From an uncultured Lachnospiraceae bacterium (GTDB lineage Bacteria; Bacillota; Clostridia; Lachnospirales; Lachnospiraceae), in NCBI GenBank assembly GCA_947626985.1, contig CANQUG010000003.1, positions 1 through 64,000 of the forward strand: DNA of 64,000 nucleotides, in the 5' to 3' direction. A program made the position numbers and the translations under genes. Under the pieces are notes generated by a model. The model searched no databases and was not told the DNA's origin. It was given only the letters and a program-made list of their open reading frames with translations. Each line of letters starts with the position of its first letter. Position 1 is the stretch's first letter. Positions 1 through 64,000 of this stretch are shown here, piece by piece.

Positions 1-17
1 CAAAAAAACCATATTAT

Positions 18-66
18 AAAACGGATGACGCACCCGGTACGAAACACCGGAGCATCATCCGTTTTT
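18..66 (-). terminator. Rho-independent terminator downstream of the xanthine permease
   Basis: AAAACGGATGA...TCATCCGTTTTT stem with inner CCGGT/ACCGG; T-rich on the minus strand after the stem. Confidence 0.7.
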
Positions 67-133
67 ATTCTCTGAAAAATCTCAGTCGCACAGCCATGAA
101 AAAACTCCATGGCACTGTCAGACAGCAGCCGCT

Positions 134-1585
134 TTATCTCTTTCCTTTCTTTGCAGCCAGAATCTCCTCCGCCATCTCCACGTCGGATTTTTCATCCTTC
201 GGCAGAGCAATATTCAGAATAATGGCAAGAAGAGCCGCCGGAACAATACCGGAACCGCCGAAGATCAGATTAATGCTCTCCGGAAGATGAGCCAGCACCG
301 CGGAGTTCGCTCCAAGACCATAACCCACGCCCAGAGCCACAGAAACGATGGTAACATTTCTGGGAGAAAGAGGCCATTTGGTGATCAGCTGAATACCGCT
401 GACCACGATGGAGGAAAACATCATAACCGCCGCGCCGCCCAGCACGCTCTGAGGCATAATGGAAATCACGGCCGCCAGCTTGGGAAACAGACCGCAGGCG
501 ATGAGGAACACGCCGCCCAGTCCGATGGAAAAGCGGTTTACCACCTTCGTCATGGCCACCAGACCTACGTTCTGACTGAAGGAGGTGTTGGGCAGAATAC
601 CGAAAATCGCCGCGAAGGAAGAACCCAGACCATCGCACATCACGCCGCCGGCCAGCTCTTTGTCCGTAGCCTCTCTCCCCAGACCGCCTTCTGTGATACC
701 GGAAATATCACCCACCGTCTCCACAGCGGTAACAATAAACATAATACAAATAGGAACGATCGCTCTCGCGTCAAACACCCATTTTACAGGCATGATTTTT
801 GGAATGGAAAACCAGGGTGCCTCCGCAACGCTGCTCCAGTTCAGCACCCAGGCCTTGGTCACTTCCACCACCGCGCCCGTTTCATCCGTGTATGTATAAG
901 TTGTGGGAAGAACCACCGCCATAATGGACACCAGGATATATCCCACGATAATGCCGAGAAGAATAGAAGAAAAACTGGTAAATCCTTTGGTACCGTGCTT
1001 CAGGGCAATGATCACCACCAGCACCACAGTACCCACAAACAGGTTTTCAAGAGAACCGTAATCCGCCGCGGTATTGCCGCCGCCGAAGGACCCGATACCC
1101 ACCGAGATCAGGGAAAGACCGATGGACAAAACCACCGTACCGGTAACCACCGCCGGGAAAAATTTCCGCAGAGGCTTTAAAAAGCTTCCAAGAACCGTCT
1201 CAAAAATACCGCCGATAAAGCTCGCGGCCATAATGGCGCCGTATCCGGCAATCCCGCTGCCCATCACCACGCCCACGCTGCGGCACACGCCGATAAAACC
1301 GGAGCTGGTACCCATTACGATAGGAAGCTTCGCGCCCACAGGACCGATGGTGAAAATCTGAACAAGCGTTACAATACCTGCCACCAGCATGGCATTCTGA
1401 AGCAGCGCTACCTGCAGCGCTCCTCCGGCCTCAATGCCGCACACGCCGGTGATGATCAGAAGGGGCGTCAGGTTTCCCACGAACATGGCCAGCACATGCT
1501 GCAGTCCCAGGGGAATGGCCAGCCCTATAGGCGGACGCCCGTCCAGATCATATGGACTTGCTGTGTTTTTCTCTTTGTTCTCCAT
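134..1585 (-). CDS. NCS2 family uracil/xanthine permease
   Basis: 483-aa ORF, polytopic; N-terminal PPIGLAIPLGLQHVLAMFVGNLTPLLI and PNTSFSQNVGLVAMTKVVNR typical of xanthine/uracil permeases. Confidence 0.93.
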   Translation of the reverse strand: MENKEKNTASPYDLDGRPPIGLAIPLGLQHVLAMFVGNLTPLLIITGVCGIEAGGALQVALLQNAMLVAGIVTLVQIFTIGPVGAKLPIVMGTSSGFIGVCRSVGVVMGSGIAGYGAIMAASFIGGIFETVLGSFLKPLRKFFPAVVTGTVVLSIGLSLISVGIGSFGGGNTAADYGSLENLFVGTVVLVVIIALKHGTKGFTSFSSILLGIIVGYILVSIMAVVLPTTYTYTDETGAVVEVTKAWVLNWSSVAEAPWFSIPKIMPVKWVFDARAIVPICIMFIVTAVETVGDISGITEGGLGREATDKELAGGVMCDGLGSSFAAIFGILPNTSFSQNVGLVAMTKVVNRFSIGLGGVFLIACGLFPKLAAVISIMPQSVLGGAAVMMFSSIVVSGIQLITKWPLSPRNVTIVSVALGVGYGLGANSAVLAHLPESINLIFGGSGIVPAALLAIILNIALPKDEKSDVEMAEEILAAKKGKR

Positions 1586-1909
1586 TATTTTCCTCTCTTT
1601 CCGGACATCCGTTCAGGATTATCCCGTATGATGTGACGACCGAACCCCAAAAGTACCGCCTTCCGGCTTCCGCCGGCTGACTGAAAATCTCCCGGGATTC
1701 CGGTCTGTAACAAATTCGATATTACCACATCTTTCGTCCGGTTTCATCAGAAAATAAAATCTTTATAAAATTTCGGTAAAATTTGTGAAAATTTCTCTCT
1801 TTCCCTCACAGCTATACAGCACATTGCCCTCATAACATCCGCATTCATCCGCTCTTTCAAACGTCTCAGCTCCGCCGCCGGCCGGTTTTCACACAGACCC
1901 GTCATTCCG

Positions 1910-3286
1910 TCAGAGCACCTTGTCCTTCCATTTGCCCCGCAGATAGAAAAATGTGGTAATCACCGCGCCCATCAGCCAGGAAATCACCAGAGAGATAAAA
2001 ATACATTCCCGTCTTCCCTGAGGAAGCTCCGGCGTTCTGGTCAGGTAACACATGCCGTAAGCCATGGGAACACGGAGAACTACAGTAGTGACAATGGAGA
2101 TCCACATGGGCGTCATCGTATCTCCGGCGCCCCTCATAATGCCGGAAAAGCTCTGCGTAATGGCCATGGCCACATACCCCACGGCAAGAATACGCATCAT
2201 CTGCATACTCAGTTCCACCAGCTCAGGCGTATTGGTAAAAATACTCATAAGATATTTGCCGAAAATCATGATCAGACTCGTGATCACCGCAGAGGTTGCC
2301 AGAGCCAGAATCGTTCCCTGTTTCGCTCCCTTGCTCACTCTGTCATAATCCCGCGCGCCTACATTCTGTCCCGCAAAGGTAGTCATGGCAGTACCGAAGG
2401 AAAAGGTAGGCAGCATGGCAAAGCCATCCACTCTCATAACGATCACGTTAGCGGCAATGAACTGCTCCCCGAAGCTGTTGGTCAGGGACTGCACAACGAT
2501 CATGGACATGGACATGATGGCCTGGGTCACTCCGGAGGGAACGCCCAGACGAATCACGTTCATGGCATATTTCCGATTCCATTTTATGTAGCATAATTTC
2601 ATATCAAAGAGATGCTTCAGCTGATAAAGCCGCCACAGACACAGAGCGGCGGACACTATCTGAGCAATTACCGTAGCCAGCGCCACGCCGTTTACGCCCA
2701 GGCCAAAATAAATTACAAATACCAAATCCAGTACAATATTCAGAATACACGCGATCACCAGATAAAGCACGGCGGACATGGAATCTCCCAGCCCGCGGAG
2801 AACGCCGCTCAGAATATTATAAAATGCCATACCTGCGCCGCCGATAAATAAAATATAGAGATAAGAGGTACACCAGTCCAGAATACTGTCCGGAGTCCCC
2901 AGCAGCTCCAGCATAGGTCTGGCCACCAGAGTTCCCACTACCATGACAAAAACCGTGGCAAAAATGGTAAGCAGAATACTGCTTCCGATAGTGTGAGAAA
3001 GAGCCTCTCTGTCCCTGGCGCCGAAATACTGGGATACCATAATGCTGGCTCCCATACTGATACCTACAAAAAGCACGATCAGCAGATTCAGGATCGGCCC
3101 GGCGCTTCCCACCGCGGCAAGGGCATTATCTCCCACATAATTTCCCACTACCACACTGTCCACGGTATTGTACAGCTGCTGCGCAATATTTCCCAGCAGC
3201 ATGGGAACAGTAAACAGCACAATCTTCTCCCACGGTCTCCCTTCCGTCATATCCACGGGGGCGAAAAATTTCTTAAGTGCCTGCAT
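1910..3286 (-). CDS. MATE family efflux transporter
   Basis: 458 aa; MLLGNIAQQLYNTVDSVVVGNYVG...AAVGSAGPI MATE signature. Confidence 0.93.
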   Translation of the reverse strand: MQALKKFFAPVDMTEGRPWEKIVLFTVPMLLGNIAQQLYNTVDSVVVGNYVGDNALAAVGSAGPILNLLIVLFVGISMGASIMVSQYFGARDREALSHTIGSSILLTIFATVFVMVVGTLVARPMLELLGTPDSILDWCTSYLYILFIGGAGMAFYNILSGVLRGLGDSMSAVLYLVIACILNIVLDLVFVIYFGLGVNGVALATVIAQIVSAALCLWRLYQLKHLFDMKLCYIKWNRKYAMNVIRLGVPSGVTQAIMSMSMIVVQSLTNSFGEQFIAANVIVMRVDGFAMLPTFSFGTAMTTFAGQNVGARDYDRVSKGAKQGTILALATSAVITSLIMIFGKYLMSIFTNTPELVELSMQMMRILAVGYVAMAITQSFSGIMRGAGDTMTPMWISIVTTVVLRVPMAYGMCYLTRTPELPQGRRECIFISLVISWLMGAVITTFFYLRGKWKDKVL

Positions 3287-3418
3287 GATTTATGATCCCC
3301 TCCTCGAATATTCTGCCCCCGTCCTCATGCCCGGACGGGGGTGTTGATTTTTTCGTGTAAGGAATATTCTAGCATAAGAGGATGAAAAAGGAAACAGGAA
3401 ATTTACACCGGAAATCCT

Positions 3419-4093
3419 TTATATTTTAAAGTTTAAAGCGCCTGCCTGATGCTCGTTGGATCTGTGTTCTCCGGTGATGGAATACTCCACCCACTCGGCG
3501 ATATTCACGGCATGGTCTCCGATCCGTTCAAAATACTTTGCCGTCATGAGAAGATCCAGGGCCGACATGGCGTCCATATGGCTGCACAGAAGATCCGCCA
3601 GGCGCTTTTTCACCTGATTGAACTCCTGATCCACCCGGTCGTCGTCGCGGATCACCTTCCGGCACAAAGCTAAATCAGCCTTTACGAAGGCCTCCACACT
3701 GTCTGTAACCATTTCTACCGTATCCTGAGCCATTCTCACGATCTCAGCGGGCAGCCCGTCCCCATCCTGCCGGATGTACAGAGAGAGATCCGCGATATCC
3801 GCCGCCTGATCTCCGATGCGCTCCATATCGGAAATCATCTTCAAAGCGGAAGAAACCGCCCGCAGATCCCTGGCCACCGGATGCTGATGAAGCAGGAGCC
3901 TCAGACAGAGATTCTCGATTTCCCTCTCCTTCTCATCGATCTCCCGGTCCGTCTCAAACACCTGCTCAGCGATCTCCTCCCCCTGACGCTGCAGCGCCCT
4001 GACGCAGAGGGAGATTGCCTTCTCGCACAGCTCCCCCATATCGATCATCTGCATATGCAGCTCCTCCAGCTGCCGCTCAAACAATCTTGACAT
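3419..4093 (-). CDS. phoU: Phosphate signaling complex protein PhoU
   Basis: MSRLFERQLEELHMQMIDMGELCEKAI...ERIGDQAADIADL...ERIGDHAVNIAEWV; start moved to internal ATG at 4093, just after pstB. Confidence 0.95.
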   Translation of the reverse strand: MSRLFERQLEELHMQMIDMGELCEKAISLCVRALQRQGEEIAEQVFETDREIDEKEREIENLCLRLLLHQHPVARDLRAVSSALKMISDMERIGDQAADIADLSLYIRQDGDGLPAEIVRMAQDTVEMVTDSVEAFVKADLALCRKVIRDDDRVDQEFNQVKKRLADLLCSHMDAMSALDLLMTAKYFERIGDHAVNIAEWVEYSITGEHRSNEHQAGALNFKI

Positions 4094-4094
4094 A

Positions 4095-4853
4095 TCAGCC
4101 GAACCTCCCTGTAATATAATCCTCTGTCCGCTTGTCCCCGGGCATGGAAAACAGTTTTTCCGTATCGTCGAACTCCACCATCTCTCCCAGGAGGAAAAAG
4201 GCGGTTTTATCGGAAATTCTGGTGGCCTGCTGCATGTTGTGGGTGACAATGACAATGGTGTAGTCCTTCTTCAGCTCCATGGCAAGCTCTTCGATCTTCG
4301 AAGTGGAAATAGGATCCAGCGCCGAGGTAGGCTCATCCATGAGAAGCACCTCCGGCTGCACGGCCAGGGCCCTGGCTATACAGAGACGCTGCTGCTGGCC
4401 GCCGGACATTCCCAGAGCGCTCTTTTTCAGACGATCCTTCACCTCTTCCCAGATCGCCGCGTCCCGAAGAGATTTTTCCACGATTTCGTCCAGCCTTGCC
4501 CGGGAACGGATTCCGTGGGTCCGGGGACCGTAAGCGATATTATCATAGATGCTCATGGGGAAGGGATTGGGCTTCTGAAATACCATTCCCACTCTTTTCC
4601 GGAGAAGATTGACATCGATATTTCCATAGATATCCTCCCCGTCCAGCTCCACGTTTCCGGTGATCACGCATCCCTCCACCAGATCATTCATTCTGTTTAA
4701 GGACTTCAGAAGGGTGGACTTTCCGCACCCGCTGGGTCCGATAAACGCGGTGATCTCATGCTCCGGAATCTCCATATTGACAGACTTCAGGGCATGAAAT
4801 TTTCCATAATGAAGATTCATGTCCTCCACAGATATTTTCGTTTTTTCACTCAT
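4095..4853 (-). CDS. pstB: Phosphate ABC transporter ATP-binding protein
   Basis: Walker [56 protein letters not shown]. Confidence 0.97.
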
Positions 4854-4858
4854 GATCT

Positions 4859-5821
4859 TTATCCTTTCGCGATTCTTTTTGCCAGCATGCCGGACAGTCC
4901 GTTGATCAGAAGAACAAACAGCAGGATCACTACCGCAGTGGCGGAAGCCTGATTCATATGAAGGGCTTCACTGGACAGAACGTACATATGAAGGGCAAGG
5001 GTACGCCCGGATCCGAACAGACTTTCCGGGACCTGGGCCACGGTTCCCGCAGTATATAACAAAGCGGCTGTCTCACCGATCACACGTCCAATGGCAAGAA
5101 TAATGCCTGCCAGAATTCCCGGCACCGCCGAGGGAAGAACGATCGTAAAGATCGTACGCAGCTTTCCGGCCCCCAGTCCGAAACTGGCCTCCCGATAGGA
5201 ATCCGGAACCGCCTTCAGCGCTTCCTCCGAGGTTCGCATGATCAGAGGAAGCACCATGATCACCAGTGTAAACGCCCCTGATATGAGGGATAATCCCCAT
5301 TTCAGAGTAGTGACGAAAAACAGCATTCCAAACAGTCCGTACACAATAGAAGGAATACCGGATAGGGTCTCCGCTGTAATACGGATAACACCCACGAAAC
5401 GATTTCCTTTTTTGGCGTATTCCACCAGATAAATGGCCGCGAAGATCCCCAGAGGAGCCGCGATTGCCAGGGACACAAGGGTCATGATAAAGGTATTGAT
5501 CAGCGACGGAACCAGGGAAACATTCTCGGAGGTGTACTCCGGGCTGAAAAGCTCGGGAGTCAGATAGGGAATGCCCTTTACCATAATGTAAACGATCAGG
5601 AACAGGATCAGAGCAAAGGTAACGAAGGACGCCAGATAGGTAAGAAACGCCAGCAGTGACGAACCAGGATACCGGAAACGTGTCCGGGAGCCGCCGGCTT
5701 CCATCCCGGTGAGCGCACGGTCCCCGGTTCCCTTTCCGTTCCCGCTTTTGTGTATGATCTGATTTTCCTTTAAGGGATTTAATGAAATCTGCCTGTCGGC
5801 AGCGGTGGCTTCAGCCTTCAT
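4859..5821 (-). CDS. pstA: Phosphate ABC transporter permease PstA
   Basis: 320 aa; [56 protein letters not shown]. Confidence 0.95.
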
Positions 5822-6680
5822 TTTCGCTCCTCCTGTTCAGCAAAGACAAGCTTAAATTTATGATCAGAATGAATACAAACAGCACCACCGCGGTGGCAAT
5901 CAGCGCTTCTCTGTGAAGCCCCGTAGCGTATCCCATCTCAGTGACAATATTTGCCGTCATGGTGCGCAGCCCCTTTAAAATGCCTGCCGGCATTCTGGGC
6001 TGATTTCCCGCCACCATGATCACCGCCATGGTTTCTCCGATGGCCCTGCCGATGCCCAGCACCACTGCAGCCAGGATTCCGGATTTTGCGGCGGGGAGCA
6101 TGACAAAAAAGATGCTCCGTTCCTTCGTGGCGCCCAGCGCCAGAGACCCCTCGTAATAGCTCTCAGGAACGCTCCGGACAGCGGATTCCGCAGGTCCGAT
6201 GATCGTGGGAAGGATCATCATCCCCAGCAGCAGCGACGCCGCCAGCATGCTGGTTCCCGTCCCCCCGAACAGCTTCCGGATCATGGGAACGACAACGATC
6301 AGACCAAAAAATCCGTAAACGATGGACGGAACGCCCGCCATCAGGTCGATCCCAGATTTCAGCGGCCTGTATATTTTTTTCGGACAATATCTGGCCATAA
6401 ACACGGCTGTAAAAAGGGCAATGGGAACGCCGGTCACAATCGCTCCCCCGGTGACATAAATGCTTGCCACGATCATGGGAAGAATGCCAAACTCCTCATT
6501 GGACGGCCTCCAGATCGTTCCCAGAAGGAACTTCAGAGGACCGATCTTTCCGATGGCAGGCAGGCCGTTGGCAAAAAGAAACAGACAGATCAGAAACACT
6601 GCCAGGACAGAAGTGCAGGCTGCCGCCATGAAAACCAGCTTCATGAATAATTCTTTTGCTTTGCTCAGATTCATACTCAA
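5811..6680 (-). CDS. pstC: Phosphate ABC transporter permease PstC
   Basis: 289 aa; IDLMAGVPSIVYGFFGLIVVVPMIR, SVPESYYEGSLALGATKERSIFFVMLPAAKSGI; overlaps pstA start. Confidence 0.95.
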   Translation of the reverse strand: MSMNLSKAKELFMKLVFMAAACTSVLAVFLICLFLFANGLPAIGKIGPLKFLLGTIWRPSNEEFGILPMIVASIYVTGGAIVTGVPIALFTAVFMARYCPKKIYRPLKSGIDLMAGVPSIVYGFFGLIVVVPMIRKLFGGTGTSMLAASLLLGMMILPTIIGPAESAVRSVPESYYEGSLALGATKERSIFFVMLPAAKSGILAAVVLGIGRAIGETMAVIMVAGNQPRMPAGILKGLRTMTANIVTEMGYATGLHREALIATAVVLFVFILIINLSLSLLNRRSENEG

Positions 6681-6716
6681 CCTCTGTTATTTCGATTATC
6701 TATTAAGGCAACGAAA

Positions 6717-6745
6717 ATGATTACGGATTGTTACGCTGTAATCAT
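6717..6745 (-). terminator. Intercistronic hairpin between pstS and pstC (possible attenuator/3' stabilizer)
   Basis: ATGATTAC...GTAATCAT 8-bp inverted repeat just after the pstS stop, followed on the minus strand by TTTCGTT. Confidence 0.4.
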
Positions 6746-6746
6746 A

Positions 6747-7610
6747 TTATTCAGCCAGTTCTTCCCACTCTGTGATCTCACCGGTAAATACGGCCTTTAC
6801 CTGTTCGCTGGACAGCTCCTCCAGCTCGTTTTCCAGGTTTACCACAATGGCGATGCCGTCTCTTGCGATAACCTGAGCGGTAAGTCCCTTCTCCTCTTCC
6901 TCTGCTTTCAGCTCCCTGGAGGCCATTCCGATATCACAGCTTCCTTCCGCCGCAAAGTTGATTCCGGTGGTGGAATCGCTCTGCTGCACCTCCACGGTCA
7001 CGCTCTCATTGACAGCCTCATAACCCTCTTTCAGCTTCTCCATTACAGGCGCTACAGAGGAAGAACCGGCCACAACGACCTTGCCTTCCGCACCGGCGGA
7101 TTCATAAGCCGCAGCCTCTGTATCTTCCTTAATATATCCGTTATCCTCGATGATCTGCTGCCCTTCCGCACTCATAATATAGTTTACAAAATCCTGGGCG
7201 GCGTCGGTGAGCTCCCCGTTCGTTACGATATTAAAAGGACGGGAAACCTTGTAAGTATCGCTGGCCACGTTCTCCGCTGTAGCCTCAGCGCCGTCGATTT
7301 TCAGCGCCTTGACCGTCTCGTTGAGAGACCCGAGGGAAATGTATCCGATGGCGTTTTCGTCTCCCGCTACAGTGGTGATCATAACGGATGTGCTGTTGGT
7401 AATGCTTGCTTCCGGAGTGGTCATATCCACCTTCTGTCCGTCCTGTTCCTCCTCAATTCCGAACAGCTCCACGAAGGCTCCTCTCGTCCCGGATCCATCC
7501 TCGCGGGACACAACCGTGATCGCTCCGCTGGCCGCGCTGACCCCCGAAGCAAGTAATGCGGTTCCCATAACGGCGGTAATAAAAGCTGCTGCAAGTTTAC
7601 TTTTTTTCAT
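6747..7610 (-). CDS. pstS: Phosphate ABC transporter substrate-binding protein PstS, circularly permuted order
   Basis: 287 aa with signal peptide; contains SREDGSGTRGAF, ITNSTSV, GYISLGSL, VAGSSSVAPVMEKL, QQSDSTTGI, CDIGMASREL, VFTGEITEW motifs; upstream of pstC. Confidence 0.92.
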   Translation of the reverse strand: MKKSKLAAAFITAVMGTALLASGVSAASGAITVVSREDGSGTRGAFVELFGIEEEQDGQKVDMTTPEASITNSTSVMITTVAGDENAIGYISLGSLNETVKALKIDGAEATAENVASDTYKVSRPFNIVTNGELTDAAQDFVNYIMSAEGQQIIEDNGYIKEDTEAAAYESAGAEGKVVVAGSSSVAPVMEKLKEGYEAVNESVTVEVQQSDSTTGINFAAEGSCDIGMASRELKAEEEEKGLTAQVIARDGIAIVVNLENELEELSSEQVKAVFTGEITEWEELAE

Positions 7611-7741
7611 GATATTTTCTCCTCTTTTCTTTTTTCAGAGAGATCCTTTTTCAGTGATCCGCTCTGTTTATGGTGTGTAGTTTAAGCCGCCAAGGTTAAA
7701 TCTGTTATCATGATTGAGTTAAAAATATGTAAAAACTGGAC

Positions 7742-7776
7742 AAAAAAGGGGGCGGAAGAGTCACTCCTCCGCTCCC
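7742..7776 (-). terminator. Rho-independent terminator downstream of the hybrid histidine kinase
   Basis: GGGAGCGGAGGAGT-GACTCTTCCGCCCCC followed by TTTTTTG on the minus strand. Confidence 0.75.
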
Positions 7777-7833
7777 TGTATACAGTGTTTTTTTATATTG
7801 CCCCGCTGCCTGGCGGCAGGCAGAGCCGTCCCG

Positions 7834-7866
7834 TTTATTCCGCGTGATGTCCGATCCACCCGGGCG
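7834..7866 (-). pseudogene. Relic second copy of the histidine-kinase 3' end
   Basis: ttattccgcgtgatgtccgatcca nearly repeats 7897-7920; encodes WIGHHAE* versus WIGRHAE* at the real C-terminus. Confidence 0.5.
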
Positions 7867-7896
7867 TACTCCAGGCGAAATCAGCAGCCATGTCCT

Positions 7897-10800
7897 TTAT
7901 TCCGCGTGACGTCCGATCCATCTGGCCATACATTCGATCAGCTGTTCCACGCTGAGAGGCTTGGATACATGCTCGTTCATCCCCGCGCGTTTGCTGGAGA
8001 TCACATCCTCCGTAAAGGCGTTGGCCGTCATGGCAATAATAGGAATGGTTTTGGCGTCTCCGCGCCGCGCTCTGCGGATGGCCCCGGTGGCCTCATATCC
8101 GTTCATCACCGGCATCTGAATATCCATGAAGATCATATCGTAGTAGCCTTCCTCATTTTCCAGGAATTTATTCAGCGCCTCCTGTCCGTCCGGCACGGAT
8201 TCCACCTCCACGCCGGTACAGCTTAAGATTTCCTCGGCAATCTCCCGGTTCAGCTCGTTATCCTCCGCCAGAAGTACTCTCCTGCCGGTAAAATCAAGAT
8301 TTTCCTGAGCGGCCACCGCCCCGTCATTTTTATCCTCATTGTGCAGAAAACGCTTGAACAGATACACCAGCCGGGACTTGAAAAGGGGCTTGGAAATAAA
8401 ACCGTCCACCCCGGCCAGACGCGCTTCCGCCTCCACCTCCGACCAGTCGTAGGAGGAAAGAATGATAATGGGAACATCCGAGCCGACCTCCCTGCGGATA
8501 TTCCTGGCCGTCTCCAGGCCGTCCATCCCCGGCATCTGCCAGTCCAGGATTACCGCGAAAAACTGTTTTCCCTCCTCCTGAACCTCCGCGACCCGCTCCA
8601 CGGCCTCTTCTCCCGAAAGCACATATTCGCCCCGCATTCCGATGTCGTCCAGCACATTGCAGGCCGCCTCGCAGGCGATCTGGTCGTCGTCCGCCACCAG
8701 CACAGGCAGATCCACCAGCTCCATCACATCCACGCTCTTTACATCCTGCACCTTCAGGAACACGGTCACATAAAATACGCTGCCTTTGCCGATCTCGCTC
8801 TCCACCCGGATGCTTCCGTTCATCATCCGGACGATATTCTGAGCGATGGTCATGCCCAGTCCGGTTCCCTCGATCTTGCTGACGCGGGAATCCTCCGCCC
8901 TGGCAAAGGGCTCGAAAATTCTCTCCAGAAACTCCCTGGACATTCCGATTCCATTGTCCCGGAACACGAAATCAAAACAGGCGTAGCCGAATACCCGGGA
9001 CGGCTTCTCCGTGATCTCCACCTCCAGCTTTCCGCCTTCCGGCGTGTACTTCACCGAATTTCCCATCATGTTCATGAACACCTGCTGAAGCCGCAGGACG
9101 TCCCCCACCAGGTCTTCATGCTCGATATGAACGATATGCAGGGCAAGCTCCTGTTTTTTGGCATGGACGGCAGGACGGATCATGGTCAGAAGGCTCTGTA
9201 CCAGATCCGACATGTTGAATTCTTCCTCCGCCAGATCGATCTTCCCCGATTCGATCTTGCTCATGTCCAGGACCTCATTTATGAGAGCCAGAAGGTGCTT
9301 GCTGGCCGTGGTGATCTTGCCGAGACAGTCGGCCACCCGTTCCTGATTGTCCAGATGAGTTCCGGCGATGGCGGTCATACCGATGATCGCGTTCAGCGGA
9401 GTCCGGATATCATGGCTCATCCGGGAAAGAAATTCGCTCTTGGCCACGTTGGCGTGCTCGGCAGCCTCGCATGCCTCCCGGAGAGCTCTCCTCTCCATAT
9501 TCTCCTTCTGCTTGCTCTCCGTCATGTCCTGCTCCACATAGACAGCCGTCTTCGCCCTGCCCTCCTCTGTCCCGGCCAGTATCGCCGTAGCCCGGATCCA
9601 GGCACACACCTCCGGATTTTCTCCGCCTTCCCGGATCCTGCGGTACTCCGCAGCAGCAAACGGAGCATCCGGACGCAGCTTCTCCATCAAATGCTCCGGC
9701 TCCATACAGGAAACAAACTCCTGCCGGTCGTCGGGATGGATATATGTTTCGGCGTACCATCTCAGACCATCCGTGTAATTCCTCTTTTCCCCCAGGATCT
9801 GCTCCTGATCCTCGCTGTGGGTAACGGCACGGAACTGGTCCGACTTCAGATCTATAAAATATGTAGAGATAAACATGCTGCTGAAGCTGTTGATAATGGA
9901 AGCCTTCTCCTGCGCCTCCTGGCTTTCCTCCTCTTCCTCGCGCTTCTCCTCAGTCACTTCTCTTCCCAGAATATTGGACACCACAGTGCCGTTTTCCTGC
10001 CGGACAAAGAGAATATACGCTTCTATCCAGCGCACAGGTTCTCCCTTTAAGCGGAACTGGTACACATATTTGCCCGTATTTTTTTCTGCTTCCGCCTTTT
10101 TCCGGAGACTCTCCAGAGAAAAAATACCGAGAAACCGCTTCGCGTCCTCCTCATGGATGGATTCCCTGGCAACCCTGCGGATACGCTCCTCAAAGACGCA
10201 GGTGCGGCTGTGGAAATCCACGCCTTTCTCAGCCATATATGCCCAGTCGCTCATGCCGGTATCCAGATCCACCACGCTCATAAAGCTGTATCTTGACCGG
10301 ATGATGGCCGACATTCTTTTATCGTCCAGATTCCTGGCCATTTCCCGGCGGGTATATTCATCCACGTCCTGGAACGCGATCACCGCGTAAGCTCCCAGGG
10401 AACTTTCGTGAAGATAAGCCTTTATCAGCACATAGTGATAGCTTCCATCGATCATTCTCCGGACCCGCCGCTCCACCTTATTCTTCCCTGTGTCCCTGGC
10501 GGCGCGGAGACCTTCCAGGGAAAAGCTGCTCCAGATCTTCCCGCGTTCATCCGGGTGGCCCTTCTCCTCCAGAACCTGCGCGAAATACTGGTCCCAGTCG
10601 GCGGCTTTCACAAAACTGCCGTGATCCACGTCGCCTGCAAGACGGATGGCCCGGGGCTGTCCGGTGGCCAGATCCACCATATAAATACTGAGATTCCGTT
10701 CTCCCAGAGAACCTATGATCTGCTGATGCTGGATGCTCCTCTCCTCAGGCTTCAAAACCGCTTCGAAAGCTCTCAGGTTTTCCTGAGCGGAGTTCCTCTC

Positions 10801-11118
10801 ATGGGAGGAAACACTGATCACAAAAGCGGGAATCTCATCTTCCCACAGGATCCTGTCAGCGGAGATATCCACAATTTTCCCGAAGGGGCTGTCGATATTC
10901 AAAGTTCTGCTGGAATCTTTTCCATCAATGTAAAGAAGAGGGCAATTTCCGCAGGTGCCGGCCCAGACGTCATGACAGACCATGCCCAGCCGGATGTCCG
11001 GCGAAGCCTCCTTCACCCGTCTGTTAAAATATAAGATTCTGTGATCGTCCTCTCTGATGACATAAACTCCGGTGGAGCGCATGGAATCCAAAATACGTTC
11101 ATAATCTGTTATTTTCAA
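7897..11118 (-). CDS. Hybrid sensor histidine kinase with PAS-like sensory region, HisKA-HATPase and two REC domains
   Basis: FLSRMSHDIRTPLNAIIGM, DNGIGMSREFLERIFEPF, GTGLGMTIAQNIV; two receiver domains (ILDWQMPGMDG, FMDIQMPVMNG); probable TTG start at 11118 after GGGAGAG. Confidence 0.93.
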   Translation of the reverse strand: MKITDYERILDSMRSTGVYVIREDDHRILYFNRRVKEASPDIRLGMVCHDVWAGTCGNCPLLYIDGKDSSRTLNIDSPFGKIVDISADRILWEDEIPAFVISVSSHERNSAQENLRAFEAVLKPEERSIQHQQIIGSLGERNLSIYMVDLATGQPRAIRLAGDVDHGSFVKAADWDQYFAQVLEEKGHPDERGKIWSSFSLEGLRAARDTGKNKVERRVRRMIDGSYHYVLIKAYLHESSLGAYAVIAFQDVDEYTRREMARNLDDKRMSAIIRSRYSFMSVVDLDTGMSDWAYMAEKGVDFHSRTCVFEERIRRVARESIHEEDAKRFLGIFSLESLRKKAEAEKNTGKYVYQFRLKGEPVRWIEAYILFVRQENGTVVSNILGREVTEEKREEEEESQEAQEKASIINSFSSMFISTYFIDLKSDQFRAVTHSEDQEQILGEKRNYTDGLRWYAETYIHPDDRQEFVSCMEPEHLMEKLRPDAPFAAAEYRRIREGGENPEVCAWIRATAILAGTEEGRAKTAVYVEQDMTESKQKENMERRALREACEAAEHANVAKSEFLSRMSHDIRTPLNAIIGMTAIAGTHLDNQERVADCLGKITTASKHLLALINEVLDMSKIESGKIDLAEEEFNMSDLVQSLLTMIRPAVHAKKQELALHIVHIEHEDLVGDVLRLQQVFMNMMGNSVKYTPEGGKLEVEITEKPSRVFGYACFDFVFRDNGIGMSREFLERIFEPFARAEDSRVSKIEGTGLGMTIAQNIVRMMNGSIRVESEIGKGSVFYVTVFLKVQDVKSVDVMELVDLPVLVADDDQIACEAACNVLDDIGMRGEYVLSGEEAVERVAEVQEEGKQFFAVILDWQMPGMDGLETARNIRREVGSDVPIIILSSYDWSEVEAEARLAGVDGFISKPLFKSRLVYLFKRFLHNEDKNDGAVAAQENLDFTGRRVLLAEDNELNREIAEEILSCTGVEVESVPDGQEALNKFLENEEGYYDMIFMDIQMPVMNGYEATGAIRRARRGDAKTIPIIAMTANAFTEDVISSKRAGMNEHVSKPLSVEQLIECMARWIGRHAE

Positions 11119-11170
11119 ATTGTTCTCTCCCCTGTGCAAAATCAAAGCCTGTCGGTATTGTAATCTGATT

Positions 11171-11806
11171 TTACCCTATGTATTCAAAAAAGACAAGTGT
11201 CGCGGCGACATTTACGATATCTTTGAGACCGATTTCTTCTTTTCGGTTTCTGCCTTTCTTCGGGGGACTTTCTCCCTCCTCCAGCCACCACAGAACGGCG
11301 TCAGAGGGGGACTTTCCTTCCGTCCCTTTCTGAATTGTGATACTCAGATCATCCAGCATGCACCGGTAGGGACTGTCATGAAGCCTCTGAAGGATCTTTC
11401 TGGCGGATTCATAACCGCTGCTCCGGAAATTCAGGGATATGTCCCGGCGTACGATTCTCTCCTCCTCCGCTTCCTTCACCGAGGTAAAGTTCAGGGAGTA
11501 ATCCTCTGTGTCAGATAACACGGAATTCAGCCGGAGCATGACGTTCCGGGCATTGTCAAAGGGGGCCATGCTCACGGGATCCTGTTCGCCGGCAAAAAGC
11601 TCCTGCAGTTTTTGCTCCATTTCCTCCATACGGGTGATTCGTACCCGGTCAGTCTGGATCCTGGTCTGCGTTTCCTGAATCTGTTCCTCCAGGGAATTCT
11701 GTTTTTCTGTGACGGGTACGAAAAACCAGAGGTAGTAGCCGCTGGCTAAGACCAAAAACAGAAGGATAGTCAGGAGCGCCGCTTCACGGCTGGTCAGTCT
11801 TCTCAT
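11171..11806 (-). CDS. pilO: PilO-like type IV pilus inner-membrane protein
   Basis: 211 aa, short N-terminus, one TM (ILLFLVLASGYYLWFFVPV) plus coiled coil; follows PilM/PilN-like genes. Confidence 0.7.
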   Translation of the reverse strand: MRRLTSREAALLTILLFLVLASGYYLWFFVPVTEKQNSLEEQIQETQTRIQTDRVRITRMEEMEQKLQELFAGEQDPVSMAPFDNARNVMLRLNSVLSDTEDYSLNFTSVKEAEEERIVRRDISLNFRSSGYESARKILQRLHDSPYRCMLDDLSITIQKGTEGKSPSDAVLWWLEEGESPPKKGRNRKEEIGLKDIVNVAATLVFFEYIG

Positions 11807-12536
11807 ATGGTTTCTCCTCCCTGTTCTCTTTCTGCAGAGAAATCTGGATATCGGCGGTCACATAGGTGCCGTTCGTTTTTTGTTTTCCGGATTTTCTGAC
11901 GGAAGTATTTTCTGCTTTATCTGTTTTCCCATTCTCTCTTTTGTTCTTTTTGGGGGATGTTCCTGAGCCGACTCTTCTGTCAGGTCTTTGATCTGTCCCT
12001 GAGCCGCTTCCTCTTTCGGTCCGACTTGTATTTTTATTCTCTGCCACAGCAGTATTTACAGTTGTTCCGTCAACCAGAGGAGACGTATTCAGTTCCCGGA
12101 TAATGTCAGCCGTCTCTCCTAATGTCACCCCGGAAAATCTGACATTCACAAGACCATCTGTCACAGAAACGGATGAAATACTGGCTGAAGGTTTCACCTT
12201 CTCGTCCAGGAGCTGCAGAATCTCCATACGGTCCGTCCGGCCTTCTTCCTCCTCAGTGGCGGAATACATCCGATATTGACGAAGTATTTCATCATAATTT
12301 TTCAGCCGCGATTCGCAGGCGTCACATTCCTGCTGGACTCTGCTCAGCTGCTCTTCCGTTTCTTCCAGCTTCAGGAGCAGATCATAGACAAACAGCTTCC
12401 CGAAGCCTGCCAGCAGCGTCAGCACGAAGAGCACATACAGCGCCACGGTAGCCGGCTTAGTGGTTCGGTCCGGTTTATAGTACAAATTCATTGTCGTTTT
12501 ATCAGGGCAGGTATCTCTTTTCTTTCTTTTTGACAT
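11784..12536 (-). CDS. pilN: PilN-like type IV pilus assembly protein
   Basis: 250 aa; single N-terminal TM, coiled coil and small alpha/beta domain (SASISSVSVTDGLVNVRFSGVT); position between pilM and pilO. Confidence 0.7.
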   Translation of the reverse strand: MSKRKKRDTCPDKTTMNLYYKPDRTTKPATVALYVLFVLTLLAGFGKLFVYDLLLKLEETEEQLSRVQQECDACESRLKNYDEILRQYRMYSATEEEEGRTDRMEILQLLDEKVKPSASISSVSVTDGLVNVRFSGVTLGETADIIRELNTSPLVDGTTVNTAVAENKNTSRTERGSGSGTDQRPDRRVGSGTSPKKNKRENGKTDKAENTSVRKSGKQKTNGTYVTADIQISLQKENREEKPYEKTDQP

Positions 12537-12621
12537 ACTGTGCAGTCTCCTTCAGTACACCGCAGTGTAAATATGTAAATCATAGGCTGCCAAAAGTTCT
12601 GAGTCATTCTTTCCCCGGGAA

Positions 12622-13638
12622 TCAGGAGCGTCCTCGCTTCTGTTCAGCATACCGAACTATTCCCGCGGCAAGAATGCCTTTGGCAGCAGTCTCAGGATCC
12701 ACAGACGTCTCCGGCAGCAGTTCCTCCAGGGGAAGGACCGGCAGCCCCACCATATCCTGAATTCTCTCCCGAAGCTGCAAAATAGAGGCTCCTCCTCCTG
12801 TAAGATACATCCCGCAGAGCTGGCTGTCCCGATAATTGAACTGGTAAAAATTTATTACCTTCAGAATTTCCACGGTAATGTTCTGGCAGATCTCCAGACA
12901 TTCCGGACTGTTCATTACATCCCGGTAGTTTGTATATTTGTAGGAGCTTGCCAGAAAAGGGTCCGTATTCAGCATATCCGCAATGACAAGGTCTATTTTC
13001 CCGCAGCCGAATTCAATCTGCCGGGCCGCCTGAATCCGATTTTTTTTTATTACCGTAATGGCAGTGGAATTCTGTCCCAGGTTTATGAAGCAATATTCTT
13101 CCGGGCCGCCGGGGTGAAGCTTCCGGCAGTTTCCTGCCAGATGAATCAGAACCGCCTCCGATGGAAGGAGTGTCTTCAGCTTCAGGCCCGCGCCGGAAAA
13201 AATCCGGAGATATCCTGCGATGGTTTCTTTGGCAGTCACTGCCGCGATCATGGTCATCTGTTCTTCTTCACTATCCGGTACAGTTTCTTCACACATGGCA
13301 TAATCACAGAAAAAACGGTCCGGGTCCCCCTGGATAAAGTCGCTGAATTCGTAAGGGAGGTTCAGCATCAGCTGCTCTCTGGTCATTCTCGGCATGGTGA
13401 GAGTCCGGCAGATTACCTGTCGTGCAGGAAGGACCAGGGCGCATTCTCCTTTGGGGATTTTCAGTTTTTTCCGTTCTTTTTTAAGGAATAACGAGAAGGC
13501 GTTGGGCATGGTGATCTCTCCGTCCTGAATCATGTTGTCCGGCAGGCGGATTTCGTGAATCCGGGTTTGTCCTCCGGACAGGACGGCGATCTTCATGCTG
13601 CTGTTTCCTATGTCAAATCCAAGTCTGGTTCCGGGCAT
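12622..13638 (-). CDS. pilM: PilM, actin-like type IV pilus assembly ATPase
   Basis: LGFDIGNSSMKIAVL, FINLGQNSTAITVIKKNRI, GMYLTGGGASILQLRERI; SD aaggagg before ATG at 13638. Confidence 0.9.
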   Translation of the reverse strand: MPGTRLGFDIGNSSMKIAVLSGGQTRIHEIRLPDNMIQDGEITMPNAFSLFLKKERKKLKIPKGECALVLPARQVICRTLTMPRMTREQLMLNLPYEFSDFIQGDPDRFFCDYAMCEETVPDSEEEQMTMIAAVTAKETIAGYLRIFSGAGLKLKTLLPSEAVLIHLAGNCRKLHPGGPEEYCFINLGQNSTAITVIKKNRIQAARQIEFGCGKIDLVIADMLNTDPFLASSYKYTNYRDVMNSPECLEICQNITVEILKVINFYQFNYRDSQLCGMYLTGGGASILQLRERIQDMVGLPVLPLEELLPETSVDPETAAKGILAAGIVRYAEQKRGRS

Positions 13639-13687
13639 TGGGGGATCCTCCTTAAAGGTGGTATAGTGTAGCCGGGTACTCAAAAAT

Positions 13688-14488
13688 TCACGCAATACTG
13701 CATTGCCAGAATATTGCGGTATACCAGTCTATGACAGGCTGGCCGAAGAACAGGATGAGAAGCACGGATGTCGCGATATATGGCGCAAAAGGGATATGCT
13801 CCCTTTTCAGTTTTCGTTTTTGAATAAGTCCGCCTGCGATTCCCAGCAGACAGGCCGTCAGGAGAGTAAGGAGCATCTGTCTCCAGTTCAGGTAAAATCC
13901 CAGGGCAAAAAACAGTTTTATGTCGCCGCCTCCCATGGTTTCTTCTCCCTGGATGCGGTCCATGATAAGGGCGAGAAGCAGCAATGGGAGGGAGACTGAC
14001 AGTGCGCTCACTGCAAGGAGAGGGAGCCTGGTCAGCGGATTGGGCGAGAGTATCAGGAAGATCAGGCGGGTGACAATGGCGGAGGCTAATACATAGTCCG
14101 GAATAATGTACTGCAAATGGTCTGTGAGGCTGAGGAAATGGAGATGGGCTGTAAAAATGAGCCACATAATCCATTCTTTTGTGAATCCGAATTTCATGGT
14201 GAGTGCAGCGCAGATGAATGCTCCGGCAAGTTCGGATATCAGGGTTTCTAGGGGAATTTTCGCTCCGCAGTAACGGCAGCGGCCGCGGGCGGCGAGGTAA
14301 CTGAAGATGGGAATCAGGTCGCGGGGGGACAGGGTGTGGCGGCAGGTTTCGCAGTGGGAGCGGCCTTTCCAGATGGGTTCTTTATGGGCTGCCCGCCAGG
14401 CAAGGCAGTTCAGGAAGCTGCCCAGGGAAGCGCCCAGAAGAAACATAATAGGGGTGAAAGATATTGCAAGGGAATTGGAGTCGTACAT
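13688..14488 (-). CDS. pilD: Prepilin peptidase (A24 family)
   Basis: GASLGSFLNCLAWR, C4 motif CETCRHTLSPRDLIPIFSYLAARGRCRYCG, MGGGDIKLFFALGFYLNW. Confidence 0.95.
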   Translation of the reverse strand: MYDSNSLAISFTPIMFLLGASLGSFLNCLAWRAAHKEPIWKGRSHCETCRHTLSPRDLIPIFSYLAARGRCRYCGAKIPLETLISELAGAFICAALTMKFGFTKEWIMWLIFTAHLHFLSLTDHLQYIIPDYVLASAIVTRLIFLILSPNPLTRLPLLAVSALSVSLPLLLLALIMDRIQGEETMGGGDIKLFFALGFYLNWRQMLLTLLTACLLGIAGGLIQKRKLKREHIPFAPYIATSVLLILFFGQPVIDWYTAIFWQCSIA

Positions 14489-14521
14489 GAACGGCCTCCT
14501 TTCTGTGAATTTTTTTTGTGG

Positions 14522-14976
14522 TTATCCGGTTTCGGGGATAGGAGAGCTTAGTATGGGGCGTCCGGGATTGAGGATAATCGCCGGGTGGATAGGGTCGGAA
14601 TATGGGAAAGCTCAATACGGACGATTCTGGTATTGAGGATAGTTGTTAGGTGGATGGAATCGGAGTATGCGGTGGTTCTATACGCACGATTCCGGTATTG
14701 AGGATAGGCGTTGGGCGGATGGAATCGGAGTATGCGGTGGTTCTATACGCACGATTCCGGCATTGAGGGTAATCGTTGGGCGGATGGAACCGGAGTATGC
14801 GGTGGTTCTATATGGACGATTCCGGCATTGAGGGTAATCGTTGGGCGGATGGAATCGGAGTATGCGGTGGTTCTATATGGACGATTCCGGCATTGAGGGT
14901 AATCGTTGGGCGGATGGAATCGGAATATGGGAAGGCTCCACACGGACGCCTCCAGGATTGGGGATGACCGTCGGTC
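14522..14976. repeat. 65-bp tandem repeat array (about 7 units, outer ones degenerate)
   Basis: Unit starts at 14587, 14652, 14717, 14782, 14847, 14912, all 65 bp apart; core ggatggaatcggagtatgcggtggttctatatggacgattccggcattgagggtaatcgttgggc. Confidence 0.92.
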
Positions 14977-15124
14977 GGAAGTCGCAACACTCCGGTGAAC
15001 TAATCGCTAACTGCGACTAAGACGCTCAGGAAGAGCCTTCGCGCCTAAGTCTCCGTAAGCGCTGGATTTCACCTCCGCTAAAAGCGCGACTTAAAACTCC
15101 GCCCGACGGTCATCCCCAATCCTG
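14953..15124. repeat. 172-bp foldback (inverted repeat) element with nested stems
   Basis: CAGGATTGGGGATGACCGTCGG (14953-14974) and its perfect reverse complement at 15103-15124; nested AAGTCGC/GCGACTT, GGTGAA/TTCACC, CGCT/AGCG, GACTAAGACGC/GCGCCTAAGTC. Confidence 0.85.
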
Positions 15125-15267
15125 TCTGCTGTATTTTCAGCCAAACTTTCATGGTTTGGGTTGTTCACTTATTAAGTGCAGCGAAGTGAGAAGCCGGCAT
15201 TCCTCCAAAAAATGTAAACAAAGTAAGGGGTATACCGACAGGTCAGCTGCATGATTTTTCGCCTGAC

Positions 15268-15311
15268 AGTTTTTATCTGGCGATCTTTTTCAGATCGCCA
15301 GATAGAAAAAC
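15268..15311. other. Strong hairpin downstream of the major pilin gene
   Basis: TATCTGGCGATCT-tttttc-AGATCGCCAGATA perfect 13-bp stem extended by GTTTTT/AAAAAC. Confidence 0.6.
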
Positions 15312-15363
15312 CGTATGTCTTTACCTTCATAAAACCTATTCAGAAACTTGTTTCCGCTTATTC

Positions 15364-15828
15364 TTATATTTCTGTGCCATGAGTTGCAGCGTTAGGAGTA
15401 TTCTGTCCATCTTTATTAACCCATTCAATCGTTACAATGCCATTTTCAGTCACATTTACTTTGATATACATATCCTTGTGGCCCTTGTCTTTGGTGCACT
15501 TTCCATATGGCTTTGAAATATCACCCGCATCTTTGACTATTTCCCCATTAACCGCGTCATAAAAATAATCCTGGGTTGTATACGGTACTTCCCCTGGTGG
15601 ATCAGCATTGGCCATCCCCGGCAGAGTCTCCGAAAGGTACCCCACTGTCGCCGCCGCTTTCGCTGCGCGTTCATTGGCGGCGTCCGTAGCCACTCTTGTT
15701 TTTTCCAGAGAGGTGTTTACCAGCGGTATGGATACCGCTACCAGAATTGCTATAATCGCCACAACGATCAGCATTTCAATGAGAGTAAATCCTCCCCGGG
15801 CTCTGAGCTTTTTTCTGAAATTTTCCAC
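15364..15828 (-). CDS. pilA: Type IV major pilin (prepilin-type N-terminal methylation motif)
   Basis: KKLRARGG^FTLIEMLIVVAIIAILVAVSIPLV; GTG start at 15828 preceded by aaaggagggagaaaga. Confidence 0.92.
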   Translation of the reverse strand: MENFRKKLRARGGFTLIEMLIVVAIIAILVAVSIPLVNTSLEKTRVATDAANERAAKAAATVGYLSETLPGMANADPPGEVPYTTQDYFYDAVNGEIVKDAGDISKPYGKCTKDKGHKDMYIKVNVTENGIVTIEWVNKDGQNTPNAATHGTEI

Positions 15829-16138
15829 TCTTTCTCCCTCCTTTCCTATGATATTTCCTCTGGTATCCCGACGCAGGATAAGAGCCTGTGTGTTCCGGCG
15901 TTCAGTATGCCTGCGGCCCAAATGGCAGAAGCATCTTCTTCAGGGTGCGGAAGATTTGTTCCGCAGTATCTCTGAAGGGCTTCGTACGCCGGGCTATGGT
16001 GATACCGGAGGATTGTAAGTTTGTTGTATCAGCAGAGTTTTCGGTTCAGGCCGGTTTGTCTCTGCTGCCGCAGGTGCGGTGAACGGATCGGCCCGGGTCA
16101 GGGCTGGTCCGCTACAACCGGGTGATAAGTCCGCCGGT

Positions 16139-17362
16139 TCAGATGGCGCTGTACATACTGAACATGGGCAGGTACACCGCGAGAAGAATTACGACTACGA
16201 TGCCTGCAAGCATCAGAATGATGATGGGTTCCAGCATGGAGAGGGCCCGGGCTGTGGCGGTGTCCACCTCGTTGTCGTAATATTCCGCCATGACTTCCAG
16301 GGTATCTTCCATGGAGCCGGTGGATTCTCCGATGGCGGTCATCCTGACCAGCATTTCCGGCAGGTCCCGGGAACGGCTCATACATTCTCCCAGGGACTGG
16401 CCGGCCTCCACACCGCTGATGGTATCCAGCACAGCCCGGGACATGGCGTAGTTGGTCATGGCCCGGCCGGAGACCTCAATCGCCTGGAGAATGGGCATTC
16501 CCGCTGCAAGCATGGTAGTCATGGTGTGGGCAAACTGGCTTGCTCCCGCCATGGCGCCGATTTTTCCCACCACAGGGAGGGAAAGCTTCAGACGGGATAT
16601 TTTTAGTCGTCCCCGGGGCGTCCGGCCGTAGATATGCAGCAGAAACAATGTCCCGGCGACCGCGAGAACGATCGCCACAAAATATGTGGTAAAATAATTT
16701 GAAACAGCAATAAGAAGTTTCGTCACTGCCGGAAGCTGAATCCCCATAGAGGCGAAAGTTTTGGAAAACGTGGGAACGGCATAGAGCATGATGATTCCCA
16801 CCACAACCACGGCGACAGCGATGACAAAGGAAGGGTACATCAGAGCGCCGGACGCTTTGGATCGGATTTTGTACATGCGGTCATAATATACACTCATACG
16901 GGAAAAGGCGCTTTCCAGATCTCCGGATTCCTCGCCGGAACGCACAGTTTCGATGAACGTTACGGGCAGCTTTTTGCCCCTCTGGGCCAGACTGTAGGAA
17001 AGACTCCAGCCATTGGAGACATCCTCGGACACCTGTCGGAGGATTCCGGCCAGAAGTCTGTCCTGTGTCTGGGAAGCCGTGAGGTCCACTGCCTGTACCA
17101 GGGGAAGTCCCGCTTTCAGGATAATGGAAAACTGGCGGCAGACCAGGGACAGTGCCTTGCTGTCCACCTTTCGTAAAAAAATCATTTCTTCTTTGACGGA
17201 TTTTTTTACCTCTCTGACAGAGAGAACCATATCGCAGTTCTGACGGATCAGAGCAACCGCCTCGGTCCGGCTGGATGCTTCCACCACTCCGGCGACACGT
17301 TCTCCGCCGGTATAAGCTCCTTCATAATAGTAAGCGGGCAAATTTCTTCCCTCCCTCTTCAT
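16139..17362 (-). CDS. pilC: Type II secretion F / PilC platform protein
   Basis: FSIILKAGLPLVQAVD, MTTMLAAGMPILQAIEVSGRAMTN, AIGESTGSMEDTLEVMAEYYDNEVDTATARALSMLEPIIILMLAGIV. Confidence 0.95.
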   Translation of the reverse strand: MKREGRNLPAYYYEGAYTGGERVAGVVEASSRTEAVALIRQNCDMVLSVREVKKSVKEEMIFLRKVDSKALSLVCRQFSIILKAGLPLVQAVDLTASQTQDRLLAGILRQVSEDVSNGWSLSYSLAQRGKKLPVTFIETVRSGEESGDLESAFSRMSVYYDRMYKIRSKASGALMYPSFVIAVAVVVVGIIMLYAVPTFSKTFASMGIQLPAVTKLLIAVSNYFTTYFVAIVLAVAGTLFLLHIYGRTPRGRLKISRLKLSLPVVGKIGAMAGASQFAHTMTTMLAAGMPILQAIEVSGRAMTNYAMSRAVLDTISGVEAGQSLGECMSRSRDLPEMLVRMTAIGESTGSMEDTLEVMAEYYDNEVDTATARALSMLEPIIILMLAGIVVVILLAVYLPMFSMYSAI

Positions 17363-17383
17363 GACTCACAGCAGAACGCTGCG

Positions 17384-18508
17384 CTAATTGGTCAGTCCGT
17401 AAATTCCGGCTTTCAGTTTTCCTCTGGTTTTCGGCTCCGCGCCGCCGGCTGCCGACTTTTCCAGCGCAGGATCCCGCAGAGCGGAGCGGAATGTTTCCCG
17501 GGAGATTTCCCCGTTTGCCAGAAGGTTCTGGAGAGCCCGGTCCATGAGTATATTTCCCAGATTTCCTGTCGTCTGGATGCTGTTGGCAATCTGGGGAGTC
17601 TTTCCCTCCCGAATCAGATTACGGATGGCGCCGTCTGTCTTCATCACTTCGCAGGCCAGCACCCTGCCCCTGCCGGATTTCCTGGGCAGAAGCTGCTGGG
17701 ACATCACCGCCTTCAAAGTCATGGAAAGCTGCAGACGGATCTGCTGCTGCCGCTCCGCCGGAAAGACGTCTACAATACGGTCGATGGAATCCGCCGCCGA
17801 GTTGGTGTGGACCGTCCCAAATACCAGATGCCCCGTCTCCGCCGCGGTCAGCGCTGTCTCGATCGTATCCAGGTCCCGCATCTCTCCCACCAGGATCACA
17901 TCGGGGTCCTCGCGAAGAGCGGCCCGCAGCCCGGCGGGAAAGCTTCTGGTGTCTCTGCCGATTTCTCTCTGATTGATGACGCATTTCTCCGGAGTATATA
18001 TGTACTCCACAGGATCCTCCAGCGTCAGAATGTGTTTGGTCTGAGTCTGATTAATGTGGTTTAAAATGGACGCCAGGGTGGTGGATTTCCCCGATCCGGT
18101 TTCCCCGGTAATCAGCACGATCCCCTGATTGTACCCGGGAAATTCCTCCGCCACGGGAGGCAGGCCCAGCTCGCTCATCCCCGGAATTCTGTCGTTCAGA
18201 AGACGGATGGCCGCGGAATAATGCCCCTGCTGCAAAAACACATTCAGCCTGCAGCGGACGCCCCCAACGGTCAGCGCAAAATCCTGTTCTCCCACCTCAT
18301 TCAGCGCGTCAAACTTTGCCCCTGTCAGTTCTCTGGCAAAGGCGGCGCATGTTTCCTCTGTCAGTTTTTCCTGCGAAGCATCCCGCAGGCTTCCGTCCAC
18401 CCGGTATCTGGGCGGCAGTCCGCATACGAGGTGTATATCCGATGCTCCCTCCCGGTATGCTCCCTGAACCAGTTCCGTAATTGTCATTTTGTTCTGTCCT
18501 CCATTCAA
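17384..18508 (-). CDS. pilT: Type IV pilus retraction ATPase PilT
   Basis: GLVLITGETGSGKST-type Walker A (GIVLITGETGSGKSTTLASILNHIN), LREDPDVILVGEMRDLDTIETALTAAETGHLVFGTVHTNSA. Confidence 0.95.
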   Translation of the reverse strand: MNGGQNKMTITELVQGAYREGASDIHLVCGLPPRYRVDGSLRDASQEKLTEETCAAFARELTGAKFDALNEVGEQDFALTVGGVRCRLNVFLQQGHYSAAIRLLNDRIPGMSELGLPPVAEEFPGYNQGIVLITGETGSGKSTTLASILNHINQTQTKHILTLEDPVEYIYTPEKCVINQREIGRDTRSFPAGLRAALREDPDVILVGEMRDLDTIETALTAAETGHLVFGTVHTNSAADSIDRIVDVFPAERQQQIRLQLSMTLKAVMSQQLLPRKSGRGRVLACEVMKTDGAIRNLIREGKTPQIANSIQTTGNLGNILMDRALQNLLANGEISRETFRSALRDPALEKSAAGGAEPKTRGKLKAGIYGLTN

Positions 18509-18533
18509 AAACAGTTTCCAAATGCCGCAGGCC

Positions 18534-20231
18534 TCACAGGCCTATCATTCGTCCGATCTCCTCCGAAGTGGTTGTCCCGTCCAAAAGCAGTTCCCGGCAG
18601 TTTTCCATAATGGAACGAAAACCGGAATGCTTCACGGCTGCCTCCATGGCGTCCCTGTCGTTTCTGTGAATGGCGCGCCGAAGCTCTCCTGTCATGGTCA
18701 GTATCTCAAATACGGCGATCCTGCCCCGGTATCCCGTGTGAAAACAATCGTCACAGCCATCTCCCCTGTAAAAGATCCGGGGTTCTTCCTCCGAAAATCC
18801 CATCATCCTCAGTTCCTCCGGCTCCGGGCGGTAGCTCTTCCTGCAGTGAGGGCATACCCGGCGGAGAAGTCTCTGGGATATGATTCCTTTCACAGCTCCG
18901 GCCGCCACATAGGGCTCCACCCCGATATCCAGAAGACGGTCAATGGAAGAAAGGGCGTCGTTGGTATGGATCGTGGTCAGAACCATGTGGCCGGTAATGG
19001 CGGCGCGCATGGCGATCTCCGCCGTCTCCCCGTCGCGGATTTCCCCGACTGCTATGATATCCGGATCCTGCCGCAGCACTGCCCGCAGAGCGCCGGCAAA
19101 GGTCATTCCCGTCTTCTCATTGATCTGAACCTGGCAAACTTCGTTCATGTGATACTCGACAGGATCCTCCAGTGAAACCAGATTTTTCGTTTCACTCTTC
19201 AGCTGATCAATGATGGTGTACATGGTGGAGGTTTTTCCCGAGCCCGTGGGGCCCACGATCAAAATGGCGCCCTCCCTCACCGTATCCAGAATCTGCTGAA
19301 ACTGCTTTCTGGCCTCTCCGCGAAGCCCGATCCCCTCCATGGTGATCAGCTCGGGGGCCTTTCTCAGAAGACGAATCACCATTTTTTCTCCGTAAACCGT
19401 AGGAATGGTAGCAATCCGCAGATCAATATGTTCCTGACGGACAGTGACGCCTGCGTGACCGTCCTGTGGAATATTCCTCTGGGCAATATCCAGATGAGAC
19501 ATGATCTTCAATCTGGAGATCACGGAATTTTCCAGTTCTCCGGGCACGCTGAGCACCGGGCGCAGCATACCGTCGATGCGCATCCGGATATTCATCTGGC
19601 TTTCCCCGGGCTCCAGATGAATATCGCTGGCCTTCTCCGTACAGGCCCTTTCGATAATGGAATTTACAAGACGGATGGCCGGAGCCGCATCGCTGCTTTC
19701 ATCATCCACCGCCACTTTTTCCGGCCCGGTTCCCACAGCGGGGACGCTGCTCTGACTGCTCAGCATATCCCGCTTCAGCTCTTCGATGGCCCGGGCGGCT
19801 CCCTGATTGCTGTACAGATTATGAACCGCCCGGTTCACCGCCGCCATGGTGGTGATCATGGGAATTACATGGCGTCTGGTTATGGCCGCCACTTCCTCCA
19901 CCGCCATAAAATTCAGGGGATCCGCCATGGCCAGATAAACCTCTGTTCTGGTGGCCTTTACAGGAACCACCATATATTTCCTGGCGACGCTCTTTGGCAA
20001 AAGCCGGGCCATTTCTCCGGAAATCTCACAGGAGTTCAGATCTATGTACTCTACTCCCAGCTGTGTGGTCAAAGCTTCGATCAGCTGCGTCTCCCGGATG
20101 ATTCCCCGTTCAATGAGCAGCGTGCCCAGACGCTGCCCGGTCTCCTTCTGCAGAGCCAGAGCCTCCTCCAGCTGCCGCTCCGTAATGACTCCGCTCTTTA
20201 CCAGCAGATCTCCCAGCCGGATGTACTTCAT
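18534..20231 (-). CDS. pilB: Type IV pilus extension ATPase PilB/GspE
   Basis: N-terminal MshEN-like domain; GAILIVGPTGSGKTSTMYTIIDQL; LRQDPDIIAVGEIRDGETAEIAMRAAITGHMVLTTIHTNDA; Zn motif CPHCRKSYR...CDDC. Confidence 0.95.
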   Translation of the reverse strand: MKYIRLGDLLVKSGVITERQLEEALALQKETGQRLGTLLIERGIIRETQLIEALTTQLGVEYIDLNSCEISGEMARLLPKSVARKYMVVPVKATRTEVYLAMADPLNFMAVEEVAAITRRHVIPMITTMAAVNRAVHNLYSNQGAARAIEELKRDMLSSQSSVPAVGTGPEKVAVDDESSDAAPAIRLVNSIIERACTEKASDIHLEPGESQMNIRMRIDGMLRPVLSVPGELENSVISRLKIMSHLDIAQRNIPQDGHAGVTVRQEHIDLRIATIPTVYGEKMVIRLLRKAPELITMEGIGLRGEARKQFQQILDTVREGAILIVGPTGSGKTSTMYTIIDQLKSETKNLVSLEDPVEYHMNEVCQVQINEKTGMTFAGALRAVLRQDPDIIAVGEIRDGETAEIAMRAAITGHMVLTTIHTNDALSSIDRLLDIGVEPYVAAGAVKGIISQRLLRRVCPHCRKSYRPEPEELRMMGFSEEEPRIFYRGDGCDDCFHTGYRGRIAVFEILTMTGELRRAIHRNDRDAMEAAVKHSGFRSIMENCRELLLDGTTTSEEIGRMIGL

Positions 20232-20265
20232 GAATCTTCACCTGCTTTCCCTCATGAATTGATTT

Positions 20266-20811
20266 TCAGTCAAAACCGCTTCCGTCTCCCTCGTTCAGAC
20301 AGCGCACCTGAAATTCGGCTTCAGCCCTGAAAAGATCTTCCCGGGCGTCTCTGACCTTCATAACAAAGGTAAACACCGATGTGTCCTTATCATACCGGAT
20401 GCCCGGATTCCCGCTGCCGTCTTCCAGCGCTATTCCGTAGATTCCTCCTGCGCCGTAAACACCGGAGGGAAGAAGGGGCAGATCGTTCCCCACAACATTT
20501 ACGGCCAGCTGCTGCTCCTCATTGACCCTGATCTGCGTATAGGGGCCAAAATTACAGCTTAAATACTGAAGAACCCTTCCGTCCCCGTCCGTTTCCACAT
20601 CCCTGGCCATACGCAGTTCACCGGCCACAGTGTCCGCGGCCGTGGACAGCAGCAGCTGTGCTTCCGCCTCGGACATCATCGTATGGCAGGCTTTCAAAGC
20701 CAGATGAAAACCCGTATTCATCATAAGGCTGAACAGGATCATGACAGCCGTGGCCGCCAGAAGCTCCACAAGAGTGGTGCCTTTCTGGCAGCGGAGTTTC
20801 ATATTCCACAT
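20266..20811 (-). CDS. Minor pilin, prepilin-type N-terminus (GspJ-like)
   Basis: CQKG^TTLVELLAATAVMILFSLMMNTGF class III signal with Glu at +5. Confidence 0.75.
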   Translation of the reverse strand: MWNMKLRCQKGTTLVELLAATAVMILFSLMMNTGFHLALKACHTMMSEAEAQLLLSTAADTVAGELRMARDVETDGDGRVLQYLSCNFGPYTQIRVNEEQQLAVNVVGNDLPLLPSGVYGAGGIYGIALEDGSGNPGIRYDKDTSVFTFVMKVRDAREDLFRAEAEFQVRCLNEGDGSGFD

Positions 20812-20837
20812 ATATCGCCGCGCCTCCCCCTGCCCGT

Positions 20838-21188
20838 TCAGCCAAAATCCGACGGAGAAAGTTTATAGGAATAAACCCCGTGGCCGCCGAAGCAGATTAC
20901 CTCCGGTTCGGCCGTAATTCCGGGATTTTCTTCCAGAATCACCTTCACTTTCTCCTTTTTCGGAAATCCTTCTTCATTCATTGCGGCCGCTTTATCCTGC
21001 ACCTCCGCCTCAGCCAAACTTTTATAATAATCCCTGTCATTTTTTTCCCCGCTGTCGTCCATGCGGGCGGCGGCAGCAATGAAAGTCAGCAGAAGTCCGA
21101 AAGATAAAGAACCGACCAGAACAGAAGCCAGCAGTTCCAGGAGAGATTCTCCGCTGTTACGCATCAGTTTCATCCTCAGCTTTTTCAT
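20838..21188 (-). CDS. Minor pilin-like protein (GspI/PilV-like)
   Basis: RNSG^ESLLELLASVLVGSLSFGLLLTFI; Glu at +5; in T4P operon. Confidence 0.65.
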   Translation of the reverse strand: MKKLRMKLMRNSGESLLELLASVLVGSLSFGLLLTFIAAAARMDDSGEKNDRDYYKSLAEAEVQDKAAAMNEEGFPKKEKVKVILEENPGITAEPEVICFGGHGVYSYKLSPSDFG

Positions 21189-21251
21189 TTTCTCTTCCTC
21201 CTTCCCGGCTCTTCGCTGACCTTCCGAAAACCGTTTTATTTTTCCGTTCTT

Positions 21252-22007
21252 TTATTCCTCATTCTTTTCTGCACCGGTAATCCATCCAAGCCTCAGCTTC
21301 ATGGAAGTGCTTTCATTGACGCTGTTTTTTCTCAGAGCGCCGTCGTCAATATGGGGAGCCGTATCCTCCGGGGTCAGCTCCGCATTCATTTCGTATTCCC
21401 CGAACTGCTCTGCCCGGCCGTATTCCGGAGGAACCTCCGCCAGAACGGCAGACAGGTTCATATCGTAATCATTCTGAACCGTCACGGTGATTTTTACCTG
21501 AAACCCGCTCAGTTCCTCCAATTCCGGTATAATCGTCAGCGTTCTCGGAACATTCCGGGCATCCGTCTCCGGCAGGATCACGTACTCCCACTGGTCCAGA
21601 TCCGGATGATCCGGCCTCCAGGGTTCCTTTTTCAAATACTCCCCAAACAGAGCGTCAAAATTGGGGAGAAAGAATTCCTCCAGTCTGCAGTCCCATCTCC
21701 CCTGCTGCTGTGTGAAGATGTGGGACTTCCGCTCCAGGTTCTGCCCCTGAGGCACGATGATTTCTTCCCGATACTCATACTGTCCGTAATAAGGCACACT
21801 TGTCAGATCATCCGTTACCATCTTTAAAGCAGAGGATAACGCCAGATAAACCTGCTGCTCCTGCTGATTGCTCCGGATTTTTCCTGCATGGGAGGAGGCT
21901 GCCATCAATATGGAAGCCCCCGCCATCATGCAGACCTCCAGAAACAGCATCGCCAGAAGTATGGAAGCTCCCCGCTGACTTTTCAGTTTTCTGTTTCTTT
22001 CTTTCAT
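21252..22007 (-). CDS. GspK/PilX-like minor pilin lacking Glu+5
   Basis: KSQRG^ASILLAMLFLEVCMMAGASILMAASSHAGK; no Glu at +5. Confidence 0.65.
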   Translation of the reverse strand: MKERNRKLKSQRGASILLAMLFLEVCMMAGASILMAASSHAGKIRSNQQEQQVYLALSSALKMVTDDLTSVPYYGQYEYREEIIVPQGQNLERKSHIFTQQQGRWDCRLEEFFLPNFDALFGEYLKKEPWRPDHPDLDQWEYVILPETDARNVPRTLTIIPELEELSGFQVKITVTVQNDYDMNLSAVLAEVPPEYGRAEQFGEYEMNAELTPEDTAPHIDDGALRKNSVNESTSMKLRLGWITGAEKNEE

Positions 22008-22046
22008 CCGGCTGCTTTCCCCTTTCTTTTAAACGTCGATCTGCTG

Positions 22047-25000
22047 CTAAAAAAACGGGGAATCCTGAAAATCGGGGATGGTTTCCGAAGCAGGGATATT
22101 TCCATCCGTAATGCCGCCATTATATGGAACATCCTCATGGTCCGGAATCTTATCAGCCGAATCGGCATTTGCATCGGGAACCGTATCGCCGTCCGGAGGG
22201 ATACTCTCATTTGGATGGACGTTTTCATCCGGAAAAATATTCTCATCTGGAAAAATATTCTTATCTGGAGGAAGTTTCTTATCTGGATAGATATTTTCAT
22301 CCGGATCATACCCGGAATCCGGATCCGGAGGAACATTCTCATCCGGGTCATACCCGGAATCCGGATCCGGAACTTCCGGAATAATATCCGGGTCCTTATC
22401 CCCGCTCAGGCGTGAATGATATACGGAAACGTCCACATACACGGTTTCCGTAAACCGCGCAGAACCGTAAGAGAACATGATTTCCATCTGGAGGGCCGTT
22501 TTTCCTGCCTTCATCCCTTCTACGCTTAAAATCCCTTCCCCGGTTCTCCTCACATAGGCAATGGCGGGATTGGTGCTGATGCATCGTCCAAAGGCGGGAT
22601 CTTTCACTTCCACAGGCTGGCCGTCCAGCAGGAATATAAAATTATCCCAGCCGTAATCCTTTTTCTTCTCCTCGTCCAGATAAATTTCCAGTTCTTTCCC
22701 CTTCAGTTCAAAGGTGCGGATCACAACATTGACTGTGCTGACGCCCTCATACCTTTTCCCCTTATAGGAATACTCATACTCCAGAATCAGAGAAGCGGCG
22801 CCAGAGCGCTTTCCCTTTACGGAAAGCACGCTGTGGCAGGGCTCCAAGACAGGATTTCCCTTTTCATCCTTCGCCTGCCCGACTTCACCTGCGGAAATAT
22901 ACGCCGTATCAAAAATTACCTTGTTTACCCGGACTTCCCCGATTTCCTGACGGAGTCTTCCATTCAGCGGACGAAGCTTTTCGTCAAAAGCATACAGACC
23001 AATGCCGGATTCTTTCCCGGCAAAGAGGAACGTTTCGCTCCCGGAAATTTCATATTCCGCAGAGCCGTATTCCGCAGGGCTGTTTCCTGCTGCCCCGTAT
23101 CCGGACGCCTTGTCTCCTGCCATCCCGTATCCTGCAGTTTCATCTCCTGCCGTCCTGTATCCGGCCGCCTCGTATCCTGCAGTTTCATCTCCTGCCACCC
23201 CGTCTCCGACTGCTTCGTCTCCGGCAGTTGCATTCCCTGCCGCCCCGTATCCGGACGCTTCGTCTCCGGCAGTTGCATTCCCTGCCGCCCCGTATCCGGG
23301 TGCCTTGTCTCCCGTACTTGTCCTGACACCCGGCAGATACTGAAGGACAGCGGTGACATTTACAGTAATTTCCAACGGAGTAATAACAATCCTGGACTCC
23401 TCCGCAGTCTCCTCGTCAGGAGTAAAGGTCACCGTTACTTTATCCGTTCCCTGCCGGAGCCCGATAATCACAAGCTTCAGTACTCTGTCGGGATCAGTGC
23501 ATACAATGCTCTCGGACAGCTGAGACGTTTCTCCGTCCCAGGGCACAAAACCTGCAGTCACCACCTGTTCACCGAAATCAGAATTACCGCTGCCTCCATT
23601 TACAGTATCTCTATTTCCGATATCTCCATTTCCGGCATCTGTATTCCCGATATCTCCATTTCCGGTATCTGTATTTCCGGTGTCTCCATTTCCGGTACCG
23701 CCTTCGTTTTGATTTCCGGCTGACGCAACGGACACGGAAAATCTTCCGCCCCGGTAACCTCCTCTTCTCAGTTTGCCTTTCAGAATGTCTGAAAGATACA
23801 GCTCCACTTCCTTCTGAGCTCCATCTGCATAGATTACGGGACTTTTCTGTCCGACCCCGGTTCTGCGCGGTTCGCCGTTCCCAGGCAGGGTTCCGTCAGT
23901 GAAAAGAACATCCTGTTCATAAAAATTTCCGTCCGAAAATGCTCCTGCTGTCGCTTCCAGAAGTTCTCCCGCGGACGCCGCTTCCTCTTCCGTTCCCCCG
24001 GTCTTTTCCTTATAATCCGCAAAAAGATCCATATTCACCGGTATGCCTCCACCCGCCCGCTCAATTCCCTCCAGCGGCCAGTTCCCATAATGAATATTGA
24101 CCGTCCTGCCATTCTGTGTCCGCGTGCAGATCGTGGGGAATGGATAATCGCTGGCAGTGAGAAAACCGCTGGAAGCCAGACTGTACTTGCCGTTCACCGC
24201 GATCCCGTAATCGTCCGCCGTTACCCGCCGGAACTCCGGCCGGTCCGCCATGTCCGCAGGAAAGGGATTCAGCTCGCTGATAAAATCCTCCCCGGACATC
24301 CTTTCGTATCCCGCCTCCGCAATGGTTCCTTTTCCCTTCTCCTGTATCCAGTCCTCACAGACCTCCCGTATATTCTCCGGTACCAGCTCCGCCAGAAAAT
24401 AACATCCCTCAAAGCTGCTGGGAGCTCCCGCCCGCAGCTCGGCCTTTCCGCCGATCAGATACAGACTGTCCTGTTTCCCCGGCCTCGGCATATTTCCCGG
24501 CAGCTTCACGTAGCTGTAGGAATACCGGAAATCATTGGTCGCCCCGCTGTCCGCCGTAATACTGATGATATTCCGCCTTCCGGCTCTGGCGGTCAGCGGC
24601 TTCATAAAGCTTCCCCCGACGATGCCTCCCGTATGGATCCGGGTATTTTTGCTCCTCGCCTGCTCACTGATCTCAATACTTCCTCCCGCATAGCAGCAGG
24701 TGATGCTCTGCTGGCAGGAACCGGCGATTCCTCCTGCCCGCACATGTCTTCTGATATCCCCGTAGGTAAAATCAAGATCAAGCTCCGTCACGGCAGTGCA
24801 CTCTGACAGGGCCATATTGCAGATGCCGATGAGGCCGCCTACACCGCCTCCGCCGAAGCCGTGGCCGGTATGCTCATCCCTTACCGTATATCCGGCGATG
24901 GAGCAGTTCTCTATCCTGTAATCGGACGAGGAAGCGGCCGCAAGGCCCACAAGGCCGCCAATCGCATACCATCCCACATTTCCTCCTCCGGTCACCGTCC

Positions 25001-28000
25001 CCTTCCCCCCGGGAGAATAAAGGACTATATTTTTCAGAGAAGCATTCACCGTGACACCGAAGAGCCCCGCACAGCTGGCTGAATCCGACCGGATATTCAC
25101 ATCCTTGATAAGATACGCGTCACCGTCATACACTCCGCCGAACCAGCCGTACAGATCCGCGCTGGTGGTGGTGCTGGTATCTCTGAACGCCGCTATGGGA
25201 TTATACGTCTCCAGTCTTCCGTCCAGATCGTGGCTCTGCTTCCAGTAAGCCCGGTCCGTTCTGCTTCCTTTCCCCCAGGGCCAGCTTCCGGGATCCGCAT
25301 AACAAAGATAAGGGAACCGGTAAAAATTCCCGCTGTCGTAGCTGATGGCGGAACTGCTGGTCCTGTCCAGAGAATTCCAGTTGATAAACTGCAGCTGCTC
25401 CACCGACCGTATCTCATAAGGCTTCCCTTCCGTCCCCGGAGCGGCGGGATCCGCCTTCATCCCCCTCAGCGGAACTCCATTATGAAAAGCTCCCTCAAAA
25501 ACAACCGTATCCCCAAAGAGAGGGCTGAGCGCAAATCTGCAGGTTACATCCGCGCTGTTGGTAAACGACCAGACATTCCCGGGCTTCTCCCCGTTACTGC
25601 TCATAAGGATCCGGTAAGTGGAATCGGGATTTCTTACGGCGCTGCTGCAGGCCACAAAAGCGTACTCCTCGCCCACCAGAAGCTTCAGCGCCTTTTCCGC
25701 CTCCGGGTTTTCCAGATCCGCAAAGAGCCTTTCCCCTCTGTAAACGTCCTCCACCATCCACACAGGGCGATCCCCGGTGTAAAAATATCCGTATCCGTAC
25801 TCTTCGATCACGCCGCCGTCGTCATGCTCTCTGCACAGAGTATCAATCCTCGTCACATCGCCGGTATCCGTGTCTACCCGGACGGCGCTGAAATGATACG
25901 CCTGACCGGCCGCCTCCTGCTGTTCCGTATAAGCGGCTTCCTTTTCCCAGTAAAAAACTCCAAGAGCGCCCAGGGAAATGGTCTCCGGCCACTCTCCGTA
26001 ATGAACCGGCCGGTTCCTGCCATCCCGCACCACACAGGGAAAGACAAAGTTCCTCCACTGTCCGTACTCTCCCTCCGGCTGGTACCGCTTCCCGTCCCGG
26101 GCAAACCATCCTCCCAGCTTTTCCGCGGTATCTCCGTCGAAGGAGCCTCCGGTCATCTGACGCCAGTCCTGTTCCTCCGCTCCCCCGGGCACATCACTGT
26201 ACTGCGCGCTGAAGGTCTCCCCGGCATACTGGAAGTTTCCGTTATTCAGGAAATAGCAGTTTCCCGTCCTGTCCGGGCAAAATCCGAAGGCAGAAGCGCC
26301 GCCGCTGACGACCAGACTGGAAGCGGCATAGGAATTCCGGATGACATTGCCGTTGCTTCCCGCAAATCCTCCGGCCTGCACGGTTCCGTGCCTGGCCCGG
26401 GACACATGAAGGGACGCCATGGAATAGGAATTATAAATGGTGCCGCCTCCCGCATTCAGACCCGCAAACCCGCCGATATATCCGTCGGAATAATTGGCTT
26501 CCACCGTGATTCTCTTCCACACCGCCGCACAATTCATAATCGTTCCGTAATTCAGAGCCACAAGCCCACCCGCGTAAACCCTGCTGTATCCGTACGCAGA
26601 CATATGCATGCTGTCCGAGGCCACGGCACAGTTGGTGATGGTGCCGCTGTTTCCCCCGGCAAGAACGCCCCAGTACACGGTCCCGGCGTCCGTAACGGTG
26701 AGGGACAGCTTTTCCGCTTTTACAGCCGGACCTGTCTCCGTACCGTCGCCCAGCACCACGTTCCGCAGGGTTCCGCGGTTATAGCCGAACAGTCCTGTAT
26801 ACTCCCCCTCCGTATTCAGAGGAACGTTCACGATCCTGCAGCCCTTGCCGTCGTAGGTATTCCTGAAGGAATCCGCCGGATTTTTCCCGATGCTCTCCTG
26901 CTGCCGGCCCGGAAACAGGCCATAGCCGGTATAAACGTCATAATCCAGATCCAGTTCCTGAAGGAACACATATCGATTGCTGCCGGCGTAGTATTCCGCA
27001 TGCCTGCCCAGTTCATAGAGATGGCGGGGCGAACGCACCTTCACCGTCAGCTTCTCCGCCCGCCTGAGAATATCCTCCTCCGTAAGAGTACCGTCGTTCT
27101 CCAGGGCGGTCCCCGCAAAATGCGGATTGAAAAAGCAGTGAACCTTCTCCGCGGCATTTCCGATGGAAAAATCAAGCCTGCGGTAAAAATCCGGGGACGC
27201 GTCTTCCATACAGATCAGGCGGTCGGGAAGCTTCGCCAGATAATACGTCGTCTCCCCCTTTTCGGCAGGAACTCTGATCTCTCTCAGATCCTGCCTCCGG
27301 CAGGTGATCTGCTCCTGTCCGTTTTCCCCGTACCGGAAGGTAATCCTGACACTCTCCTCCGTCCCCAGAAGATCTTCCGGGAGGGTTACGGCATATCCGT
27401 CGCTGCGGACCATGGCAGGGGAATCCTTCAATGTGTCGATCCCTCCGCCGTATATACCCACATCATCGTCCCCGGCATATTCCTCCCAGTACACCAGACC
27501 TCCGGAGCGGAACATCCCGTTCCAGTCCCCGTAATGATCCATCCCGGAAAGGGCCGGATAGGGATACCTGTCCAGAGAAAGATTCCCCTGCAGATTACAG
27601 GGATGACTGCGGGATATACCGATCTGCTCAAAGGAATGACTGCCGAATAAGGTTTCCAGCGTCAGGGGCTCTCCCTGACCGCCCTGTGCTTTCGCCAGAC
27701 TCAGTTCCTCATAGTCCAGGCTCATGTCCCTCCAGGGAGTATCTTCCCCGCCATTGACATACGGCGAAAACAGATACCAGGTTTTCGTGTAGACGTCATG
27801 TCCGGCCGCCATATCATTGGAAAGGGGGAACCGGTTATCATTCAGGACCGCAGACCCGCCCGTTCTCCCGTCGGGGCTGTACGCCATGGCCGCGTAGCTG
27901 GCGTGAACGGAACCGGCAGCGGTATCCGGCGCTTCCGAAAGATATAGCCCTGCCGCTCTGCCGGCGTCATCCACGGAAATAAATCCCGCCGCGTAGGATC

Positions 28001-29708
28001 CGGAAATACTGTTGGATGTGCCTTCCGCCGTACCGATCAGGCCCGCCGCGTCCCTTCCCGTCAGGTAGCAGTCCGCGTAGGAATCCACCACGGTGATGTC
28101 TCTTCCCCGGCCGACGAGACCCCCGGCCGTTTTCTCTCCCTGCACGGTGGTGGACGCCAGGCATCTCCATATGCAGCAGTTCCTCCCCGCTCCCACCAGT
28201 CCTCCGGCACTGTCCCCGGACACCTGATAGGACGGAAGCAGATAAGCGTTTTCTTCACTGGCAGAGCCCAGCCGGTACTGCAGATCGGATTCCGCGTCGG
28301 AATCGATTTCCCAGTAAACCTGACAGTCGGTAAAAAAGACGTTTTCCGCCGCGCCGCAGAGCGCTCCCGCCGCGGCGGCCCCTTCCCCAAGGATCACGGG
28401 ATTCACCAGACGGACATGCTCCAGGTAGGACGTTTCTCCCCGGCCGAATCTGCCGAACAGCCCCACGCCGGGCTCCGCTTTGCATTCGATATAAAGATCC
28501 TGTATTTTACAGGCCCCGCCGTTGTAGGACGTCAGGTTTTCATTCACAATGGGCTGAAAATGATAGATACTTTTTTCTCCTCCGGGACCGGGCAGCGTCA
28601 CATTTCTGATATCCTCCGTCTGGACCGCCTTCGTCTTCTCCGGGCCCACATTGGAAAATCCCGGGTGCAGGTTCTGAAGGTGCCGGATATTTCCCGCCCG
28701 GGCAGTATCGGCAGTGCTTGCTTCGGCAAAAAGACTGTTGTTTTTCGCGGTCTTTTCGGCGCCGTTTACCCGGCGGGCATTCTCGGGATCGGAAGGCTCG
28801 TAGACCACCTTCGCCGTGATGGTAAAATCATTTCCCAGATCCGACCATTCTCCGGAGCCTCCCGCCTCTCCCAGATCCTTAAACTGCTGCCCCTCCTTCA
28901 GAGAATCCAGCAGATAGGTGCTGGAGCAGGTGATATAAACGGAACCGTCCTCACTGGAGGCGCTCACCCGCCCGGAAGAATCTCCGGGCTGAAAGCAGTC
29001 GCTGAGAATCAGGCTCTCGCCGCCGTAATCCAGAGTTACGATCATCCTGATATCTTCCTTCTCTCCCCGCAGGGTCTGAGGAATCCACCAGGTGATCTCC
29101 GCCCGCAGCGTCTCTTCATTTATGATATTGATCACGGGAGTGCGCAGGGTAACCGTATCCCCGACCGCAGCGGCCTCACCGCCGTAATAGCCCACCATGG
29201 GAGTCTGTCCCATGCGCTGCCGTCTGGAAGCGGCCCGCTCCCGGAGATAATATTCCAGGTCAAAGTCCTCCTGAACAGGCTCTTCGGCCAAAAACACGTC
29301 CGTGACGCTGCCGCTCTCCGGCTCATACACCACAAAGAAGCTGCCCTCCCTTAAAGCGGGCTCCACGGTTCCCCGGGGAAGCAGCTCAGACATCTGAGAA
29401 TCGCCGTTTTCTCTGTAATAGAAATACTCGTCATTCCCCAGTGACAGCCGGTTCTCCTCTCCCTCCGCAGCGACAAGGGTTTCCAGCCGGCCCCGGTTCT
29501 TCAGCAGCACGGCGCGGTTCTGAGCGGCCATATAGATCTCCCGGGCTCCGTGATCCAGCTCCGTGATCCTGAGATACTTCCTGTAGGTGGCTGCAGCCGC
29601 CCCGGAAACCGCCAGCAGAACCAGGAGCACGGCAGCCGCCAGAAGCGTTTCCGTCAGGGTAAAGCCGGCCTGTTCTCTCTTCCGCAAACAATTTTTTCTC
29701 TCCGTCAT
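22047..29708 (-). CDS. Giant modular prepilin/adhesin with GLUG-like repeats and low-complexity C-terminus
   Basis: ATG at 29708 with SD AAGGAGG; KREQAG^FTLTETLLAAAVLLVLLAVSGAAAATYRKYL; repeated GGLVG...SYA/CYA motifs; Ig-like and DPDEN-rich tail. Confidence 0.9.
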   Translation of the reverse strand: MTERKNCLRKREQAGFTLTETLLAAAVLLVLLAVSGAAAATYRKYLRITELDHGAREIYMAAQNRAVLLKNRGRLETLVAAEGEENRLSLGNDEYFYYRENGDSQMSELLPRGTVEPALREGSFFVVYEPESGSVTDVFLAEEPVQEDFDLEYYLRERAASRRQRMGQTPMVGYYGGEAAAVGDTVTLRTPVINIINEETLRAEITWWIPQTLRGEKEDIRMIVTLDYGGESLILSDCFQPGDSSGRVSASSEDGSVYITCSSTYLLDSLKEGQQFKDLGEAGGSGEWSDLGNDFTITAKVVYEPSDPENARRVNGAEKTAKNNSLFAEASTADTARAGNIRHLQNLHPGFSNVGPEKTKAVQTEDIRNVTLPGPGGEKSIYHFQPIVNENLTSYNGGACKIQDLYIECKAEPGVGLFGRFGRGETSYLEHVRLVNPVILGEGAAAAGALCGAAENVFFTDCQVYWEIDSDAESDLQYRLGSASEENAYLLPSYQVSGDSAGGLVGAGRNCCIWRCLASTTVQGEKTAGGLVGRGRDITVVDSYADCYLTGRDAAGLIGTAEGTSNSISGSYAAGFISVDDAGRAAGLYLSEAPDTAAGSVHASYAAMAYSPDGRTGGSAVLNDNRFPLSNDMAAGHDVYTKTWYLFSPYVNGGEDTPWRDMSLDYEELSLAKAQGGQGEPLTLETLFGSHSFEQIGISRSHPCNLQGNLSLDRYPYPALSGMDHYGDWNGMFRSGGLVYWEEYAGDDDVGIYGGGIDTLKDSPAMVRSDGYAVTLPEDLLGTEESVRITFRYGENGQEQITCRRQDLREIRVPAEKGETTYYLAKLPDRLICMEDASPDFYRRLDFSIGNAAEKVHCFFNPHFAGTALENDGTLTEEDILRRAEKLTVKVRSPRHLYELGRHAEYYAGSNRYVFLQELDLDYDVYTGYGLFPGRQQESIGKNPADSFRNTYDGKGCRIVNVPLNTEGEYTGLFGYNRGTLRNVVLGDGTETGPAVKAEKLSLTVTDAGTVYWGVLAGGNSGTITNCAVASDSMHMSAYGYSRVYAGGLVALNYGTIMNCAAVWKRITVEANYSDGYIGGFAGLNAGGGTIYNSYSMASLHVSRARHGTVQAGGFAGSNGNVIRNSYAASSLVVSGGASAFGFCPDRTGNCYFLNNGNFQYAGETFSAQYSDVPGGAEEQDWRQMTGGSFDGDTAEKLGGWFARDGKRYQPEGEYGQWRNFVFPCVVRDGRNRPVHYGEWPETISLGALGVFYWEKEAAYTEQQEAAGQAYHFSAVRVDTDTGDVTRIDTLCREHDDGGVIEEYGYGYFYTGDRPVWMVEDVYRGERLFADLENPEAEKALKLLVGEEYAFVACSSAVRNPDSTYRILMSSNGEKPGNVWSFTNSADVTCRFALSPLFGDTVVFEGAFHNGVPLRGMKADPAAPGTEGKPYEIRSVEQLQFINWNSLDRTSSSAISYDSGNFYRFPYLCYADPGSWPWGKGSRTDRAYWKQSHDLDGRLETYNPIAAFRDTSTTTSADLYGWFGGVYDGDAYLIKDVNIRSDSASCAGLFGVTVNASLKNIVLYSPGGKGTVTGGGNVGWYAIGGLVGLAAASSSDYRIENCSIAGYTVRDEHTGHGFGGGGVGGLIGICNMALSECTAVTELDLDFTYGDIRRHVRAGGIAGSCQQSITCCYAGGSIEISEQARSKNTRIHTGGIVGGSFMKPLTARAGRRNIISITADSGATNDFRYSYSYVKLPGNMPRPGKQDSLYLIGGKAELRAGAPSSFEGCYFLAELVPENIREVCEDWIQEKGKGTIAEAGYERMSGEDFISELNPFPADMADRPEFRRVTADDYGIAVNGKYSLASSGFLTASDYPFPTICTRTQNGRTVNIHYGNWPLEGIERAGGGIPVNMDLFADYKEKTGGTEEEAASAGELLEATAGAFSDGNFYEQDVLFTDGTLPGNGEPRRTGVGQKSPVIYADGAQKEVELYLSDILKGKLRRGGYRGGRFSVSVASAGNQNEGGTGNGDTGNTDTGNGDIGNTDAGNGDIGNRDTVNGGSGNSDFGEQVVTAGFVPWDGETSQLSESIVCTDPDRVLKLVIIGLRQGTDKVTVTFTPDEETAEESRIVITPLEITVNVTAVLQYLPGVRTSTGDKAPGYGAAGNATAGDEASGYGAAGNATAGDEAVGDGVAGDETAGYEAAGYRTAGDETAGYGMAGDKASGYGAAGNSPAEYGSAEYEISGSETFLFAGKESGIGLYAFDEKLRPLNGRLRQEIGEVRVNKVIFDTAYISAGEVGQAKDEKGNPVLEPCHSVLSVKGKRSGAASLILEYEYSYKGKRYEGVSTVNVVIRTFELKGKELEIYLDEEKKKDYGWDNFIFLLDGQPVEVKDPAFGRCISTNPAIAYVRRTGEGILSVEGMKAGKTALQMEIMFSYGSARFTETVYVDVSVYHSRLSGDKDPDIIPEVPDPDSGYDPDENVPPDPDSGYDPDENIYPDKKLPPDKNIFPDENIFPDENVHPNESIPPDGDTVPDANADSADKIPDHEDVPYNGGITDGNIPASETIPDFQDSPFF
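22170..22375 (-). repeat. Asp/Pro-rich repeats in the giant pilin C-terminus
   Basis: PDPDSGYDPDENVPPDPDSGYDPDENIYPDKKLPPDKNIFPDENIFPDENVHP. Confidence 0.8.
23050..23320 (-). repeat. 45-bp (15-aa) intragenic tandem repeats in the giant pilin
   Basis: GYGAAGNATAGDEAS/GYGAAGNATAGDEAV/GDGVAGDETAGYEAA...; DNA tctccggcagttgcattccctgccgccccgtatccgg repeated 45 bp apart. Confidence 0.88.
23580..23705 (-). repeat. Pentapeptide GNxDx repeats in the giant pilin
   Basis: GNGDTGNTDTGNGDIGNTDAGNGDIGNRDT. Confidence 0.8.
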
Positions 29709-29909
29709 CCTCTGCCTCCTTCCAGCCAGCATGGCCGCACAGAATGATCCAAAATGATTCAAAGATGAAAATGGTCCAGGATTTTTTTAAAGAATTATAA
29801 GAAAACTCTGTCTTTGGTGAATGATACGTAGTATAATAATGAACACTGGCATTTTCACAAAGATGCCGCCCAAAGTCAATAAACTATAATAAAAAGGAGA
29901 TGATTTGAC

Positions 29910-31706
29910 ATGAATTCAGTAGAAATTACAAAAGACATTCAGTACGTGGGAGTAAACGACCACGAGGTAGACCTTTTTGAGGGACAGTACGTGGTGGAAA
30001 ACGGCATGGTCTACAATTCCTACGTAATCCTCGATGAAAAAGTCGCGGTGATGGACACTGTGGACGCCCGCTTTACACACGAATGGCTGGACAACATTCA
30101 GGCAGTGCTGGGGTCCCGCCATCCCGATTATCTGATCATTCAGCATATGGAACCTGATCACTCCGCCAATATCGCCAACTTCATGCAGGCCTACACCGAT
30201 ACGAAGATCGTATCCTCCGCCAAGGCCTTCACCATGATGGAGCAGTTCTTCGGAACGGACTTTCCGGACAGAAAGATCGTGATCAAGGAGGGCGACACCC
30301 TCTCCCTGGGTAAACACACCCTGGCATTTGTGGCCGCTCCCATGGTTCACTGGCCGGAGGTTATGGTTACCTATGATACCTGCGACAAGGTTCTCTTCTC
30401 CGCGGACGGCTTCGGCAAATTCGGCGCTCTGGACGTGGATGAGGACTGGGCCTGCGAAGCCCGCCGTTACTATATCGGCATCGTGGGAAAATACGGCGCG
30501 CAGGTGCAGAACCTTCTGAAAAAGGCCGCCGGTCTGGATATCCAGATCATCTGCCCGCTCCACGGACCCGTCCTGAAGGAAAATCTGGGATACTACCTGA
30601 ATCTTTACAATACCTGGTCCTCCTACGCAGTGGAGAGCGAGGGCATCGTGATCGCCTACACCTCCGTGTACGGCCATACCAAAAAAGCGGTGAAGCTTCT
30701 GGAGAGCAAGCTCCTGGCCAAAGGCTGTCCCAAGGTAGCCGTTTTCGACCTGGCCCGTGACGACATGGCAGAGGCCGTGGAGGATGCCTTCCGCTACGGA
30801 AAGCTGGTTCTCGCCACCACCACCTACAATGCGGAGATCTTCCCCTTCATGCGTGAGTTTATCAACCACCTCACCGAGAGGAATTACCAGAACCGCACCG
30901 TGGCCCTGATGGAAAACGGCAGCTGGGCTCCCCAGGCGGCCAAAGTGATGAAGCACATGCTGGAAGGCTGTAAAAAGATCACCTTCACCAAAACCACCGT
31001 CCATATCAAATCCGCCCTCAGCGAAGAGAGCACCGCTCAGGTGGAGGCTCTGGCGGACGAGCTCTGCAGCGACTATGTGGCCCAGAGCGACAACGCCAAC
31101 AAGAACGACCTCACCGCCCTGTTCAAGATCGGCTACGGCCTCTATGTGGTAACCTGCAACGACGGCAAGAAGGACAACGGCCTTATCGTGAACACCGTGA
31201 CCCAGCTCACCAGCACCCCCAACCGCATCGCCGTAGGTATCAATAAAGCCAATTATTCACACCACGTAATCAAACAGACCGGCGTTATGAACGTAAACTG
31301 CCTCTCCATAGACGCGCCCTTCAAGGTATTCCAGACCTTCGGCTTCCAGAGCGGAAGAAGCGTGGACAAGTTTGCCGGATGCTCCCCGCTCCGTTCCGAT
31401 AACGGACTGGTCTTCCTGCCCAGATACATCAATGCGTTCATGTCCCTGAAGGTAGAGCAGTATCTGGATTTCGACACTCACGGACTGTTCATCTGCACCA
31501 TCACAGAGGCCCGGGTAATCTCCCAGGCACAGACCATGTCCTACACCTACTACCAGGAAAACGTAAAGCCGAAGCCCGCTACCGAGGGCAAAAAAGGCTT
31601 CGTCTGCAAAGTCTGCGGCTTCATCTATGAAGGGGACGAGCTTCCCGACGATTTCATCTGCCCGCTCTGCAAACACGGCGCAGCGGATTTTGAACCCATC
31701 GGCTGA
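29910..31706 (+). CDS. Flavodiiron protein fused to flavin reductase and rubredoxin (FprA-Hrb-type fusion)
   Basis: MBL diiron site HMEPDHSANI; flavodoxin IVIAYTSVYGHTKKA; flavin-reductase-like LIVNTVTQLTSTPNRIAVGINKANYSH; C-terminal rubredoxin CKVCGFIYEGDELPDDFICPLCKHGAADFEP. Confidence 0.93.
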   Translation: MNSVEITKDIQYVGVNDHEVDLFEGQYVVENGMVYNSYVILDEKVAVMDTVDARFTHEWLDNIQAVLGSRHPDYLIIQHMEPDHSANIANFMQAYTDTKIVSSAKAFTMMEQFFGTDFPDRKIVIKEGDTLSLGKHTLAFVAAPMVHWPEVMVTYDTCDKVLFSADGFGKFGALDVDEDWACEARRYYIGIVGKYGAQVQNLLKKAAGLDIQIICPLHGPVLKENLGYYLNLYNTWSSYAVESEGIVIAYTSVYGHTKKAVKLLESKLLAKGCPKVAVFDLARDDMAEAVEDAFRYGKLVLATTTYNAEIFPFMREFINHLTERNYQNRTVALMENGSWAPQAAKVMKHMLEGCKKITFTKTTVHIKSALSEESTAQVEALADELCSDYVAQSDNANKNDLTALFKIGYGLYVVTCNDGKKDNGLIVNTVTQLTSTPNRIAVGINKANYSHHVIKQTGVMNVNCLSIDAPFKVFQTFGFQSGRSVDKFAGCSPLRSDNGLVFLPRYINAFMSLKVEQYLDFDTHGLFICTITEARVISQAQTMSYTYYQENVKPKPATEGKKGFVCKVCGFIYEGDELPDDFICPLCKHGAADFEPIG

Positions 31707-31745
31707 GGCAGAAAGCGAAAACAAAGCAGACGCGAAAATAAAAAT

Positions 31746-31764
31746 AACGGCGCACAGCGCCGTT
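31746..31764 (-). terminator. Hairpin in convergent intergenic region
   Basis: AACGGCGC-ACA-GCGCCGTT; ATTTTTATTTT follows on the minus strand. Confidence 0.55.
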
Positions 31765-31775
31765 AAAACAGACAA

Positions 31776-31805
31776 AAACGGGAGGGCGGCATTCAGCCGC
31801 CCTCC
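31776..31805 (-). terminator. Terminator overlapping the 3' end of the helicase CDS
   Basis: Minus strand GGAGGGCGGC-TGAAT-GCCGCCCTCC-CG-TTTTT. Confidence 0.75.
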
Positions 31806-33934
31806 AGCATCATTCCCGCCTGAAACGCGGCAGGAAAGCGAAAAATACGCTCTCTTCCCGAGTCAAAGGTCACTGTAAACCTGCCGGTTTTTCCGTCGCC
31901 GGCTTCTCCGCCGCCGTCATACTCCACATCCGTGATCGTACCGGCGCCGTACCTGATCTGCACTACGCGCTCGCCTATGACGGGGTCATAATCATCAGGC
32001 ACCCTGTTTCCCGGCATCATTTCTCGTCCTCCCGCCGCAGCCGCCCGTTTCTTCCCCGAAGGACGACGCATTTCCTTTATAAAACAGGACTCACGATCCG
32101 ATATCTTAAAAACAGACAGCTCATTCTTTGCCCTGGTCATTCCCACATAAAAAAGCCGCCTCTCCTCCTCGAAATCCTTCTTTTCCTGTTCTGTGGCCGA
32201 GGCAGACTGTCCCGCCGTCTTATCGGGAAACACACCGTCAAAGACGTCCATCAGATAAACCCGGTCATACTCCAGACCTTTCGAGGAATGAATCGTGGAC
32301 AGGATAAACGGACAGTCAGCCTCTCCCTTCTGATTCTTTAATATGTTCTGAAGATATCCCAGTCTGGACAGGAATCCTGCCGCGGAAGTCTCCTGATATG
32401 CCAGCACTTTCAGAATAGCCAGCTTATTTCTGTCCATATTGTTCCGATCCAGATATTCCCCGTAGCCAAGAGGCGTTTCGATGCGGAATAAAATCTTCGA
32501 GGGCGTCTCTTTCCGCATATTCTTCAGATGGGTGGCCAGCGCTCTGCACTTTCCCGTCACCAGCCCGTTTATGCCGTCCGCATAATCCACGGCCTCCAGT
32601 ACCGGAATCCTTTTCCGGGCGCTGATCCTGCACAGCTGTTCCGCCTGATCCTTTCTGAGGAAGGTCTGGCATTTAAAATAAATCCGCAGAAACAGCTCTG
32701 TATTCCCCGGATCAAAGGCAAATTTTATGATACTGGTCACATCCGCAACGATCCTGTGGGTGAAAAAAGCCATATCCACATTTTTCATTCTGTAGGGAAT
32801 CCCCCTGCGTTCCAGCTGATCCACCAGCGGAATCGCGCTCTCGTTGTCCCGGTACAGCACGGCGGTTTCCCTGAGGCAGCCATCCGCCACTTTGGCCAGA
32901 TAACCGTACTGATTCAGCCGGTTTCTCAGCTCGATATAATGAATCTCGGACCCTTCCTCCCTCACGGCCGTCATATGCTTTTCATGTCTGGCGGAATTCC
33001 GCTGAATGAATCCGTCCGCCGCCGCCACGATCTTTGCGCCGGAACGGTAATTCTGATCCATCACGAGAACCTGAGCGCCGGGATGATCCTTCTCAAAATT
33101 CAGAAGCGCCTCCGGATACGCCGCCCGGAATCCATAAATGCTCTGATCCTCATCCCCCACCATAAACAGATTCCCATTTTTTCCCGCCAGAAGTCCAATG
33201 ATAATATGCTGAATCTTCGAAGTATCCTGAGCCTCGTCCACACAGAGATACCTGTATTTGTCCCTGTAAAACTGCAGCAGTTCCGGCGAACCCTTCAGAA
33301 GTCTGTAGGCATAAAGCATCTGATCATCATAGTCCATCAGTCCGTGCTCTCTGAGATACTGATTATACTCCTTATAAATTTCCGGCAGAGGAATTCCTTC
33401 CTTCTCTCCCAGTTTTCTGATCTCCTCCTCCGGCAAAAGCATGTTTTTACAGTAGGTGATCAGCGTCCTGGCGCCCTTCACATCGCTTTCCGTGGGATAC
33501 TCCGGGAGCTGCCCGATGAGAATGTCCGTCAGAATCTTCCCGGTCATTTTTTCATCCTTCACCAGCTCAAAGGCTGATCTGCCGATCATCTGTCCGTACC
33601 GGTATATGATTCTGGCGCAGATCCCGTTTATGGTCCGGAACTCCAGAGCCCCGCCGTATTCCTCCCCAAAAACCGATGCAAACCTCCGGGACATATCCTT
33701 CGTTGCGGCTACCGTATAGGTCAGGGTAAGGATATTCTCCGGACGGATTCCCTCCACATACAGCATATAGCCCAGGCGGTGAACCAGCACCGTGGTTTTG
33801 CCGCTGCCGGGCACCGCCAGCAGAAGGACCGGCCCCTGAACCGTCTGAACCGCTTTCCTCTGTTTCTCATTGAGATGGGCGGCATACTGCGTTAAAAACT
33901 CTTCTTTTTTCATCACTTTGCGTATATCCTTCAT
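31793..33934 (-). CDS. UvrD/Rep-family ATP-dependent DNA helicase
   Basis: GPVLLLAVPGSGKTTVLVHRLGYML; ENILTLTYTVAATKDM; CVDEAQDTSKIQ; GDEDQSIYGFRAA; STIHSSKGLEYDRVYLMDVFDGVFP; LFYVGMTRAKNEL. Confidence 0.94.
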   Translation of the reverse strand: MKDIRKVMKKEEFLTQYAAHLNEKQRKAVQTVQGPVLLLAVPGSGKTTVLVHRLGYMLYVEGIRPENILTLTYTVAATKDMSRRFASVFGEEYGGALEFRTINGICARIIYRYGQMIGRSAFELVKDEKMTGKILTDILIGQLPEYPTESDVKGARTLITYCKNMLLPEEEIRKLGEKEGIPLPEIYKEYNQYLREHGLMDYDDQMLYAYRLLKGSPELLQFYRDKYRYLCVDEAQDTSKIQHIIIGLLAGKNGNLFMVGDEDQSIYGFRAAYPEALLNFEKDHPGAQVLVMDQNYRSGAKIVAAADGFIQRNSARHEKHMTAVREEGSEIHYIELRNRLNQYGYLAKVADGCLRETAVLYRDNESAIPLVDQLERRGIPYRMKNVDMAFFTHRIVADVTSIIKFAFDPGNTELFLRIYFKCQTFLRKDQAEQLCRISARKRIPVLEAVDYADGINGLVTGKCRALATHLKNMRKETPSKILFRIETPLGYGEYLDRNNMDRNKLAILKVLAYQETSAAGFLSRLGYLQNILKNQKGEADCPFILSTIHSSKGLEYDRVYLMDVFDGVFPDKTAGQSASATEQEKKDFEEERRLFYVGMTRAKNELSVFKISDRESCFIKEMRRPSGKKRAAAAGGREMMPGNRVPDDYDPVIGERVVQIRYGAGTITDVEYDGGGEAGDGKTGRFTVTFDSGRERIFRFPAAFQAGMMLEGG

Positions 33935-34944
33935 TCAAAAGGATACCGGAATCCCCACTGCTTCCGCAGCTGATCACACTGCCGCAGAACAGACAGGCTC
34001 TTTTCCCAGGTCATGATCTCCGGCTCCTTTCTGCCCTCGCGGAGACACCGGTTCACATACTCAATTTCGTACTGAAATCCTTCGTCCTCGATTCCGGGTA
34101 TTTTCTGCTCCACCGGACATTCCACGGTATAAGTCTCCGGACCGATAAAAACATTCATGCGGGTGGGCTTCCAGAATACAGGGACCTCGATATACCCCCG
34201 GGTTCCATAAATATACGCGTTCTGAGGCATCTCCGTCCGGATGCCGCTGGTCATCACCGCCAGCTCTCCCCGATCATACTGGGCAATATATGCAGCCTGT
34301 TCATCCACCTGCAGATGCATATCGTCCGTGTCAAAAGAGGCCAGACCCGTGAGAGCCACCGGCTCCTTATCCAGAATCATATCCGTAAAATGAAAATTGT
34401 ACACCCCCGTATCCAGAAGGCCTCCGCCCGCCCTGTACGGGTCCACCAGTCTTCCCGCGGCGCCGTCAGGAATGCGTGAAGAAAATGCCGTATGTACCGC
34501 GCGCACCTCCCCGATTCCGTCCTCGCATATCAGACTGCGGATTTTCTCCGCCATAGGAAAAAAGCGGGTCCAGACAGCCTCCATCAGAAATACCTGATGT
34601 TCCCTGGCGCAGCTGATCAGTTCCTGAAAATCCGCCGCCGTCACGGTGGCAGGCTTCTCCACCAGAACTGCCTTGCCCGCCCGCATAGCCCGCAGGGCCA
34701 GTTCCTTATGGAACGGGTGCGGCACAGGGATGTAAACCGCGTCGATATCCTCCCTGGCAAGCATTTCCTCATAGGTCAATGCTTCCGGAATATTGAATTT
34801 CCGTCTCATGGCTTCCGCCGTCTCCCTGGTTCTGGACGCAACCGCCGCGATGGTCATTCCATCCACCTGCATGGCGCCTTTCATCCACCGGTTCAAAATC
34901 TGTCCCGCGCCCAGCAGACCCCAGCGAATTTCTTTTTTCTCCAT
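33931..34944 (-). CDS. Gfo/Idh/MocA family oxidoreductase
   Basis: WGLLGAGQILNRWMKGA; DIDAVYIPVPHPFHKELALRAMRAGKAVLVEKPATVTAADFQEL. Confidence 0.93.
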   Translation of the reverse strand: MEKKEIRWGLLGAGQILNRWMKGAMQVDGMTIAAVASRTRETAEAMRRKFNIPEALTYEEMLAREDIDAVYIPVPHPFHKELALRAMRAGKAVLVEKPATVTAADFQELISCAREHQVFLMEAVWTRFFPMAEKIRSLICEDGIGEVRAVHTAFSSRIPDGAAGRLVDPYRAGGGLLDTGVYNFHFTDMILDKEPVALTGLASFDTDDMHLQVDEQAAYIAQYDRGELAVMTSGIRTEMPQNAYIYGTRGYIEVPVFWKPTRMNVFIGPETYTVECPVEQKIPGIEDEGFQYEIEYVNRCLREGRKEPEIMTWEKSLSVLRQCDQLRKQWGFRYPFE

Positions 34945-35158
34945 TGTGATTTTTTCTCCATTCTTTATAAACGCTTCTTACGGTTTCTCAAAAGCCGGTT
35001 TTCCAAAATGATTACTCCCGAAGCTTCATTTGTCCAACATGTTTTTTTACAAGAACTTCTTCGGCATAAACATGATTTTTATTCTACCAAACTGCAGGCT
35101 TTTCTACAACTTATGTATCTTAAAAAATACTGCCTTTTTATAAAACCAAACTGATCTT

Positions 35159-36886
35159 TTACAATGGTATACTGTCCCTCACACACAGCGCCCCGTACCC
35201 CACCTCCTCATTGGGATACCGGTCAAAGCCCGGCAGCGGCCTGGCTCCCCTTCTCAGATAAGCCTTCACCTTCTCCCCATACAAAAAGGGATCATTTCCC
35301 CGCACGATCCCCCATTCCATCAGAAGAGCGGCAGCCCCGGACACAAAAGGCACAGCAAAGGAGGTCCCCGTCCGAAGAGCATAATCTCCACCCGGAACGG
35401 GGGCCGTGATATTCACCCCCGGCGCCGCCAGATCCGGCTTCCGCAGAAGAAGCTCCGCGCTTCCCCTCCCGGAAAAATCCGCAAAGGAATCGTTTCCGGA
35501 ATCATATGCCGCCACAGAGATCACCCGGAAGGCAGTGGCGGGAATCGTAAGCGTCCCTCCTGCCTGAGGAAGAAAAAATCCCGTATCGTTGTTCAGAACA
35601 CCGCCTCCCGGAAGCCAGAGATCATACTCTCCCTCCCGGATATTCTTCCCCCTGAGGATGATCCTCCAGACTCCGCTTGCCACATAGGTATCTACAGGAA
35701 TAAAATCCAGATAAATCTCCTGAGTGATCTGGAACGGACCGGGCTGTCCATAATAAACCAGAAGCTCCGTATCTCCCAGACGGTACCGCTGAGCTCCCAG
35801 ACTTTCATAGAGAGGGCCGATCCTCCTCCCGGACGGAGCCTCCACAAAAATCTCCATTTCATCCGCATATTCTTTCCAGATCTGAACATTCAGCATGGGT
35901 TCATAGGGACTCACCCCCAGTTCAATCTCCCTGGTCTCTCCCCCGGACACCTTCCCGGCCGCATGAATATTATCCCTTCCGTTGTTCCCTGTCGCCGCGC
36001 AGATCACCACCCGGCCCATATTGGCCACACTGTTGATATAGGTTTCCAGCAGGGAATCCCCCCTGTGAGAGCCGTAATTATTTCCAAAGCTGAGATTGAT
36101 CACCATGGGCCTTCCCATCTCCAGAGACTGCCTGACCAGATAATCGATTCCCTGAATCAGTTCTGTAGTTCTGGGGAAGCAGTTTTCCCTGACCGGTCCC
36201 ATTTTTACCACCAGCAGATCACTTTCGTAGGCCACGCCCCGATTCTGTCCCCCGGACGCCCTGCCGCTGCCCGCGGCGATCCCCAGAACAGAGGTTCCGT
36301 GACCGCTGAGGTCCCGCTCTCCCACCAGCTCATATCCTTCCTCCGCCGGAAGGGAAAGCGCCTCGTCAATCTCCTCTTTGGCGTACTCCCTGCCCATGGC
36401 GTATCCCCGGGGAGGGCGGCCCCCTCCGCTCTGATCCCACATTTTCAAAATTCTCGTAGTTCCGTCATCATTGCAAAAATCCGGATGACGATAATCCACC
36501 CCGGAATCCACAATACCCACCAGAATTCCTCTGCCCGTCAGACCCTTCCGGCCGATCTGCACCGGCCGGATGCAGCTGGCCTCAGTCCCCTGATACAGGT
36601 TAAAGTACAGCTGCCTCGGTTTCTCCACAAACTCAATCTGCGGTCTGTCAGAATAGGCGTCCAGAAGCTGCTCCGGCAGCGTCACCACCGCAAACCCGCC
36701 CAGCAGCGGAACCACCGTAATTCCCTCACCCGTCAGTCCTTCCTCAGGTCCCGTGTATTTTACCAGCACTTCCCAGCTTCGGAGCTCCTCGTCATACCCG
36801 ACGTTGAGATTCCAGGATTTCTCCCGCTCCCGCTCCGTAGCGTCCTCCGCAAGATTTAACAAATCGTCCAGCTTCTGATCCGCCAT
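35159..36886 (-). CDS. S8 (subtilisin-like) serine peptidase, Csp-like
   Basis: Catalytic motifs VGIVDSGVDYRHPDF, LSGHGTSVLGIAAG, GTSFAVPFVSGAAALLM; no signal peptide. Confidence 0.88.
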   Translation of the reverse strand: MADQKLDDLLNLAEDATEREREKSWNLNVGYDEELRSWEVLVKYTGPEEGLTGEGITVVPLLGGFAVVTLPEQLLDAYSDRPQIEFVEKPRQLYFNLYQGTEASCIRPVQIGRKGLTGRGILVGIVDSGVDYRHPDFCNDDGTTRILKMWDQSGGGRPPRGYAMGREYAKEEIDEALSLPAEEGYELVGERDLSGHGTSVLGIAAGSGRASGGQNRGVAYESDLLVVKMGPVRENCFPRTTELIQGIDYLVRQSLEMGRPMVINLSFGNNYGSHRGDSLLETYINSVANMGRVVICAATGNNGRDNIHAAGKVSGGETREIELGVSPYEPMLNVQIWKEYADEMEIFVEAPSGRRIGPLYESLGAQRYRLGDTELLVYYGQPGPFQITQEIYLDFIPVDTYVASGVWRIILRGKNIREGEYDLWLPGGGVLNNDTGFFLPQAGGTLTIPATAFRVISVAAYDSGNDSFADFSGRGSAELLLRKPDLAAPGVNITAPVPGGDYALRTGTSFAVPFVSGAAALLMEWGIVRGNDPFLYGEKVKAYLRRGARPLPGFDRYPNEEVGYGALCVRDSIPL

Positions 36887-37037
36887 TGGCTCCGCTCCAT
36901 GATAGTTTCTTACAAATGTATGCGCCGGCCATAAGAATTATTCACAGGACTCCGGAATATTTTAACACTCCTGATTGTCTGTTTCCGGGATCAGTGATAT
37001 ACTTTTATATATATCTTTTCGGCAAGGAGGTACCGCC

Positions 37038-37592
37038 ATGTATACCATTTCACGTCACGAAGCAACCGTTTCTGTATCACAGTACTTTGAAAATTATGTG
37101 GATATTCCCACCTTCCTGGCTGCCTGTCAGGCATGCCCCAATTATGGAAACATATGGTCCTGTCCGCCCTACGATTTCGATGTGGAGGCCTTCTGGAAGC
37201 GTTTCTCCACCCTGCAGCTCCTCGCGTCGAAAATCACCTTTTCCGAGGAAATGCTGGCAAAAACCTACTCTCCGGAAGAGCAGCGCTCCCTTCTGAACAA
37301 GATCCTTGTGCCGGAAAAAGCGGACCTGTCCAACGAGATGACGGAACGTGAAAAGGAATACCCGGGAAGCGTCAGCCTCTCCGCCGGAAGCTGCGGGAAC
37401 TGCGAAGGCGGATGCTCCAGACCTCACGGTCAGCCCTGCCGCTTTCCTCAGACCATGCGCCACTCCATCGAATCCCTCGGGGGAAACGTGGGACTCACCA
37501 TTGAAAAGCTCATGGGGCTCCATCTGGAATGGATGGAGGAAGGACGCCTTCCTCACCATTTTGTACTGGTCTGCGGACTCCTGATCCCGTAA
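37038..37592 (+). CDS. DUF2284-type Cys-rich metal-binding protein
   Basis: CQACPNYGNIWSCPPYDFD; SAGSCGNCEGGCSRPHGQPCRFPQTMRHSIESLG; SD aaggagg before ATG 37038. Confidence 0.8.
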   Translation: MYTISRHEATVSVSQYFENYVDIPTFLAACQACPNYGNIWSCPPYDFDVEAFWKRFSTLQLLASKITFSEEMLAKTYSPEEQRSLLNKILVPEKADLSNEMTEREKEYPGSVSLSAGSCGNCEGGCSRPHGQPCRFPQTMRHSIESLGGNVGLTIEKLMGLHLEWMEEGRLPHHFVLVCGLLIP

Positions 37593-37652
37593 CCAAGGAA
37601 AAATATCCCGCATCTTCCGGAAAAATTTCCGCGGTACAATATCATCCCGCGC

Positions 37653-37697
37653 AAAAGAGGGATTTTCCACCATATCCCTGTGAAAAATCCCTCTTTT
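37653..37697. terminator. Bidirectional terminator between convergent genes
   Basis: AAAAGAGGGATTTT...AAAATCCCTCTTTT 14-bp stem. Confidence 0.8.
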
Positions 37698-37714
37698 CAT
37701 CATTTATGGCAGTA

Positions 37715-38338
37715 CTATATCTCCTTCTCCAGCGCGTGAAGAAACCCGAAGGGCTCTTTATCCTCCAGAAAATGCATCAGCATATAGGCGCACATAATCG
37801 CCACGTTTTCCTCCTTCAAAATACGCCGCACCTCCGCCCTGTCAGCAAGGACGATCTCAATCTCCTCACTGTCCTCCTGAGCTTCCTTGCTGATTTCACC
37901 GCTGGCATATCCATACACCGTGGCGCAGGATTCGTCCGTCAGGCCGACGGTGGTAAAATACGGCTTCTCGTAAGCCGGATCCACATTCAGCGGCTCCAGC
38001 GTCAGACCGGTCTCCTCATATAATTCCCTCACGGCTCCCTGATGAAATTCCTCCCCCGGTTCCACCAGCCCCGCCGGAAACTCATACACATAATCGTCCA
38101 GAGTATAACGATATTGACGGATCAGCACCACTTTGTCCCGGTTTTCCCCGTAAATACTGTAAATTACAACGCCGTCCGGATGATTTTCGTGGGTGGTCAG
38201 CTTCAGCTCCTCCACATTTTTTGCCCGGGAGGCTACCTGATAGGCCACGGGCGTATTGTGCACGCTGGTGGCTTTTACATAATATAAATTCACATGACTG
38301 TTGCGGGTTCCCTGTTCCACGCCTTCTATTTTTCCCAT
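37715..38338 (-). CDS. NUDIX hydrolase (ADP-ribose pyrophosphatase-like)
   Basis: Nudix box GEEFHQGAVRELYEETGLTLE. Confidence 0.9.
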   Translation of the reverse strand: MGKIEGVEQGTRNSHVNLYYVKATSVHNTPVAYQVASRAKNVEELKLTTHENHPDGVVIYSIYGENRDKVVLIRQYRYTLDDYVYEFPAGLVEPGEEFHQGAVRELYEETGLTLEPLNVDPAYEKPYFTTVGLTDESCATVYGYASGEISKEAQEDSEEIEIVLADRAEVRRILKEENVAIMCAYMLMHFLEDKEPFGFLHALEKEI

Positions 38339-38527
38339 AGAATTTCCTCTCTGCTCAGTGATTTTCATCGATTTTCGTCTATTATACAGTTTCCATCTGC
38401 AAAAAACAACCGTTTTCCATGCCCCCTCCGGCCCGGGACAGCCCCCGGAAGCGCCTGTCCTGTTATGCCAAAACACAGAACGTATATTCTTTTTTGAGCC
38501 TTCAACTGTCAGAATTTCCTATAGCAC

Positions 38528-38571
38528 AACAAGACTTATATCATGACCACAGTCACAATATAAGTCTTGTT
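38528..38571. other. 44-bp nearly perfect palindromic hairpin downstream of the Rpn-like gene
   Basis: AACAAGACTTATAT-ca-TGAC-CACA-GTCA-ca-ATATAAGTCTTGTT. Confidence 0.7.
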
Positions 38572-38653
38572 CTTTCACCTGATACGGATATCCTTTTTTC
38601 TCCTGAGCGCCTTCCGTCAGAACTTCTCCGCTTTCTTCATCTGCTTTCCCGTT

Positions 38654-39595
38654 TCATAGTTCTTCGACGTTTAAATATGCTTCCAGTTCCTCTTCTTTCA
38701 CATTAAGACGCTTCGCAGCTTCCAGAGGTGTAAAAACTCCCTCCTTAATCAGGTCGGCATACAATTGGCGTTTACCCTTTTCGACGCCGATGCGTTCGCC
38801 TTCCCGCCATATGGTCTTGGCTTCATATTCAAGAATTTCGCCACCCATGACTGCCGCCACCCCTTTCCTGACTTTTTCGTAGTTTGCCGCTATCTTTTCC
38901 GCAACCTCCTTCATCATTGCTGTAAGGGACTGCCGCACAAACTCGCTGATCTCCCCGGCCTGTACAAATTCCTCCAGACGCAGACAGATTTCTGCAAGCT
39001 CTTCCTGCAGCTTCTGAAGGTGCTCCCCATTTTTCTCATAGTCCGCAAAATTTTTTTCATGGACAAAAATGTAAAACGGAAGCAGAAACAGCAGCTTCTT
39101 TCTGAAAATTTCCTCTATTGTATACTTTTGGGTCTTCACCACCGGGATTCCATAAGAAACGTTTCCACCCGGCGTCCGGATCTCCAATGTCATTTTATCC
39201 GGAGTATTTTTCGTATGCCGCAGATACAGCACTGCCGATTTAGGAAATGTGACGACGAATTTTTCACCCTCCATTTTCCCTTCCTCCAGCGCGATCTGCG
39301 CGTCATACTCAAACATGCGCATCACCATAGTACTGTCCGTCGTGCTCTGGCACTCTATGTGATAATTTTTGTTCACCTTCCCGCAGATCCGGAAACTGGT
39401 ATCTGTGATCCTCTCTTTTGTATTTCCCTCCGGCTGCGCTATGAAATGCTCATTATGAAGAAGAATGATCTGCTCATCTCCCGAATAAACTTCCCCGAAC
39501 ACTTCATTTACCACCGGGATTATCAGACTGGTACAATCGTGCAGCATCGTTCCAAATACGTTGTCATAAACCGTATTTTCTACTCCGGTTTCCAT
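38654..39595 (-). CDS. Rpn/PD-(D/E)XK nuclease family (transposase_31-like) protein
   Basis: YHIECQSTTDSTMVMRMFEYDAQIAL core; PKSAVLYLRHTKNTPDKMTLEIRTPGG; C-terminal EGERIGVEKGK...LIKEGVFTPLEAAKRL typical of the family. Confidence 0.75.
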   Translation of the reverse strand: METGVENTVYDNVFGTMLHDCTSLIIPVVNEVFGEVYSGDEQIILLHNEHFIAQPEGNTKERITDTSFRICGKVNKNYHIECQSTTDSTMVMRMFEYDAQIALEEGKMEGEKFVVTFPKSAVLYLRHTKNTPDKMTLEIRTPGGNVSYGIPVVKTQKYTIEEIFRKKLLFLLPFYIFVHEKNFADYEKNGEHLQKLQEELAEICLRLEEFVQAGEISEFVRQSLTAMMKEVAEKIAANYEKVRKGVAAVMGGEILEYEAKTIWREGERIGVEKGKRQLYADLIKEGVFTPLEAAKRLNVKEEELEAYLNVEEL

Positions 39596-39682
39596 CTGTA
39601 CCCCTTTCTGGATGCAGAAAACCAGTAAGCGGAAGGATGCTGACGGAAGGCACATAACAAAAATTTACGGCAGCTTATTTTT

Positions 39683-40333
39683 TCAGTCTCCCCGTAACAC
39701 CACACGAATTCTCTTATAAATAAAGAACACGATAATGGCTGTCAGAGTATATTTAAACAGATTAAAAGGCACGATAATCAGCGCCACAAAGCCCAGCAGG
39801 CTGTTCACAGAGCTGTGCACCGCGGCTCCCATCTCAATAAAAGCTTCAATGGGCATTCCGAAGGCTTTGCCATAGGCCGGAAGCAGCACAAAAGCGTTGA
39901 TAAAGCAGGCTGCCAGAGTGGTGAGCACGGTTCCCACGGCCATTCCGGCCACAGCGTGTACTCTGCTCTTGGTTCCGCGGAAGCGATAAAGCACGCCTGC
40001 AGGCACCACGAATGTACAGCCAAAGATAAAGTTCGCCACATCTCCCACACCGGCCGTAATGGTTCCCTTGGTCACCAGATGCACCAGAATCTTCACCAGC
40101 TCCGTGATCACCCCGGCCACGGGTCCCATGGCGAAGGACGCGATCAGCACCGGGATCTCAGAGAAATCCAGCTGATAGAAGGAAGGTGCCAGGAAGGGAA
40201 GGGGAAACTCCAGATTCATCAGAACTCCTGCTACTGCGCCCAGCATGGCGATCTGCGTGATCGTCCTGGTGCGGCTCCTCTGCATAATGTTGCCGTCATT
40301 GAGATTTCCGTTTCTTAATACCTGTTCACTCAT
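39683..40333 (-). CDS. ribU: Riboflavin ECF transporter S component
   Basis: ATG 40333 with SD aaggaga; NLEFPLPFLAPSFYQLDFSEIPVLIASFAMGPVAGV; FMN riboswitch upstream. Confidence 0.9.
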   Translation of the reverse strand: MSEQVLRNGNLNDGNIMQRSRTRTITQIAMLGAVAGVLMNLEFPLPFLAPSFYQLDFSEIPVLIASFAMGPVAGVITELVKILVHLVTKGTITAGVGDVANFIFGCTFVVPAGVLYRFRGTKSRVHAVAGMAVGTVLTTLAACFINAFVLLPAYGKAFGMPIEAFIEMGAAVHSSVNSLLGFVALIIVPFNLFKYTLTAIIVFFIYKRIRVVLRGD

Positions 40334-40515
40334 ACCGTTCTCTCCTTTTTTGAAATATTCTTTTATTTGTGATCCCTGCAGACTCCCGCGGCAAACCGCC
40401 CCGCCCGGATCACAGCTGTTTCGTAAAAGAAAATTCCTGCCAAAGATCATGCCCCCTGCGGGTCCTTTTCCTGCTCCGCTGAAATCTCACGATCCGTCCG
40501 TTTTCAGACTCCCGG

Positions 40516-40548
40516 CAAAAAAAGAACCCCGGAAAAATATCCGGGGGC
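40516..40548 (-). terminator. Terminator of the FMN riboswitch expression platform
   Basis: Minus strand CCCCGGA-tatttt-TCCGGGG-TTCTTTTTTT. Confidence 0.8.
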
Positions 40549-40572
40549 ATTGAGCACGTATGAAATAAGCGT

Positions 40573-40699
40573 GTTCTTCTCTCATCCAGACTATACTGTC
40601 GGTTTTGGAATTCGTGCGCTGACACGTCACCAAATCAACCGCAACTGCGGCTCGCGGACTGTACCGCCGGTAGGGAATCTCACCCTGCCCCGAAGAATT
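40573..40699 (-). promoter_or_regulatory. FMN riboswitch (RFN element)
   Basis: Minus strand cttcggggcagggtgagattccctaccggcggtacagtccgcgagccgc...gatttggtgacgtgtcagc...ccgacagtatagtctggatgagagaagaac matches the RFN consensus. Confidence 0.96.
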
Positions 40700-40988
40700 T
40701 TCTTTTATACGTTGTTATTATAACTCTATAAAGTACAGATTTCAATAGGGGGTACGAATTTTCACAAAATTTTTTCCTCTCAGTCTTCCGGAATAAAAAA
40801 GCATTCCACCTCTCCATAATTTATACATTTTTTATGTGGACGTGCGTCCATATATTTGAAAATTGATAAAAATACATAATGCAGATACAATATTCATGTA
40901 ATGATATATACAAATCATCTGATTTATTTGTTATATTTACTGATTAATCAAGTGATTGTGACAGAATGATCAGAGGAGGTGCTGTGAT

Positions 40989-42053
40989 ATTATTACCAGA
41001 AAGGATATTGCAAAGAAGGCCGGAGTTTCCGTATCAGTGGTTTCCAGGGCGCTGAATAACAGCGGGTATGTGGAGGCGGAGAAAAAGGAGCGGATACTGA
41101 GAATCGCTGAAGAACTGGGGTATCATCCGAATCCTGTTGCCATGTCGCTGATGCAGCAGCGGACCCGTCAGGTGCTTTTTTACTGTAAGGATCTGAAAAA
41201 CGCCTACAACATCGAGATGTATGAAGGGATGCTGGAAACCGCCCAGAAGCGGGGATATATGGTGGTGCTGGGAGGATATCTGGATTTTCAGGAAATCCGG
41301 AATATCATGATAGACGGACTGATCCTGCCCAGTGAATATATGGCAAAGCTGTATCTGGAAGGTCCGGGCAGAAATTATCATCTTCCTGTGGTGACTGCTT
41401 CTCTGGGCAGCAGTATTACCTTTTCCCGGTCCATTCCGGTTATCAAGTGCGATCTGTGGAAAGGAACCATGAAAATCCTTCACTATCTCTGGCAAATGGG
41501 ACACCGGAAAATCGCCATGGTTTCTCCTTATGCAATGTCCATAGAGCATGTCCGTCAGCTGGCCTGGAAAGACGTCATGCAGTATGAACTGGGCGATCGT
41601 CTGGAAAGCTATTATTTCGGCATAGACCGGGAAGGACTTTCCGCGGACAGCAGGGTGCTGAAATTTCAGGAAGAGAAAAATTCGCAGTATGTAAACATGC
41701 CGGAAAGCTTTTTCGAAAAAGGGGAACTTGCGGCAGAAATTTTCCGTGAGAGAAACTGCGACGCCACAGCAGTGCTCTGCTTTAATGATGAAATGGCCAT
41801 GGGTTTCTGCAGACGGCTGAAAAAGCTGGGATTCCGGATTCCTGATGACGTCTCGGTGGCAGGTTTTGACGGAACTTATTCCCGCCGGTATGCGGATCAG
41901 CTGGTTACGACTCTTGCGCTGAATCCCCGGCACGCCGGGATCAAATGTATGGAAGTACTGCTGGATATGATCGACGGCAAAAAGATCAAATATGTAACGA
42001 ATATCCAGCTGAAGATCCTGGAAGGCGATACCGTGAAAGCAATCCGGAGATAG
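40989..42053 (+). CDS. LacI family transcriptional regulator
   Basis: In-frame extension upstream of the listed ORF gives (I)ITRKDIAKKAGVSVSVVSRALNNSGYVEAEKKERI; apparent AUU start 9 nt after AGGAGG. Confidence 0.88.
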   Translation: MITRKDIAKKAGVSVSVVSRALNNSGYVEAEKKERILRIAEELGYHPNPVAMSLMQQRTRQVLFYCKDLKNAYNIEMYEGMLETAQKRGYMVVLGGYLDFQEIRNIMIDGLILPSEYMAKLYLEGPGRNYHLPVVTASLGSSITFSRSIPVIKCDLWKGTMKILHYLWQMGHRKIAMVSPYAMSIEHVRQLAWKDVMQYELGDRLESYYFGIDREGLSADSRVLKFQEEKNSQYVNMPESFFEKGELAAEIFRERNCDATAVLCFNDEMAMGFCRRLKKLGFRIPDDVSVAGFDGTYSRRYADQLVTTLALNPRHAGIKCMEVLLDMIDGKKIKYVTNIQLKILEGDTVKAIRR

Positions 42054-42182
42054 AGCCCGGAAGAACATACGGAAAATGGCCGGCAGGAAAAAATCCGAAA
42101 GACAGTTTTAAGGAAATAGAACTTCTCCGTATCTTAAAAGAAGAAGAAGTTTTATATAAAATTTTAAAGGAGGATCACAAGA

Positions 42183-43520
42183 ATGAGAAAAACAAAACAG
42201 TTTCTGGCAGGCGCAATGGTTCTGGCAATGACTGCGTCCATGTTCGGCGGCGCTACCATGGTATCCGCCGCGAATGAGGACATTTCCGGCTACATTGAAG
42301 TCGGCGGATGGCCCTCGGGAGACGACGCGTTCAAAGCGGCTCTGGACGGTTTTAATGAAGCTTATCCCAATATCGAGGTAGAGCTTGTGTTTACGGATAC
42401 CACTGCCCATCATCAGTCTCTTCAGACGGCTCTGGCAGCAGGCTCCGGCGCTCCGGATGTTGCCATGGTGGAAGGCGCGTACATCGCTCAGTACAGAAAC
42501 AGCACCGCCCTTACCGATCTGAATACTCTGGGTGCGGACAAATATAAAGATGATTTCGTAGCATTTAAATGGGATCAGGCCGTTTCCGACGACGGAACCA
42601 GGCTCGTGGCCATTCCCTGGGACCTTGGCCCCACCCTTTATTATTATCGTACCGACGTGTTCGAAGAATGCGGACTTCCCACCGATCCGGATGAAGTAGC
42701 GGAACTCATGAGCACCTGGGACGGCGTTCTTCAGGTAGCGGAAGCGGTTTCCATTCCCGGCGAGAGATGGTTCCTTCCCTCTGCCGCATATCCCTATCAG
42801 TGGCTGTTCATCAACCGCGATTACTATGACGAGGATCTGAACCTTCAGCTTGAGAGAGAAGGCGACCTGGAATGTCTGGACGCCTGCCTGAAGATCAGAG
42901 AGAACGGCTGGGATATGAACGTGGATATGTGGAGTGCTGAAGCTTATGCCGCTTACGCCGCAGGCACCTGCGTTTCCGTAGCTTCCGGTTCCTGGTTCTC
43001 CGGATTCTTAAAAACCGATATCGATCCCGACGGCGCAGGCCACTGGGGAGCTACCGTACTTCCCGCCGGCATGCCTTCCACGAACTGGGGCGGCTCCTTC
43101 CTGGTAATTCCGGAGCAGTCTGAAAATAAGGAAGCCGCATGGGCGTTTGTAGAGTACATGATGGCCACCTCCAAGGCTCAGAACGAAATGTTTGCCGCTG
43201 TGGATTACTTCCCGGCTTACAAACCGGCATGGGATGAAGCTCCGGAGCTCTATACCGATCCGGATCCCTATTTCGGAGGACAGGCTCCCAATGCCATCGC
43301 TACCAAGATCGCGGCAGAAGTTCCGGTAGTTTACAACACCATCATGGATACCACCGCAGAAGGTTATCTGTACAGCTCCTTTAACGCAGGCGCCGAGGCA
43401 GGGGAAACTCCCGAGCAGATCCGCGAAAGACTGGGCAAAGATATCGAAGCCGCCTGCGCGGAACTGAAAGAGCAGCAGATTCAGGCTCTGAAAGACGCAG
43501 GAGTATGGGACGGCGAATGA
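42183..43520 (+). CDS. Sugar ABC transporter substrate-binding protein
   Basis: MRKTKQFLAGAMVLAMTASMFGGATMVSAANE signal; LQTALAAGSGAPDVAMVEGAYIAQY. Confidence 0.92.
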   Translation: MRKTKQFLAGAMVLAMTASMFGGATMVSAANEDISGYIEVGGWPSGDDAFKAALDGFNEAYPNIEVELVFTDTTAHHQSLQTALAAGSGAPDVAMVEGAYIAQYRNSTALTDLNTLGADKYKDDFVAFKWDQAVSDDGTRLVAIPWDLGPTLYYYRTDVFEECGLPTDPDEVAELMSTWDGVLQVAEAVSIPGERWFLPSAAYPYQWLFINRDYYDEDLNLQLEREGDLECLDACLKIRENGWDMNVDMWSAEAYAAYAAGTCVSVASGSWFSGFLKTDIDPDGAGHWGATVLPAGMPSTNWGGSFLVIPEQSENKEAAWAFVEYMMATSKAQNEMFAAVDYFPAYKPAWDEAPELYTDPDPYFGGQAPNAIATKIAAEVPVVYNTIMDTTAEGYLYSSFNAGAEAGETPEQIRERLGKDIEAACAELKEQQIQALKDAGVWDGE

Positions 43521-43558
43521 GAAAGAGATCAGCTTATCTGCTCTCATAAAGCAAAATG

Positions 43559-43587
43559 AAAATGGCCGGATGACCTCCGGCCATTTT
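43559..43587 (+). terminator. Intercistronic hairpin between substrate-binding protein and permease
   Basis: AAAATGGCCGG-atgacct-CCGGCCATTTT, 11-bp perfect stem. Confidence 0.65.
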
Positions 43588-43602
43588 CCGTAAAAAGAAG
43601 AG

Positions 43603-44520
43603 GTGAAAGGATTGAAGACAAAGAAGAAAACAGGGCTTTTAGCCACGCTCTGGCAGTACAGAGTGGCCTATGTATATATCGCTCCATTTTTTATTCTGTT
43701 CGCAGTGTTTAACCTGTTCCCCATGATCTCCGGATTTATCCTGAGTTTTTTCAGATGGGACGGTCTTGGCCCCATGCATTTTATCAATATAGAAAACTAT
43801 GTGAATCTGTTTAAGGACGTGCTTTTCTGGAAGGCGCTGAGAAATACCCTGTTCATCGGTATTATCGCCCATATCCCCATTCTTCTGGGCGGTCTGGTGC
43901 TTGCCTACATCCTGAATTCCAAGCTGGTGAAGGGTCAGAATATTTTCAAGACCATTTATTTCATGCCCATGGTTACCAGTTCCGTAGCCATCACCATTAT
44001 TTTCCAGAACCTGTTCGGCTACAACTACGGCCTCATCAACTGGGTTGTGCAGCTTCTCGGCGAAGACGCCGTTAACTGGCTGGGCGGAGACGGTTCTCTG
44101 ATCAAGGTGGCGGTTATCATCATGTTTGCCTGGAAATGGATCGGATGGAACATGGTCATTTATCTGGCGGGCATGCAGGGAATCAGCAGCGATATCTATG
44201 AGGCGGCGGAGATTGACGGCGCTACCCATGCGAAGATTGTATTTCATATCCTGATTCCGCTTTTGAAGCCCATCATTCTGTTTACGCTGATCCAGTCCAC
44301 CATCGGTATGTTCAATCTGTTCACAGAGCCTTTTGTGCTGACGGGAAGCAATTGGGGCGGCGGTACCAACAACGGCGGTCTGACACTGATGATGTACCTG
44401 CTGAACAAGGCTCCCCAAGGCGGCACGGCATACGGCTATGCCTCTGCGGTGGCTTACGTGATCACAGTAATGATCGTGGTGATTTCGCTGATCCTGAACA
44501 AGGTAACGGAAGATAATTAA
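43603..44520 (+). CDS. Sugar ABC transporter permease (MalF-like)
   Basis: YEAAEIDGATHAKIVFHILIPLLKPIILF; start GTG 43603 or TTG 43612. Confidence 0.92.
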   Translation: MKGLKTKKKTGLLATLWQYRVAYVYIAPFFILFAVFNLFPMISGFILSFFRWDGLGPMHFINIENYVNLFKDVLFWKALRNTLFIGIIAHIPILLGGLVLAYILNSKLVKGQNIFKTIYFMPMVTSSVAITIIFQNLFGYNYGLINWVVQLLGEDAVNWLGGDGSLIKVAVIIMFAWKWIGWNMVIYLAGMQGISSDIYEAAEIDGATHAKIVFHILIPLLKPIILFTLIQSTIGMFNLFTEPFVLTGSNWGGGTNNGGLTLMMYLLNKAPQGGTAYGYASAVAYVITVMIVVISLILNKVTEDN

Positions 44521-44534
44521 GAGGAGGGATATGT

Positions 44535-45419
44535 ATGAAAGCGTTGTTACTCATTTTTGCGGCGGCGGCGGTGATTTTAATCGTCCTGTCCATGGTTCAT
44601 CCTGTCGGAAAGAAGATTTCCCTTTACGTCATCCTCATTGCCATCGCGCTGGTCATGCTTCTTCCGTTCTACATGATGTTCGTCATGTCCACCTTAAGTA
44701 CCTCGGAAATTTATTCTTTTCCGCCCCTTATCTGGTTTGGACAGAATCTGGTCGAAAACTTTAAGAATATGGTGGAAGCGGTCAATCTGCCCAGAGCGTT
44801 CCTGAACAGCTGTATCGTTACCTTTTCCTATACCATACTGGTACTGTTCTTCTGCTCCATCGGCGGATATGCCTTTTCCGTATACGATTTCCCGGGCAAA
44901 AATCAGCTCTTTGCCATTTTGCTTGGAACCATGATGATCCCTGCCACTGCCGGAATTATTCCCTGGTTTATCATGATGAGCAAATTCGGATGGGTAAATA
45001 ACTTCAAGGCCCTGATCATTCCCGGATGCGCCAATGCTTTCGGTATTTTCTGGATGCGGCAGTACTGTCAGAACAACGTGCCGAGGGCGTTGATGGAGGC
45101 TGCGCGAATAGACGGCTGCAGTGAGTGGACCATCTTTTTCCGGGTGATCGCGCCCATTCTTACTCCGGCGTACGCCTCCCTCGGCATTATGAATTTTGTC
45201 AACCAGTGGAATGAATTTACCCAGAGCCTGCTGATCCTGAGAAAACAGCGGCTGTTTACCCTTCCGCTGCTTCTGCGGTCCATGGTATCGGACCGCGGTA
45301 CGGACTACGGAGCCATGATGCTGGCCAGTACCTGTGCGGTGCTGCCGCTTCTGATCTGTTTCCTGTGCGCGTCCAAATTCTTTATGGACGGATTGACTGC
45401 CGGCGCTGTGAAGGAGTAA
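44535..45419 (+). CDS. Sugar ABC transporter permease (MalG-like)
   Basis: LMEAARIDGCSEWTIFFRVIAPILTPAYASLGIMNFVNQWNEF. Confidence 0.93.
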   Translation: MKALLLIFAAAAVILIVLSMVHPVGKKISLYVILIAIALVMLLPFYMMFVMSTLSTSEIYSFPPLIWFGQNLVENFKNMVEAVNLPRAFLNSCIVTFSYTILVLFFCSIGGYAFSVYDFPGKNQLFAILLGTMMIPATAGIIPWFIMMSKFGWVNNFKALIIPGCANAFGIFWMRQYCQNNVPRALMEAARIDGCSEWTIFFRVIAPILTPAYASLGIMNFVNQWNEFTQSLLILRKQRLFTLPLLLRSMVSDRGTDYGAMMLASTCAVLPLLICFLCASKFFMDGLTAGAVKE

Positions 45420-45510
45420 ACTCTTTGTGCATTATCATTTGACAGGGACAGACAAATGCTCAATAGGATTTGTCCGTCTGACGACAGAGAATCATTATCA
45501 GGAGGAAAAT

Positions 45511-47562
45511 ATGAGCACGATACTGGATGGAAAAAGAATCGTTCTTGGAACCTGTTATTATCCCGAGCACTGGCCGGAAGCCATGTGGAGGGAAGATCTG
45601 GAACGGATGCTGAAAACCGGCATAGAAGTGGTCCGGATCGCGGAATTTGCCTGGAACAAAGTAGAACCGGAAGAAGGGGTCTTCACTTATGAATTTTTTG
45701 ACAGATTCCTGGATCTGGCGGATGAGATGGGAATGAAGGTGATCTTCTGTACTCCCACGGCCACTCCGCCGGCCTGGCTGACGGAAAAATATCCGGAGGC
45801 CCTTAATGCGGACATTAACGGGATTTTGTACCGTCACGGCGCCCGCAGGCATTATAACTACAATTCCGAAATCTATAAAAAGCTCTCCGCCCGGATCACG
45901 GAAAAATTTGCAGAGCATTACGCGAAAAGAAACTGTGTGATCGGATGGCAGATCGATAATGAGCTGAACTGCGAAAAGGATGTATTTTATTCGGAAAGCG
46001 ATACGAAGGCTTTTCGGGTTTTCCTGAAGGAGAAATACGGAACGCTGGACGCTCTGAACGAAGCCTGGGGAACCGTATTCTGGAACCAGACCTATTCGGA
46101 CTGGGAGGAAATCCATGTGCCCAGGAAGACAAACAGCGATTCCACCAATCCCCATGAGGTTCTGGACTACACCAGATTTGTTTCAAAGAGCGCCAGAAAT
46201 TTTGCGAAGATGCAGAGCGACATTATCCGGAAATACCTGAAGCCGGGAGATTTTGTCACCACCAACGGATTGTTCTCAAATCTGGACAATCATAAAATGC
46301 GCCGGGAAAGCCTGGATTTCATCACTTATGATTCCTATCCGAATTTCGCCTACTGTCTGGATATGTATTCCAATGCGCCAGGTGATTTAAGGGACAGAAA
46401 ATGGAGCAGGAATCTGACGGAGGTCCGTTCGGTTTCTCCGATCTTTGGTATTATGGAGCAGCAGTCCGGGGCAAATGGATGGAATACCCGCATGGCAGCG
46501 CCTACGCCGAGACCCGGGCAGATGACTCTGTGGACCTTGCAGTCCATCGCTCACGGGGCGGATTACGTGAGTTATTTCCGTTGGAGAACCTGTACTTTCG
46601 GCACGGAGATTTACTGGCACGGTATTCTGGATTATTCCGGACGTGACAACCGCCGTCTCCGGGAAGTGGGGGATATCCATGAGAAGCTGCAGAAAATAAA
46701 AGATGCGGCGGGCGCTGTGTACGAGGCTTCGGTGGGCGTAATCAAGGACTATGATAATATCTGGGACGCTCAGCTTGACGCATGGCATCAGCGGGTGGAT
46801 TCCCAGAGCCAGAAAGCGCTGTTTGCCGCCGCTCAGAGAAGCAATACGCCCATGGATTATGTGTATCTGGAGGACGACACGGACGCGGAGCAGCTGAAGA
46901 AATATAAAGTGCTGTTCTATCCCCATGCGGTCCTGATGAATGAAAAGCGGGCGGAAGTTCTGAAAAGCTATGTATCTGCCGGCGGAATCCTTGTGATCGG
47001 CTGCAGAAGCGGCTATAAGGATATGACCGGAAAATGCGTTATGGATAAGCTTCCCGGGCTTCTTAGGGAACTGACCGGGACGGATATTCCGGAGTATTCC
47101 CTGATTGCTCCCGACGCCGGAGAGGTGACCATCGACTGGGAGGGAATCCAAATGAAGGCGGAAGTCTTTACCGATCTGCTGGAGCCCGAAGGGGAAAACG
47201 CACAGCTGCAGGCAGTTTATACTTCGGACTACTACGCGGGATCGGGCGCTCTTATCTGTAATACGTACGGCGCCGGAAAAGCCTATTATTACGGAACCTC
47301 CTTCAACGAGGAATCCGCCCGGATCTTTCTGGAAAAACTGGGCGTCGTGTCTCCCTATAAGGATGTGGCGGATGTTTCTCCCGAGTGCGAGATTGCCGTG
47401 CGGAGCAAGGGAAACAGAAAATTCCTTTTCATCCTTAATTACGGAAAAGATGATGCGGAAGTTACGCTTCACAGAGATGTCACAGACCTGTATACCGGAC
47501 AGAAGATTTCCGGCGTGCAGAAGCTCTGCGGTTACGGTACAATGGTTGCAGAATATTCATAA
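45511..47562 (+). CDS. GH42 beta-galactosidase
   Basis: LGTCYYPEHWPEAMWREDLERMLKTGIEVVRIAEFAWNKVEPEEGVF; GWQIDNELNC; SD ggagg before ATG 45511. Confidence 0.94.
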   Translation: MSTILDGKRIVLGTCYYPEHWPEAMWREDLERMLKTGIEVVRIAEFAWNKVEPEEGVFTYEFFDRFLDLADEMGMKVIFCTPTATPPAWLTEKYPEALNADINGILYRHGARRHYNYNSEIYKKLSARITEKFAEHYAKRNCVIGWQIDNELNCEKDVFYSESDTKAFRVFLKEKYGTLDALNEAWGTVFWNQTYSDWEEIHVPRKTNSDSTNPHEVLDYTRFVSKSARNFAKMQSDIIRKYLKPGDFVTTNGLFSNLDNHKMRRESLDFITYDSYPNFAYCLDMYSNAPGDLRDRKWSRNLTEVRSVSPIFGIMEQQSGANGWNTRMAAPTPRPGQMTLWTLQSIAHGADYVSYFRWRTCTFGTEIYWHGILDYSGRDNRRLREVGDIHEKLQKIKDAAGAVYEASVGVIKDYDNIWDAQLDAWHQRVDSQSQKALFAAAQRSNTPMDYVYLEDDTDAEQLKKYKVLFYPHAVLMNEKRAEVLKSYVSAGGILVIGCRSGYKDMTGKCVMDKLPGLLRELTGTDIPEYSLIAPDAGEVTIDWEGIQMKAEVFTDLLEPEGENAQLQAVYTSDYYAGSGALICNTYGAGKAYYYGTSFNEESARIFLEKLGVVSPYKDVADVSPECEIAVRSKGNRKFLFILNYGKDDAEVTLHRDVTDLYTGQKISGVQKLCGYGTMVAEYS

Positions 47563-47653
47563 AATATCAGACGTTCGCCGGAACTGTTTTTAAAAAAAGC
47601 CGGTATTTGCTGTATGGAGGCGTACAGCAACTCAACGTCGTATTTCAAAGAAG

Positions 47654-47764
47654 AGGCTGTCGGTAAACGCTGACGGAGAGCAATATACAGAAGATCATAA
47701 AGCTGATTCATCCGTATATCGCACTGCCGAGCAGTGAACCGGCAGCCTTTTCTGCATTTTTTAT
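47654..47764 (+). ncRNA. Candidate structured RNA / complex 3' UTR with three-way-junction-like pairing and U-tract
   Basis: AGGCTGTCGGT (47654-47664)/ACCGGCAGCCT (47738-47748); ACGGA/TCCGT; CACTGC-cga-GCAGTG; then TTTTCTGCATTTTTT. Confidence 0.4.
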
Positions 47765-47807
47765 ACTGACAAAAGCACATGCATGAGCCGTATATCCCAA
47801 CGTCGAA

Positions 47808-48887
47808 TTACCCGCGGGATTTTTCCCCGCCCTGCAAAAAATATCTCTTCCGAAATTCCGTCGGGGAAATCCCGTATTTTTTTCTGAATTTTTTTGTAAA
47901 ATGACTGGCGTCGAAACAGCCTACCTCCTGACTGATGTCCGTGACGCTCCGGTCGCTTTTCTCCAGCAGCTCTTTCCCATGCTCCAGCTGATATTCCAGC
48001 ACGATCTCCCGGTAGGTTCTGCCGGTGTAGCGCTTCAGCATTTTTCCCAGGTAATCCGGCGTATATTTAAAAAAATCCGCCGTTTCATTCAATGTGGTCC
48101 GGTTATAATTCACCGAGAGATATCCCAGCACCGAGACGACGCAGGTGTTGAAGGAAGTCTCCGTCGGGGTCGTGACCACGGCCTGCATCTCGTATTTACG
48201 GATCAGCCGGATAAACACGGACTGAATCAGCAGATACAGGCTGCGCTCGTAGGCATACTGCCGCTCCGTCACTTCCTCATACATCTGCTCGAGCAGGCCG
48301 CGGATCTGCTCGTCGTCCCCGGTGGGGAAAATCACGCAGGGACTGACCAGTTCCTTTTTATAAAACAGATCCTCAAAAAATCTGACCGTCACCCTGCCGC
48401 CCCGGAGCAGTTCAAGAAAAGAGCCGTCCAGAACCTGCCGGCTGAGCATGACATTCATCACAATGGCGTCGTCAGCAGTGGCCGAGACGGCATGCATGGC
48501 GTGGGGAGCCAGGATGCAGAAATCCCCCTTCTTCATGAGAAATCTCTTTTCCTCCACAAAATGAGCGCACTCGCCGGAATAGACGTAGACAATCTCGATA
48601 TAGGCGTGATTATGAAACACCGGATAGCCGTATCTCTGATGCAGAGTCATGGTAATCTTGTTTTCCGGCTCTATGACGGTAGTCCCCAGGTGATCCTGGG
48701 ACATATCCCGGTAATAATGACTTCCGCAGCTGTCGATACAGCGTCCTTCCCGGAGATATTCCTCGTACTGGGAAAACGTCATACCCTTCTCATAGAGATC
48801 CCGGCTGCCGGTTTTCCATCCCTCCTTGAATTGTCTCTCATTTTCGTTGAGCTCCAGAAGCTGTCGGAGCAGTTTCGCACGTTCCAT
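47808..48887 (-). CDS. AraC family transcriptional regulator with cupin-like N-terminus
   Basis: C-terminal HTH: LGKMLKRYTGRTYREIVLEYQLEHGKELLEKSDRSVTDISQEVGCFDASHFTKKFRKKYGISPTEFRK. Confidence 0.93.
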   Translation of the reverse strand: MERAKLLRQLLELNENERQFKEGWKTGSRDLYEKGMTFSQYEEYLREGRCIDSCGSHYYRDMSQDHLGTTVIEPENKITMTLHQRYGYPVFHNHAYIEIVYVYSGECAHFVEEKRFLMKKGDFCILAPHAMHAVSATADDAIVMNVMLSRQVLDGSFLELLRGGRVTVRFFEDLFYKKELVSPCVIFPTGDDEQIRGLLEQMYEEVTERQYAYERSLYLLIQSVFIRLIRKYEMQAVVTTPTETSFNTCVVSVLGYLSVNYNRTTLNETADFFKYTPDYLGKMLKRYTGRTYREIVLEYQLEHGKELLEKSDRSVTDISQEVGCFDASHFTKKFRKKYGISPTEFRKRYFLQGGEKSRG

Positions 48888-49006
48888 CCTTTTTCCTCTT
48901 TCAAATTACGGGTATTTCACAATGATCCTGCTTATGAATCATGTTACCACGAATGGAAAGATTTTCAAACAGAAAATGGACGCGGAAACGCTCCCTTCCC
49001 GTCTTT

Positions 49007-51655
49007 TCAGTTTGTCAGAAGCGTAATCTTCCCGAACATGCCGGTTGCTTCCGTGGGTTCGTAGGTAAAGTCAAAGGGCGGCTGCGGCAGCTCCTGCTGC
49101 TCTCTGGCCGGCGTCGTCGCAACCTCAACGCAGATCTCATTTTCTCCGGTCTTCAGGAATCCGGTGAGCTCTGTCTGGTACGGCGGGGTCAGCCTCACTC
49201 CCGCCTCCTGTCCGTTGACGGTAATTTTCATCACTTCGCAGACATTCTCCGCTTTGAAAAAGGCTGCCGACGGCGTCTCATCCAGCACAACCGTCTTTCT
49301 GTAGCGGATAACTCCGGAAAAGAACGGATGCTCATCGGAAACCGGTTCCAGAACTGTCCTGTGCTCTTCGGGACTGAAATCCGGGTAGCTGACAGCGCGG
49401 ACCATGGCCACATCCCAGTCGCCGGAAATATCCGTCTCCCTGAGACCTTCCAGCTGTTCTGTGAAGGAACGGTGCACCCTCGTGCAGACCTGTCCTTTTT
49501 TCTCCATCAGGACAATGGTCTCTGCCGGAGCCAGTTCCAGCTCCACCACTGTATGATCCCCGTCTGCCGCCTGGGCGATGCTCTCACAGCGATCTTCCAT
49601 AGCGTCGTAACACATCAGTTCCGCCGTAACCGGCAGAGTCACGGTTCCCCGGAAGGTCTTATATGCCGATTCGTTCTGGAACACGAAGATATCCCCGTCC
49701 TTTTTATAATGATAAAAACTGAGATCCGTAAAGGTCCGGTTAATGGTGATATCACAGATTCCCTCTGCTCTCAGTATCCGGGCCAGTTCGCCCAGACGAA
49801 CCACTGTACTGTGCTCCTTCACCAGAGCCATCACTTCCAGAGCCATCTCCCCTCCGCCGATCACCGCATCCGGGTACGCATCGGCAAAAAACACCGGAAA
49901 ATCACCCTTCGCAGCCAGCCATGCGGCAAAATGCACCGGAATCGCTCTGGTATAGGGAACAATGAGAGCGTCAAAGACAACGCCGTTGATTTCCAGTCTG
50001 TCGTCCCTTACCGCTCCGTTGTAATCCTCCAGGTTCTCCAGCATATCCATGCAGACGATGTCAAAGTCGATCTGATTTTCCAGCAGTTCGCGGTTCACCT
50101 TCTGCATCGGCATCGCTCCTCCTACCCAGTCTGCCTCGCCGTCGTACAGTACGGCCACGGAAGCTGCATGCTGACCGCCGCTCAGCAGCTCGCACATACG
50201 GTTGGCATATTTCATCAGCTTCGCAAAATAGGGAAACTGCGGATTATTGCCTCTGGCGTAAAAATGGGGCGGGCAGTCGGGATCCGGATACTCCGCCATG
50301 GAAAACGCATGGGGAACAAGCTCATTGACTCCCTTTACCAGAAGATGGTCCAGCAGATACTTCATATCCCGCACGCCGAAATTCCAGCCGTACGCGCCGA
50401 ACAGCTCGCACATTGTACGGTCTTTTTTCTTCGGGTCCAGATGACCGCTGGATGCTCCCAGTTTGCCCAGAGTATAATGATAAAATTCTCCGTCTCCGCC
50501 TGATTCGCCCATACCCTGGCGTTCCTGCACCGGAGCTCCAAACACCACCTGCTCGCCGATGCAGTCGATTCCAGCCATATCCTGGCCGGACATTGCGCGG
50601 AAATAATGAGCCGCGCCCATGCCGAAACGGCTGTGGATACCGTTGTCCTCCACAACATGGCCGATATATTCCACGCCGTGATCCCGGCACCACCGGCCGA
50701 TGGCATCGCTGAAATTCTTTTTGTACAGCCTGGAAACACAGTCCATATAGTCATAGCGGATCCTGTCCTGCATTTCCTTCTCCTTACTGGCCTGGAACAG
50801 GAAAGGCAGATACCTGGTGTACTCCTCCCCGTACCGTTCCTTCAGCATTTCCTCCAGCTCGTCGCTCCAGGGAAGCGGCATTTTTTTCCTGCCCAGGGAC
50901 GTATCATAGCACACTTCCTTAATGTTGCCGAACTGAGGTTCATCAGAAAAGAATCCGGCGATGGTTTTTCCGAATTCCTCCCCGTAACGGGCATAATGGG
51001 CCTCATAAACGCCCTCGATCTGGGTATGGGCGGATTCCGCGTCGATCATGTTGATGTAGGCCTCATTGCCGCCGTCCGTGCGGGTCTTAAAGATCACATA
51101 AACTGTCCACATTCCTTCCGGCAGGGAGAACCGGGCAAATCCGTCCTTCACCGTGTCGGTGAGATCCACCGTCTCCTCACGGAGCAGCCTGCCCTCCGCC
51201 GCCTTCACAGCGATCACCGCCAGAAGCCTGTTCTTCTTCCGCTCCTCCATGTTCTGCAGAGCGTCTTCGATTTCCCAGTAGCCGATCGCAGGCTTCAGCA
51301 TACGGCTGATGTTTAAAGTCAGCTTCCGGTTCGGATACCCGCACACATTGGCCTTGGAACTGGCTATGTAGAGCTTTTTGCGCTCCGGATACTTTTCCTC
51401 GATCAGTCCGTTGGCATATCCCGTGGGAAAATGTTTGTCATCCAGAATCCAGACCTTCATGTCCCTTTTTTTCGCCTCGTCCAGGATGATATCCATGTCA
51501 TGCCACCATCCCTCCCGGCAGAACTCATTGTGGGGACGCGCTTCCACACAGACTGCACCGATGCCGCACTCGGCAATCTTCTCCATCTCAGTGCGAAGAA
51601 CCGGCTCCTCCTCGCCCCTCATCCACAAAAACGGCAAAATATGATTGTTTTTCAT
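49007..51655 (-). CDS. Large glycoside hydrolase-like protein (GH106/alpha-L-rhamnosidase-like architecture, tentative)
   Basis: MKNNHILPFLWMRGEEEPVLRTEMEKIAECGIGAVCVEARPHNEFC...WILDDKHFPTGYANG; C-terminal galactose-binding-like domain; SD aaggag before ATG 51655. Confidence 0.6.
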   Translation of the reverse strand: MKNNHILPFLWMRGEEEPVLRTEMEKIAECGIGAVCVEARPHNEFCREGWWHDMDIILDEAKKRDMKVWILDDKHFPTGYANGLIEEKYPERKKLYIASSKANVCGYPNRKLTLNISRMLKPAIGYWEIEDALQNMEERKKNRLLAVIAVKAAEGRLLREETVDLTDTVKDGFARFSLPEGMWTVYVIFKTRTDGGNEAYINMIDAESAHTQIEGVYEAHYARYGEEFGKTIAGFFSDEPQFGNIKEVCYDTSLGRKKMPLPWSDELEEMLKERYGEEYTRYLPFLFQASKEKEMQDRIRYDYMDCVSRLYKKNFSDAIGRWCRDHGVEYIGHVVEDNGIHSRFGMGAAHYFRAMSGQDMAGIDCIGEQVVFGAPVQERQGMGESGGDGEFYHYTLGKLGASSGHLDPKKKDRTMCELFGAYGWNFGVRDMKYLLDHLLVKGVNELVPHAFSMAEYPDPDCPPHFYARGNNPQFPYFAKLMKYANRMCELLSGGQHAASVAVLYDGEADWVGGAMPMQKVNRELLENQIDFDIVCMDMLENLEDYNGAVRDDRLEINGVVFDALIVPYTRAIPVHFAAWLAAKGDFPVFFADAYPDAVIGGGEMALEVMALVKEHSTVVRLGELARILRAEGICDITINRTFTDLSFYHYKKDGDIFVFQNESAYKTFRGTVTLPVTAELMCYDAMEDRCESIAQAADGDHTVVELELAPAETIVLMEKKGQVCTRVHRSFTEQLEGLRETDISGDWDVAMVRAVSYPDFSPEEHRTVLEPVSDEHPFFSGVIRYRKTVVLDETPSAAFFKAENVCEVMKITVNGQEAGVRLTPPYQTELTGFLKTGENEICVEVATTPAREQQELPQPPFDFTYEPTEATGMFGKITLLTN

Positions 51656-51810
51656 ATCATTATGCTCCTTACTGTTTTTTATGGTTACAGTATACAGGAA
51701 TCCGCAGCCAAATAATTGTATTTTTCCTCCTACATGAACAGGACAAAACCGTCCTGCCATCCGAAAAGTCCCGCGCGGACGCTTTACCATCCGTGTAGTT
51801 CCAAAAGAGA

Positions 51811-51840
51811 AGCCGCCGCACCAGATCGGTGCAGCGGCCC
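51811..51840 (-). terminator. Terminator downstream of the large surface protein
   Basis: GCCGCTGCACC-GATCT-GGTGCGGCGGC followed by TTCTCTTTT on the minus strand. Confidence 0.65.
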
Positions 51841-51874
51841 TTTTTACGGATGCTGTTCTTTTATTCCGTTCGTC

Positions 51875-54800
51875 TTATTTACATTTCACAGATACCGTTT
51901 TGCTCCAGGAGCCATATGCATACTTCCCGGAACCTACTTTCGTATATGCCCGCACTCTGTAGTAATACTTCTTCCCTGCCTTCAGCTTTTTATGGGTAAA
52001 AGCCGTTTTCCCGGTGGTGACTGCTTTCTTATACGTTCCGTTTTTCCCGACCTTATAGTAAACCTGATATCCTGTGGCTCCGGGAACTTCGGACCATTTC
52101 AGAGTATTTCTGTGAGTCTTTGCGGTTTTCAGAGCTGTGACCGCAGGTTTGCCAATGGGCGCCTTCGCCTTAACTGCCTTGCTGTACTTGCTCCATACCG
52201 TTTTTCCATTTGACTTAACATACGCTCTGATCCTGTAAATGTAAGTTTTTCCGGTAATGATCGTATCATCGGAGCATGTAAGAGTTCCTGCCGGCAATTT
52301 TTTGAATTTCTTCCAGGTGCCGTCCAGAGTTTTCCTGTCAATCCGATATCCTGTAGCATTCGATACAGACGACCAGGTAAGCGTAATCCCGTTGTATGCG
52401 GCGGCCTTTGCTGTCAGCACGGGCGCACTGACGGTTACAGGCTCTTCCGCTGGCTGTTTTTCTATAACAACGGCATAATCTGATGCATGGACAAAAGTAA
52501 ACTCCGCAACTCCATCACCGGAGATTTCATCCTTCGAAACAGACTCCATCTTCCCTGCTGCTTTATTATAATAATACAGACTTGCGGAAAGTCCTGCGTT
52601 CTCTTTGCCAAGCTCGATGGAAAGCACCGCGGATAATCCAAATTCACCTTCATGACCAAGATGAAGCGGAACATACGGATTTTCTCCCGCTGCCTGCTTC
52701 AGAACATCCTCCGGAATATTCTGAACATCGGTGCTGACGGAGAAGTCGATGCTGCTGACCTGAACAGCGGAAATGCTTCTGCCATTCACGCTCCAGGTGA
52801 TTTTTCCGCCCATATCAAATACTGCAGTGATATCTTTTCCTCTGACGTCTTCCAGTATGCTGCCCGGAACCACCGTAGTTCCGTTCATTTCTACCTCAAC
52901 TGTATCGCCATCCTTCTTTTCCGCCATCTCAGCCCTGATCGCATCCCAGCCTTCTCTTCCGGCTTCGTCTTTGATGAACGGCTTTCCGGTCTCCGGCGCG
53001 GTCTCTCCGCCGCCGGACGGATTTTCCAGCTTCGGAATTGAAGCTGTATACTGATCTCCGCATCTGGTGCAGGTATATGTCAAAATACCTTCGCTGACGG
53101 TGGTAGGCTGTAATGTCACCTGGCTGGTATAGTTATGGCCAAGCGCAGGTATGCTTTCTGTATAAGAATCCCCGCAGGAACAGCTGTAGGTTGTCACGCC
53201 GGCCTCCGTACAGGTGGCTTCTTTCGTCACTGTGCTGGTGTAAACATGCTCATGAGATTCCTGAGGCAGTTTAGGAATAGTTTCTGTATAGCTGCTTCCG
53301 CAACGGCTGCAGGTGTAGGTTCTTTCACCTTCTGTATCCACTGTAGGAGCTTTTGTAACCGTTCCGGTATCCCAGCTATGGCCCGTTGCTTCTATTTCTT
53401 CCGTTCTGGTTGTCCCGCATACGCTGCAGGTGTATTCCCTGGTTCCTGCTTCGGTACAGGTCGCTGCTTTAGTGATTTTTCCATCATCCCAGCTGTGACC
53501 TTTGGCAGGAATCGATACGCTCTCGCTCTCCAGACCGCATTTCGTACAGGTCGCCCCTTTAACTCCGGCTTCCGTACAGGTAGGCTCTTTGATTACCTTT
53601 TCTTCACTCCAGCTATGGCCTTCTGCTTCTATTTCTTCGGTTCTGGTGGCCTTGCATACGCTACAGGTGTATTCCTTGACTCCTGCTTCCGTACACGTCG
53701 CTGCCTTGGTGATTTTTCCATCATCCCACTTGTGGCCTGCTGCTTCTATTTCCTCCGTCCTGGTTGTCCCACATACGCTGCAGGTGTATTCCTTGATTCC
53801 CGCTTCGGTACACGTCGCTGCTTTGGCGATTTTTCCATCATCCCACTTGTGACCTGCTGCTTCTATTTCCTCCGTCCTGGTTGTCCCACATACGCTGCAG
53901 GTGTATTCCTTGATTCCCGCTTCGGTACACGTCGCTGCTTTGGTGATTTTTCCTCCATCCCAGCTGTGACCTTTGGCAGAAATTTCGCGTACACTGCCCG
54001 GCTTTATCTCACCGCATACACTGCAGTGAATAGACTCCTGACCATTTTCGGTACACGTCGCATCCTTATCCACAGTATAGGTTTCATTCCACTTATGGTC
54101 CGTTAATCCTATTTCCTCGGTCTTCGTATCCGCGCATACGCTGCAGGTATATTCCACAATTCCTGTTTCTTTACACGTTGCAGCTTTGGTAATCTTTCCC
54201 TCATCCCAGCTGTGACCTTTAGCAGGAATCGGTACGCTGTCGCTCTCCAAACCGCATTTGATGCACGTTGCCCGTTTCACTCCGTCTTTCGTACAAGTAG
54301 GCTCTTCGATTACCTCTTCTTCACTCCATTCATGGCCTTCAGCAGGAATTACTACACTGTCGCTCTTCAAACCGCATTTGGTGCACGTCGCCTGTTTAAC
54401 TCCGTTTTCCGTACAGGTAGGCTGCTTGATTACCTTTTCTTCACTCCATTCATGGCCTGTTGCTTCTATTTCTTCGGTTCTGGTGGCCTTGCACACACTG
54501 CAGGTGTATTCCATAACTCCAGCATCGGTACACGTCGCAGGTTTGGTAATCTTCCCCTCGCCCCAACTGTGATCTGTCTTCGGAATCACCCGTTCACTGT
54601 TTTCTTTCTTTTCCTGACATCTCTTACAGTGAATAGATTCTTCACCTTCCTGTGCGCAGGTCGCTTCCCTGTCCACTGTATAGGTATCTGACCAATCATG
54701 ATTTAATGCTTTAATTTCTTCACTCTTAGTCGTCTGGCACTTAGTACATGTGAACACTTTCGTTCCTGCTGTGGTACAGGTAGCCTCCTTGGTGATCTTT

Positions 54801-57010
54801 CCGCTGTCCCAGCTGTGACCTTTGGCAGGAATTTTTTCTATACTCTCCGGATTTATCTCACCGCATACACTACAGTGAATAGACTTCTGTCCCTCTTCTG
54901 TACAGGTTGCTTCTTTGTCCGTTGTATAATCGCTTTCCCAAGTATGAACATGAGCCTTTGCCTCCACAGTAAAAGTTTCTATAGAAGTGGATACATACAT
55001 ACTCACATCATAAGAGTCATCCATCCAGGTCTTATTATAATATACTGAAATATATTCTCCCGTATCACCCTGTGCAGCCGTGCATTCATATGTATCATAC
55101 GCACCCGAACGGCTGAATCCCGAAAAGGTTCCCGAATCAAATTTCATTTTGGCAGAATAGGTTCCATTTTCATTAGAAATCAACTGATATATTTCACTGG
55201 TATCGGTCGAGGTCATTGTACGATGAACCCTTATGGTATACGCTTCCCCTTCTTTTACCTTATTAGGAGAAAAACTAAGTGTATTATAGTAATCCGTTCC
55301 CTCAGATATAATATAGGGAATCCCAACACTGGTCAGCAAATTCGAACGATCTTCGAGATTAGAAGGCAATTTGGACGCATCCAGAGAATTTACAAAACGA
55401 TTCCCCGATTCATCCACCGTCCAGGGTCCCTTCACCGGCAAAGATACCACCTGCCCGGAATCTGCTGCAACCTTCAAAGTCTGAGGAAGAATAGCCGCGA
55501 TCTTTTTCAGACTTTCTGTATCCGACAGAGTTTTATATATCGTATAATCACTGATGCCGGTTTCTACACTGGTAATATAGGAGTTCTCATAATTCGTAAT
55601 ATCCTGAAAATCAACCGTATACTGAAGCTTTGCCGGAGAAGATGTAGCTATGTCTACAAGCCCGGTAATTTCAACCCTGTAACTATCCGTATAATAACTG
55701 CTGGAATAATCCGAAGGCTGAATAAAGTTAAGTATCGAAGCCCCATTCTGGGATTCGATCTTCAGCCTCTTGTTTCCTGTCGTGCATTCATCAGAGTGAC
55801 TCGTCGTCAGGTTCGTTATGATAACCGTCACTGCGCTGCTCTCTGTGCACTTCACCACAGAAGGATTCAGCTCTACTGTCCACGAACTCTGAGTCGGATC
55901 AACTAATTTAGCCGGCATGATACCTGGAGCAGGAAATGCAACAAATGCTTTTTCATATGCATTCCCTTTTGCTACATCCTTACCAATAGCAACATCTCCT
56001 GAATAACCGAACTGCACATCAGATAAAACACTGCCGATAAGAGCATAACGATGTCCTATTGTATCCCAGTCATTCTCCTCAAAAGAATAACCTTCATTCA
56101 TCCAATTGGTAATAGCTCCACAGGGAGTAAGAGCCGTACCCCATGCTATAATATTATGCTTCACAGGAACGCCTTCATCCCAGAGCTCCTGAGGGAAATC
56201 AGCAGGTTTCTTGGAACTATCCACTTCATGGGCAAAATCGAAATTACGAATCAACGCCTGCACCTGCAGAGAATCCGAATGCTGAGAAACAGCTTTCAAT
56301 GAATCCACGCCTACCAGCCAGCGATAAAAATTCGTCATAGCCGTCATAACCTTATGGGTATCCTCTGTCAGTTCTCCACGTTCATAAGGAGCTTTAACAG
56401 AAGCCGGCTTTTTATACCAGCTCGCTTCATTTCCATCCAAATATGTCGCCCCTGCAAGCATCGCCTCGGAATATCGATTCGCAACCTCCTGCACAGTACG
56501 ACCCTTAAATGTATCAAACTCCGCAGCATCATAGACAACCGTCTCTGTATCGGTAAACAGTTCCTCAGAGGAACCATCCTCGAATTCCTCTGCCGCCGCA
56601 TCATCTGCAAACAATTCTTCAGAATTCTCTTCCGGCACTTCCTCCGGACTCTCAGAATCTGCCTCTTCGTCAGAATTAACCAATTCCTCGGAAATATCCA
56701 ATTCCTGCTGACCTGCTTCTGTCGATTCCTCCAAATCGACAACGTCCTCTGCCGATTCCTCCAAATCAGCAACGTCCTCCGCTGATTCCTCCAAATCGAC
56801 AGCATCTTCCGCCGCAGATCCTGCCTCAGCTTCCGTGATCTCCTGAATCACCTCATTCGCCGGACTCTCTTCCTCATAAACATACCCCGCACTGTCATTC
56901 GAAGAAAAATCATCCGTAAATGCAAACGCATTCTGCGGAATCGCCAGTCCCAGAACCAGAGTCAGGCTGAGCATTTTCCCCTTCCATTTCGCCATCTTTC
57001 GCCTTTTCAT
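51875..57010 (-). CDS. Large secreted surface protein: acidic N-terminal repeats, CAP-like domain, about 16 H-x-W...C...CxxC repeats, two FN3-like domains
   Basis: Signal peptide MKRRKMAKWKGKMLSLTLVLGLAIPQNAFAF; repeats HKWDDGKITKAATCTEAGIKEYTCSVCGTTRTEEIEAAG; C-terminal FN3-like ATGYQVYYKVGKNGTYKK...KKYYYRVRAYTKV. Confidence 0.88.
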   Translation of the reverse strand: MKRRKMAKWKGKMLSLTLVLGLAIPQNAFAFTDDFSSNDSAGYVYEEESPANEVIQEITEAEAGSAAEDAVDLEESAEDVADLEESAEDVVDLEESTEAGQQELDISEELVNSDEEADSESPEEVPEENSEELFADDAAAEEFEDGSSEELFTDTETVVYDAAEFDTFKGRTVQEVANRYSEAMLAGATYLDGNEASWYKKPASVKAPYERGELTEDTHKVMTAMTNFYRWLVGVDSLKAVSQHSDSLQVQALIRNFDFAHEVDSSKKPADFPQELWDEGVPVKHNIIAWGTALTPCGAITNWMNEGYSFEENDWDTIGHRYALIGSVLSDVQFGYSGDVAIGKDVAKGNAYEKAFVAFPAPGIMPAKLVDPTQSSWTVELNPSVVKCTESSAVTVIITNLTTSHSDECTTGNKRLKIESQNGASILNFIQPSDYSSSYYTDSYRVEITGLVDIATSSPAKLQYTVDFQDITNYENSYITSVETGISDYTIYKTLSDTESLKKIAAILPQTLKVAADSGQVVSLPVKGPWTVDESGNRFVNSLDASKLPSNLEDRSNLLTSVGIPYIISEGTDYYNTLSFSPNKVKEGEAYTIRVHRTMTSTDTSEIYQLISNENGTYSAKMKFDSGTFSGFSRSGAYDTYECTAAQGDTGEYISVYYNKTWMDDSYDVSMYVSTSIETFTVEAKAHVHTWESDYTTDKEATCTEEGQKSIHCSVCGEINPESIEKIPAKGHSWDSGKITKEATCTTAGTKVFTCTKCQTTKSEEIKALNHDWSDTYTVDREATCAQEGEESIHCKRCQEKKENSERVIPKTDHSWGEGKITKPATCTDAGVMEYTCSVCKATRTEEIEATGHEWSEEKVIKQPTCTENGVKQATCTKCGLKSDSVVIPAEGHEWSEEEVIEEPTCTKDGVKRATCIKCGLESDSVPIPAKGHSWDEGKITKAATCKETGIVEYTCSVCADTKTEEIGLTDHKWNETYTVDKDATCTENGQESIHCSVCGEIKPGSVREISAKGHSWDGGKITKAATCTEAGIKEYTCSVCGTTRTEEIEAAGHKWDDGKIAKAATCTEAGIKEYTCSVCGTTRTEEIEAAGHKWDDGKITKAATCTEAGVKEYTCSVCKATRTEEIEAEGHSWSEEKVIKEPTCTEAGVKGATCTKCGLESESVSIPAKGHSWDDGKITKAATCTEAGTREYTCSVCGTTRTEEIEATGHSWDTGTVTKAPTVDTEGERTYTCSRCGSSYTETIPKLPQESHEHVYTSTVTKEATCTEAGVTTYSCSCGDSYTESIPALGHNYTSQVTLQPTTVSEGILTYTCTRCGDQYTASIPKLENPSGGGETAPETGKPFIKDEAGREGWDAIRAEMAEKKDGDTVEVEMNGTTVVPGSILEDVRGKDITAVFDMGGKITWSVNGRSISAVQVSSIDFSVSTDVQNIPEDVLKQAAGENPYVPLHLGHEGEFGLSAVLSIELGKENAGLSASLYYYNKAAGKMESVSKDEISGDGVAEFTFVHASDYAVVIEKQPAEEPVTVSAPVLTAKAAAYNGITLTWSSVSNATGYRIDRKTLDGTWKKFKKLPAGTLTCSDDTIITGKTYIYRIRAYVKSNGKTVWSKYSKAVKAKAPIGKPAVTALKTAKTHRNTLKWSEVPGATGYQVYYKVGKNGTYKKAVTTGKTAFTHKKLKAGKKYYYRVRAYTKVGSGKYAYGSWSKTVSVKCK
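53030..54955 (-). repeat. ~117-bp (39-aa) intragenic tandem repeats
   Basis: About 16 units; units around 53721 and 53838 are 117 bp apart and nearly identical at DNA level. Confidence 0.92.
56724..56815 (-). repeat. 30-bp acidic intragenic repeats (x3)
   Basis: AVDLEESAED/VADLEESAED/VVDLEESTEA; gattcctccaaatc(g/a)(a/g)c repeated 30 bp apart. Confidence 0.85.
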
Positions 57011-57159
57011 TCTTTTTTCTCCCCTTCCTTACGAACTCTATCCCATTCAGGATAAAATGGCTTTTTTCCATTAACATTTGTATTTTAATTCTGTTTTCTA
57101 TAAAAGTAAATAATGCAAAATGCAAAACGGCATTAATATTCTTTCAGAATGCATATTTA

Positions 57160-57204
57160 GAAACAACAAAAGACGGATGACACAATTCAGCATCATGTCA
57201 TCCG
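57160..57204 (-). terminator. Terminator downstream of the NCS2 permease
   Basis: CGGATGACA...TGTCATCCG then TCTTTTGTTGTTT on the minus strand. Confidence 0.65.
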
Positions 57205-57330
57205 CCCTGTAAGATTATTTACCGAAATATTTCTTTTTCAGGTTCCTCTCATTATCAAATAAACCCGGAAAAATTCCTGCTCATTTATCAATACTTTACT
57301 CTCGATATCCAATTCATCCCAAAGCATACG

Positions 57331-58725
57331 TCAGATAAAAATATACTTCAGGACAAACAGCACCGCCAGCACATACATCAGCGCACTGATCTTCTTACTC
57401 TTCGCCTTTCCGGTTATCACATTGATCACCACATAGGAGATCACTCCCATGGAAATGCCCTCGGAAATACTGTACATGAAGGGCATGGCGATCATACAGA
57501 TATAGCAGGGAATCGCTTCCGTATAATCCGAAAAATCAAGCTTCGTAATGGACGTCATCATAAGAAAGCCTACTACCACCAGTGCCGGAGCGGTGGCAAA
57601 AGACGGAATCGACAGGAAAATAGGCGATAAAAACAGGGACAGGCCAAACAAAACAGCGGATACTACGGCAGTAAGTCCGGTCCTGCCTCCCTCAGCCACA
57701 CCTGCCGCGCTTTCCACGAAGGTAGTGGTAGTGGAAGTTCCGAACAGAGCGCCCACGGAGGTACCTACAGCGTCAGACAGAAGAGCGCCGCGGATCCTGG
57801 GAAGCTTTCCGTCCTTATCCAGCATATCCGCCTTGGAGGCCACACCGATGAGGGTCCCGAGAGTATCAAACATATCTACAAAAAGAAAGGCAAAAAGCAC
57901 TACCACAAATTCCAGTGAGAACACTCCCGAAAAGTCCACCTTCAGGAACGTGGAACTCATATCCGGGATTCCGAAACCGCCGGAAAGATCCGGAAACATG
58001 CTGAAAAATCCTGCTGCCGCGTCCGGACGGTAAATCCCCGCCAGCTGACAGAGCATACCCAGAATCCATGTGATGATAATTCCCCAGAGAATATTTCCTT
58101 TTACATTCTTCACCACCAGAATCCCCGTGATCAGGATTCCCACCAGAGCCAGAACCACCGTAATTCCCTCGCTGAAGAACGTTCCGGCTTCAATGGAGCC
58201 TTTAAAGGAATACAGAGATACCAGAGTAGAGCTGTCCACCACAATCTTGGCGTTCTGCAGACCGATGAATGCAATGAACAGTCCGATTCCCACAGACACC
58301 GCATGCTTTAAATTCATGGGAATCGCGTTAAAAATCGCTTCACGCACATTTGTCAAAGACAGTACAATAAATACGATACCTTCCAGAAATACTGCCGCCA
58401 GAGCCATCTGCCAGGAATATCCCATCTGAATGACCACCGTATAGGCAAAATAGGCATTCAGCCCCATGCCGGGCGCCAGCACAAAGGGATAATTGGACAA
58501 AGCCGCCATCAGAAGCGTAGCCACCAGCGCAGACAGGGCAGTAGCCGTAAACACCGCTCCGCTGTCCATTCCCGATGCCGAAAGAATATTCGGGTTCACA
58601 GCCAGAATGTAGGCCATTGTCATAAATGTAGTAACGCCGGCGATGATCTCCGTTTTCACATCCGTATGGTTCTCTCTCAGATGAAAGGTTCTCTCGAGAA
58701 AACCGGTTTCTCCTTGTTTCTGCAT
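57331..58725 (-). CDS. NCS2 family purine (adenine/guanine/hypoxanthine) permease, AzgA-like
   Basis: ERTFHLRENHTDVKTEIIAGVTTFMTMAYILAVNPNILSASGMDSGAVFTATALSA; GTSTTTTFVESAAGVAEGGRTGL. Confidence 0.95.
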   Translation of the reverse strand: MQKQGETGFLERTFHLRENHTDVKTEIIAGVTTFMTMAYILAVNPNILSASGMDSGAVFTATALSALVATLLMAALSNYPFVLAPGMGLNAYFAYTVVIQMGYSWQMALAAVFLEGIVFIVLSLTNVREAIFNAIPMNLKHAVSVGIGLFIAFIGLQNAKIVVDSSTLVSLYSFKGSIEAGTFFSEGITVVLALVGILITGILVVKNVKGNILWGIIITWILGMLCQLAGIYRPDAAAGFFSMFPDLSGGFGIPDMSSTFLKVDFSGVFSLEFVVVLFAFLFVDMFDTLGTLIGVASKADMLDKDGKLPRIRGALLSDAVGTSVGALFGTSTTTTFVESAAGVAEGGRTGLTAVVSAVLFGLSLFLSPIFLSIPSFATAPALVVVGFLMMTSITKLDFSDYTEAIPCYICMIAMPFMYSISEGISMGVISYVVINVITGKAKSKKISALMYVLAVLFVLKYIFI

Positions 58726-59240
58726 GTTCTTTCCCTCCTGATTGAATCGTAGGCCGCCGCACAAATCCGGCAGCAGTTTTACAGAAGAAGCTTCCAGCCA
58801 ACCGTCCTTTCACTTCTCAGGCTTAAAAATATTCTGCTTTTGCAGATATTTCCAGACACATCATAACTTTTTTTCAACAAAAATGCAACCACCTCTTCTT
58901 TTTGTTCTGAAAAAAGTTCATATTTCACTCCATTATCTGAACTCAATCTCCCCAGATTTACTTTTAAAATTCATCACGCTCCGGCTTTCCATAAAAATAA
59001 TATCCGGCTGTACAGCCAGGCGGCGAAAAGACATTTCTCCCGCCCAAACGCAAACCGCCGCGAAAGGAAGATCTCCTCCGAGATAAAATATCTCTCAAAT
59101 TTCAGGAAATCATTCATTCCGCAGCGGTCTTTCTTCAATATTCCGTTGCGCCTGCAGCACAGTTCCTGTAACTGCAAACAATAATTTTTCTGATGCTGAC
59201 GAATTCTTTTTCCAATAAAAGTTTTCGCCCTCTTCATCCG

Positions 59241-59681
59241 TCAGTCTGTGACTACGCCCTTCTGAAGCATCACGTTAGCGTACAGAGCGGATTCTCCCGT
59301 GGCGATAATGGCATAGGCCGTCTTCGCTTCCTCATAAAACGCGAAGCGCTCGATATTTCCCACAGCGGCCGCGCCTCTGTCATCATACTTTGACACAATT
59401 TCCTTATAGGTGTCCCAGATCGGCGTTTCCACGTCATCCCCGGGCATGACTTCCATAAGGTTCACCGGATGCTCCACATAAGTGTCCAGGGGAAACAGCT
59501 GCAGAATGGCGTCCAGAAGCTCCGGAACCCCATGTCCGTCGCAGCGGATCACAATAGCGTTCTTTCCCATGGATTCCGCCGGAAAGTTTCCGTCAGAAAT
59601 GACAAGCCTGTCGCTGTGTCCCATCTCCGCCAGAACCTTCAGAAGCTCCGGTGAAAGAATTTTCGGAATTCCCTTTAACAT
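59241..59681 (-). CDS. fucU: RbsD/FucU family sugar mutarotase
   Basis: MLKGIPKILSPELLKVLAEMGHSDRLVISDGNFPAESMG; TGESALYANVMLQKGVV. Confidence 0.92.
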   Translation of the reverse strand: MLKGIPKILSPELLKVLAEMGHSDRLVISDGNFPAESMGKNAIVIRCDGHGVPELLDAILQLFPLDTYVEHPVNLMEVMPGDDVETPIWDTYKEIVSKYDDRGAAAVGNIERFAFYEEAKTAYAIIATGESALYANVMLQKGVVTD

Positions 59682-59716
59682 TTGATTTTCCTCCTCGTAA
59701 AAAACAGCTCCGTCAG

Positions 59717-59744
59717 AAAAAGGACCGGGATGCGCTCCCGGTCC
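59717..59744 (-). terminator. Terminator between sugar-binding protein and fucU
   Basis: GGACCGGGA-GCGCA-TCCCGGTCC then TTTTTC on the minus strand. Confidence 0.75.
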
Positions 59745-59859
59745 CTTCCGTTTTCATAATATCAGCGATGCATGGTACAGAATTGTACCGGCCTCTCCGG
59801 ACCCCGACGGCTCCGGAGACATTCTCTTCAGATCTTCACTCCGCTTTCGGCGTCAAAGA

Positions 59860-60948
59860 TTAGTCATAAAGGTTGGGAGCGATCTCATCGCTTTCCATAT
59901 TCTCTGCATTGTACCAGTAACCCTGAGTGGGAACATCCTCAACTTCTTCGCCGTTGGCGATTCTGGTAAGAACGTCAACAGTGGTGATACCCATAGCCAG
60001 AGGAGACTGTGTAACTGCGCCGAACATTGTTCCGTCAGCGATAGCAGCCTTGATGGTGGAGCCGGCGTCGAAGCCTGCTGCCAGAATGGAGGTCTCGGGA
60101 TCGCTGCCCAGTACGCCAAGGTTTCCGTTAGCGGTAAGGATACCTTCTGCCGCTACCTGGTTGGAACCGAAAACGCCGATGGTGTCTTCTTTGTTCAGGA
60201 TGTTGGAAGCCTCTGTAGCGCACAGCTCAACGGTGGTCTGAGCGGGAACCGCAACTTCGATGATGATGTTTGCGGAAGCCTCGTCTCCGGCGTCGGAGCA
60301 GTTGCTTACATAGTACTCGTTACCGGTAACTGCTACGGTATTTCCGTCAGCGGTGGCAAGCTCGATGAACTTGTCAATGAAGCCAAGGCCGCGGCTGGTG
60401 ATGGACTCGGAAGTAGCTTCCTGGTTTACTTCGCCGATACGAACGGGAGCCTCAGCCGCCGCGATCTTGTCCTTCAGAGCTGCGTACAGATTCTCAGCCG
60501 CGGTAGCGCCTGCGCCGTAGTTATCAGTAGCGATGGTAGCGTATACGGATCCTTCCGGAGCATTGGGAACACCGGAGTCAAAGCATACAACCGGGATGCC
60601 GGCGTCCTTGGCCGCCTGAAGAGCGTCCAGAACCGCTTCCTGGTCGCAGGCTGCAAGACCGATTCCGTCGGGTTTCTTGTTGATCGCGTCATTGAGCATC
60701 TGAACCTGATCAGCGATATCGGACTCTGCGTTCGGGCCGTTGGAATTAGCGGTAACGCCGAGAGCCTCTTTCTCGGAATCGATACCCTTCACTGCTGCCT
60801 GCCAGTAGGAGGACTGATAGCTCTTTACGATGATCTCGAAGGTGTAATCTCCGTTGGCGGTCAGTTCTTCTGCAGAAACGACGGTTGCTCCAACCATGGA
60901 CACTGCCATAACAGCTCCCAGCATTGTTGCTAAAACTTTCTTCTTCAT
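59860..60948 (-). CDS. Sugar ABC transporter substrate-binding protein (periplasmic-binding type 1, RbsB/YtfQ-like)
   Basis: AINKKPDGIGLAACDQEAVLDALQAAKDAGIPVVCFDSGV; signal MKKKVLATMLGAVMAVSMVGATVVSAEE. Confidence 0.92.
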   Translation of the reverse strand: MKKKVLATMLGAVMAVSMVGATVVSAEELTANGDYTFEIIVKSYQSSYWQAAVKGIDSEKEALGVTANSNGPNAESDIADQVQMLNDAINKKPDGIGLAACDQEAVLDALQAAKDAGIPVVCFDSGVPNAPEGSVYATIATDNYGAGATAAENLYAALKDKIAAAEAPVRIGEVNQEATSESITSRGLGFIDKFIELATADGNTVAVTGNEYYVSNCSDAGDEASANIIIEVAVPAQTTVELCATEASNILNKEDTIGVFGSNQVAAEGILTANGNLGVLGSDPETSILAAGFDAGSTIKAAIADGTMFGAVTQSPLAMGITTVDVLTRIANGEEVEDVPTQGYWYNAENMESDEIAPNLYD

Positions 60949-61019
60949 GTTTTACCTCCTGTTTTTTATTAATTTTTCTATATGAAGTCCCTGTGACTTA
61001 CATATCGTTTTTACCGTGC

Positions 61020-62024
61020 CTATTTCACTTCCCGTCTCTTCTTGATCACGTCGATCATAACCGCGCCGATCAGCACCAGACCGGTGATGTTCTGCTGCCA
61101 GTTGGCCGTCAGGCCGATGAAGGGAAGTCCCGTCTTCAGCAGACAGATCACCAGCACGCCCAGAAGAGAGCCTGTCACCGTGCCCGCTCCGCCGGATGCG
61201 GACACGCCGCCGATGATGGCGCCGCCGATGGCCTCCAGCTCAAACCCCGCTCCGGTACCCGGCTGAACGGTGGAGAACACCGCCGAATAAGCGATGGCCG
61301 CCAGACCGGCAAAGGTTCCGGAAATCACGTAGGCCAGAATATGATAGGCCTTTACATTAACGCCGGACAGTCTGGCCGCTTCCTTGTTGCTTCCGATACC
61401 GATGGTATAACGCCCCACCTTCGTATGATTCAGCACGAAGGACATCACCAGCACCAGGATCACCACCCAGATGATACCGATGGGAATCTTGGTGTTGGAC
61501 GCGGTGGACAGCTTGAAAATATTCCGGAACCATCCCCCCGGCTGAATGGCCGTGGGCCAGGTGATTCCAAAACCGCCGACGATAATGGAGCCGAGCCCTC
61601 TGGTGATCATGCAGGTACAAAGAGTCACCAGGAAGGGCGGAATATCCATAAGAGCCACCAGACAGCCGTTCAGAAGACCGATGGCCGATCCAAAGAGCAC
61701 CGTCACCAGCATTCCCGCCCACACCGGCACATGATAGAAGGAGATCAGATAGCCTCCCACCAGGGAATAGCAGATCAGGCCCGTGCCGATGGAAAGATCC
61801 ACGCCTCCGGTGATCAGAGGGAAGGTAACGCCGATGGACATCAGCACAATATAATAGGAATAATCCAAAATACTTACAAAGGTCGTATATTTCCTGAAAT
61901 TGGGACTCATCAGGGAGAAAAAGATAAACAGCCCCACGATTACCAGGAGAACCACAAACTTCTGTCCTCCCAGCCTATCCAGTGAAGATTTCGTCTTTCC
62001 CGCCGTCCCGTTCCGATTCGCCAT
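61020..62024 (-). CDS. Sugar ABC transporter permease (RbsC/YtfT-like)
   Basis: PLITGGVDLSIGTGLICYSLVGG; GRYTIGIGSNKEAARLSGVNVKAYHILAYVISGTFAGLAAI. Confidence 0.93.
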   Translation of the reverse strand: MANRNGTAGKTKSSLDRLGGQKFVVLLVIVGLFIFFSLMSPNFRKYTTFVSILDYSYYIVLMSIGVTFPLITGGVDLSIGTGLICYSLVGGYLISFYHVPVWAGMLVTVLFGSAIGLLNGCLVALMDIPPFLVTLCTCMITRGLGSIIVGGFGITWPTAIQPGGWFRNIFKLSTASNTKIPIGIIWVVILVLVMSFVLNHTKVGRYTIGIGSNKEAARLSGVNVKAYHILAYVISGTFAGLAAIAYSAVFSTVQPGTGAGFELEAIGGAIIGGVSASGGAGTVTGSLLGVLVICLLKTGLPFIGLTANWQQNITGLVLIGAVMIDVIKKRREVK

Positions 62025-62039
62025 GATTGTTCCCCCTCC

Positions 62040-63536
62040 CTAACTGATCTCTCTCGTAGCCAGATTCATGATCTTTTCCTGCGTGGCCTCCGCGATATCC
62101 AGCTCGCCGGTGATCTTTCCTTCACACATGACGACGATACGGTCGCTCATACGCAGAATCTCAGTCATCTCAGAGGAAATCATGATAATCGCCTTGCCCT
62201 CGGAGGCAAGCCTGTTCATCAGCTTGTAAATCTCATTCTTCGCCCCTACGTCGATGCCTCTGGTGGGTTCATCGAAAATAAGGATGTCGCTGTTGCGGGC
62301 CAGCCATTTGGCGATAACCACCTTCTGCTGGTTTCCGCCGGAAAGGTTCACCACCAGCTGATCCACCCCGGGAGTCTTGGTAGCCAGGGAGTCCACATAC
62401 TGCTGGGCCACCTGATTCTCCTTCTTCTTATTGATGAAGATCCCGTTCAGAAATTCCTTCAGGGTGGCGAGCGTGGTATTTTCGGCGATGGTTTTCTGAA
62501 CCACGATCCCGAACCGCTTCCGGTCCTCGGACAAGTATCCGATACCGTGCTTTACCGCGTCCTCCGGGCTATTTATGACAACCTTCTCCCCGTTCACATA
62601 AATATCCCCGCTCTGCTTGGGGTCCGCCCCGAAGATGGCCCTGGCCGTCTCCGTACGTCCCGCTCCCATCAGGCCGGAAAATCCCAGAATCTCTCCCTTA
62701 TGAAGCTGGAAGCTGACATTCTGCACCATCTTCCCCGCATTCAGATTCTCCACACGGAGAACCACAGGAGCCCCTTCGGGGACCATGCTCTTCGTCTTGG
62801 GATCCTCGTAGATCACACGGCCCACCATCATGTTGATGATATCGTTCTTCGTACACTGGGACGTGATCAGTGTCCCTACATAGGTGCCGTCCCGCATGAC
62901 CGTCACCCGGTCCGTGATGACCTTGATCTCATCCATACGGTGAGAGATATAGATAATCCCCAGCTGCTGCTCCCGCAGATCCCGGATGATCTTAAACAGC
63001 TCGTCGATCTCCGCCTCCGTAAGAGCCGCGGAAGGCTCGTCAAATACGATCACCTTCGCCTCATGGGAGATGGCCTTGGCAATCTCGCACATCTGCTGTT
63101 TTCCGACGGTGAGATTGCTCATGGTCTCCGTGGGATCGATATCGATGTTCAGCCTCCGGAACAGCTTCGCGGCTTCCTCGTTCATCTTTTTGTCATCGAT
63201 GGCAATCCCTTTTTTAAACTCTCTTCCGATAAATATGTTCTGGGCAACCGTCAGATGGCCGAGCATGTTCAGCTCCTGATGCACGATCACGATGCCGGCC
63301 TCCTGGGCTTCCCTGGTATTATGAAATTCTACTTCCTTTCCTTCAAAGGTGATGGTTCCGGAATCCTTGGTATAGATGCCTGTAAGAACCTTCATCAGCG
63401 TGGATTTTCCGGCGCCGTTCTCACCCATCAGGGCATGCACTTCTCCCCTGCGGACCTCCAGATCCACGTGATCCAGCGCATGTACGCCCGGGAATGATTT
63501 GTCGATTCCCTTCATCGTCAAGATTACTTCGCCCAT
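62040..63536 (-). CDS. Sugar ABC transporter ATP-binding protein (RbsA-like, two ABC domains)
   Basis: IDKSFPGVHALDHVDLEVRRGEVHALMGENGAGKSTLMKVLTG; LSGGNQQKVVIAKWLARNSDILIFDEPTRGIDVGAK. Confidence 0.96.
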   Translation of the reverse strand: MGEVILTMKGIDKSFPGVHALDHVDLEVRRGEVHALMGENGAGKSTLMKVLTGIYTKDSGTITFEGKEVEFHNTREAQEAGIVIVHQELNMLGHLTVAQNIFIGREFKKGIAIDDKKMNEEAAKLFRRLNIDIDPTETMSNLTVGKQQMCEIAKAISHEAKVIVFDEPSAALTEAEIDELFKIIRDLREQQLGIIYISHRMDEIKVITDRVTVMRDGTYVGTLITSQCTKNDIINMMVGRVIYEDPKTKSMVPEGAPVVLRVENLNAGKMVQNVSFQLHKGEILGFSGLMGAGRTETARAIFGADPKQSGDIYVNGEKVVINSPEDAVKHGIGYLSEDRKRFGIVVQKTIAENTTLATLKEFLNGIFINKKKENQVAQQYVDSLATKTPGVDQLVVNLSGGNQQKVVIAKWLARNSDILIFDEPTRGIDVGAKNEIYKLMNRLASEGKAIIMISSEMTEILRMSDRIVVMCEGKITGELDIAEATQEKIMNLATREIS

Positions 63537-63559
63537 GTTATTACCTTAGCCTTTCTGAA

Positions 63560-64000
63560 CTAATTCTTACGGCGTCTGCCCAGTACGTCAAAATATACTG
63601 CCGCGATAACAATGATTCCCGTGATGATTAGCTGATAGTTCTTATTCAGGCCCAGGGCCAGAATGCCTTCCTGCAGAAGGGCGATGATGAACACGCCGAT
63701 CACCGTACCGCTGATGGACGCAAGACCGCCGGCCATGGACGTACCGCCCATTACGCATCCGGCGATGGCCTCGTTATTGTACTGATCGCCGTATCCCGGC
63801 TGAACCGTGGTGTAGGCGGCTACATAGAAGATCGCCGCGATCCCCACCAGAGTGCCGCAGATCACGTAGGCGGCCATCTTCCAGCGCTTCACGTTTACGC
63901 CGGAAAGCCTCACCGCCTCGGTGTTGCTTCCCAGGCAGAGAATATACCGGCCGATCTTCGTCTTATTCAGAATCACCGCGCAGAGAATGGCGAAGGCCAG
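63560..64000 (-). CDS. Second sugar ABC transporter permease, 5' end beyond window
   Basis: GRYILCLGSNTEAVRLSGVNVKRWKMAAYVICGTLVGIAAIFYVAAYTTVQPGYGDQYNNEAIAGCVMGGTSMAGG; open to window edge. Confidence 0.92.
   Translation of the reverse strand: MAFAILCAVILNKTKIGRYILCLGSNTEAVRLSGVNVKRWKMAAYVICGTLVGIAAIFYVAAYTTVQPGYGDQYNNEAIAGCVMGGTSMAGGLASISGTVIGVFIIALLQEGILALGLNKNYQLIITGIIVIAAVYFDVLGRRRKN

Follow-up and report, generated by a model that had tools for sequence, protein, structure and literature searches.

What role can be assigned to a prepilin of more than 2,500 residues that stands at the head of a type IV pilus (T4P) operon? The question is raised by a gene of an uncultured Lachnospiraceae bacterium, located in a stretch of 64,000 nucleotides (contig CANQUG010000003.1, assembly GCA_947626985.1) that was analysed at full length and is here called the window. 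A first-pass annotation had described a modular pilin of ~2550 aa with a class III prepilin signal, GLUG-like repeats, Ig-like segments and an acidic Pro/Asp tail, had regarded both its size and the lack of PilQ as out of the ordinary, and had proposed structure prediction and a survey of large prepilins in related genomes as checks. As judged from its sequence and structure models, the protein (the giant in the following) is a prepilin of a T4P operon with grafted solenoid and Ig-like modules; it likely acts as a modular minor pilin of the tip complex and as a very long adhesin, probably as the adhesive end of a retractable pilus.

The gene and its operon

The gene is read on the minus strand from an ATG at position 29708, with AGGAGG upstream, to a stop at 22047; the annotated length is confirmed by an intact frame encoding 2,553 aa, of which the mature form is computed to have 2,538 aa, 274 kDa and a pI of 4.6. 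A chance ORF or a pseudogene is rejected because the frame is intact and the sequence is conserved, ~1,900 residues being aligned with orthologues in other families at 34–38% identity.

The giant is followed, in order, by a PilX/GspK-like, a second and a third minor pilin, pilB, pilT, pilC, pilA, pilD, pilM, pilN and pilO, with intergenic gaps of 21–63 bp from the giant through pilC (Table 1). Its first place in the operon, already annotated, is deduced from the divergent oxidoreductase gene upstream and from a promoter-like match at 29821–29794; the annotated gene order also holds, while the count of minor pilins was too low, the gene at 20838–21188 having been overlooked. No secretin was found anywhere in the genome by a search that gives matches in six control genomes, and the missing PilQ, considered odd at first, is therefore unremarkable, as expected of a monoderm, whose pili need no outer-membrane gate. 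Rfam elements were absent from positions 8000–32000 of the window.

Other features of the region can be mentioned separately. The second minor pilin (20838–21188) carries the motif G^E[ST]xxE, with Glu at +1 and +5, which is unusual for a pilin and common to many relatives beside giants. The 875-bp gap between pilA and pilD (14488–15364) contains a 65-bp unit repeated 5.7 times (14561–14929) and a 27-nt inverted repeat (14953–14979 / 15098–15124), and a hairpin directly after pilA (15270–15308) may limit read-through. Outside the pilus operon, another very large protein, of 1,711 aa and with a weak fibronectin type III match, is encoded at 51875–57010. Positions 35159–36886, which lie upstream of the pilus region, encode a subtilase of the spore germination protease family, whose prodomain is of the CspB type.

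Table 1. Features of the giant prepilin gene and its operon (positions in the window)
Feature	Position	Strand	Evidence and remarks
Giant modular prepilin gene, 2,553 codons	22047..29708	-	ATG with AGGAGG, single open frame
Leader peptide MTERKNCLRKREQAG, 15 residues; predicted PilD cleavage after G15	29664..29708	-	N_methyl; residue 16 falls on the first mature residue of solved pilins
Pilin module (residues 16-170) with a long alpha helix at 18-71 and beta strands behind it	29199..29663	-	AlphaFold2 model; E20 invariant
Beta-sandwich carrier domain, residues 171-335	28704..29198	-	AlphaFold2; conserved G173, N197, L201, D268
Solenoid module 1, residues 336-760, RHLQN to HYGDW	27429..28703	-	AlphaFold2 model; Foldseek best matches IgA1 protease chains
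Solenoid module 2, residues 931-1260, end HYGEW	25929..26918	-	Best GLUG matches
Solenoid module 3 and cap, residues 1441-1905, HYGNW at 1873	23994..25388	-	GLUG; model; many invariant columns in 14 orthologues
Ig-like domains, residues 1906-2435, with low-complexity spacers; tandem repeats 23085-23299, 23594-23697	22404..23993	-	Model, Foldseek
Acidic Pro/Asp tail (residues 2436-2553), lacking LPxTG and a C-terminal TM	22050..22403	-	Sequence; repeat at 22225-22305
PilX/GspK-like (K-like) minor pilin, no Glu at +5	21252..22007	-	Conserved beside giants
Minor pilin, Glu at +1 and +5	20838..21188	-	I-like by position
Minor pilin	20266..20811	-	J-like by position; N_methyl
pilB, extension ATPase	18534..20231	-	T2SSE 2.9e-120, MshEN 2.4e-18
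pilT, retraction ATPase	17384..18508	-	T2SSE 4.9e-49; pilT by homology and position
pilC, platform protein	16139..17362	-	T2SSF 2.7e-56
pilA, major pilin	15364..15921	-	N_methyl 1.4e-07
pilD, prepilin peptidase	13688..14488	-	A24_N_bact 7.2e-27, Peptidase_A24 1.9e-13
pilM	12622..13695	-	pilM 9.1e-29
pilN-like	11784..12536	-	Position, homology to relatives
pilO-like	11171..11806	-	GspM-like 0.00014; homologues in equivalent place in relatives
Promoter-like site TTCACC-16-TATAAT, 86 bp before the ATG of the giant	29794..29821	-	Consensus match only, 10/12
Oxidoreductase gene (flavin reductase, rubredoxin-like), divergent, upstream of the giant	29910-31706	+	

The prepilin signal and the pilin fold

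The N-terminus has the features of a class III signal, namely a basic leader, Gly at -1, a hydrophobic residue at +1, Glu at +5 and a hydrophobic helix; in particular, the leader is followed by FTLTE and then by the helix, giving the cleavage motif G^FTLTE in a prepilin motif that spans residues 11–34. The whole-genome scan returns four N_methyl matches, every one inside the T4P operon, and that of the giant reaches 25.2 bits, above the Pfam curated cut-off; with hmmscan, run on the protein alone, the score is 18.1 bits, just under the cut-off of 21.2 bits. A profile of the carrier region from 26 relatives matches the mature N-termini of solved type IV pilins (8pfb PilE1, E = 1.8e-9) in a register that places residue 16 of the giant on mature residue 1. 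Glu+5 (E20) is invariant in the alignment of 26 relatives, at least 90% of which retain Gly at -1. Since the pattern search for prepilins forces both residues, its counts at these positions are uninformative, and the unforced evidence is given by this alignment and by a check of the members that do not match the pattern. The signal with Glu+5 that had been annotated is thus sustained by the N_methyl match, the alignment and the match to solved pilins.

The AlphaFold2 model shows a 54-residue N-terminal helix (18–71) and strands from residue 87, corresponding to an extended pilin helix and a beta sheet. This helix is the only hydrophobic segment of the giant, in which neither an LPxTG motif nor a C-terminal transmembrane segment or anchor was found; a sortase-anchored adhesin is rejected, LPxTG, transmembrane segment and basic tail being all missing at the C-terminus.

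Modules grafted on the pilin

The structure models of the giant have a mean pLDDT of 72–73 and are confident in parts only. That of residues 1–760, built from 28 sequences (mean pLDDT 72), comprises the helix 18–71, a small beta sheet, a beta-sandwich to ~325 and a regular beta-solenoid from RHLQN (342). Three solenoid modules are closed by the motif HYGxW, at residues 725, 1236 and 1873. The top Foldseek matches for the solenoid model are Gram-positive IgA1 proteases (E 6e-5), in keeping with the GLUG motif; low-TM matches were disregarded as noise. Four of the five GLUG matches in the whole genome fall inside the giant gene, the best cluster being barely at the cut-off, and a Pfam scan of the protein at E 0.05 reported N_methyl alone, missing GLUG (IPR011493, which we take to be the GLUG entry), so that orthologues, whole-genome scan and fold are used as evidence.

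Towards the C-terminus, the model of residues 1400–2440 contains the third solenoid (pLDDT ~90), a cap domain and Ig-like domains split by low-complexity stretches, and its top Foldseek matches include Ig-like domains from PrgB and from S-layer proteins. None of the domains recognised in the giant is a ligand-binding domain with a known specificity. Spacers and tail are encoded by DNA tandem repeats, for which reason their length may differ between strains. The repeats and Ig-like segments described at first are thus recovered by the whole-genome GLUG scan, the models and Foldseek, and the tail in the sequence; the structure prediction proposed at that time returns a pilin helix, a beta-sandwich, solenoids and Ig-like domains.

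A family of giant pilins

The N-terminal 430 residues of the giant were used as a carrier profile, which gave an extended match in 43 of the 298 genomes of the host's taxonomic family, and in 35 of the 43 (table count) the matching frame has 1,400 codons or more; this is the outcome of the proposed survey of large prepilins. Over 399 genomes of the phylum, a near full-length match outside the host's family was obtained in only three (G794, G583, G737). Complete members have 764 to 7,662 codons, and the size of the giant, taken as extreme by the first-pass annotation, is mid-range in a family of ~760 to 7,662 residues.

In the gene maps of relatives from many genera, a prepilin that has the same carrier and the RHLxN motif stands amid T4P genes, and giants occur in two T4P lineages, with PilB 53–57% (66% in one) versus 36–45% identical to that of the window. 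A search with PilT as query identified the full-length orthologues whose alignment is given above (2,159–2,271 codons; L173, L179, L184, L185), which belong to Oscillospiraceae and other Clostridia MAGs and have the same solenoid endings. The same search gave a relative of 1,058 codons in Parafannyhessea umbonata, which we take to be an actinobacterium, and, in the cultured [Clostridium] asparagiforme DSM 15981, a related prepilin of at least 1,494 codons that lies close to pilT and runs off the stretch end. A single-sequence word search for related loci with the whole giant protein gave no match, the method being too strict; three genomes (G020, G044, G113) were excluded from the family, their GLUG-region matches lying in long proteins with no recognised prepilin signal.

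Across 14 further loci from the close T4P lineage, identity to the window is 70–83% for PilT and 64–72% for PilB; it is 23–50% for the parts of the giant, as for the minor pilins, and the Ig region and tail of the giant are hardly alignable. This rapid divergence would fit an exposed binding head.

As a separate observation, PilT (70–83%) and PilB (64–72%) of the operon are nearer to those of Oscillospiraceae MAGs and of one Acetatifactor MAG than to the proteins of genus members, whose PilB is at most 57% identical to that of the window, and this suggests that the whole operon was acquired by transfer. For the flanking helicase gene (31793–33934), too, close matches are missing from most of the genus, so the contig or the genus may alternatively be misplaced.

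Association with the pilus machine

T4P genes adjoin almost all the giant relatives examined. Of 60 genus members, 16 have a full PilB, and 7 of these show the extended carrier match, which is absent from all 44 genomes without PilB (p = 3e-5; one of the seven has a partial match, and without that genome p = 1.6e-4). Of the 48 ORFs whose first 700 residues contain RHLxN, 47 retain the prepilin signal, which was recognised by pattern in 46 and by eye in one that has a leader of only 8 residues (G086). In the lone exception, a protein of 1,430 codons (G185, L161:4459-8751), carrier and solenoid sequence are kept and the cleavage motif is replaced by a plain membrane helix; no PilB was found in its genome and no T4P genes were seen on its stretch. 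A signal that serves the machine is expected to be lost in genomes lacking that machine, as in this single case.

The same relative, membrane-anchored with neither prepilin motif nor PilB, indicates that the ectodomain may work pilus-free, and a protein of this length could conceivably span the cell wall alone; the giant might then be a membrane-anchored surface adhesin whose pilin helix serves as an anchor or builds a short pseudopilus, and which is not carried on long pili. This explanation is unlikely, however, in view of the near-universal retention of the prepilin motif, the place among minor pilin genes and the co-occurrence with PilB.

Position in the pilus

A tip-borne giant could operate as follows. 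The N-terminal helix would insert the protein in the membrane with its large domain outside, and PilD would cut the leader after G15; the giant would then assemble with the K-, I- and J-like minor pilins, whose genes follow its own, into a pilus-starting tip complex, which PilB and PilC would drive out across the cell wall through polymerisation of PilA underneath. The three beta-solenoids and the Ig-like domains would form a long acidic stalk that stands out from the tip and binds a surface or a ligand, and retraction by PilT would pull on the bond. The giant most likely fills one of the four places in the tip complex; the other three pilins resemble K (which lacks Glu5), I and J by position, and H would be left to it by elimination.

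The tip reading is favoured by the absence of an anchor besides the pilin helix, by the T4P neighbours, by the co-occurrence with PilB and by signal retention, and the placement itself draws on a steric argument and on precedent. A point against it is the presence of two giants in one T4P locus in several genomes (G243, G134), which needs two slots or alternative pili. The steric argument bears on an insertion of the giant into the shaft, as a decoration of the filament: Glu+5 is present and would allow a further subunit above the giant, the solenoids may be joined by a flexible linker, and a shaft position for modular pilins is left possible in PMC8179133, but a helical shaft is unlikely, on steric grounds, to accommodate a subunit of 274 kDa, as was argued for the far smaller ComZ (PMC6561018), and we regard this arrangement as quite improbable. 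A pilus-borne enzyme, for instance an M26-like protease, is suggested by the GLUG solenoids of IgA1 proteases, which are the top Foldseek matches, and by a match to the M26 N-terminal region in one relative, but is very improbable, and M26 protease function is rejected, since the HExxH zinc motif is absent from all collected giants and the window's giant has no match to an M26 or other catalytic domain. We infer that adhesive tip display is the best reading of the giant.

The largest members and the cell wall

The largest member is a prepilin of 7,662 codons (G238, L144:10578 to L145:13566) encoded beside pilA, pilT, pilB and pilD; the tandem giants of G243 have 3,220 (L057:3603-13265) and 3,165 codons (L057:13706 to L058:3203). 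The C-terminus of the G238 giant bears two murein hydrolase domains, NlpC/P60 (4.9e-15) and Cell Wall Hydrolase (1.4e-13), which were not found in the other giants scanned, some of them over the last 1,000 residues only; a weak LGT match in the same protein was treated as noise. The passage of T4P across a thick wall has been named as an open question (PMC6916266), and the hydrolase-bearing tip of G238 is a candidate for wall crossing in that species only, where the question becomes directly testable. A broader conjecture, to which we give a low probability, is that gut Clostridia have a class of T4P that chiefly carries and reels in one enormous, fast-evolving tip fibre (760 to >7,600 residues), equipped in some species with murein hydrolases that open peptidoglycan; if true, these enzymes would open the wall of the pilus's own cell or that of a neighbour, with a bearing on how pili cross the thick monoderm wall.

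Comparison with known systems

Modular pilins are established in other T4P systems (PMC8179133), as the first-pass annotation had stated, and the giant corresponds to their definition, with an N-terminal pilin module and modules that are not T4P-specific (GLUG solenoids, Ig-like); the latter would serve T4P-mediated adhesion. These proteins are discussed as being of ~50 kDa, and a case of 860 residues was singled out as extreme in domain number (PMC8179133, PMC6916266). No paper describing giant prepilins or GLUG pilins was found, which is weak evidence, as most subscription papers lay outside the search. As far as our searches show, the size range, the conserved carrier with its RHLxN boundary, the repeated solenoids that close with HYGxW, the widespread presence at T4P loci in gut Clostridia and the giant with hydrolase domains appear to be new. 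Subunits 3 to 9 times longer than the 860-residue case are routine in T4P operons of common gut anaerobes; they probe the upper size of the cargo from which a T4P machine can start, provide a candidate tip adhesin for gut commensals lacking PilY1 and allow a conserved carrier to be compared with a fast-changing head.

A prepilin signal combined with IPR011493 appears to be already listed in PMC8179133 as the architecture IPR012902-IPR011493, the second module being read there as an M26 peptidase, whereas the giants examined here have no HExxH. The Gram-positive IgA1 (M26) proteases share the GLUG-type beta-helix fold; the giant differs in having a pilin carrier and no protease domain. PilC/PilY1 of diderm T4P resembles it in its probable role as a large modular effector at the pilus tip, but is not a pilin and is defined by a C-terminal beta-propeller, none being detected in the giant by the Pfam scan.

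ComZ of Thermus thermophilus is likewise a pilin carrying a beta-solenoid and is argued to cap the pilus tip (PMC6561018); it has 554 residues and one solenoid of ~380 residues inserted in the pilin fold, whereas in the giant repeated solenoids come after a second beta-sandwich, the first starting near residue 335, behind this separate domain, in the AlphaFold2 model. A likeness in organisation is also seen to PilB and PilC of Streptococcus sanguinis, which belong to a monoderm T4P with minor pilins encoded together and no PilY1, and have a class III signal with Glu5 and adhesive modules after a small pilin module. They are modelled at the tip (PMC8179133, PMC9934059) as open wings on a complex that is capped by K-type subunits without Glu5 (PMC9934059). 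In contrast, PilB and PilC of S. sanguinis have ~50 kDa and one or two known domains (vWA; lectin and Ig), and the giant has 274 kDa, three solenoids and Ig-like domains.
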